Of a stretch of DNA of 38,500 nt, positions 1 through 38,500 are shown piece by piece. The notes under the pieces were generated by a model. The model ran no database searches, was not told the origin of the DNA, and saw nothing but the letters and a program-made list of their open reading frames with translations. The position numbers and the translations under genes were made by a program. Each line of letters opens with the position of its first letter. Positions within the stretch are counted from its first letter, which is position 1. The stretch comes from Methylovirgula sp. Its GTDB lineage: Bacteria > Pseudomonadota > Alphaproteobacteria > Rhizobiales > Beijerinckiaceae. The stretch is from positions 1-38,500 of the forward strand of contig JARLIV010000022.1 in NCBI GenBank assembly GCA_031291555.1. The letters are read 5' to 3'.

Positions 1-978
1 GCCCGCCAGGCGGCGATGAAGGCCGGCGTGCCGAAAGAGAAAACCGCCTGGGGCCTTAATCAAGTGTGCGGCTCGGGCCTGCGCGCGGTTGCGCTCGGCT
101 TGCAGCAGATCGCTAACGAGGACGCCAAGATCATCGTCGCTGGAGGCCAGGAGAGCATGTCGCTCTCGCCGCATGTCTCGCATCTGCGCGCTGGCACGAA
201 GATGGGCGACGTCAAGTTCATCGATTCGATGATCAAGGACGGGTTGACCGACGTCTTCAATAATTACCACATGGGCATCACGGCGGAAAATGTCGCCGCC
301 AAATGGCAGATCAGCCGCGAGGAGCAGGACAAGTTCGCGCTCGGCTCTCAGAACAAGGCCGAGGCGGCGCAGAAGGCCGGAAAGTTCGCCGACGAGATCA
401 CGCCCTTTACCGTGTCGACGCGCAAGGGCGACATCGTCGTCGATAGCGACGAATATATCCGCGCCGGGACGACGCTCGAGGCCCTTGCGAAATTGAAGCC
501 AGCTTTCCAGAAGGACGGCACGGTGACGGCCGGCAATGCCTCTGGCCTCAACGACGGCGCCGCGGGGCTCGTCATCATGACGGCGGATGAGGCGCGTGCG
601 CGCGGCTTGACGCCGCTGGCGCGCATCGCCTCTTGGGCGACGGCCGGCGTCGATCCGGCGCTCATGGGCTCCGGCCCGATTCCGGCGACTCGCAAGGCGC
701 TCGAAAAGGCCGGTTGGAAAGTAAAGGATCTCGACCTCGTCGAGGCCAACGAGGCTTTCGCCGCCCAAGCCCTCGCCGTCAACAAGGATCTAGGCTGGGA
801 TCCGGCCATCGTCAACGTCAATGGCGGCGCCATCGCCCTCGGCCACCCGATCGGCGCTTCGGGCGCGCGCATTCTCGTGACCCTGCTTTACGAGATGCAG
901 CGGCGCGGCGCGCATAAGGGGCTTGCGACGCTGTGCATCGGCGGCGGAATGGGGATTGCTCTCGCCGTTGAAAGGTGA
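1..978 (+). CDS. phaA: acetyl-CoA acetyltransferase (beta-ketothiolase), 5' truncated by the window
   Basis: Frame open from base 1; thiolase motifs [46 protein letters not shown]; followed by phaB. Confidence 0.95.
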
Positions 979-1120
979 TTCGGCGCGGTCGCTTTGCTTT
1001 CGCTCAATGTCATGTGTGGCCTAAAGAAGAATATTCAGGCGTGCGACGAGCACCTAATAATGTCTCACAAGGCTGCTTCATAAGAGCGTCCAGCTCAGGG
1101 TCGATCAGGGAAGGAAGCAC

Positions 1121-1846
1121 ATGACACGCGTGGCGGTGGTTAGTGGCGGCACGCGCGGAATCGGCGCAGCCATCAGCAAGGCGCTGGCGAAGGCAGGCTA
1201 TCGCGTCGCCGCCGTTTATGCGGGCAATGACGAGGCAGCGGCCAAGTTCAAAAGCGAAACGGGTATCCCCGTCTACAAATGGGATGTGTCGGACTACGAG
1301 GCCTGCGCCGCCGGCCTTGCCAAAGTGGCGGGCGATCTCGGGCCCGTCGAGATTCTGGTCAACAATGCCGGCATCACGCGCGACAGCACGCTTCACAAGA
1401 TGAAGCCCGAGCAATGGTATGCCGTCATCAACACCAATCTCAATTCGCTTTTCAACATGACCCGGCCGGTGATCGAAGGCATGCGCGAGCGCGGCTTCGG
1501 CCGCATCGTGAATATCTCGTCGATCAACGGGCAAAAGGGCCAGATGGGCCAGACGAATTACGCCGCTGCGAAGGCGGGCGACATCGGCTTCACCAAATCA
1601 CTGGCGCAGGAAAATGCCAAGAAGGGCATCACCGTAAACGTCATCGCGCCAGGCTATATCGCGACGGAAATGGTTCGGGCTGTGCCGAAGGATGTCCTGG
1701 AAAAGACCATCCTGCCGCAGATTCCCGTCGGCCGGCTCGGTGCTGTCGAGGAGATTGCGCGCTGCGTCGTTTTTCTCGTCGCGGATGAGGCCGGTTTCAT
1801 CACCGGCGCGACGCTGAGCGTCAACGGCGGCCAGATCATGGTCTGA
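1121..1846 (+). CDS. phaB: acetoacetyl-CoA reductase (SDR family)
   Basis: TRGIGAAI, NNAGITRD, YAAAKAGDIGFTKSLAQE; directly downstream of phaA. Confidence 0.93.
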   Translation: MTRVAVVSGGTRGIGAAISKALAKAGYRVAAVYAGNDEAAAKFKSETGIPVYKWDVSDYEACAAGLAKVAGDLGPVEILVNNAGITRDSTLHKMKPEQWYAVINTNLNSLFNMTRPVIEGMRERGFGRIVNISSINGQKGQMGQTNYAAAKAGDIGFTKSLAQENAKKGITVNVIAPGYIATEMVRAVPKDVLEKTILPQIPVGRLGAVEEIARCVVFLVADEAGFITGATLSVNGGQIMV

Positions 1847-1860
1847 CCGCTCTGTTTCTC

Positions 1861-1907
1861 GATCATGATCTTTTCGGAAAACCGGTTCCCGCTTTTCCGG
1901 ATCATGT
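1861..1907. repeat. Dispersed intergenic palindrome of the Rhizobiales GATCATGATC..TTTTCGGAAAACCGGTTCCC type
   Basis: gatcatgatcttttcggaaaaccggttcccgcttttccggatcatg; partly palindromic, between the phaB and rpmF 3' ends; resembles a second copy at 12056-12104. Confidence 0.6.
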
Positions 1908-1917
1908 TTGGCGCAGC

Positions 1918-2106
1918 TTATTCTTCCGCCGACTTGGGTGTCAGCACCTGACGGCCGCGATACATGCCGGTCTTGAGGTCGATGTGATGCGGACGGCGCA
2001 GTTCGCCCGAATCCTTGTCCTCGACATAGGTCGGCGCCTTGAGGGCATCCGCCGAGCGGCGGAAGCCGCGCTTCATCGGGGAGGTTTTCCGCTTCGGAAC
2101 GGCCAT
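1918..2106 (-). CDS. rpmF: 50S ribosomal protein L32
   Basis: [55 protein letters not shown]. Confidence 0.96.
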
Positions 2107-2272
2107 TGTCAGCTCCAGAAATAATAAGGCCGGCAAGCTGCCGGCGAATGGGTTGGAGGGCTGATACACGCAATCTCGCGTTCTGGCTATCCCCAAAATC
2201 GCCGGTGCTGCGCCGCGATCCCCAAACTCTGCATATATTCCAACATACTCATGTAGTTAAGGCAATGTTTCG

Positions 2273-2998
2273 TCACCGGACGCAGGCCAGGTTGGTCTCG
2301 CCGGCCCGGACGCGCGCCTCGACGATACGGGCATGGACCGTGACATGCCGGTTTGGCTTCAGCACCTTGCGGTGATACGGATCGGGCAGGACGGCCGCCA
2401 GGAGCGCCGCCTGGTGCAGAGTGAGCGCCGCCGCGGGCGCGTGGAAATAGAAATTGGCCGCCGCCTCCGCGCCGAAGAGGCCGTCATCGCCCCATTCGGC
2501 GATGTTGAGGTAGATCTCCAGAATGCGGCGCTTCGGCCAGACTAAGTCGAGGACGAGGGCGAGGGGAATTTCCAAGCCCTTGCGGATGTAGGAGCGGCCG
2601 GGCCAGAGAAACAGGTTCTTGGCGACCTGCATGGTGAGCGTCGACGCCCCGCGCGCAGGTCCGCCGATGCCGCTTTCGTCGATGACCTCGCGCATGGCGC
2701 CCCAATCGACGCCATGATGGCGGCAGAAATGCGCGTCCTCCGAGGTGACGACGGCGGCGCGCAAAGCTTCCGACATGCGCGAGAGCGGCACCCATTTTTG
2801 CTCGACCTTCTGGTGCAGGAGCATCCGTCCCAGCATCAGGGTCGAGACCGGGTTGACAAAACGAAACGCGACGGCGAGGCCGGCGAAAACCAGAAGAAGC
2901 AGCAAAATCAGCCGCACGCCCCAGCGCACGACGGTGCCAGCGACCTGCAAAAGCCGGAGATTTCTCGCCATTCGCGAGCCTTGACCGATCTTCCGCAA
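2273..2998 (-). CDS. mtgA: monofunctional biosynthetic peptidoglycan transglycosylase (start could be 2971)
   Basis: GT51 motifs EDAHFCRHHGVDW, GGPARGASTLTMQVAKNLFLWPGRSYIRKGLE, KRRILEIYLNIAEWG. Confidence 0.94.
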   Translation of the reverse strand: MRKIGQGSRMARNLRLLQVAGTVVRWGVRLILLLLLVFAGLAVAFRFVNPVSTLMLGRMLLHQKVEQKWVPLSRMSEALRAAVVTSEDAHFCRHHGVDWGAMREVIDESGIGGPARGASTLTMQVAKNLFLWPGRSYIRKGLEIPLALVLDLVWPKRRILEIYLNIAEWGDDGLFGAEAAANFYFHAPAAALTLHQAALLAAVLPDPYHRKVLKPNRHVTVHARIVEARVRAGETNLACVR

Positions 2999-3042
2999 TG
3001 GGGCAAGCGGAACGGCGATATTGGTTCAAAGGCGGGTACGAT

Positions 3043-3969
3043 ATGACGGAAACGGTGGCACAGGAATTTCAAGCGCGATTGTCTTACGTCGCCGATGCCA
3101 CCGAGCGGATGCTGGACCAGCTCTTGTCTGAAAAGGCGCTGCCGGGGGAGACTTTCCGGCCGCCGGCCTTCCTCGGTGCCATGCGTTATGCGAGCCTGGG
3201 CGGCGGCAAGAGGCTGCGGCCGTTTCTGCTGGTCGAGACCGCGCGGCTCTTCGGGGTCGAGAACGAGGGTGTCCTGCGCGCCGGCGCAGCGCTCGAAATG
3301 ATCCATTGCTATTCACTGGTGCACGATGATCTGCCGGCGCTCGATAATGATGACCTGCGCCGCGGCCGTCCGACGACGCACAAGGCCTATGACGAGGCAA
3401 CCGCGATCCTCGTCGGCGACGCCCTGTTGACCTATGCCTTCGACGTCACGGCCGATCCGGCGACGGATCCTGATCCCGCGGTCCGCGCCGCGCTCGTCCT
3501 CGCTTTGGCCCGCGCGGCGGGCGTCGGCAACATGGTCGGCGGCCAAGTCATGGACCTTGAAGCCGAGACCTCGACCGAACCGCATTCGCCGGAGGGGGTC
3601 ATCCGCCTGCAATCGATGAAGACGGGGGCCTTGCTGCATTATGCGGTCGAGGCCGGAGCGATCTTCGCGCGCGTTGACGCCAAGGCGAAAGCGGCCCTGT
3701 CGCAGTATGGCAAGGCTCTCGGCGCCGCGTTCCAAGTCGCCGACGATATTCTCGACGTCGAAGCTGACGAAGCGGCCCTCGGCAAGCGCGCCGGCAAGGA
3801 TGCTGGCCGCAACAAGGCGACGCTCGTCGCCGCGCTCGGTCTCAAGGCCGCCCGCAAGCGCCGCGACGCGCTGGCGCAGGAGGCGATCGCTGCGCTCAGT
3901 TCCTTCCCGGATGAGAAGGCAGCCATCTTGAAGGAGGCGGCGCATTTCGCCGTCGCACGCAAAAATTGA
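3043..3969 (+). CDS. ispA: polyprenyl (farnesyl/geranyl) diphosphate synthase
   Basis: GGGKRLRP, SLVHDDLPALDNDDLRRGRPTTH, FQVADDILD. Confidence 0.93.
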   Translation: MTETVAQEFQARLSYVADATERMLDQLLSEKALPGETFRPPAFLGAMRYASLGGGKRLRPFLLVETARLFGVENEGVLRAGAALEMIHCYSLVHDDLPALDNDDLRRGRPTTHKAYDEATAILVGDALLTYAFDVTADPATDPDPAVRAALVLALARAAGVGNMVGGQVMDLEAETSTEPHSPEGVIRLQSMKTGALLHYAVEAGAIFARVDAKAKAALSQYGKALGAAFQVADDILDVEADEAALGKRAGKDAGRNKATLVAALGLKAARKRRDALAQEAIAALSSFPDEKAAILKEAAHFAVARKN

Positions 3970-4667
3970 TGCACGCGCCCACCACCCGGCGCCGCATCAC
4001 ATGGCCTGTTCGTGTCGTGCGGGCGCGCCCGCGCCTGTTCATTAGCCTCGCGTTCGGGGTCTTGGTTGGGTTTCTGCTGCCGAGCGACTGGCGCGTCATC
4101 ACCCGCATCCTGATCGGCTGGAACTCGGGGATATTTTTCTATTTCGTTGCCGTCGCGGGGATGGTCATCTCGGCCGATCGCGACTCAATGGCCCGCCGCG
4201 CGGTGGAGCAGGATGACGGGCGCCTCACCATATTGTTTCTCACGGTCGTCGCCGCCACGGCGGCCTTCGGCGCCATCTTCTATCAATTGCTGATGGTCAA
4301 GGATGTGCATGGTCTGCAGCGCGCGTTCCATCTGCTGCTCGCCGCCACGACCGTGATCAGCGCCTGGGCCTTCATCCACGTGATGTTCGCGCTGCATTAT
4401 GCCAGCGAATGCTTTTCCGAACGCGAATTGAAAACCTCGCCGGCGGCCAAGGCGCACGGCGGCCTGCGCTTTCCGGGTGACGAGACGCCGGACTATTTCG
4501 ACTTCTTCTATTTTTCCTTCGTGATCGGCGTCGCCTGCGCGACCGCAGACGTCAATATCACGTCGCGGATGATCCGGCGCACGGCGACGATCCACTGCAT
4601 CGTGGCCTTTTTCTTCAACAGCGCGGTGCTGGCGCTGACCGTCAATATCGCCGCGGGCCTCGTCTAA
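3969..4667 (+). CDS. DUF1345 family membrane protein
   Basis: Multiple hydrophobic segments; YFDFFYFSFVIGVACATADVNITSRMIRR; TGATG overlap with ispA stop. Confidence 0.75.
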   Translation: MHAPTTRRRITWPVRVVRARPRLFISLAFGVLVGFLLPSDWRVITRILIGWNSGIFFYFVAVAGMVISADRDSMARRAVEQDDGRLTILFLTVVAATAAFGAIFYQLLMVKDVHGLQRAFHLLLAATTVISAWAFIHVMFALHYASECFSERELKTSPAAKAHGGLRFPGDETPDYFDFFYFSFVIGVACATADVNITSRMIRRTATIHCIVAFFFNSAVLALTVNIAAGLV

Positions 4668-4689
4668 GGCGCGTTAGCCGACTTGCGCT

Positions 4690-5196
4690 TTAGCGCGGCG
4701 GATAGGGATGGCCGAAGGGGAAGCCGGAATCATCATCGTCATCATCGCCGGCAGGGCCATAATAGCCAGCGAAGAATGGCGTACCGACGCCATCGACGGG
4801 ATTATAGACGCCGTAGTTGTAAGCATTGTCCGGCGCGGCGAGGACCCAGCCATAAGTGCGGGCCGCCTGGTCGCGCGCCGCGGCAATCACCGGCGGCACA
4901 GCCCACGGCGGCGGCGCGTTGCGCATATGATAACGCCAGGCGCCGACGCGATATTGATAGGGCAGCGGATAGAAGCCGAGGCCGCCATGCGGATCGCCGA
5001 CGAGCTCCTGGTAGTGCCCGCGCTTGGAATAGACCTTGCCCGGCTCGATGACGCCGACCGACATGCCGCCGACATTGCGATAGCTGCTGTAATGCTGGCT
5101 ATGATGGTGATGCTTGCTCGCCGCCTGGGCGCCGGCCGGTGAGAAGGCGAGCGCCGTAACGCCCGCGAAAATCAAAGAAACCAAGCCCTTGCGCAT
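4690..5196 (-). CDS. secreted hypothetical protein with a His-rich N-terminus and a poly-Asp C-terminus
   Basis: Signal-peptide-like MRKGLVSLIFAGVTALAFSPAGAQA followed by SKHHHHSQH and GDDDDDDSG. Confidence 0.7.
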   Translation of the reverse strand: MRKGLVSLIFAGVTALAFSPAGAQAASKHHHHSQHYSSYRNVGGMSVGVIEPGKVYSKRGHYQELVGDPHGGLGFYPLPYQYRVGAWRYHMRNAPPPWAVPPVIAAARDQAARTYGWVLAAPDNAYNYGVYNPVDGVGTPFFAGYYGPAGDDDDDDSGFPFGHPYPPR

Positions 5197-5378
5197 CGGC
5201 GAAACTCCCTGCGGCCGGTTCGGCCGCTTCAGGCGGCACTGTCCCCGCCGCCTCTTAATATAGTCTTCCGCCGCGCGGCTGCCGCCCATGCGCGGGATCA
5301 AAACCGCGCCAGAACAGCGTGGCCTGGGCAAAGATGCGCAAATTTTTTTGATCACATTTTAGCGAACGCGACGGGCGC

Positions 5379-6674
5379 TCACTCCGCCGCGTCTTTGGCA
5401 TTGCCGAAACGGCGCTCGATATAATCCTGCACCATGACCTTGAATTCGGCGGCGATGCCTTCGCCCCGCAAGGTCACCGCCTTCTTGCCGTCGATGAAGA
5501 CGGGAGCGGCCGGCGTCTCGCCGGTGCCGGGCAGGGAGATGCCGATGTCGGCGTGCTTGGATTCGCCGGGTCCGTTGACGATGCAGCCCATCACCGCGAC
5601 GTTGAGCGTCTCGACGCCGGGATAGCGGGTCTTCCAGTTGGGCATTTCCTCGCGAATATAGGCCTGAATATCGCGGGCGAGCTCCTGGAACACGGTCGAA
5701 GTCGTGCGGCCGCAGCCAGGGCAGGCGGCGACGAGCGGCACGAAAGTGCGGAAGCCCATCGTCTGCAGGATTTCCTGCGCCACTTTGACTTCGAGCGTGC
5801 GGTCGCCGCCGGGCTCGGGGGTCAGCGAGATGCGGATCGTGTCGCCAATGCCCTGCTGGAGTAGAACGCCCAAGGCGGCGGAGGAGGCGACAATGCCCTT
5901 CGAGCCCATGCCGGCCTCGGTGAGGCCGAGATGGATGGCGTAGTCGCTGCGCGCGGCGACCATCCGGTAGACCGTGATGAGGTCCTGCACGTTGGAGACT
6001 TTGGCCGAGAGGATAATGCGGTCGCGACCGAGGCCGAGTTCCTCCGCCCGCGCGGCTGAGAGGAGCGCCGATTGCACCATGGCCTCGCGCGTCACCGCGC
6101 CGGCGTCGAGCGGCTTGGGCGATTCGGCGTTCTCGTCCATCAGCCGCGTCAGCAGCTCCTGATCGAGCGAGCCCCAATTGGCGCCGATGCGCACGGCTTT
6201 GCCGTTCTTGATCGCGCATTCGATCATCGAGGCGAACTGAGTGTCGCGCTTGTCCTTGAAGCCGACATTGCCGGGATTGATGCGATATTTGGCGAGCGCC
6301 TCGGCGCAGGCGGGGTGATCGGCGAGCAGCTTGTGGCCGATATAATGGAAGTCGCCGATCAGCGGCACGTCGATGCCCATCCGGTCGAGCTTCTCGCGGA
6401 TATAAGGCACGGCCGCTGCGGCCTCGTCGCGATCGACGGTGATGCGGACAAGCTCCGAGCCGGCGCGGGCGAGATCGGCGACCTGCTTCGCCGTCGCCTC
6501 GACATCGGCCGTGTCGGTATTGGTCATCGACTGAACGATCACCGGGGCGCCGCCGCCGACCGTGATCGCGCCTTTGCCCGAGCCGATCTTGACGCCCACC
6601 GAATGGCGGCGCGGCGCCGGGCCGCTGGCAAGAACGGTGGAGGGATCGATCGCGCGTGTCAGAGTCTCGGACAT
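5379..6674 (-). CDS. ispG: 4-hydroxy-3-methylbut-2-en-1-yl diphosphate synthase
   Basis: [56 protein letters not shown]. Confidence 0.96.
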
Positions 6675-6811
6675 GAAAACCTTCTTCGTTTGCTGCCGGC
6701 GGTGCAATGGTGTACCCAGCGCCGCATCGTGACCCCGTCATGACGGCAGGCCACGGAGTGGTGCTTAAAATTGCCGCAGCCGTCAAGCGGCGCAGGGTGA
6801 CGCCTTTTTGC

Positions 6812-7318
6812 TCAGACGGTGGCCGCCTGCCCTCCGCAAGAGCGACAAAGCCCAGTTATTTCCAATACTTGACTATGTGGTACGAAGCCCGATTCGGCTC
6901 CGAGCGCGGCGATTTCACGATGCAGAGCCTTGGACGTGGCCTCCGTCACCGTGCCACAAGCCTCGCAGATGAGGAAAACCACCGGCTCCTCATGTTTATG
7001 TCCATGCGCGCAGGCCAAAAAGGCGTTGCGCGAGGCCAGCCGGTGCACCAGGCCGTTCTCGAGCAGAAAGTCGAGCGCCCGGTAGATGGAAATCGGGGCC
7101 GGGTGCTTGCCAGTCGCCACGGCGATCTTTTCGATCATGTCGTAGGCGCCAAGCGGGCGGCCTTCCTCGGCCAGGATTTCCAGCACCCGACGGCGCGCGG
7201 GCGTGAGCTTTGCCCCCTCGCGGCGGCAAAGATCCTCGGCATTGGCCATGGTGCTGCGGAACGCGGCGACAGCTTGGGCTTTTTTGGGCCGCGCCGGCGG
7301 CACGCGCTGTGCAGTCAT
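6812..7318 (-). CDS. zur: Fur family transcriptional regulator, Zur-like
   Basis: LTPARRRVLEILAEEGRPLGAYDMIE, PISIYRALDFLLENGLVHRL, LICEACGTV, GLCRSC. Confidence 0.78.
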   Translation of the reverse strand: MTAQRVPPARPKKAQAVAAFRSTMANAEDLCRREGAKLTPARRRVLEILAEEGRPLGAYDMIEKIAVATGKHPAPISIYRALDFLLENGLVHRLASRNAFLACAHGHKHEEPVVFLICEACGTVTEATSKALHREIAALGAESGFVPHSQVLEITGLCRSCGGQAATV

Positions 7319-7441
7319 CTTTCCATTATATCCGCCTGCGATCACAAAGGCGACAGTCACCTTTCGGCCTGCTTTGCGCTAGCCTAGATGAGTCGACTGA
7401 GATCAAAGCGCTTATTGCGCCCCGACCTCATGGAGGTAAGC

Positions 7442-8227
7442 ATGACGCTCAAGACACGCAATGCCATCGTGACCGGCTCGACGAGCGGCATCGGCCTCGC
7501 CATTGCGCGGGCTTTTGCCGAGCAAGGCGCCAATGTTCTCATCAACGGCTTCGGCGAGGCGGATGCGATCGAGGCCGAGCGCAGCAAGATCGAGAAGGAT
7601 TTCGGCGTCAAAAGCGTCTACTCCGCCGCCGACTTGACCAAGCCGGATCAAATCCGCGCCATGGTGAGCGAAGCCGAGACAGCCTTCGGCAGCGTCGACA
7701 TTCTCGTCAACAATGCCGGCATCCAGCATGTCGATCCGATCGAGAAGTTTCCGCCGGAGATGTGGGACAAGATCATCGCGCTTAATCTCTCTGCCGCCTT
7801 TCACGCGATAGCCGCGGTCATCCCGGGCATGAAGGCGCGCAAATGGGGGCGCATCATCTCCACGGCCTCCGCCCATTCCAAGGTCGCCTCGCCATTCAAA
7901 TCAGCTTATGTCTCGGCCAAGCACGGTATCGACGGGCTCACCAAGACCGCGGCGCTGGAACTCGCCACGTTCGGTGTCACCGTCAATTGCATTTCGCCCG
8001 GCTATGTCTGGACGCCGCTCGTCGAAAAGCAGATCCCCGATACGATGAAGGCGCGCAACCTGACCCGCGAGCAGGTGATTCACGACGTGCTGCTCGCGGC
8101 GCAGCCGACGAAGGAATTCGTCACCGTGGATCAGGTGGCGGCGCTCGCCCTCTTCCTCTGCACCGATGCGGCGAGCCAGATCACCGGCGCCAATCTCTCG
8201 ATCGACGGCGGCTGGACTGCCGCATAG
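7442..8227 (+). CDS. bdhA: 3-hydroxybutyrate dehydrogenase (SDR)
   Basis: TGSTSGIGLAIA, NNAGIQHVDPIEKFPPEMWDKIIALNLSAAFH, YVSAKHGIDGLTKTAALE, CISPGYVWTPLVEKQI. Confidence 0.88.
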   Translation: MTLKTRNAIVTGSTSGIGLAIARAFAEQGANVLINGFGEADAIEAERSKIEKDFGVKSVYSAADLTKPDQIRAMVSEAETAFGSVDILVNNAGIQHVDPIEKFPPEMWDKIIALNLSAAFHAIAAVIPGMKARKWGRIISTASAHSKVASPFKSAYVSAKHGIDGLTKTAALELATFGVTVNCISPGYVWTPLVEKQIPDTMKARNLTREQVIHDVLLAAQPTKEFVTVDQVAALALFLCTDAASQITGANLSIDGGWTAA

Positions 8228-8244
8228 CAGAGGAGCCGCCGCGG

Positions 8245-9261
8245 ATGACGAACCGCAAGAGCGTCAACCTCGCGCTGCAGGGCGGCGGCTCGCACGGCGC
8301 CTTCACTTGGGGCGTGCTGGATTATCTACTTGAGGACGGCCGCCTCGACATCGCGGCGGTCAGCGGCACCAGCGCGGGGGCGATGAATGCCGTCGTCCTC
8401 GCCCAAGGCTGGCTCGAAAATGGCCGTGACGGCGCTCGCGAAAAGCTCGGGCAGTTCTGGCGCTCGATCTCGACTGAGAATGCGCTGTCACCGGCGCAGA
8501 GCCGGTTCTTCGATCTCTTCTTCGGCCCACGCACGCTCGGCGGCCAATTCTCGTCCTTGTGGAGCGATCTTTTCACCCGCCTCACCAGCCCCTATCAATT
8601 CAATCCATTTGATTTCAATCCGTTGCTTGACCATCTCGAAGATGCCGTCGATTTCGAGAAGGTGCGCGCCTTCGACGGCTTCAAGCTTTTCGTCGCAGCG
8701 ACTAATGTGCGCACTGGCAAGATCCAGGTCTTCAAGGGCGCGGAGTTGACAGCCGACCACGTCATGGCTTCGGCCTGCCTGCCAACGCTCTTCCGCGCCG
8801 TCGAAATCGACGGCGAGCCCTATTGGGATGGCGGCTACATGGGCAATCCGGCGATCTTTCCGTTCTTCTATGAGAGCAGCTGCACCGACATCGTCATCGT
8901 CCAGATCAATCCGATCGAGCGGCATACGGTGCCGTACAGCGCGCGCGACATTCAAAACCGGCTGGACGAGATCACGTTCAATGGGGCCTTGATGGGCGAA
9001 TTGCGCGCCATCGATTTCGTTGTGCGCCTGATCGATGCCGGCAAGCTCTCCATAGACGATTATATGCGCCCGCTCGTCCACCGTATCGACGGCGGCGATC
9101 TTCTGCGCCCTTACGACGCCGCGACCAAGCTCGATGCAAGCTGGCCGCTCGTCAGCAACTTTTTCGAATTCGGCCGCAAGGCAGGCAAGCATTGGCTCGA
9201 TGAAACCTACGATTTCATCGGCCGGGAGAGCACGCTCGACCTGCGCATGGCCTATTCGTGA
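8245..9261 (+). CDS. patatin-like phospholipase
   Basis: LALQGGGSHGAFTWGVLD, GTSAGAMNA (GxSxG), DGGYMGNPAIFPF. Confidence 0.92.
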   Translation: MTNRKSVNLALQGGGSHGAFTWGVLDYLLEDGRLDIAAVSGTSAGAMNAVVLAQGWLENGRDGAREKLGQFWRSISTENALSPAQSRFFDLFFGPRTLGGQFSSLWSDLFTRLTSPYQFNPFDFNPLLDHLEDAVDFEKVRAFDGFKLFVAATNVRTGKIQVFKGAELTADHVMASACLPTLFRAVEIDGEPYWDGGYMGNPAIFPFFYESSCTDIVIVQINPIERHTVPYSARDIQNRLDEITFNGALMGELRAIDFVVRLIDAGKLSIDDYMRPLVHRIDGGDLLRPYDAATKLDASWPLVSNFFEFGRKAGKHWLDETYDFIGRESTLDLRMAYS

Positions 9262-9593
9262 GCGGGCCGGCGACGTCGGGGGATCATGCCGTCGTGCTCA
9301 CGGCCTGTGGCACTACCGCCGCAGGCAAGATCGCCGAAATGCTGGTCCGCGACCGGCTCGCGGCCTGCGTGCAGAAGCTGCCGGTCGAGAGCACATATCG
9401 CTGGAAGGGCGGGATCGAGACGGCGCAGGAAGTGCTTCTGCTCATCAAGATCAAAACCGCCGATTACGCTGCCGTGGAACAGGCGATCCGTGCGCTGCAC
9501 GATTACGAGATTCCGGAGATCATCGCGCTGCCAGTGGCGCAAGGCTTTGCCGGCTACCTGTCCTGGATCGACGAAGTCACGCGGCGGTCTTAA
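9258..9593 (+). CDS. cutA: divalent cation tolerance protein CutA
   Basis: DRLAACVQKLPVESTYRWKGGIETAQEVLLLIKI, HDYEIPEIIALPV, YLSWI; GTG start overlapping the patatin stop. Confidence 0.92.
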   Translation: MSGPATSGDHAVVLTACGTTAAGKIAEMLVRDRLAACVQKLPVESTYRWKGGIETAQEVLLLIKIKTADYAAVEQAIRALHDYEIPEIIALPVAQGFAGYLSWIDEVTRRS

Positions 9594-10303
9594 AGCACCG
9601 AGCGCGCGATCAACCGTTCGGCGTCGTCGATCGCCTGCGGCGTGCCGACATGCAGCCAGATGCCGTCGAGCCGCAGGCCGTGCAGGCGCCCCGTCTCGGC
9701 GGCCTTGAGGAAATAAGGCAGCAGGCGGAACGGGCCTTCCGGCGCATCGGCGAACAGCTGGGGCTTGATGATGCCGATGCCGGTATAGACGAAGGGCGCG
9801 ACGCGTCGCTCCTCGCGCTTTGTCAGGCGGCCGAAACCGTCCATGGTGAAATCACCGGGCCAATCGACGCCGGAGCTTGCCGGCGTCGCGGCGACAAGCA
9901 GAAGCACGTCCATTTCGTCCGGGTTCCACGCTGCGGCGAGGCGGGGGAGATTGGGCTTTGCGCCCTCGACCCAGAAGGCGTCCGTGTTGCAGAGAAAGAA
10001 TGGCGTGTCGCCGAGAATGGGCAGCGCCTTCTTGATCGCGCCGCCCTGGTCGAGCAGCAGATCGCGCTCGTCGGAAATGATGATCTTCGGGGCGCTACGG
10101 TCGGCGAGATGCGCCTCGATCTGATCGGCCAGATGATGCACGTTGACGACCGCGGTGCCGACTCCAGCGAGCGCAAACCGGTCGAGCAGATGGTCGATCA
10201 TCGGCTTGCCGCCGACCTTGATGAGCGGCTTCGGGATCGTCTGCGTCAGCGGCCGCATCCGCATGCCGCGCCCCGCCGCAAAGATCATGGCTTTATCCGG
10301 CAT
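9590..10303 (-). CDS. nucleotidyltransferase family protein (MurU-like)
   Basis: AMIFAAGRGMRMRPLTQTIPKPLIKVGGKPMIDHLL; next to AmgK-like phosphotransferase domain. Confidence 0.87.
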   Translation of the reverse strand: MPDKAMIFAAGRGMRMRPLTQTIPKPLIKVGGKPMIDHLLDRFALAGVGTAVVNVHHLADQIEAHLADRSAPKIIISDERDLLLDQGGAIKKALPILGDTPFFLCNTDAFWVEGAKPNLPRLAAAWNPDEMDVLLLVAATPASSGVDWPGDFTMDGFGRLTKREERRVAPFVYTGIGIIKPQLFADAPEGPFRLLPYFLKAAETGRLHGLRLDGIWLHVGTPQAIDDAERLIARSVL

Positions 10304-10380
10304 CGAAGACTTCGTGGGCAAGGAGACGAACTCGCACAACCTGATTTTACGCCCGGCCGATGCGAGCAAGGTGTAACCTG

Positions 10381-12018
10381 CTACGCGCCCCGGCTGAAGA
10401 GGCGCGGCAGGTGGGTCTCATACCAGCCCTTGAGACCGGACAACAAGGGATGCGCGAGATCCTTGGCTAAATTTTCTTCTACGCGTGGCAGATGTGCCAG
10501 ATATTGTGGTTTACGGTCGCGCTTATCGAGGCGCGCAAAAATACCGAGAATTTTCGTCGCCCGCTGGGCTCCGAGCACCGCATAGGCGCGGGCAAAGCCC
10601 CCCATATCGAAACCAGCGTCCGCGATGCGGCGCAATTGCGCATAATGGCCGAGGAGCTTCAGTTCCACCTCTGGCGGCACGCTCACCCGCGCATCCTGAA
10701 GCAGCGAAACGACGTCATAGGCCGGATGACCCAGCACGCAATCCTGAAAATCGATCAGGCCGACCCGGGCGCTGCCCTGGCGCTCGCCGAGCCAGAGGAT
10801 GTTGGGCGAATGAAAGTCGCGCAGTGTCCAGGTCCGCGGTCCGGCGACGATATCGCGCAGCGTATGCCGCCACAGATTGACGAAGCTCGCCTTGGCGCCG
10901 GAGGTCAGCGAGGCTTTGGCGATATGCGGCGCATACCAATCGAGGAGCAATTCGATTTCGACCGATAGCGCGTCAAGATCATAAGCCGGAATACGATATT
11001 CACTCGATCCATCGACGGGTATACTCGTCGGCAGATTCAATTGATGCAGCCGGGCCAGAAGCGCGACGGATTCGGCATAGCGCTCAGTGACGATCTCGCC
11101 GCCGCTGACGACGCTCTCGCTGCCGAAGTCCTCAAGAACCGCGACGCCGACATCGAGATCGACGGCATAAATCTCCGGCGCCGAGAAACCTTCGGCGCGC
11201 AGGCCTTTGTCGATCGCGACAAAGGGGCGGATGTTTTCCGCAAGATGCGCCAGCGTGCCATAGGATTTGCCGAAGCGGATCGGCGGCCCGTCCGCGCGCG
11301 GCGGCGAAATCATCAGTACGGCGGTAGCGCCGTCGGGCCGGACGAGCCGTTCATAAGCGCGGGTCGAGGCATCGCCCTGCATGAACTGCCGCTCGGCATC
11401 GTCAAAGCCGGACTCGGCCAGCACGTCATGGACGGCGTGGGCGATGTCGAGCCGCGCCGCGAATGTGCCGTAGCCGGTCAGAGTCGCGATGCGGAAACCC
11501 GCGTCCTGCGCTGGGTCTAGAGCCATGGCGATATCCAGCCGGTCAGGCGGCAGGCGCTCGCCGGCGCGGTCCGGCCATTCGACAAGAACGAGCGCGCCCT
11601 CCGCCGCCTCGTCCCAGCCAAGCTCATCCAGTTCATCGGGGTGGCGGATGCGATAGAGATCGGCATGGACGATCGGGAAATCGAGCCCGTCGTAAATCTG
11701 CATCAAGGTGAAGGTCGGGCTTGGTACTTCGATATCCGCGTCGCCCGTCAGGCTGCGGATCAGCGCGCGAGCGAAGGCTGTCTTGCCGGCGCCGAGTCCG
11801 CCGCTGAGAGTCACGATATCCCCCGGCTTCAGCCAATGGGCGATCTGGACAGCGAGCGTCGCGGTCTGCGCCTCGTCGGGAAGCGCGATCCGCCATGTCG
11901 CACGAGACTTTTGCTGCGACAGGCTCGACGCCATCGGTACGATACTCCTGATCTCGATTGGTGCATCAACGCGAAACTCGACCGCAAATGCAACCCTGGC
12001 CGGCCGCGGTGGGCGCAA
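10381..12018 (-). CDS. fusion of TsaE (tRNA t6A ATPase) and AmgK-like phosphotransferase; exact start uncertain
   Basis: N-term GGLGAGKTAFARALIRSL, VPSPTFTLMQIYDG, VEWPDRAGERLP; C-term DASTRAYERL, TLRDFHSPNILWL, GLIDFQDCVLGHPAYDVVSLLQDA. Confidence 0.9.
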   Translation of the reverse strand: MRPPRPARVAFAVEFRVDAPIEIRSIVPMASSLSQQKSRATWRIALPDEAQTATLAVQIAHWLKPGDIVTLSGGLGAGKTAFARALIRSLTGDADIEVPSPTFTLMQIYDGLDFPIVHADLYRIRHPDELDELGWDEAAEGALVLVEWPDRAGERLPPDRLDIAMALDPAQDAGFRIATLTGYGTFAARLDIAHAVHDVLAESGFDDAERQFMQGDASTRAYERLVRPDGATAVLMISPPRADGPPIRFGKSYGTLAHLAENIRPFVAIDKGLRAEGFSAPEIYAVDLDVGVAVLEDFGSESVVSGGEIVTERYAESVALLARLHQLNLPTSIPVDGSSEYRIPAYDLDALSVEIELLLDWYAPHIAKASLTSGAKASFVNLWRHTLRDIVAGPRTWTLRDFHSPNILWLGERQGSARVGLIDFQDCVLGHPAYDVVSLLQDARVSVPPEVELKLLGHYAQLRRIADAGFDMGGFARAYAVLGAQRATKILGIFARLDKRDRKPQYLAHLPRVEENLAKDLAHPLLSGLKGWYETHLPRLFSRGA

Positions 12019-12055
12019 TACCCCCCGCTTTGTCTATCCCGCGCCTTTTTGGCTA

Positions 12056-12104
12056 GAGCGTGTTCCGGAAAAGTTGCGTGAATTTTTCCGATCCGAGCAC
12101 GCTC
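12056..12104. repeat. Dispersed palindrome with arms GAGCGTG/CACGCTC and TTCCGGAAAA core
   Basis: gagcgtgttccggaaaagttgcgtgaatttttccgatccgagcacgctc; terminal arms are exact reverse complements. Confidence 0.65.
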
Positions 12105-12108
12105 CGAC

Positions 12109-14670
12109 CTAATGCGCGGCTTGGCCGGGAAATATGCAGCTCACGGTCGTCCCACGATTGGGCGCGGACTCGATCTCGACGCGCCCGCCGTGCAATTCGA
12201 CCAGAGAGCGTACGATCGACAGGCCGAGGCCGACGCCGCGATGGTTCGAGCCGAGGCTGTCCGTCGTGAAGCGCTTGAACACGTCGTCGATCACCTCTGG
12301 CGGAATGCCGCGGCCTTGGTCGCTGACCTTGAGGATGATCTCGTCGCCGCGCCGCAGCGCCGACAGCACGACCGTCTGGCCCGGCTGCGAGAAGCCGATC
12401 GCGTTCGAGAGCAGGTTGAACAGGATTTGCCGGATGCGCTGGCCATCGGCGACGAACGTGCCGACTCCATCCGAGGCCTCGACCTTGAGACGGATCGAGG
12501 ATTCGGCGAGCCGGTCCTGCACGCCCTGCGCCGCGAGATTGATGGTTTCGCGGATGTCGACCTTCTCGGGCTTCAGCTCCAGCGCATCGGCGTCGATCGA
12601 GGCGAGGTCGAGGATATTGTCGATGATCGCCAGCAGCGCCAACGACGAACTCGTGACATAGCCGGCATATTGCTTCTGCTTTTCATTGAGCGGGCCGGTA
12701 GCGGGATCGCCCAGCAATTCGATGAAGCCGATGATATTGGTCAGCGGCGAGCGCAGCTCGTAAGAGACGTGATGGACGAAATCGTTGCGCAATCTTTCCG
12801 CGTCCACCAGCGCCTTGTTGCGCTCGGTCAGCGCCCGCTCGACGCTGACGCTCGCCGTCACGTCAATGAAGGTCAGCAGGGTTGCCCCGTCGGGCAGCGG
12901 CTGCGCCGTGCAGTCGAGCACAGTGCCGTCCTGGCACGCGATCCGGCCCTGATAGCCCGTGCGCTGATCGTCGAGCCCGGTGACGACGCTGCGGATCGCG
13001 ACGAAGACGGGATCATCCTTGGCGAAAATCGTGCAGAATGTGCTGACGCGGTCGATATGCGGTTTGTCGTCGAGTTGCGCCGGATCGAGCTTGAGAAGCT
13101 GCGCGAAGGCCGGGTTGAAGAAATTGAGCCGCCCGTCCGTGCCGAAGACGGCGACGCCTTCCTTCAGCGTATCGAGCGTCTCGCTTTGCACGCGGGTCAG
13201 CGCGTTGAAGCGCGATTCGAGATGGAAGCGCTCGGTAACGTCATCGAAGAGATAAGTGACGCCGCCCTGCGGATTGGGGTTGATGACGACGCGCAGCGTC
13301 CGCCCGTCGGGCAGATACCAGACCTGCCCGGTCGTCTCCATCGCCTGGTAGGCGGATAGGACGCTGTCTTTCCAGGCGCGGAAATCGGCCTGCTCGGGCA
13401 AAAGCCGGGCGGCGCGCAGCCGGTCGAGGATTTCGGAATCCGACGGATATTCGTCGAGGTAGGCGGGCGGAAGCGACCAGAGCTGGCGATAGGCGGAATT
13501 GTGGAAGACGAGACGTTTGCGGCGGTCGAATATGGCGACCGCGGTCGAAAGCTGGTCGAGCGTCGCGGCGTGGGCCTTCGTCTGCCGCTCCATATCGGCG
13601 CGCAGCGCTTCAAGCTGCGAGATATCGGCGGCGATCCCGGCCGCGCCCAGCGCCACTGGGACTTCGACGATATCGAGCAGGCGGCGCTGCCCGGCCGCGA
13701 CGGCTGCGGCCCGGCCGCGCCAGATGGTACCGGCCTTGCGCGCCTCGATCGCGGCATCGCGGGTCGTGCGTTCGAGCAATTCCGTTCCACGCATGAGGGC
13801 GTCGGCGGCGTCCTTCGCCTCGACGGCGCGGACATAGGCGGCATTGACCCAGGCGAGCTTTTCGTCGCGGTCGCGCAGCCAGACCGGATAGCTCGTCGAA
13901 TCAAGCAGCGCGTGAAGCGCATCGAGTTCACTGTAGGAGCGCAACAGCCGCTCGCGCAGACGCGCGGCTTCGAGCCGGTCACCGGAGACATCGCGGATGC
14001 GCATGACGGCGCGCCCGCTGACCGCGCGGCCATCGAGCTCGAGCGTCCGGCCGGCGAGGCTTTCGACGTTGAAGTGAAAGGCTTCTCCGCGTGCCCGCAA
14101 TCTTTCGACGCAGGTTTCGAGCTGCTGGGCTGAATCCGGCGGCAGCCAGGAGCCGAAGCCGAGAATGCGCCGCGCGATCGGCTGGTCGGTGACGAGGCTC
14201 AGATCGCCTTCAATCTCGGCTTCATGGCCCGGGCCGTCCCAGGCGATAATGATCTGCGGCTCGGCCGCGAGAAAGACCTGCGCGCGATCGAATTTGGCGC
14301 GCATATCGTTGAGTTCGAGCGCATACGCCGCGTCCTGCTTCTCCCATTTGCGCGATTCGCGCAGGTGCAGAAGCGCGGTGACTGCGGAGAACATGACAAG
14401 GCCGACCAGCAGCGAGAGGCCGAGAATGTCCTGATTGGCCTGCAGATGCTGGAACATGAGCGCGGAATAGCTCGGCTCGGCGAAAGCGGGCGTCGCGGCG
14501 CAGCACAGGGCGGGCGCCGTCAAAAGCCTTGATGCCGACCCAAGCCGCACGTGCCAGGCCATTTGCCAATGTTGCGCGCTTGAGCCGTCCCGCTGCCGTG
14601 CTCGTGTGCCCATCGCGACCTCGTCATGACGCCGGCGCCGCGTCGAATCGCTCATGCCCGTTCGAATCAC
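12109..14670 (-). CDS. PAS-domain sensor histidine kinase with membrane N-terminus
   Basis: H-box NDFVHHVSYELRSPLTNIIGFIELL; ATPase motifs FNLLSNAIGFS, VSDQGRGIP, HRGVGLGLSIVRSLVELHGG; repeated PAS-like blocks. Confidence 0.9.
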   Translation of the reverse strand: MIRTGMSDSTRRRRHDEVAMGTRARQRDGSSAQHWQMAWHVRLGSASRLLTAPALCCAATPAFAEPSYSALMFQHLQANQDILGLSLLVGLVMFSAVTALLHLRESRKWEKQDAAYALELNDMRAKFDRAQVFLAAEPQIIIAWDGPGHEAEIEGDLSLVTDQPIARRILGFGSWLPPDSAQQLETCVERLRARGEAFHFNVESLAGRTLELDGRAVSGRAVMRIRDVSGDRLEAARLRERLLRSYSELDALHALLDSTSYPVWLRDRDEKLAWVNAAYVRAVEAKDAADALMRGTELLERTTRDAAIEARKAGTIWRGRAAAVAAGQRRLLDIVEVPVALGAAGIAADISQLEALRADMERQTKAHAATLDQLSTAVAIFDRRKRLVFHNSAYRQLWSLPPAYLDEYPSDSEILDRLRAARLLPEQADFRAWKDSVLSAYQAMETTGQVWYLPDGRTLRVVINPNPQGGVTYLFDDVTERFHLESRFNALTRVQSETLDTLKEGVAVFGTDGRLNFFNPAFAQLLKLDPAQLDDKPHIDRVSTFCTIFAKDDPVFVAIRSVVTGLDDQRTGYQGRIACQDGTVLDCTAQPLPDGATLLTFIDVTASVSVERALTERNKALVDAERLRNDFVHHVSYELRSPLTNIIGFIELLGDPATGPLNEKQKQYAGYVTSSSLALLAIIDNILDLASIDADALELKPEKVDIRETINLAAQGVQDRLAESSIRLKVEASDGVGTFVADGQRIRQILFNLLSNAIGFSQPGQTVVLSALRRGDEIILKVSDQGRGIPPEVIDDVFKRFTTDSLGSNHRGVGLGLSIVRSLVELHGGRVEIESAPNRGTTVSCIFPGQAAH

Positions 14671-14740
14671 CTATTTACAACATGTCGCGGCAATCTGGGG
14701 CGGGCCAAATATTTTGTCGGTTTCGTACACGGTCGAGTGA

Positions 14741-14974
14741 AGCAGGCCGATTGGGCCGCGATTCCGTGACCTGTGGTTTCGCGATCCCTGGGTCATCCAT
14801 TGCGCCGGTGGCAATAAGCCCTGGATTGCCAGCGATCCGGCCACGCCGCTCGATGCCCTACGGTGGAAGTTTGCCACGGCCTCGCCAGCGGCGAAGAATA
14901 TCAAAAACGATTATCTCGCGGCGCGCCGTGCCGCCGCGACCCCATACGACAAGAGTCCGCGCCGCCTCAGATGA
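14741..14974 (+). pseudogene. Glycosyltransferase family 8 C-terminal remnant
   Basis: Frame 14741-14974 reads ..FRDLWFRDPWVIHCAGGNKPWIASDPATPLDALRWKFATASPAAKNIKNDYLAARRAAATPYDKSPRRLR-stop, with VIHxxGxxKPW; in-frame TGA at 14738 and no credible start. Confidence 0.5.
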
Positions 14975-14989
14975 TCCGGCGGGCGAGCC

Positions 14990-16396
14990 TCAATACCGAT
15001 ATTGGTCCGGCTTGAACGGGCCAGCCTGCGGCACACCGATATAATCGGCCTGTTCCGGCGTCAGCTTGGTCAAATGGGCGCCGACCTTGGCGAGGTGGAG
15101 CGCGGCGACCTTCTCATCGAGATGCTTCGGCAGGGTATAGACACCGCGTTCATATTGGCCCTGCTTGGTCCAGAGCTCCATCTGCGCCAGGGTCTGGTTG
15201 GTGAACGAGGCCGACATGACGAAGGAGGGGTGGCCCATCGCATTGCCGAGATTGACGAGCCGGCCTTCCGACAGAAGGATGATGCGCTTGCCATCGGGGA
15301 ACTCGATCTCGTCCACCTGCGGCTTGACGTTGTTCCAGCGGAAATTGCGCAAGGCCGCGACCTGGATCTCCGAGTCGAAATGGCCGATGTTGCAGACGAT
15401 GGCGCGATCCTTCATCGCCCGCATATGCTCGAGCCGGATGACATCGATATTGCCCGTGCAGGTGACGAAAATGTCGGCGCGTGGCGCCGCATCTTCCATG
15501 GTCGCGACTTCGTAGCCTTCCATTGCCGCCTGAAGCGCACAGATCGGATCGACTTCGGAGACGATGACGCGGCAGCCGGCATTGCGCAGCGAAGCGGCGG
15601 AACCCTTGCCGACATCGCCGAAGCCGGCGACCATGGCGACCTTGCCGGCCATCATCACATCGGTGCCGCGCCGAATGCCGTCGACGAGCGACTCGCGGCA
15701 GCCGTAGAGGTTGTCGAACTTCGATTTCGTCACCGCATCGTTGACGTTGATCGCCGGCCAGAGGAGCTTGCCCTCCTTGTGCATGATGTAGAGCCGATGC
15801 ACGCCCGTGGTCGTCTCTTCGCTGACGCCCTTGATGCCGGCGGCGATGCGGCCATACCAGCCGGGGTTCTCCTTCAGCCGCTTCTTGATCGCGGCGAAGA
15901 GGACTTCCTCTTCTTCATTGGTTGCCTTTTCGAGGAAGGCAGTGTCGCCCTGTTCGGCGCGCACGCCAAAATGGATGAGCAGGGTCGCGTCGCCGCCATC
16001 GTCGAGGATGAGGTTCGGGCCGCCGCCATCGCCCCATTCAAAGATGCGGTGGGTATAATCCCAGTAATCGACCAGGCTCTCGCCCTTGCGCGCGAAGACC
16101 GGGATGCCGGCGGCGGCGATGGCGGCGGCGGCATGGTCCTGCGTCGAATAGATATTGCAGGAGGCCCAGCGCAGATCCGCGCCCAGCGCCCGCAGCGTCT
16201 CGATCAGCACGGCGGTCTGCACCGTCATATGCAGCGAACCGGCGATGCGCGCGCCGGCGAGCGGCTGGGAGGGGCCATATTCCGCCCGCGTCGCCATCAG
16301 CCCCGGCATTTCCGTTTCGGCGATGTCGATCTCCTTGCGGCCCCAGGCGGCAAGCCCCAAATCGGTTATGGCGGAATCGGCGGTCGAATGGGTCAT
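14990..16396 (-). CDS. ahcY: adenosylhomocysteinase
   Basis: [43 protein letters not shown]-like [50 protein letters not shown]-term. Confidence 0.97.
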
Positions 16397-16549
16397 CAGG
16401 CGCTCCTTGAATTCCGCGCCGGTCTAGCCGATCGCCGCGGCCAAGGCAATAAGGATATAAACAAGTCTTTATGTGATTTCCTGAGAGGTTGATCCGTGGC
16501 ACGGAATCGTGGCTTGATCGTTTGGCGCGATTCCTGCTAAGCAAAAAGC

Positions 16550-17062
16550 TTGAGAAGGATTGTATTTGCGATGATGTTTCGACTGCGCGAACAGATTATG
16601 CCCCCCAGCAACGGCCATATTCGCCCGTTGCTGGAAAAATATGGGCTGCGCGCCACGCGCCAGCGCCTGGGCTTGGCTAAGCTTCTGTTCAGCAAAGGCA
16701 ATCGTCACATCACCGCGGACGTTCTGGCGGCCGAGGCGCAGGAAGCGCGGATGTTTGCCTCGTTGGCGACGGTCTATAACGTTCTCAATCTCTTTGCCGA
16801 GGTGGGCCTCGTCCGCAGCTTCACCGTCGAGGGCGGCAAGACGATCTTCGATACGAACACGACCGATCACTGCCATTATTATTATGAAGACACCGGCCGC
16901 GTGACGGATATTTCGGCCAAGAACGTCAGCTTCGCTGGCCAGTTCGAGGCGCCGGAGGGCTATGAGGTCGTCAAGGTCGATGTCGTCGTGCGCTTGCGGC
17001 CGAAGCGGGACGGCCAGGCGCCGGCCGAGGCGCCCTCGACCCCCGACAATTCAGCACACTGA
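16550..17062 (+). CDS. irr: Fur family regulator, Irr-like; true start may be an internal ATG
   Basis: RPLLEKYGLRATRQRLGLAKLLF, HITADVLAAEA, ASLATVYNVLNLFAEVGLVR, FDTNTTDHCHYYYEDTGRVTDI. Confidence 0.87.
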   Translation: MRRIVFAMMFRLREQIMPPSNGHIRPLLEKYGLRATRQRLGLAKLLFSKGNRHITADVLAAEAQEARMFASLATVYNVLNLFAEVGLVRSFTVEGGKTIFDTNTTDHCHYYYEDTGRVTDISAKNVSFAGQFEAPEGYEVVKVDVVVRLRPKRDGQAPAEAPSTPDNSAH

Positions 17063-17374
17063 CGTTCGGTTCGCGCCGTTGGCGCGCCGTAGCGTGCGGC
17101 CGAGCAGCAGCGCCGCCTTGGCGTTCAGCGCACTGATCTCGCCACCAAAGCCGAACCAGCGCCGCGGGTTTTGCCGCTCGCGCCGCAGCAGATGTTCGGC
17201 GACGGCAATGAGCGCCGCCGGGTCGGCGGCCGCGAGTCCGGGATATAGAATTTCCATCAGCATGGGCCGGCCGGCATAATCGCGGGCGCGGGCTTTCACC
17301 AGAAAAGCGGCGGTGCGCCGGGCTTGCGCGCGCAGAGCCTCGGCCGGGTCGTGTGGGGATGGCGGGATGGGCAT
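17051..17374 (-). CDS. hypothetical protein (107 aa), likely at the edge of the phage-like element
   Basis: MPIPPSPHDPAEALRAQARRTAAFLVKARARDYAGRP...; GGAGG upstream of ATG; operator-like palindromes just upstream; 3' end overlaps irr by 12 bp. Confidence 0.6.
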   Translation of the reverse strand: MPIPPSPHDPAEALRAQARRTAAFLVKARARDYAGRPMLMEILYPGLAAADPAALIAVAEHLLRRERQNPRRWFGFGGEISALNAKAALLLGRTLRRANGANRTSVC

Positions 17375-17415
17375 GAGCGTCCTCCGGTAAGAAGACGCAT
17401 TATATTCGGTCATTA

Positions 17416-17439
17416 TACCTAATATAGGTACTGCTACCT
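17416..17439. promoter_or_regulatory. Operator-like palindromes: TACCTA-N3-TAGGTA (17416-17430) overlapping AGGTA-CTGC-TACCT (17426-17439)
   Basis: Exact inverted repeats; on the minus strand a TATAAT-like -10 (GGTATAATG) overlaps them upstream of the 17374 start. Confidence 0.6.
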
Positions 17440-18125
17440 TACATGGCAGAGTGGCGGGCTGATGCGATCCGCTGCCATTGGCCGGCTCGGACCACGGCTT
17501 GGATGGCCGCTGCCCAGATGACCTCGACGCCGCGGATCGGCGCGGCATTGTGGCTTTCGAGGTCGTAAGTGCCAGCGAGGGCACCGCGCCGCACGCGTTT
17601 GAGATAGCGCCGGCCGTCGCGCGTGCGCACCGCCGCCTCGCGGCCGACGACGTTTTCGGCATCCTCGCTCTGCCGCCAGCAGATGACGACATCGCCGGAA
17701 TCATAGCGCGGCCACATGCTGTCGCCTTCGACCTCGAAGGCAATCGTATCCACCGGCGTGGCGAAGGGCACGCTGATCTCGAAGAGGCCATCCTCCGGAA
17801 TTTGCTCATATTCCGGCAGGATCTCGGCGCCGGCACCGATCCGCCCGACAACTTTCACCTCGGTGCCGGCATTGGGATCGCCGACGCCTTCGAGGAGCCA
17901 CGAAGCGCTCGTCTTCAGCACGGGGGCGAGGGCGGCGAGCGTCTCGGTCGTGATGCCGCGGCGGTCGCCGTTCTTCACCGCGCGCTTCAGATTGCGGATC
18001 GCGTCCGGCTTCTTGGCCGCGAGCGAGGCCGCATGGGCGGAAAGGCCCAGAGCCTGCAAGCGGCTCTCGACGCGAGCCAGAATGTCTTCGAGTTCCATAA
18101 CGGTAGATTGACCGATTTCCCGCAA
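17439..18125 (-). CDS. phage repressor, XRE/S24 (LexA/CI-like); start probably 18098 (MELEDILARVES)
   Basis: C-term S24 motifs FEVEGDSMWPRYDSGDVVICWRQ, VRTRDGRRYLKRVRR; HTH-like N-term AHAASLAAKKPDAIRNLKR. Confidence 0.88.
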   Translation of the reverse strand: MREIGQSTVMELEDILARVESRLQALGLSAHAASLAAKKPDAIRNLKRAVKNGDRRGITTETLAALAPVLKTSASWLLEGVGDPNAGTEVKVVGRIGAGAEILPEYEQIPEDGLFEISVPFATPVDTIAFEVEGDSMWPRYDSGDVVICWRQSEDAENVVGREAAVRTRDGRRYLKRVRRGALAGTYDLESHNAAPIRGVEVIWAAAIQAVVRAGQWQRIASARHSAM

Positions 18126-18147
18126 TCTGCATTATGTATTTTTACCG

Positions 18148-18176
18148 TTGACATCAAGGTATAATTACCTAATAAT
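18148..18176 (+). promoter_or_regulatory. Promoter-like TTGACA-N17-AATAAT overlaid by operator-like AGGTA-TAAT-TACCT (18157-18170)
   Basis: Read directly between the divergent repressor and GcrA-like genes; operator arms identical to those at 17426-17439. Confidence 0.6.
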
Positions 18177-18202
18177 TCTCTCGGGTAACGAGGGAGACCG
18201 TG

Positions 18203-18529
18203 ATGCCATCTGAAAAAACGTCCTGGACGAGCGCGCGCGTCGCGCGGCTCGGCTTTCTGGTGGGGCAGGGGTTGGGCGCCAAGCGCATTGCCGAGGATCC
18301 GCTGATCGCCTCGACGCCCAATAATGTGCATCGCCAGGCGCAGCGCTTCGGCCTTGCCTTCCGCGATGCGCTGGCGATGAGCCTGCGCCTGACGCCGGAG
18401 GCCGCCGCCCGCTACGATGCCGCCGCAATCAAGCGCGGCCTCACGCGCGAAGCCTTGATTCGGCTGCTGCTGCTCGTCGCCGCAGACGAGCCGAACCTCC
18501 TTGACAACATCCTCGACGACGAGGCGTGA
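18203..18529 (+). CDS. GcrA-like phage regulatory protein
   Basis: SWTSARVARLGFLVGQGLGAKRIAEDPLIASTPNNVHRQAQRFGL resembles the GcrA N-terminal HTH. Confidence 0.5.
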   Translation: MPSEKTSWTSARVARLGFLVGQGLGAKRIAEDPLIASTPNNVHRQAQRFGLAFRDALAMSLRLTPEAAARYDAAAIKRGLTREALIRLLLLVAADEPNLLDNILDDEA

Positions 18530-18532
18530 GCG

Positions 18533-19048
18533 ATGGAGGATGATCTCAAGATCAATGCACTCGAAAAACCTTATGATGAAGAGAGCTTCGGCATTCCGCC
18601 GCGCTGGGAGCCGGAGCATGTCGGGCGCCGGCTGGTGAAGGCTTTCATGACTCTGGATCGGCTCCCCCGCACGCGCGGCCCGCGCGAGCCGGGCGGCCAC
18701 TGGCCGCAACATGCCGTCGAATGGGCGGATCGTTTGGCCCGCGCCGAACTCTCCGAGGCCGAGAGGCGCGCGCGCGAGGCGGCGCAGAATTTCACCATGC
18801 TGCGACCGACCTCAGCCGAGATTGCCGAGATGGAGAAAGCCTTCGATTGGCTACGCGAATTGCGCGCCGTCGATTCCGGCATGGCGCTGGTCGCGAGCCT
18901 TTGGGCGTTGCGCACGGCGCGACGCAAATCCGTGCGCCGGCTCTGCACCGAGAAGAAATGGGCGCCGCACACATTCTATCGCAAGCGCGCCAAGGCGCTC
19001 GCCTTTCTCGCCGAGCTTTTGAACTCGCGCAACGTGCCGGTGTTTTGA
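18533..19048 (+). CDS. DUF6362-like phage protein (candidate TerS-position gene)
   Basis: PPRWEPEHVGRRLVKAFMTLDRLPRTRGPREPGGHWPQHAVEWAD, ALRTARRKSVRRLCTEKKWAPHTFYRKRAKAL (C-terminal HTH-like). Confidence 0.65.
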   Translation: MEDDLKINALEKPYDEESFGIPPRWEPEHVGRRLVKAFMTLDRLPRTRGPREPGGHWPQHAVEWADRLARAELSEAERRAREAAQNFTMLRPTSAEIAEMEKAFDWLRELRAVDSGMALVASLWALRTARRKSVRRLCTEKKWAPHTFYRKRAKALAFLAELLNSRNVPVF

Positions 19049-19151
19049 CGCGCCAAGCGATCCAGGCAGCCCTTCTGGGTTGCTTCGCTTCACTCGCAAT
19101 GACGACAATTCCTCGCCGTGCGCGAGTATGAAACATAGAAATCGCCTTTCG

Positions 19152-19215
19152 CGCCGTTCTTGACCGCGCGACAATTGCGAGCGACAACACGCGCATTGCA
19201 GCGCCCGATCTGCGC
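19152..19215. repeat. Imperfect direct repeat, copy A (partner 19467-19533)
   Basis: cgccgttcttgaccgcgcgacaattgcgagcgacaacacgcgcattgcagcgcccgatctgcgc vs cgccgatccattgaccgcgcgacaatttgcaaggcataacacgcgcattgcagcgccggttctgcgc. Confidence 0.7.
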
Positions 19216-19261
19216 GCTGATTTCTCCCCCGATTGGCAGACTTCTTCGTGCGCTCCTCCGC

Positions 19262-19368
19262 GTCATGGCCGGGCTTGTCCCGGCCATCCACGCCGGGACC
19301 TCGCTGTGGCGATCGCAATGTAGCGGTGGTGTCATCGCGTGGATGCCCGGCACAAGGCCGGGCATGAC
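19262..19368. repeat. Inverted pair of REP-like GTCATGGCCGGGCTTGTCCCGGCCATCCACG elements
   Basis: 19262-19292 gtcatggccgggcttgtcccggccatccacg; 19338-19368 cgtggatgcccggcacaaggccgggcatgac in opposite orientation. Confidence 0.75.
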
Positions 19369-19466
19369 AGTGGAGAGAACGGTGCCAAGACTGCGCATGC
19401 CGTTCTTACTGATGGCACGGACTCTTGTTGGCCGTCATCCTTGTACGAACTCGCAAAACCACGCTT

Positions 19467-19533
19467 CGCCGATCCATTGACCGCGCGACAATTTGCAAGG
19501 CATAACACGCGCATTGCAGCGCCGGTTCTGCGC
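19467..19533. repeat. Imperfect direct repeat, copy B (partner 19152-19215)
   Basis: See copy A. Confidence 0.7.
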
Positions 19534-19547
19534 CCGCTGCACGAGAC

Positions 19548-19580
19548 AAGGCCGCCGCGCATCGCGACGGCCTTTTGTTT
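19548..19580 (+). terminator. Terminator/attenuator-like hairpin upstream of terminase
   Basis: AAGGCCG-C-CGCG-CAT-CGCG-A-CGGCCTT followed by TTGTTTT. Confidence 0.6.
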
Positions 19581-19632
19581 TGCCGCGGCTCAGCCGCATG
19601 CTTCCCTGAAGGAAGTTTCCAAAGGAACCCCG

Positions 19633-20934
19633 ATGCCGTCATTCAGCCCGGGGCAGGAGGCGGCGCGCCGTCTCCTCGAAGGGCCGCAACGCTATACATG
19701 CCTTGCCGGCGGCACGCGCTCGGGCAAGACCTTTCTCATCACCCGCGCCATCCTCGCCCGCGCGTTGAAGGCGCCGGGTTCGCGCCACGCCATTCTGCGG
19801 TTTCATGCCAATGCCGCGCGCGCCTCGATCGCGCTCGACACCTTGCCGAACGTCGCGCGGCTCTGCTTTCCGAAACTCAAGCTGCGGCACGCGCGTCAGG
19901 ACGGTTTCTTCGAACTGCCGAATAAGTCGCGCATCTGGATCGGCGGTCTCGATGACAAGGAGCGGGTCGAGAAAATCCTCGGCCTCGAATATGTCAGCAT
20001 CTTCCTCAACGAGGCTTCGCAGATTCCTTATGCCTCCGCGCTCGTCGCCTTCACCCGGCTGGCGCAGAAGGTCGATGGCCTGAAGCAGCGCGCCTATGTC
20101 GATCTGAACCCGGTCGCAAAATCGCATTGGACAAATCTGCTTTTCGGCGAGAAGCGCGATCCGGTCTCGATGCAGAAGCTGAAAGATCCGAAGAATTACG
20201 CGCGCTCCTTTCTCAACCCTGTCGATAATACCGGAAACCTTGCACCGGAATTTCTGGAGAGCCTCGCCAATCTGCCGGAACGCCAGCGCAAGCGCTTCTA
20301 CGAAGGCGTCTATGTGGACGAGGTCGAAGCGGCGCTCTGGACCTATGAGATCATCGAGGCCGCGCGTTGCGCGCCGGGGGATATTCCCGAGGTCGCCCGC
20401 GCCAGCGTCGTCGTTGCGCTCGACCCGTCGGGCGCGGCGGGACGCGACGATCTCGGCGCCGACGAGATCGGCCTCATCGTCGCCGCGCGCGGGACGGATG
20501 GCGATTGCTACATCCTTGCTGATCGTTCCTGCCGCGAAGCGCCCGCCGTCTGGGGCCGCCGCGCCGTGACGGCGTTTCACGAATTCCGCGCCGATTGCAT
20601 CGTCGCCGAGTCGAACTTCGGCGGCGAGATGGTGCGCGCGACGATCCAGGCGGCCGACCCCAATGTGCCGGTGCGTCTCGTCACGGCGAGCCGCGGCAAA
20701 GCCGTGCGCGCCGAGCCGATCTCGGTGCGCTACGCGCAGCGTCAGGTGCATCACGCCGGGCGCTTTCCCAAGCTTGAGGATCAGCTCTGCGCCTTCACTG
20801 CTGCAGGCTTTAGCGGCCCCGGTAGCCCCGACCACGCCGACGCGGCGATCTGGGCGCTCACCTATCTTTTCGAACTCACCGACGGCACCGGCATCATCGA
20901 GTTCTACCGGCGCGAAGCCGATGCGCGAAAGTAG
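19633..20934 (+). CDS. phage terminase large subunit
   Basis: YTCLAGGTRSGKTFLITRAILARAL (Walker A), KILGLEYVSIFLNEASQIPY (Walker B), VVVALDPSGAAGRDDLGADEIGLIVAARG (nuclease). The ATG at 19633 is preferred over the track start at 19339. Confidence 0.93.
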   Translation: MPSFSPGQEAARRLLEGPQRYTCLAGGTRSGKTFLITRAILARALKAPGSRHAILRFHANAARASIALDTLPNVARLCFPKLKLRHARQDGFFELPNKSRIWIGGLDDKERVEKILGLEYVSIFLNEASQIPYASALVAFTRLAQKVDGLKQRAYVDLNPVAKSHWTNLLFGEKRDPVSMQKLKDPKNYARSFLNPVDNTGNLAPEFLESLANLPERQRKRFYEGVYVDEVEAALWTYEIIEAARCAPGDIPEVARASVVVALDPSGAAGRDDLGADEIGLIVAARGTDGDCYILADRSCREAPAVWGRRAVTAFHEFRADCIVAESNFGGEMVRATIQAADPNVPVRLVTASRGKAVRAEPISVRYAQRQVHHAGRFPKLEDQLCAFTAAGFSGPGSPDHADAAIWALTYLFELTDGTGIIEFYRREADARK

Positions 20935-21009
20935 CGCTCACGTCGTCCAATAGAGCACGAAAGCGAGCAGCACCGGCGCGCAGAACGCTGCGGCGCGGGC
21001 GAAAAAGGA

Positions 21010-22698
21010 ATGTTCATGATTCAACGCGGCGAAGGTCAGCCGAGCTGGCCGCTCAGTCCCTATGAAGTGAGCGTGAGCTATGGCCAGGCCGGCGCGGCGG
21101 GGCAGGGGGCGGATTGGTTCGGCCCGCTCGCGCCCATCACGCCGCTGGCGCCACCGGAGGTCGCAGGCCGGCAGTGGGATTATCCCTCGGGCTATAATCT
21201 CGCGACCACGCCGCGCATCTACGAGCCGATCTCCTTCCATACCTTGCGCGGACTCGCCGAAGGCTATGATCTGCTGCGCCTCGTGATCGAGACGCGCAAG
21301 GATCAGGTCGCACGTCTTGTCTGGACCATCGGCCCGCGCAGCAAGCAACCGGGCGCCGATCCGCGTATCGCGGCGCTGCGCCAGTTCTTCGCCCGGCCGG
21401 ACGGGCTGCACACGTTCGGCGATTGGCTGCGGCTGCTGCTCGAAGAATTATTCGTCATCGACGCGCCGGCGCTCTATCTGCAACGCGACCGCGCCGGCCG
21501 CCTCGCCGCGCTGCTGCCGCTCGACGGCGCGACGATCAAGCCGGTGATCGACGATTGGGGCCGTACGCCGCAGCCCTATGTCGAGAATGGCGCGATGGTC
21601 TATCCCGTCGCCTATCAGCAGGTGCTGAAGGGCTATCCCGCCGTCGATTACTCCTTGCGCGACATCATCTACCGGCCGCGCAACATTCGCGTCAATCGCG
21701 CCTATGGCTTCGGCCCGGTCGAGCAGATCGTTACCAGCGTCAACATCGCTTTGCGGCGGCAGATGTATCTGCTCGACTATTTCACCCAAGGGAACATTCC
21801 CGACTCCCTCATCGGCGTGCCGGAGAACTGGACGCCGGACCAGATCGCCTCATACCAGAAATATTGGGACGCTTATTTCGACGGCGCTCTCGGCCGCCGC
21901 CGTCGGGCCAAGTTCGTTCCCGGCGGCGTCGCCAAGACGTTCATCCAGACCAAGGAGCCGGACCTCAAAGGCCCGTTCGATGAATGGCTGGCGCGCATCG
22001 TCTGTTTCGCCTTCTCGATCTCGCCGCAGGGCCTGACTCAGCAGATGAACCGCGCCACGGCGGAGACGCAAAAGGAGATCGCGGAAGAAGAGGGCCTCGC
22101 GCCTATTCTCGCTTGGGTGAAGGATCTGATCGACCAGATCATCGCGCAGGAATTTGACGCGCCCGATCTCGAATTCACTTGGAGCGCCGAGCCCTCGATC
22201 GATCCGCAGGCGCAGGAGGCGATCCTTTCGAGCTATGCGACGAAGGGCATCATCACGATCAACGAGGCGCGCGCCGCGCTGGGCCGCGATCCCTTTCCCA
22301 ATGCCGCCGCCAACACGCCGATGACGCTAACGGGCGGGGGATATGTGGGGCTGGGGGAGGCCACCACCGTCATCTCAAAGTCGTCCGTTCCATCGAAGGT
22401 TGATAAATCGACGAGCTGGGACGAAGATCAACATCCGCGCTGGCCTTCTGGGTCTGGCGATCATCAGGGCGGAGGTTTTGCGCCGAAGGATGAAGAGCAG
22501 GCTACCTCGTCGGAGAAAACTGCGCTTATCGACGACGATGGGTGCGATGAGGAGTGGAGAAGTGCTCTCCAATATTGTGAAGAACTCTTAGATTTGCATC
22601 CATTTCATCCCGATCGCGCGAAACTCGGTGGACATAAAACTCTCGATGGCTGCGCGAAGGGGTTTGTAAGCGCACGTTGCGGAGGAAATCCGGTCTGA
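21010..22698 (+). CDS. phage portal protein with C-terminal extension: RWPxG linker plus Cys-containing putative toxin domain
   Basis: Portal core LRLVIETRKDQVARLVWTI, LFVIDAPALYLQRDRAGRLAALLPLDGATIKPVIDDWGRTP, PQGLTQQMNRATAETQKEIAEEEGL, then DEDQHPRWPSGSGDHQGGGFAPKD..CDEEWRSALQYCEELL..HKTLDGCAKGFVSARCGGNPV. Confidence 0.9.
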   Translation: MFMIQRGEGQPSWPLSPYEVSVSYGQAGAAGQGADWFGPLAPITPLAPPEVAGRQWDYPSGYNLATTPRIYEPISFHTLRGLAEGYDLLRLVIETRKDQVARLVWTIGPRSKQPGADPRIAALRQFFARPDGLHTFGDWLRLLLEELFVIDAPALYLQRDRAGRLAALLPLDGATIKPVIDDWGRTPQPYVENGAMVYPVAYQQVLKGYPAVDYSLRDIIYRPRNIRVNRAYGFGPVEQIVTSVNIALRRQMYLLDYFTQGNIPDSLIGVPENWTPDQIASYQKYWDAYFDGALGRRRRAKFVPGGVAKTFIQTKEPDLKGPFDEWLARIVCFAFSISPQGLTQQMNRATAETQKEIAEEEGLAPILAWVKDLIDQIIAQEFDAPDLEFTWSAEPSIDPQAQEAILSSYATKGIITINEARAALGRDPFPNAAANTPMTLTGGGYVGLGEATTVISKSSVPSKVDKSTSWDEDQHPRWPSGSGDHQGGGFAPKDEEQATSSEKTALIDDDGCDEEWRSALQYCEELLDLHPFHPDRAKLGGHKTLDGCAKGFVSARCGGNPV

Positions 22699-23198
22699 TG
22701 CAATTAAGCGATAACGATATTAGGAAAATTCAGAAGCTCATGCGCGAGAAGGCATGGTCGCCTGTTTATGCTTTGCTCGATGACGCCCGTGATCAAGCTA
22801 TAACACGCGAAGATAAAGCGCGTGAAACCTATTGGAGATCAATAGCTCTGAAAAATCAAGGCCGATATCAGGAAGCAATTGACCTTTTGCGCAAAGATGG
22901 CACGCTTTTTAATAGCCAATGCCTCCCGCTCAAGATCATTGCCGAGGTTCTTGAGAGGATGGGTGATGATCAAGGTGCTTTACGCGAATTGAGCATGGCC
23001 CCGATCGAGCAGGAAATGGAAGATTTTTACGGTCTCGCGATCGACACTAAATTCCTCTATTTCTATTTGCTGGCAAAAATAGGTGATCGCTCGGTTTTGA
23101 ACCGGCTTTCGGAAATACCGGACGATTATCGCCACATCACGATGGGTGGGAAGTTCTTGACGAAGGCGGACGTCGTCGCGCTGCTAAACCGAACCTGA
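22698..23198 (+). CDS. putative immunity protein, helical/TPR-like (166 aa)
   Basis: TGATG overlap with the portal-toxin stop; MQLSDNDIRKIQKLMREKAWSPVYALLDDARD..ETYWRSIALKNQGRYQEAIDLLRKD..ALRELSMAP; visibly AT-richer than flanks. Confidence 0.65.
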   Translation: MQLSDNDIRKIQKLMREKAWSPVYALLDDARDQAITREDKARETYWRSIALKNQGRYQEAIDLLRKDGTLFNSQCLPLKIIAEVLERMGDDQGALRELSMAPIEQEMEDFYGLAIDTKFLYFYLLAKIGDRSVLNRLSEIPDDYRHITMGGKFLTKADVVALLNRT

Positions 23199-23211
23199 AA
23201 ATAAATGGAAA

Positions 23212-23305
23212 GCGCCCGATCTCGAATTCGCCTGGAGCGCCGAGCCCTCGATCGATCCGCAGGCGCAGGAGGTGATCCTTTCGAGCTATACGGCGAAAGG
23301 CATCA
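23212..23305 (+). pseudogene. Displaced 3' portal-gene fragment (divergent copy of 22159-22252)
   Basis: APDLEFAWSAEPSIDPQAQEVILSSYTAKGII vs APDLEFTWSAEPSIDPQAQEAILSSYATKGII; about 6 nt differences over 94 nt by hand alignment. Confidence 0.88.
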
Positions 23306-23395
23306 TCTTGAATCTCGCAAAACGAGTGCTCTCCAATCTTGACGCCAGCATCGTCAAGCCCGATGAATCGCCCGGGCAAAGCGCGGAGCAGGGCG

Positions 23396-24802
23396 ATGTC
23401 GTATCGGGCGGCGTATCTTCGCATCGGGGCCGCGCTGCTCTTTGCAACACTTTTAAGTCCATCGGCCCGCGCCGACGAGGCGCCCCCAATCGCTCCCGAC
23501 AAGCCGGCGCCCTTCGTGACGCCCTCGCGCGTTTCAGCAACGATCGAGTTCGGCATTCCTGCGCTCGCGCGCGCGGTCGAGCGCGATGTGCCGCATCGCT
23601 TGGCGACCTTTGATGAGCGCATCCAGTGCGTTCACCGGCGTGTTCTTTTCTTCCGCGTCCGGGCCAATTGCGACATCGAAGGCTATGTCGAGCGCACCGG
23701 CCCGATTTCGCTTTACGGTCGCGGTGACGCCATTATCGGTTCGACGCCGATCTACGGGGCGGTGAGCGGACAGGGCGCGAATAGGTTCACGCGGCGCATT
23801 CACGGCGAGGCCGAGGCCGGCGTTACGGTCGAGGCGGAGGCGCGGCCGATGCTGCGGCACGATTGGTCGCTTGATCTTCGCCTGAGCGACAGCTTTCATT
23901 GGACCGAGCCGCCGGTGCTTCATGTGCTCGGCCGCAATATTCAGCTCGCCCGCTATGTCGAGCCGCGCATCCGCGAGCAACTCGCCCGCGTGCGCGTGCG
24001 CGCCGCTGAGGCCGTGCGCCGCCTTGATCTGCACGGCAAGGCGGAGACCGCCTGGCACCATGCCTTTACGCCGATCGAGCTTTCGGACAATCCGCCGGTT
24101 TGGCTGCAGCTCAACCCGCAAAGCGCCGCCTTCGCCGGCGTGCGCGCGGATCGCCGCGTACTTTGGGGCGTGCTTGAGATCGAGGGGAATGCTGCGACCT
24201 CTGTCGGCGCCGCGCCGGCGCCGGTCGCTGCCACGCCTTTGCCGCCGCTCGGTCGCGATATCGCGGCGCCGGGCAAGTTCGAAGTCATCCTGCCGGTGAA
24301 TGTCGGCTACGATTTCCTGAGCCAAAAGGTCAAGGAAGTCGCCGCCGCGCAGTTGAATGGCGATGTCGCGTTGCGCGACGTGAAGACCTATCCGTCGAAC
24401 GGAAAACTCATCGTCGGGTTGAAACTCGCGAAAAAGACCGACACGGCGCCCGACGCCGGCACCTGGCTTTATCTCACGGCGACGCCGCAGGTCGATCCCG
24501 AGACGCAGACCCTGCGTCTGCCGGACCTTGCGGCCCTCGCCGCGAAAGCCGATGCAGCCGTGCAGGCGAGCGGCGACGCCGATCTCGCCGATCGGCTGCG
24601 GCAGGCGAAAATCCTCTATCAAGAGGCCTATCAACGGCTGCTCGCGGCCGCGAACAAGAATCTGACGCGGCCCTTGAAGAACGGCTTCCGCATGGAGGGC
24701 CATCTCGACTCGGCCAAGCTCGATCATGTCGCACTGTTGCAGGATGGCGTCAGCATTGCGCTGCGCATGAGCGGCGATCTCAAGATTCTCTACGGCCTGT
24801 GA
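23396..24802 (+). CDS. DUF4403-like exported protein
   Basis: Signal-like MSYRAAYLRIGAALLFATLLSPSARA; paired beta/lipocalin-like repeats SATIEFGIPALARAVER..; LYLTATPQVDPETQTLRLPDL; MSGDLKILYG C-term. Confidence 0.65.
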   Translation: MSYRAAYLRIGAALLFATLLSPSARADEAPPIAPDKPAPFVTPSRVSATIEFGIPALARAVERDVPHRLATFDERIQCVHRRVLFFRVRANCDIEGYVERTGPISLYGRGDAIIGSTPIYGAVSGQGANRFTRRIHGEAEAGVTVEAEARPMLRHDWSLDLRLSDSFHWTEPPVLHVLGRNIQLARYVEPRIREQLARVRVRAAEAVRRLDLHGKAETAWHHAFTPIELSDNPPVWLQLNPQSAAFAGVRADRRVLWGVLEIEGNAATSVGAAPAPVAATPLPPLGRDIAAPGKFEVILPVNVGYDFLSQKVKEVAAAQLNGDVALRDVKTYPSNGKLIVGLKLAKKTDTAPDAGTWLYLTATPQVDPETQTLRLPDLAALAAKADAAVQASGDADLADRLRQAKILYQEAYQRLLAAANKNLTRPLKNGFRMEGHLDSAKLDHVALLQDGVSIALRMSGDLKILYGL

Positions 24803-25956
24803 CGATGCGTTTCGCCTGGCTGCTGGCTCTCGTCTCTCTTGCGGCTCCGGCCGCCGCGCAGACCGCGTTTTACGATGCGCCGCGCATCGATGCGATCGGC
24901 AAGCCCGGCACGCTCGTACGCGCAGAGCAGATGGAGGGCGCGCCGCTCAATGCCGCCGCCTATCGCGTGCTTTATCGCTCGACGAGTTTCGACGGCAGGC
25001 CGATCCTCGTCTCCGGCGTCGTCATCGTGCCGCAGGGCGCGCTGCCGCCGGGTGGCCGGCCGATCGTCGCTTGGGCGCATCCGACATCAGGCATCGTGCC
25101 GCGTTGCGCGCCCTCGCTCGCGCTCTTTTTCTTCCAGCAGGTGCAGGGCCTGCGCACGATGGTGCGGGACGGCTATGTCGTCGCTGCGACGGATTATCCC
25201 GGCCTCGGCACGCCGGGGCCGCATCCCTATCTCGTCGGCCTCAGCGAGGCGCGCGCCGTCATCGACAGCGTGCGCGTCGCGCGTAGCCTGCCGGGGGCAG
25301 GCGGCGCCAATCGCTTCATCGTTTGGGGCCATTCGCAAGGCGGCCACGCTGCGCTCTTCACCGGCCTCATCGCGAAGAGTTATGCGCCGGAACTGACGCT
25401 GCTCGGCGTCGCCGCTGCGGCGCCCGCGAGCGAGCTTGCGGATTTGATGGACGACGATCTTTCAACACCTGCGGGCAAGAACATCACCGCGATGACGCTG
25501 TGGAGCTGGCAGCGCGTCTATGGCGCGCCGATGGACAAGGTCGTCGATCCGCGCGCCATGCCGGCGATCGACAAGCTCGCGAAGGAATGTATCGAAGGGC
25601 CGTGGGATCTTTCCGCGCGTCAGCGGACCGAGAAGCCGCTGGAGCAGCACTTTCTGACCGTCGCGCGGCCCGCCGATGCCGAACCCTGGGGGTCGCTGCT
25701 CGCCAAGAACACGCCCGGCCCGTTGCCGCGTGACATTCCGGTGTTTCTCGCGCAGGGGCTTGACGATGCGGTCATCCGGCCCGCGGTGACGCAGGATTAT
25801 TTCGACAGACTCTGCGAGAGCGGGAGCAAGGTGCGGCTTTTCCTGATGCCGGGGGTCGGCCACGGCGCCGCGGCGATGAAGAGCGCACTCGAAGCCATCG
25901 CCTGGATGAGCGCCCGGTTTGCCGGCGAGACGCCGCCGAGTGATTGCGGGAAATAG
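24799..25956 (+). CDS. secreted lipase family alpha/beta hydrolase
   Basis: Signal peptide MRFAWLLALVSLAAPAAAQ; FIVWGHSQGGHAALFTG nucleophile elbow; VFLAQGLDDAVIRP; LMPGVGHG; start overlaps the DUF4403 stop. Confidence 0.85.
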   Translation: MTMRFAWLLALVSLAAPAAAQTAFYDAPRIDAIGKPGTLVRAEQMEGAPLNAAAYRVLYRSTSFDGRPILVSGVVIVPQGALPPGGRPIVAWAHPTSGIVPRCAPSLALFFFQQVQGLRTMVRDGYVVAATDYPGLGTPGPHPYLVGLSEARAVIDSVRVARSLPGAGGANRFIVWGHSQGGHAALFTGLIAKSYAPELTLLGVAAAAPASELADLMDDDLSTPAGKNITAMTLWSWQRVYGAPMDKVVDPRAMPAIDKLAKECIEGPWDLSARQRTEKPLEQHFLTVARPADAEPWGSLLAKNTPGPLPRDIPVFLAQGLDDAVIRPAVTQDYFDRLCESGSKVRLFLMPGVGHGAAAMKSALEAIAWMSARFAGETPPSDCGK

Positions 25957-26085
25957 GCACATCTTCATGCCGCTCGTGTCCGCCTGTCGGCGGCGCGAGG
26001 GCTTTGAGCGACACCGCTAGTTGAATCGCCTCGGCGCTGCGAACGCGCCTCCATAATCTCGTCTCATTATCCGTAGGATTTTTGC

Positions 26086-27269
26086 ATGCAGGCTCGAGCC
26101 GCCGGCGCGGTGTCCGTGCGCCTGCTGGAGCAACCGCGCACGCTTGTCGCAAGCGGCGAAGCGGTTTGGATCTGGCCGGGCATCGCACTCACGACGCGAC
26201 GTGGCGTCGAAATTGTGCCCGTCACGGACGCGACAATCCGCTTCTGGGTTTCGAGGCCGCACGGGCCGGAGGCGCTCGACAGAAATCTTACCCGCGCCGT
26301 TGCGCGCGCCGCACAGTGTCTCACGGCGGGGAACGAGACCGGCGCGCAGTGGGCGATCGATGCGCTCCAGCTGACAGAGTTCTCGCAGGACGGTGCATTG
26401 TTGGCCTGCGCAATTGCCGACGACTTTGCGTTCCGAAGCCGAACCTACGTACGCGCGCAACTCCGCGCACATGGAATGCGCGGGACATCGCGTTACATTT
26501 GCCGATCTTCAAGCTCCATGCCGAAGCGGCGGGGGCTTTGGCAAAGGGCGTCATCCCTTTCGATCCGCAAAAACATCCGCGCTGGCCAGCCGGTGCGGAG
26601 GATAGCCAGGGCGGTCAGTTTGCGCCCGTCGGCGGCGAGTCGGATGCTTCTGTCATTCCCGCGGCTGTCCGCCGGCCGAAGCGGCCAAAGAGACTACCAC
26701 CGTCTGGTTTGAAGGAGCATCTATCGGAGCCGCCGAGAGGAATCGGAGACAACAGTGGCAAGTTTCCAGAGCCGGATATTCCGCAAGAAGAGCCACCACC
26801 TGAAGTGCGATATGGAGTCGTCACCGAGATCGGGCAAGCGTTGCAAGAAGCCCTCACGGCAGGCGCCCTGCTATGGGTTCAAAATACGCTCGGGGGATTG
26901 GCAACGATTTGGTGGATGAAACAGGCAGCTACGAATTATTATTATCAGCTCTTGGCGAATCTCGATCCGCCCAAGACGCTGCAGGAATTGCAAGATGCCG
27001 TCAAAAGGCCGACCTTGGGCTATCATGTTCATCACATCGTCGAATGGGAGTCGGGCCTGGCGGACGGGATTACGCAGGACCGGATCGAGAGTTCTGATAA
27101 CTTGGTCGAAATTCCAGAAATGAAGCATCGGGAAATTTCAGATTGGTATCAGACTCCGAATAAGGAATTTGGGGGCTTGTCACCGCGTGATTATCTTAGG
27201 GGCAAAGGTTGGGAAGAACGATACGATCTCGGCATCCAGAAACTTAAAGATTTTGGGATCCTCAAATGA
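26086..27269 (+). pseudogene. Frameshifted (or two-frame) structural protein with C-terminal HVHHIVE nuclease-like toxin domain
   Basis: Frame of 26086: MQARAAGAVSVRLLEQPRTLVASGEAVWIWPGIALTT..RSRTYVRAQLRAHG; protein-like sequence continues in the -1 frame from about 26472: TWNARDIALHLPIFKLHAEAAGALAKGVIPFDPQKHPRWPAGAEDSQGGQFAPVG..LGYHVHHIVEWESG..DNLVEIPEMKHREISDWYQTPNKEFGGLSPRDYLRGKGWEER. Confidence 0.75.
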
Positions 27270-27637
27270 TCGAACAAAAACTCCTCGATACCTTGACGAT
27301 CGATGAATTGATCATGGCATTTGAGGAAGTTTGCCTCGCGCAAGACACGGAGTTGCGTAACGCGCGTCTTCACAAGAAGCCTGAACTCGTTCACCAGCTG
27401 TTCGCGATTGGCAAGGAACTGAAAAGTCGCGGCCGCGAAGCGCGCCTTGCACTGACGAGCCTTTATGACCATCCGAACATGCATGTGAGATTGAAGGCGG
27501 CGAGATACACGCTTGTTGTTGCGCCTCTCCCGTCGCGCCAGATATTGGAAAAGATAGCCAACTTCGGGCATATGCCGCAAGCGGCGGAAGCGCGCGAAAC
27601 GCTGCGCCACATCGACGAGGGTACGTTTCGGGATTAA
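27266..27637 (+). CDS. DUF2019-like putative immunity protein
   Basis: ATGA overlap with the toxin stop; MIEQKLLDTLTIDELIMAFEEVCLAQDTELRNARLHKKPELVHQLFAIGKELKSRG, HPNMHVRLKAARYTLVVAP. Confidence 0.75.
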   Translation: MIEQKLLDTLTIDELIMAFEEVCLAQDTELRNARLHKKPELVHQLFAIGKELKSRGREARLALTSLYDHPNMHVRLKAARYTLVVAPLPSRQILEKIANFGHMPQAAEARETLRHIDEGTFRD

Positions 27638-27685
27638 GCCACTGCAATGGAGTGGTGAAGGTCAAATCTCGCTTGAATTTTGTCG

Positions 27686-27715
27686 CCGCCACGCCCCGCG
27701 TCGGCGGTTTTTGTT
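27686..27715 (+). terminator. Hairpin plus T-run upstream of the protease gene
   Basis: CCGCC-ACGC-CCC-GCGT-C-GGCGG-TTTTTG: 9 bp with one bulge. Confidence 0.7.
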
Positions 27716-27825
27716 TGCGTATTTCTAGGGTCCAGCTTCGTCCAATCCGATCCCAGTTCGTCTCAACCGCTTTCTCAACGTGCACGGGTTTCGCACGCGC
27801 TCGAAAACGCATTGAAGGAGCCTTC

Positions 27826-28821
27826 ATGTCAGACCTGAACCTGTTCATTCCGATCACTAAGGTCGATGCGCAGCAGCGCCTCGTCTATGGCGTCGCGACG
27901 GCCGAGGCCGAGGACCGCGCCGGCGAGATTTGCGATTACGCCTCGACCAAGCCGCTCTACGAGAAATGGTCGCAGGAGATCGCCCAATCCTCCGGCGGCA
28001 AATCGCGCGGCAATCTGCGCGCCATGCACGGCGCAATCGCCGCCGGCAAGGTGACGGCGCTCAACTTCAACGACAAGAAAAAGCAGATCGAGATCTGCGC
28101 CAAGATCGTCGACGATGCCGAATGGAACAAGGTGAAGGAAGGCGTCTACACCGGATTCTCGCAAGGCGGCACCTATGCACGGCGCTGGACGGATGAAGAC
28201 GGCCGCACGCATTACACCGCCGCGCCGAGCGAAATCTCGCTCGTCGATCTGCCCTGCCTGCCGCAGGCGCGCTTTGAAATGGTGAAGACAGACGGCTCGC
28301 GCGAGTGGCGCTACCTCGTCAAGGATGCGGGCGCATTGGCGCAGCTCGCGCAAATCCTCGGCGAGATCGAGGATTTGAAGGAGGCCCTCGCGCCGGACGT
28401 GGACGATGACCAAGCCTATGCCGACACGATCACCCAGCTCGGGTCGCTCGTCGGCCAGGCGCGCAGCGTGCTTGAGACGATCGGCGCCGACGAGGACCAG
28501 GAGACGGCCGCGGAGGAGACGCCGGTCGCGGCGGATAAGCGCGCCGCCGCCCGCGGCCTTGATCTCGGCGGGCGCGAGGCCGGCGCCGCGTTCGGCAAGA
28601 GGCTCGATCGTCTCGATGCCATGCTCGCCGATCTGCTCAAGCGCGTGAAGAATATCGAGTCGCAGCCGCTGCCTCTGCCGCTCTCTGGCGCGGCCCGCGC
28701 GGTCTCGAAAGGCGAGGAGCGCGATGCGGGGCTTGAGAAGCTGCTCGCTGACCCTGACGCCTTGTCGCTTCTCGCCATCAAGCTCGCGCAGCGCAACGGG
28801 CGCAGCTTTCTGACGCGCTGA
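27826..28821 (+). CDS. prohead protease (XkdF-like/S78-type serine protease)
   Basis: FIPITKVDAQQRLVYGVATAEAEDRAGEICDY, GNLRAMHGAIAAGKV, GVYTGFSQGGTYARRW, EISLVDLPCLPQARFEMVK. ATG 27826 preferred over the track start at 27652. Confidence 0.85.
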   Translation: MSDLNLFIPITKVDAQQRLVYGVATAEAEDRAGEICDYASTKPLYEKWSQEIAQSSGGKSRGNLRAMHGAIAAGKVTALNFNDKKKQIEICAKIVDDAEWNKVKEGVYTGFSQGGTYARRWTDEDGRTHYTAAPSEISLVDLPCLPQARFEMVKTDGSREWRYLVKDAGALAQLAQILGEIEDLKEALAPDVDDDQAYADTITQLGSLVGQARSVLETIGADEDQETAAEETPVAADKRAAARGLDLGGREAGAAFGKRLDRLDAMLADLLKRVKNIESQPLPLPLSGAARAVSKGEERDAGLEKLLADPDALSLLAIKLAQRNGRSFLTR

Positions 28822-28835
28822 TTTTGTCCTGTTCT

Positions 28836-28945
28836 CATGCTTCGAGACACACGCTGCGCGTGCTCCTCAGCATGAGGGGTAATCTCATCAACAACACGTC
28901 CTTACCCTGAGGAGCTTGCGAAGCAAGCGTCTCGAAGGGTCAGCC
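28836..28945. repeat. Host-type dispersed intergenic repeat pair (CTGAGGAGC..GCGTCTCGAAGGGT)
   Basis: tcatgcttcgagacacacgctgcgcgtgctcctcagcatgagg and accctgaggagcttgcgaagcaagcgtctcgaagggt, inverted relative to each other. Confidence 0.75.
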
Positions 28946-28951
28946 AACGCA

Positions 28952-28980
28952 CGCGCCGTTTCCGGCGCGATTTTCATTTC
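28952..28980 (+). terminator. Hairpin plus T-rich tail just upstream of the capsid RBS
   Basis: CGCGCCG-tttc-CGGCGCG-a-TTTTCATTT, then AGGAG and ATG 28992. Confidence 0.65.
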
Positions 28981-28991
28981 AGGAGCCATAA

Positions 28992-30509
28992 ATGACCAGT
29001 GCAGTCAAAGTTCAGGATTTGCTTGCCAACATCAAGGCCGCGCAGCAGCGCCCGTTGGGCGATCCGCGGCTCGAAGGCCTGATCGGCCTCGAGAAAAGCA
29101 CGTTCACTGAGAATGCGAGCGCCACCTCGGGCCTCACTTTCTATGATCTCGAAGTCGGCGCCAAGCTGCTCTATCCAGTGCTGACCCCGCTGCGCAATGC
29201 GATCCCGCGCGTCTCCGGTAAGGGCGGTATTCAGGCGAATTGGCGCGCCATCACCGCGATCAATACCTCCGGCCTGCGCTTCGGCGTCTCGGCCGCCAAT
29301 CGCGGCGGCGCGCTCGCGGTCGCGACGCAGGATTACACCGCGACCTATAAGGGCATCGGCGTCGAGACCAGCGTCGATTTCGAGGCGCAATATGCCGGCC
29401 AGGGTTTCGACGACATCCGCGCCATCGCCGCGAAGACGGGCCTCGAAGCCTTGATGCTTGGCGAGGAGGCGATGATCCTTGGCGGCAACGGTTCGACGCT
29501 GCTCGGGACCACGCCGACGCCGACGCTCGTCGCATCTTCGGCCGGCGGCACGCTCGCGAGCCAGACGCTCTCCGTCGTCGCTGTCGCGCTAACGCTCGAC
29601 GGCGTGATGAACGGCTCGGTCGCCGGCGGCATCCAGGCCTCGATCACGCGGACGAATGCGGATGGCACGTCGGATACGTTCGGCGGCGGCGCGGCGAAGC
29701 AGTCGGCGAGTGCCACTGTTTCCGTCACCGGCCCGGACGGCAGCGTTGCCGCATCGATCAGCCCGGTGAAAGGCGCGCTCGGCTATGCCTGGTTCTGGGG
29801 CGCTGCGGGTTCGGAAGTGCTCGGCGCGATCACGTCGATCAATTCGCTCGTCATTACCGCGGCGGCGGCGGGCGCGCAGACCGCGGCTTCGCTCGGCGCG
29901 AGCGACAATTCGGTCAATGCTTTGGCTTTCGACGGGCTCATCTCCCAGGCCGTCAAGACGGGCTCCGGCGCCTATGTCGCGATCCAGCCGACGGGTACGG
30001 CCGGCGCCGGCACGCCGCTGACGGCGGATGGTTCCGGCGGTGTCGTCGAGATCGACGCGGCGCTGAAGTCCTTGTGGGACAATTATCGGCTCTCGCCCGA
30101 CACGATCTGGGTGTCCTCGCAGGAGGCGCTCAACATCTCCAAGAAAATCCTCACCGGTTCGACGGTCGCGGCGCAACGCTTCGTTTTCGAGGCGAGCCAG
30201 AACGCGATCGGCGGCGGCGTCATGGTGCGCACCTATCTCAACCGCTTCTCGATGCAAGGTGGCAGCAGCCTGGACATCAAGCTGCATCCCAATCTGCCGG
30301 CGGGCACGATCCTGCTGACGACGCAGGCGCTTCCCTATCCGCTCTCCGGCGTCGGCAATGTCATGCAGATCCGCACGCGGCAGGATTATTACCAGATCGA
30401 ATGGCCGCTGCGCTCGCGCAAATATGAATATGGCGTCTATGCGGACGAAGTGCTGCAGCACTATTTCCCGCCATCGCTCGCCGTCATCAGCAATATCGGC
30501 AACGGCTGA
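28992..30509 (+). CDS. major capsid protein (HK97-like) with internal insertion domain
   Basis: YPVLTPLRNAIPRVSGKGGIQANWRAIT, VDFEAQYAGQGFDDIRAIAAKTGLEALMLGEEAMILGGN, LWDNYRLSPDTIWVSSQEALNISKKIL, DYYQIEWPLRSRKYEYGVYADEVLQHYFPPSLAVI. Confidence 0.88.
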   Translation: MTSAVKVQDLLANIKAAQQRPLGDPRLEGLIGLEKSTFTENASATSGLTFYDLEVGAKLLYPVLTPLRNAIPRVSGKGGIQANWRAITAINTSGLRFGVSAANRGGALAVATQDYTATYKGIGVETSVDFEAQYAGQGFDDIRAIAAKTGLEALMLGEEAMILGGNGSTLLGTTPTPTLVASSAGGTLASQTLSVVAVALTLDGVMNGSVAGGIQASITRTNADGTSDTFGGGAAKQSASATVSVTGPDGSVAASISPVKGALGYAWFWGAAGSEVLGAITSINSLVITAAAAGAQTAASLGASDNSVNALAFDGLISQAVKTGSGAYVAIQPTGTAGAGTPLTADGSGGVVEIDAALKSLWDNYRLSPDTIWVSSQEALNISKKILTGSTVAAQRFVFEASQNAIGGGVMVRTYLNRFSMQGGSSLDIKLHPNLPAGTILLTTQALPYPLSGVGNVMQIRTRQDYYQIEWPLRSRKYEYGVYADEVLQHYFPPSLAVISNIGNG

Positions 30510-30829
30510 TGCTTCTGCGCGCGCCCGCGCATTGCACGGGGCTATCGCACGAGGGCCGCGACTATCCTGTCGCTGCCAATGGGCTCATCGAGGTGGAAGA
30601 TCATCTTGCGCCCTTCTTTCTCGCGCATGGCTTTCTACTCTCACCGGGGGCGGAGCGGCCACGCTCGCCGCCGCCTGGCGGGAATATGCCGGACATCGAC
30701 GCTTTGAATCGGCGCGAGCTCTTTGCGCTGCTGCGGGAGAAAGGCGTGCGTGTCCGCCCACCCATCACCAATGACGCGCTGCGCGAGGCGGCGCGGCGCG
30801 CGGCGAACGAGGAAGCGCGCGAGGCGTAG
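30509..30829 (+). CDS. hypothetical phage protein (106 aa)
   Basis: TGATG overlap with the capsid stop; MLLRAPAHCTGLSHEGRDYPVAANGLIEVEDHLAPFFLAHGF. Confidence 0.65.
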   Translation: MLLRAPAHCTGLSHEGRDYPVAANGLIEVEDHLAPFFLAHGFLLSPGAERPRSPPPGGNMPDIDALNRRELFALLREKGVRVRPPITNDALREAARRAANEEAREA

Positions 30830-30848
30830 CGGCTTGTCGAAGACAATA

Positions 30849-30967
30849 TCCCTCACCCTGAGGCGCGAGCGCAGCGAGCCTCGAAGGGCGAGGGATCGCT
30901 CTTCAGGGCAGACTTATGACGCCCTCATGGTTCGAGACGGTCGCTTACGCGCCCTCCTCACCATGAG
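30849..30967. repeat. Second host-type dispersed intergenic repeat pair
   Basis: ccctcaccctgaggcgcgagcgcagcgagcctcgaagggcgaggg and ccctcatggttcgagacggtcgcttacgcgccctcctcaccatgaggg. Confidence 0.7.
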
Positions 30968-31038
30968 GGTTTCCCTGCCCGGATCGAGTCCTGGGAAAGC
31001 CACGACGATAAAGTTGCGCATCATCCAAGGATTATCCG

Positions 31039-31866
31039 ATGTCCTCTCCTTTCGATCTCGTCAGTCTCGCCGATCTCAAGACCTGGCTCGATCTTGCGAG
31101 CACCGATGATGATGCACTGCTCGGACGGCTCATCACGCAAGTGAGCCGCGCGACGCTCGCGTTTCTCGATCGCGGGAATATTCTGCCTTCGCGTATCGTC
31201 GAAACGCGGGACGGGCGCAACGACACCGAGATTGTCTTGCGACAATGGCCGGTGACGTCGATTGCCGCGCTGACTATCGACGGCATTCCGATCGCGCCCG
31301 CGCCGCCGCTGGTTGCGGGCGGTCCGCATCGGAGCGGCTATCTGCTCGAGACGGCGGAAAATGCGCCGCCGGGCCACATGCAGCGGCTTGCCTTGCGCGG
31401 CCGTCTGCTCACGGCCGGCGTGCAGAATATTTGCGTGACTTATACCGCCGGCTATCAGGTTTCGGCCGAGCCGGCCGTGGTGCCCGCAGTCGCGCCCTAT
31501 GAAGTGCTGGCGCAGGAGCCTTACGGCGATTGGGCCAACGATCGTGGAATCGTCTATGCCAATGGCACGCCGCTGACGGCTGTCGTATCGGCACCCGGCG
31601 CGGGGCAATATACGATCGCCGACGGCCTCTACACATTCTCCGCAACGGATGCCGGCGCTGGAGTCTTGCTCAGCTACGGCTATGTGCCGGCCGATCTTTG
31701 CTTCGCCGCAATGGACTGGATCGCCGAGCTTTATAATTACCGCAGCCGCATCGGCCAGCAGTCGAAATCGCTCGGCGGCCAGGAGACGACGTCCTTCATC
31801 GTCAAGAACGTGCCGGATTTCGTTGCCGCCGCTCTGCAGCCCTATCGCCGGGTGATCCTGCCATGA
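31039..31866 (+). CDS. head-tail connector (gp6-like) with inserted beta module
   Basis: LVSLADLKTWLDLASTDDDALLGRLITQVSRATLAFLDRGNI, RNDTEIVLRQWPVTSIAALTIDG; C-term CFAAMDWIAELYNYRSRIGQQSKSLGGQETTSF. Confidence 0.82.
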   Translation: MSSPFDLVSLADLKTWLDLASTDDDALLGRLITQVSRATLAFLDRGNILPSRIVETRDGRNDTEIVLRQWPVTSIAALTIDGIPIAPAPPLVAGGPHRSGYLLETAENAPPGHMQRLALRGRLLTAGVQNICVTYTAGYQVSAEPAVVPAVAPYEVLAQEPYGDWANDRGIVYANGTPLTAVVSAPGAGQYTIADGLYTFSATDAGAGVLLSYGYVPADLCFAAMDWIAELYNYRSRIGQQSKSLGGQETTSFIVKNVPDFVAAALQPYRRVILP

Positions 31867-32312
31867 TCGGCGTCGATCTCGATGCCGATGCGATCGCCAT
31901 GGCGCTGGCTGACAAGGCCGACGCCTTGCGCCAGGAGCTTGAAGACAAGGTCAGGGCCAATCTCTCCGGCGTGATTCTGAAATCACGCTCCGGCGCTCTG
32001 CTCGACTCGATCAGCTCAGACATTGAAGATGACGGGTCGGGCGTTACGGCGACGATCACAAGCGCCGATGTGCCCTATGCCGGCATTCTCGAATATGGCG
32101 GCAAGACCGCCGCGCATGACATCGTGCCGAGCAAGGCTAAGGCGCTCGCCTTCATCGCCGGCGGCGCCGAGCGTTTCGCGAAAATCGTGCATCATCCGGG
32201 TTCGACGATCCGCGCCTTCGCCTATATGGGCAGCGCGCTCGATGACCTGCGGGATGAGATTACGAGCGGGCTGAAAGCGGCGGTGCTTGAGGCGCTGGGA
32301 GCGGATCAATGA
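31863..32312 (+). CDS. HK97 gp10-like head-tail joining/minor tail protein
   Basis: ILKSRSGALLDSISSDIEDDGSGVTATITSADVPYAGILEYGGKT; ATGA overlap. Confidence 0.75.
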   Translation: MIGVDLDADAIAMALADKADALRQELEDKVRANLSGVILKSRSGALLDSISSDIEDDGSGVTATITSADVPYAGILEYGGKTAAHDIVPSKAKALAFIAGGAERFAKIVHHPGSTIRAFAYMGSALDDLRDEITSGLKAAVLEALGADQ

Positions 32313-32749
32313 CCACCTCACGCGACTCCGCGATAGTGGCGCTCGTGCGCCTCGTTGCGTCGGCCTATGCCTGGAAGAGCGGCCCGGTGCGCAAGCTGAA
32401 ACTCTGGAGCGATGTGCCGGCCGCGGCGCGGCCCGCCTGTTTCGTTTTCGAGGGCGGCCTCGAATCCTACGCCTGGAGCGAAGGCGCGGTGCCGAAGCGC
32501 GTCATCGAGCCCAAGCTCTTCATCTATCTCAGCGCCAGAGGCGATACGCCCGGCGCGTCTTTGCTCAATGGCGTGATGGACGCGCTCGACCAGGCCTTCG
32601 CGCTCTCCGGCGCCGATCTCGGCCTTGGACGCAATACGCTCTCCGGCGCGGCCTATAGCTGCCGTATCGACGGCAAGGTGCTGAAAGACCCCGGCGACCT
32701 CGACGGTGATGCGCTTCTTGTCGTGCCGGTCAGGATCGTGCTCGCCTAG
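32309..32749 (+). CDS. DUF3168-like tail terminator/completion protein
   Basis: LKLWSDVPAAARPACFVFEGGLESYAW, LFIYLSARGDT, VMDALDQAF; position and size; ATGA overlap. Confidence 0.65.
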   Translation: MTTSRDSAIVALVRLVASAYAWKSGPVRKLKLWSDVPAAARPACFVFEGGLESYAWSEGAVPKRVIEPKLFIYLSARGDTPGASLLNGVMDALDQAFALSGADLGLGRNTLSGAAYSCRIDGKVLKDPGDLDGDALLVVPVRIVLA

Positions 32750-32771
32750 CCAATCAACGAAAGGATCACCC

Positions 32772-33509
32772 ATGTATAGTTTCGGCTCGGGCGTGCTCAT
32801 CGGCACGCGCAGCGATATTGCCAATGCGACGCCGCTCAACTTCGGCCTCGTTCAGGAAGTCACGATTGATGAATCGGCGGGCGTGAAGGAGCTTTACGGC
32901 CAATATCAGCGCCCGATCGCCATCGCCCGCGGCACGATCAAGACGACGGGCAAGGCCAAGGTCGCGCGCATCTCCGGCCTCGCCTTCGCCAATCTCTATT
33001 ATGGCGTCACGCCCGTGGCCGGGCAGGTCGCGACCTCGTTCGCCGAGGCCGCCGCCGTGCCGGCCACGAGCCCCTATACGCTGAGCGTCGCCAATGCGGC
33101 GAATTTCGTCGCCGATGCCGGCGTGCTCTATGCGGCGAGCGGCCTGCCGTTGACCAAAGTCGCGTCGAGTCCCACCGTTGGCGAATATAGCGATGCCGCC
33201 GGCGTTTATACGTTTGCCGCCGCCGACGAGGGCAAGGCGGTGCTCATCACCTATACTTATACGATCGCGAGCACGGGCCAGAAATTCACCATCGCCAATC
33301 AGCTCGTCGGCACGACGCCGACTTTCCAGGCCCTGTTCTACACGACCTTTCAGAATCAGGCGGTGACTTTGCAACTCAACAATTGCACGTCGAGCAAATT
33401 GAGCTTCGGCACCAAGCTTGAGGATTTCGTCATTCCGGAATTCGATTTCTCCTGCTTCGCCGATGCGGGCGGCAATGTGATGACCTGGTCCTTCGCGGAG
33501 GCCTCGTAA
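32772..33509 (+). CDS. major tail tube protein
   Basis: SFGSGVLIGTRSDIANATPLNFGLVQEVTIDESAGVKELYGQYQRPIAIARGTIKTTGKAKVARI; true ATG likely 32772. Confidence 0.78.
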   Translation: MYSFGSGVLIGTRSDIANATPLNFGLVQEVTIDESAGVKELYGQYQRPIAIARGTIKTTGKAKVARISGLAFANLYYGVTPVAGQVATSFAEAAAVPATSPYTLSVANAANFVADAGVLYAASGLPLTKVASSPTVGEYSDAAGVYTFAAADEGKAVLITYTYTIASTGQKFTIANQLVGTTPTFQALFYTTFQNQAVTLQLNNCTSSKLSFGTKLEDFVIPEFDFSCFADAGGNVMTWSFAEAS

Positions 33510-33841
33510 TGCGGCCGCAGCCGATCGTGCTTCACCTCGGCGGCCAGGACTTTCATGTGCGGCCACTGACCTTGGCGCAGGTGCAGCGCATCGAGCCGCT
33601 GCTCGCGACGCAATCGCAGCGCGCTGGGACAAGCATCGCTGTAGCGAGCGAGATCGTCGCCATCTCGCTTGAGCGCGATCATCCGCAAGCGGCCGCGACG
33701 CTCGGCGAGATGGAAGCGACCGCGACGGAGATCGCCGCCGCCATGCGCGCCGTTCTGCGTCTTGCGGGGTTCATCGCCGCCGATGGCGCGGAGACGGCAT
33801 CGGGGGAAGGTCAGGCGGGCGCGGACTCGATTTCGGCCTGA
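33509..33841 (+). CDS. tail assembly chaperone, first frame (G-like)
   Basis: MRPQPIVLHLGGQDFHVRPLTLAQVQRIEPLLATQ; located between tail tube and tape measure genes. Confidence 0.7.
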   Translation: MRPQPIVLHLGGQDFHVRPLTLAQVQRIEPLLATQSQRAGTSIAVASEIVAISLERDHPQAAATLGEMEATATEIAAAMRAVLRLAGFIAADGAETASGEGQAGADSISA

Positions 33842-34080
33842 TCTACGCCCGCCTGATGACAGCCTGCAGCTATACGCCAGCCGAGATCGACGAGATGACG
33901 CTCTTCGATGTGGCAAATCTCTTTGCCTATTGGCGCGAGACGCCGCCTGCGCATGAAATCCTGAAATGTGTCTATCGCATCGCGCCGAAGCCCGCGGCAG
34001 AGCCGAACGCGGCGGGCGATCCGAGCGGCATCGGCGCGCTGATTGCGCGCTTTCCTGACGGACAGGTGAAGCAGACATGA
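33842..34080 (+). CDS. tail assembly chaperone, second frame (T-like; boundary approximate), probably made by -1 frameshifting
   Basis: The -1 frame is open through the end of the first ORF and reads GGRGLDFGLIYARLMTACSYTPAEIDEMTLFDVANLFAYWRETPP. Confidence 0.65.
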
Positions 34081-35327
34081 GTGACGACGTCACGATCACA
34101 TTCAGCGCCGATATCTCCGACCTGCAACGCGGGATGCAGCAGGCCTCGGCGGCAATCGATACGACGACGAGCGCCTTGCGCAGCGGCGCCTCGCAGCTCG
34201 GGGGAACTTTCTCGTCGCTGTCGCAAGCCTATGCGCAGAGCGCCGCGCAGGCGGCGCAGACGAGCCGCGACGCCAGCGAGACGCAGCTTGCTATCGCGCG
34301 CGCGCAGGCGAACGCCCAATACCAGATCGCGCTCGATGGCGTCAGAATGCAGGAGGCGCTCGTCAAGGAGCAGGCGCAGACCTCGCAAATGAGCCATGAG
34401 CAGCAATTGCAAAGCCTGCTCGCGCTCGAGGCTCAGCGCGAGGCGCTCGAGCGCCAGCATTTGCAGGCGGTGCAGGCGACCTATGCGCAGGATTCGGACG
34501 CCTATCTGCGCTTGCAGCAGCGGCTCGAAGAAGTCGAGGCTGAGGGTGCGTTGCGCCGCGAGCAGATCGAGCTGAACTATAATCGCGAAATCTATGCCGA
34601 TTATCGGCGGACCTTCGATCAGATCGGCTCCAGCGTCTCCACCGCGATCATGGGCATGATCGAGAGGCACGAAACGCTGCGCCAGGCCGCGCAGAAAGTG
34701 TTGCTCGCAATTATACAGGATTTCATCCAAGCGCGCGTCCGCACGGTGGCCGATTGGCTGGCTGGCGTCGCCACCGAGACCACGGCGACGCAGATCGGCC
34801 AGGCCGCGCAGACGGCTGCCGTGACGTCCGGCGTTGCGGCGCGCACATCGATGGAGCAGGCTGGCGCCGCCGCCGGGCTCGCCGCCAATGCCGCATCAAT
34901 GATCCGGCAGATATTGGCCTCGGCGCGGGAGACATTCGCGGGTGTCTTCGGGTTTCTCGCGCCGGTTTTGGGGCCGGCCGCGGCAGGCCCGGCGGCGGCC
35001 GCAGAGGGCGCGGTGGCGGCAGCCGCAAGTTTCGCCGTCGGCTCCTGGGAGTTGCCGTCGGATATGCTGGCCAATGTTCATCGCGGCGAGATGATCGTGC
35101 CGGCCGGCGCGACGCCTTGGGCGCAAGGTGTGCTGGCGAGCGCGGCCACTGGCGGCGCGGGTGGCGTGACCGTCAATCATGCGACGCATTTCAATATCAG
35201 CGCGCTCGATTCGCAGGATGTGAAGCGCTGGTTCAAGAACAATAGCAAGCTAATGCTGCGCACGATCAATGAGGCCGTGCGCCATGGCTCGCATCTCGGG
35301 CTCGACAGGCTGCGCAGCCCTGTATGA
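34077..35327 (+). CDS. tail tape measure protein
   Basis: Coiled-coil Gln/Ala-rich middle; C-term SWELPSDMLANVHRGEMIVPAGATPWAQG, VNHATHFNISALDSQDVKRWFKNNSK. Confidence 0.82.
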   Translation: MSDDVTITFSADISDLQRGMQQASAAIDTTTSALRSGASQLGGTFSSLSQAYAQSAAQAAQTSRDASETQLAIARAQANAQYQIALDGVRMQEALVKEQAQTSQMSHEQQLQSLLALEAQREALERQHLQAVQATYAQDSDAYLRLQQRLEEVEAEGALRREQIELNYNREIYADYRRTFDQIGSSVSTAIMGMIERHETLRQAAQKVLLAIIQDFIQARVRTVADWLAGVATETTATQIGQAAQTAAVTSGVAARTSMEQAGAAAGLAANAASMIRQILASARETFAGVFGFLAPVLGPAAAGPAAAAEGAVAAAASFAVGSWELPSDMLANVHRGEMIVPAGATPWAQGVLASAATGGAGGVTVNHATHFNISALDSQDVKRWFKNNSKLMLRTINEAVRHGSHLGLDRLRSPV

Positions 35328-37594
35328 CTGGCTACATCTGCGGCGTGAACCTCCTGCCTTCGACGGGGGAGTTCACCTATGACACGATCGCCTATCTCGG
35401 CCAGCGCGCGACGGAGACTTCGCTCGTTTCAATCAATCGCTATGCGAATGGCGGCCCGCTGGCGGGCATCGGCAGCAAGACGGATTATTCCGTCGCGGTC
35501 GACAATCTGCAGGCGGAAGCGCCGGGCTGCACGACCGTTGCAATTGTCGCGGCCTGGTTCGGTTCTTCGACGGATGTGACAGCCTGCAAAATCTATCCCT
35601 CGACGACCTATATCAACGGCACGTTCCAGCAGGCCGGGGGTGGCGTGGATCATTGGCGTTGCTCCGGCCTGACGCAATCGTCCTCCGGTCTCATCGCCAT
35701 TCCACAGGTGAGCGGCAGCTTCATCTATGGCGGCACACCGTCCGACCAGTCGATCGTCCGCTGTTTTCAAGACTTGAAGGCGCGGGGATTTCGCACCGTC
35801 TTCTACCCTTTCGTGCTGATGACCGATGCGAATGAATCCTGGCGCGGGGAGATCACCTATTTAGGCGACGACATTTCGAGCGCGGCGACGGCGGCGATCA
35901 ATGCCTTTTTGGGTTCGGCGGCGGCTTCGCAGTTCACGCGCGACACGACGAACCTGACCGTCGCTTATTCCGGTCCGGCGACCGACTTCACCTATCGGCG
36001 GATGATCCTGCATTACGCCAACCTCTGCGTCGTCGCGGGTGGCGTCGATCTCTTTCTGCTCGGCTCGGAATTGCGCGGCCTGGAGATAGTGCGCGGCCCC
36101 GCCTGGACGAAAGCGGGCACGACAGGCGGCGACGGGAAGGTGACATGGGATTATCCCTTCGTCGCCGGGCTGATGCAATTGGCGGACGATGTTCGCGGCA
36201 TTTTCGACGCGGCAGGTCTCACGAAAGATGCGGCGGGTCCGCACAATCTCATCACCTATTCGGCCGATTGGTCGGACTGGATGGGCGTGCAGCATGCGGG
36301 CGAGAACGGCCAGTGGCCGCATCTCGACCAGCTCTATGCACACGAGAATATCGATCTCGTCTGCTTCGATAATTATCTGCCGCTGTCGGATTGGACGACG
36401 GGTGGCGGCGGGCTCGATGCGCTCTATTGGAACGCGCCCCTGCCGACCGTGTGGCCGCCGAGCACGACAGAGATGAACGGGCTCGGGCTTTCCGGTTCGC
36501 CGACGCTCTACAGCCTCGATTATCTCAAAGCGAATATCGAGGGCGGCGAGAAATTCAACTGGTATTATAGCGACGGCACGAATGCCGGCATCGGGCTCGA
36601 TCCAAATGGCACTGACCTTCGCGTTTCGTTGCCGCAGGGAGACCGGCTCACGCAGAGCCGCAATCCCTATGCCGCCGACCAGCAATTGCTGGCGAACAAG
36701 CAATTGCGCTGGTGGTGGAACAATCCGCATCAGGCGATCTATGATGCGGGTGACGGCAATGGCTGGGTACCGCACGGTCCTAATACGGAATGGGTGCCGC
36801 AATCGAAATCCATCACCTTCGCGGAATATGGATGTCCGGCGGCGGATCGCTGCACCAACCAGCCAAATGTCTTCTATAATCCCGCTGCCGCGGCCAGCGC
36901 GACGCCCTATTGGTCGATCTGGGATCGGGGCGCCGCCGGCGGATATGTGCCGCGCCGCGACGACGAGATTCAATTGCTCGCGCTGGAAGCCATCTATGAA
37001 TATTGGGTAACGGACGGCCATAACGCGACATCGGCGGCCGGCGTCAAGATGATCGAGCCGGCCTTCATGTCCGCGTGGAATTGGGACGCGCGGCCGTTCC
37101 CGACCTATCCGCAGCGAACGGACGTCTGGGGCGACGCAGGCAATTGGCCCTCGGGTCTCTGGCTCGACGGCAAAGGTCCGTTCCTCGTGCCGCCAGTGCC
37201 GGACGCGCCGCCTGCACCTTCGCTCTCCGCCACCTTTCCTATGCTGAGCGGGCAGGGCTGGTCGATCCATTATCGCCCGGCGTTCGCGACAGATGTCGCG
37301 GCGCATGTCTCGGGGCGTGAAAGCCGCGCCGCGAAAATTTCCGTGCCCCTGTGGGAGATCGAGTTGAGCTTCGATCTCTTGCGCGCGGATATTGCAGCCG
37401 ATCTGCAGATGATCGCTGGCTTCTTCGGTTCAATGGCCGGGCAGTCTGGGGCGTTCACCTTTCCAGTGCCGCCAGAGCTCGGCCTGGGGGCCACATTCGC
37501 GTGCCGCTTCGCTGACGATGTTCAAGACCCCGAAGAATTCATGCGCCAGCTCCATACCCTGCAATCGCTCAAACTCCGGACGGTGAAGCAGTGA
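35324..37594 (+). CDS. GTA TIM-barrel-like protein fused to a C-terminal DUF2460-like domain
   Basis: RGFRTVFYPFVLM, YRRMILHYANLCVVAGGVDLFLLGSELRGL, ITYSADWSDWMG, IDLVCFDNYLPLSDW, WVPQSKSITFAEYGCPAADRCTNQPNVF; C-term FPMLSGQGWSIHYRPAFATDVAAHVSGRESRAAKI. Confidence 0.9.
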   Translation: MTGYICGVNLLPSTGEFTYDTIAYLGQRATETSLVSINRYANGGPLAGIGSKTDYSVAVDNLQAEAPGCTTVAIVAAWFGSSTDVTACKIYPSTTYINGTFQQAGGGVDHWRCSGLTQSSSGLIAIPQVSGSFIYGGTPSDQSIVRCFQDLKARGFRTVFYPFVLMTDANESWRGEITYLGDDISSAATAAINAFLGSAAASQFTRDTTNLTVAYSGPATDFTYRRMILHYANLCVVAGGVDLFLLGSELRGLEIVRGPAWTKAGTTGGDGKVTWDYPFVAGLMQLADDVRGIFDAAGLTKDAAGPHNLITYSADWSDWMGVQHAGENGQWPHLDQLYAHENIDLVCFDNYLPLSDWTTGGGGLDALYWNAPLPTVWPPSTTEMNGLGLSGSPTLYSLDYLKANIEGGEKFNWYYSDGTNAGIGLDPNGTDLRVSLPQGDRLTQSRNPYAADQQLLANKQLRWWWNNPHQAIYDAGDGNGWVPHGPNTEWVPQSKSITFAEYGCPAADRCTNQPNVFYNPAAAASATPYWSIWDRGAAGGYVPRRDDEIQLLALEAIYEYWVTDGHNATSAAGVKMIEPAFMSAWNWDARPFPTYPQRTDVWGDAGNWPSGLWLDGKGPFLVPPVPDAPPAPSLSATFPMLSGQGWSIHYRPAFATDVAAHVSGRESRAAKISVPLWEIELSFDLLRADIAADLQMIAGFFGSMAGQSGAFTFPVPPELGLGATFACRFADDVQDPEEFMRQLHTLQSLKLRTVKQ

Positions 37595-38202
37595 CCGCGC
37601 CGCCGTCATTTCCCGCGCTCGCGGGTCAGGGCTGGTCGGTCCACAAGCGACCGACATTTTCAACGCGCGTCGCCTCGCATGTCTCCGGTCGCGAAGTGCG
37701 CAGCCCGCTCTTCGCCGCGACGCTCTATGAGTTCGAACTGACCTATGACGGGCTTGCGTCCAACGCCGCCTTTCCCGGTCTCGGCACGAATTCCCTGCAA
37801 AGCCTGATGGGCCTCTACCTCCAATGCGAAGGCCAATACGGCACCTTCCTCTATACCGATCCCAGCGATTGCATGGCGGCGGGGCAGGTGATCGCGGCGG
37901 GCGACGGCATGACGATAAGCTTCACTTTCCTGCGTGCGCTCGGCGGTCTCATCGAGCCGGTGTCTTGGGTTTCCACGGTCGCGAATGTTTATCTGAACGG
38001 CATCGCGCAAAGTTCGGGCTGGGCGCTCAGCCAGCCGAACACGCTGACGTTTGCTGCCGCGCCAGCGAGCGGCACCGTGATCAGCGCGGATTTCACCTAC
38101 GCCTTTCAATGCCGCTTTCTCGACGATCAGGAAGATTTCGAGAATTTCATGAGCGGTCTTTGGCAAGTTCAATCGCTGAAATTCCGGAGTGTGAAGCCGT
38201 GA
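37591..38202 (+). CDS. DUF2460 (TIGR02217-like, GTA gp12-like) distal tail protein
   Basis: FPALAGQGWSVHKRPTFSTRVASHVSGREVRSPLFAATLYEFELTYDGL; VYLNGIAQSSGWAL..FQCRFLDDQEDFENFMSGLWQVQSLKFRSVKP. Confidence 0.88.
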   Translation: MTAPPSFPALAGQGWSVHKRPTFSTRVASHVSGREVRSPLFAATLYEFELTYDGLASNAAFPGLGTNSLQSLMGLYLQCEGQYGTFLYTDPSDCMAAGQVIAAGDGMTISFTFLRALGGLIEPVSWVSTVANVYLNGIAQSSGWALSQPNTLTFAAAPASGTVISADFTYAFQCRFLDDQEDFENFMSGLWQVQSLKFRSVKP

Positions 38203-38500
38203 AAGCCGCCTCGCCCGCTCTTGTCTCCTATATCAACGCCGTCCGCGCCCGGCGCGACGCGCCCTTGTTGATGGCCGATTGCTTTACGCTTTCCCTGCTT
38301 TCCGGCCTCGTTCTCACTTATACCAACGCCGATGTGCCGATCGCGCTGAATGGCTATACCTATGCAGCGAATTCCGTTCTGGTCGATGGCCTGAATTACA
38401 AATGCGCGGTCGGCCTCGATGTCGATCAGCAGAAGATCACGATCAGCGCAAGACCATCGGACACGATCGGCGGTGTGCCGTTCTTGCAGGCGCTGCGCAA
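38199..38500 (+). CDS. DUF2163-like (GTA gp13-like) tail protein, 3' truncated by the window
   Basis: GTGA overlap; VKAASPALVSYINAVRARRDAPLLMADCFTLSLLSGLVLTYTNADVPIALNGYTYAANSVLVDGLNYKCAVGLDVDQQKITISARP. Confidence 0.8.
   Translation, partial: MKAASPALVSYINAVRARRDAPLLMADCFTLSLLSGLVLTYTNADVPIALNGYTYAANSVLVDGLNYKCAVGLDVDQQKITISARPSDTIGGVPFLQALR

Follow-up and report, generated by a model that had tools for sequence, protein, structure and literature searches.

The window, by which we mean the whole 38,500-nucleotide stretch of contig JARLIV010000022.1 that was analysed, ends in a series of tail genes comprising a tape measure gene, a fusion gene (P0001), a second gene of the distal tail protein (Dit) family (P0002) and the 5' part of a hub gene (Table 1). 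As to whether the locus is a gene transfer agent, a domesticated cluster packaging host DNA, its terminase, portal and tail genes, together with close relatives in viral contigs, suggest a prophage. The last 4 bp of the tape measure gene are also the first of P0001, which in turn shares 4 bp with P0002, whose GTG start codon lies within the P0001 stop. The first-pass annotation of this DNA had described a TIM-barrel protein (35324-37594) fused to a DUF2460-like domain beside a full DUF2460 paralogue (37591-38202); Pfam bears this out at the same positions, with PF13547 and a partial PF09343 in the first protein and a full PF09343 in the second.

Table 1 Features of the prophage in the window, with the evidence for each
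Feature	Coordinates	Strand	Evidence
Terminase large subunit, same prophage as TIM-DitA (context)	19339..20934	+	PF17289 / PF04466
Portal protein, same prophage (context)	21010..22698	+	PF04860, E 3e-18
Probable major capsid protein, same prophage (context)	28992..30509	+	phrog_13692, E 1e-137, function unstated in phrog; sits after head protease-like gene
Short tape measure protein, 416 aa	34077..35327	+	phrog_2854 tail length tape measure protein, E 7e-8; ORF coordinates
P0001, TIM-DitA fusion, 756 aa	35324..37594	+	PF13547 and PF09343; AlphaFold2 model, mean pLDDT 82
P0001 residues 1-620, megatron 'peripheral' domain, GH113-like TIM barrel	35324..37183	+	Profile, blastp, Foldseek
Glu249 codon, end of strand read as beta-4, candidate acid/base	36068..36070	+	Invariant in 56/56 relatives; aligned Glu in RcGTA and R4C
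Glu501 codon, end of strand read as beta-7, candidate nucleophile	36824..36826	+	Invariant in 56/56 relatives; aligned Glu in RcGTA and R4C
Pro-rich flexible linker, P0001 residues 616-633	37169..37222	+	pLDDT <50
DitA, Dit/DUF2460 core without insertion domain, residues 638-756	37235..37591	+	PF09343; family profile; AlphaFold2 model
P0002 (DitB), complete free Dit including the insertion (OB-type) domain	37591..38202	+	PF09343, E 1e-39; family profile
Hub gene, 5' part, ended by contig end	38199..38500	+	PF09931, E 4e-11; continues on contig C229 (locus L132)

The N-terminal part of P0001 corresponds to a domain that RcGTA carries within its megatron. The Pfam GTA_TIM model (PF13547) matched residues 222-596 over its full length (1-299 of 299; E 1e-100), the profile match of the TIM part spanned residues 221-766 of the RcGTA megatron (E 1.7e-103), and blastp aligned residues 1-617 with phage megatron residues ~218-777. 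Foldseek matched the TIM part to 8gtc_M and to GH113 mannanases, the latter with E ~1e-5 and probability 1.0. By our reading of the strand numbering in the model, the two invariant glutamates lie at the ends of beta-4 and beta-7, as in clan GH-A, and a mannanase-like peripheral domain has been predicted for the megatron of roseophage vB_DshS-R4C in the paper describing that phage. The barrel would probably bind or cut a surface polysaccharide en route to the cell. That it is instead a structural spacer or a sugar-binding lectin is a reading that we take seriously without favouring it: the Pfam GH113 model matches P0001 weakly (26.5 bits, below its cut-off of 27, although some relatives score above), and a 2026 preprint terms the function of this domain unknown (PMC13420450), with no activity known for it in RcGTA. 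The constancy of the Glu pair across the relatives, RcGTA and R4C, and its clan GH-A placement, argue for an enzyme.

The C-terminal segment of P0001, DitA, is a shortened Dit. Its partial PF09343 match covers residues 638-713 (E 2.4e-11), and the similarity to the start of the next gene that had been noticed from the letters amounts to 41-42% identity with P0002 (E 2.6e-16), far beyond chance. In DitA, both the core and the C-terminus ('CRFADD..EEFM..LQSLKLRTVK') are retained, and the ~75-aa insertion domain of P0002 is lacking. Family profiles of both proteins matched the Dits of known structure from R4C and RcGTA, at E 4e-11 (8gtc_G) and 7e-10 (6tba_6B) for DitA (profile A4) and at E 1.2e-53 and 7e-42, respectively, for DitB. 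The AlphaFold2 model of DitA (pLDDT 86) matched mainly Dit and tail-tube folds, weakly (best E 2.9e-3, TM 0.3-0.4); as Foldseek returned no match below 1e-3 for this domain, the identification of DitA as a Dit is carried by the sequence profiles. Judged by these, the segment belongs to the distal tail protein family DUF2460 with a predicted core fold that is kept, in line with the fold first proposed for it, and DitB is assigned as a full distal tail protein (DUF2460, PF09343).

The two Dits have followed different courses among relatives. The insertion domain is absent from the DitA of the window and from about a dozen relatives and is present in most DitA proteins, the shortening having arisen repeatedly (7 changes, with a minimum of 6), whereas free DitB was full-length or longer in every intact copy examined. 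Core Dit residues are conserved in both, and tree branch lengths indicate that DitA diverges faster than DitB. The two formed separate paralogues in the tree, with moderate support (88/79) from 121 columns. In 39 of 65 loci, the two genes share 4 bp, which favours co-translation.

A gp15-like gene beyond 38.5 kb, which the first-pass annotation had thought worth looking for, is present on another contig from this genome. That contig, C229, shares an exact 119-bp overlap with the end of the window (the join rests on this single exact overlap in a draft MAG of 278 contigs). It encodes the remainder of the hub (L132:4360-5040, - strand), then an NlpC/P60-like peptidase, a TIM-less megatron of 746 aa and an Mtd_N protein. 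This megatron contains PF13550 and PF23666. An RcGTA-type megatron joins TIM, central and fibre-binding parts in one polypeptide; here they are divided between two proteins. Addition of a further TIM beside one retained in the megatron was rejected, as the genome has a single TIM and its megatron has none. As a gp15-like gene is present downstream and its TIM has been lost, the megatron gene was most likely split, with its anchor swapped, rather than simply moved or supplemented. The rearranged baseplate proposed at first holds with respect to the duplicated Dit, the tethering of the barrel to a Dit-type domain and the departure from RcGTA, and is revised from an added TIM to a split megatron. 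The RcGTA arrangement that served as its reference also needs one correction: gp15 is indeed downstream, three genes after Dit, but its TIM domain is not C-terminal, the peripheral domain occupying residues 230-744 of 1304 in the middle of the protein (PMC7296036).

Related TIM-less megatrons align with the N- and C-terminal parts of megatrons that flank the TIM gap, and all split-type TIMs form one clade (SH-aLRT 100%) apart from 17 megatron-type TIMs. The TIM-less megatrons align only from megatron residue ~50-60 and are thus without the N-terminal hydrophobic segment. Iris density once ascribed to the megatron N-terminal segment has been reassigned to the tape measure protein in the 2026 preprint (PMC13420450), and megatrons without this 'iris' segment fit the reassignment.

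Taken together, we propose, with a probability of roughly 0.72, that the megatron has been split and its TIM given a Dit as anchor, so that a GH113-like barrel is held on DitA at the tail end and a TIM-less megatron is encoded downstream. In this prophage of an RcGTA-like siphophage lineage, the peripheral TIM barrel of the megatron would be encoded as a separate protein, joined by the flexible linker to the N-terminus of DitA, and the adhesin-like, central and fibre-binding parts would be kept in the TIM-less downstream gene. DitA, made together with DitB, would build into the tube end at or beside the DitB ring, with DitB retaining the insertion domain often lost from DitA. In RcGTA, the N-terminus (Ala2), long loops and C-terminus of Dit bind the hub and megatron (PMC7296036), so an N-terminally fused TIM would lie on the hub and megatron side, and the barrel would hang from the rim of the baseplate in a position similar to that in RcGTA.

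How DitA is placed, and in how many copies, may be pictured in several ways, each of which must accommodate ~5 loci in which TIM sits directly on a DitB-type Dit that is the sole Dit there. Because these loci have no other Dit, a TIM appears to be tolerated on the N-terminus of a ring-building Dit. DitA and DitB might alternate, three of each, in one mixed hexamer, an arrangement that we consider possible but rather doubtful. The six-fold to three-fold switch of RcGTA involves odd and even Dits whose long loops differ in conformation and contact the hub and megatron differently (PMC7296036), and the clade has two separate, co-inherited paralogues, often translationally overlapping, with a divided insertion domain that suggests distinct roles; single TIM-DitB loci, by contrast, would require six TIMs per ring. 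The fuller form of this proposal, that duplication hard-wired this switch, with the three DitA subunits of the hetero-hexamer bearing the TIM arms that the megatron gave up, is about as doubtful. A mixed ring would keep the three TIM copies of RcGTA.

Two stacked homohexamers, a DitA ring with six TIMs by the tail tube followed by a hub-binding DitB ring, would match the colinear gene order of tape measure, DitA, DitB and hub and the core residues kept in both domains. This arrangement, which we also doubt, would double the TIM number relative to RcGTA, and one Dit suffices in the TIM-DitB loci. DitA could instead be a docking domain only, outside the DitB ring; the frequent loss of its insertion domain and its faster divergence fit such a role, which is nevertheless unlikely given its conserved core Dit residues and the TIM-DitB loci, where a TIM is carried by a Dit without a partner.

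The fusion together with a free Dit was found in about 90 viral and prophage loci, and the order tape measure, TIM-DitA, DitB, hub, peptidase, TIM-less megatron and Mtd_N recurs in dozens of them. An artefact of assembly or gene calling, in which a chimeric contig or frameshift fused TIM and Dit, might be suspected in a draft MAG but is ruled out by this recurrence, the same fusion being found with its frame intact in contigs that include those of the named genomes Methylocella tundrae, Beijerinckia and Roseiarcus. Cultured hosts carrying the locus are Roseiarcus fermentans, Methylocella tundrae and Beijerinckia sp. L45. Outside the window, the fusion was absent from every sampled genome of the order (n=398) and phylum (n=399), and none of the 40 matches listed among named phages reaches beyond TIM. 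Within its own clade, which is a large group of uncultured phages of Alphaproteobacteria, the fusion is thus the normal arrangement, and across the wider family it is an unusual one, so that the suggestion that it might be the common family state applies to the clade only. In titles and abstracts on DUF2460, and in literature on megatron or TIM splitting, we found no description of it.

The transfer of the barrel onto an extra Dit copy reveals the TIM of GTA-type baseplates as a movable module. Since the barrel sits apart from the megatron, on a short protein that is independently anchored and easy to delete, its function can be tested while the baseplate core is left intact. The clade also provides a natural test of how the six-fold symmetry of the tail is matched to the three-fold symmetry of the baseplate, having two Dit paralogues in place of the single Dit that takes two conformations in RcGTA.

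RcGTA, with its megatron Rcc01698 (gp15; 6TBA/6TEH) and Dit Rcc01695, shares with the window the TIM domain, Dit family, hub, peptidase, fibre-binding domains and overall order, but its TIM lies inside the megatron, whereas the window encodes the TIM apart, joined to an additional Dit. R4C (8GTC) likewise has a homologous TIM, Dit, hub and peptidase, with a single Dit gene and a 1447-aa megatron containing TIM. Rhodobacter phage RcKvothe, Desulfofustis phage MD02 and Caudoviricetes MW202777 share the gene set and encode TIMs 32-37% identical to P0001, but in the order TMP-Dit-hub-peptidase-megatron(TIM) and without the fusion. GH113 beta-mannanases (3CIV, 5YLI, 4CD6) have the same TIM-barrel fold with the Glu pair in GH-A positions, at ~10% identity to P0001, itself a putative hydrolase. 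Evolved Dits of lactococcal skunaviruses carry an extra carbohydrate-acting module that aids adsorption (PMC10688798); there, a carbohydrate-binding module is inserted internally in the sole Dit, whereas P0001 has a predicted catalytic-type barrel, presumed to act on carbohydrate, on the N-terminus of an extra Dit paralogue. In gene 70 of Brevundimonas phage vB_BpoS-Strzyga, an N-terminal domain is also fused to Dit upstream of a TIM-less megatron, although that domain is Gly-rich, without TIM, and a single Dit was detected.

The TIM-barrel gene P0001 and the free distal tail (Dit) gene P0002 follow a short tape measure gene in the window prophage, and adjoining genes of the three share 4-bp overlaps. 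P0001 carries PF13547 (GTA_TIM) at residues 222-596 (Pfam, E 1e-100) and PF09343 (DUF2460) at residues 638-713 (E 2.4e-11), and P0002 is a whole DUF2460 protein (E 1e-39). The two DUF2460 stretches share 41-42% identity (E 2.6e-16), confirming the first-pass annotation of a TIM protein fused to a DUF2460-like domain beside a full paralogue. The P0001 copy (DitA type) keeps the Dit core and domain end, but the insertion domain, ~75 residues between them, is absent. A profile built from 47 DitA-type domains matches the Dit structures solved for R4C (4e-11) and RcGTA (7e-10), upholding the DUF2460 fold for this segment; PDB matches of its domain model (pLDDT 86) were mainly Dit and tail-tube proteins, with weak E-values.

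Genes of the TIM-Dit fusion and the free Dit
Gene	Window coordinates	Length	Position
P0001	35324-37594	756 aa	downstream of short tape measure gene
P0002	37591-38202	203 aa	directly after P0001

The barrel corresponds to part of the megatron, the giant baseplate protein of RcGTA (gp15) and roseophage R4C. Combined into one profile, P0001 and 55 relatives match RcGTA megatron residues 221-766 (E 1.7e-103), which is the 'peripheral' domain of the published structure (residues 230-744; PMC7296036), and also the R4C megatron (E 1e-90). The R4C megatron tops the PDB matches of the P0001 AlphaFold2 model (pLDDT 82), followed by GH113 mannanases (E ~1e-5). Glu249 and Glu501 are invariant in 56/56 alignment rows, with aligned Glu residues in RcGTA and R4C; in the model they follow strands read as beta-4 and beta-7, the acid/base and nucleophile positions of clan GH-A, and we infer catalytic activity. 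A stand-alone TIM gene outside a megatron also occurs in the window's order (L128:6768-8912, 714 aa, PF13547 E 1e-140), and sister genomes hold similar frames of 734-789 aa.

The window is an entire contig (C259), whose end shares an exact 119-bp overlap with contig C229 of the same genome. C229 continues with the remainder of the hub and an NlpC/P60-like peptidase, followed by the gp15-like gene sought beyond 38.5 kb, whose 746-aa product carries PF13550 and PF23666 but has no TIM. The genome has only one TIM. TIM-less megatrons of relatives align with phage megatrons over ~50-210 and resume from ~850, and P0001 covers residues 218-777, alignments which indicate that the megatron is split and its peripheral domain now carried by a Dit paralogue. 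The interpretation as a rearranged baseplate is partly supported, and extended by this split. An Mtd_N protein comes after the TIM-less megatron on C229 (L132:562-1659, minus strand) and at L065:14000-15484. Because TIM-less megatrons align from residue ~50-60, they are without the N-terminal hydrophobic segment, which may lend side support to a 2026 preprint in which the tape measure protein, rather than the megatron, supplies the iris helices (PMC13420450). According to the same preprint, it is still unknown what the TIM, the hub OB domain and the Dit insertion domain do.

Our first viral and genomic scans yielded 87 TIM genes that were complete or nearly so, and 80 of them were TIM-Dit fusions followed by a free Dit; a later scan added ~11 such loci. 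Named hosts were all Hyphomicrobiales (Methylocella, Beijerinckia, Roseiarcus and Xanthobacteraceae MAGs). By comparison, TIM was present in 260/398 genomes of the window's order, where, among the matches listed, all except the window's ended near P0001 residue 617, mostly within ORFs of ~1300 aa. A phylum sample gave the same picture, and 40/40 listed matches in named phages ended at residue 617; four of these phages, examined in full, had the order TMP-Dit-hub-peptidase-megatron(TIM). The fusion is therefore the norm within its own clade and rare elsewhere.

Split TIMs form one clade apart from 17 megatron-type TIMs (SH-aLRT 100), and a moderately supported branch (88/79) separates DitA from DitB. 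In four distinct cases (L035/L081, L052, L058, L082) a single Dit, of DitB type, is fused to TIM, and L134, from the later scan, looks similar, with a frameshift. The TIM-DitB domains form a clade nested in B (100/90), which makes a derived origin of the single-Dit state probable. The DitA insertion domain was lost (or regained) several times (7 changes, minimum 6), whereas free DitBs without a contig-end cut or frame break were all full length or longer. The 4-bp DitA/DitB overlap occurs in 39/65 loci. Four free DitBs (L016, L030, L031, L086) bear long extensions (461-727 aa), with a TIG domain in L030 and a frame continuing into the hub in L016; DitB thus gains added domains too. At L087:9327-9992, DitB lies in two frames, an apparent frameshift.

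Elsewhere in the prophage, DUF4403 and secretory-lipase genes (23339-25956), apparently cargo, lie between the portal (21010-22698) and a head protease-like gene. In the head module, an ORF (26082-27637) whose C terminus, with 'HHIVEWESG', appears HNH/toxin-like by eye precedes a gene matching DUF2019 (E 1e-22); the two may be a toxin and its immunity partner. The head-tail adaptor and putative tail tube protein (31039-31866, 32706-33509) both match phrog_8234, suggesting a common insert domain.

We infer DitA to be a component of the tail end, bearing the barrel as an arm that binds or cuts sugars. With TIM joined to a Dit N terminus through a flexible linker, the barrel would sit on the baseplate side, close to the place where RcGTA has its own TIM. 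DitA subunits may alternate with DitB, may form a ring alone or may dock on the outside. In RcGTA, hub and megatron are bound by the Dit N terminus, long loops and C terminus, and the loops differ between odd and even subunits, fitting three-fold partners (PMC7296036). The R4C megatron's central domain, after TIM, has Dit core topology (PMC10276861), and both R4C and P0001 therefore place a barrel before a Dit-core-type domain. Brevundimonas phage Strzyga combines a Gly-rich domain on Dit, another N-terminal graft, with a TIM-less megatron (L107:3381-5831 and 7218-9476).
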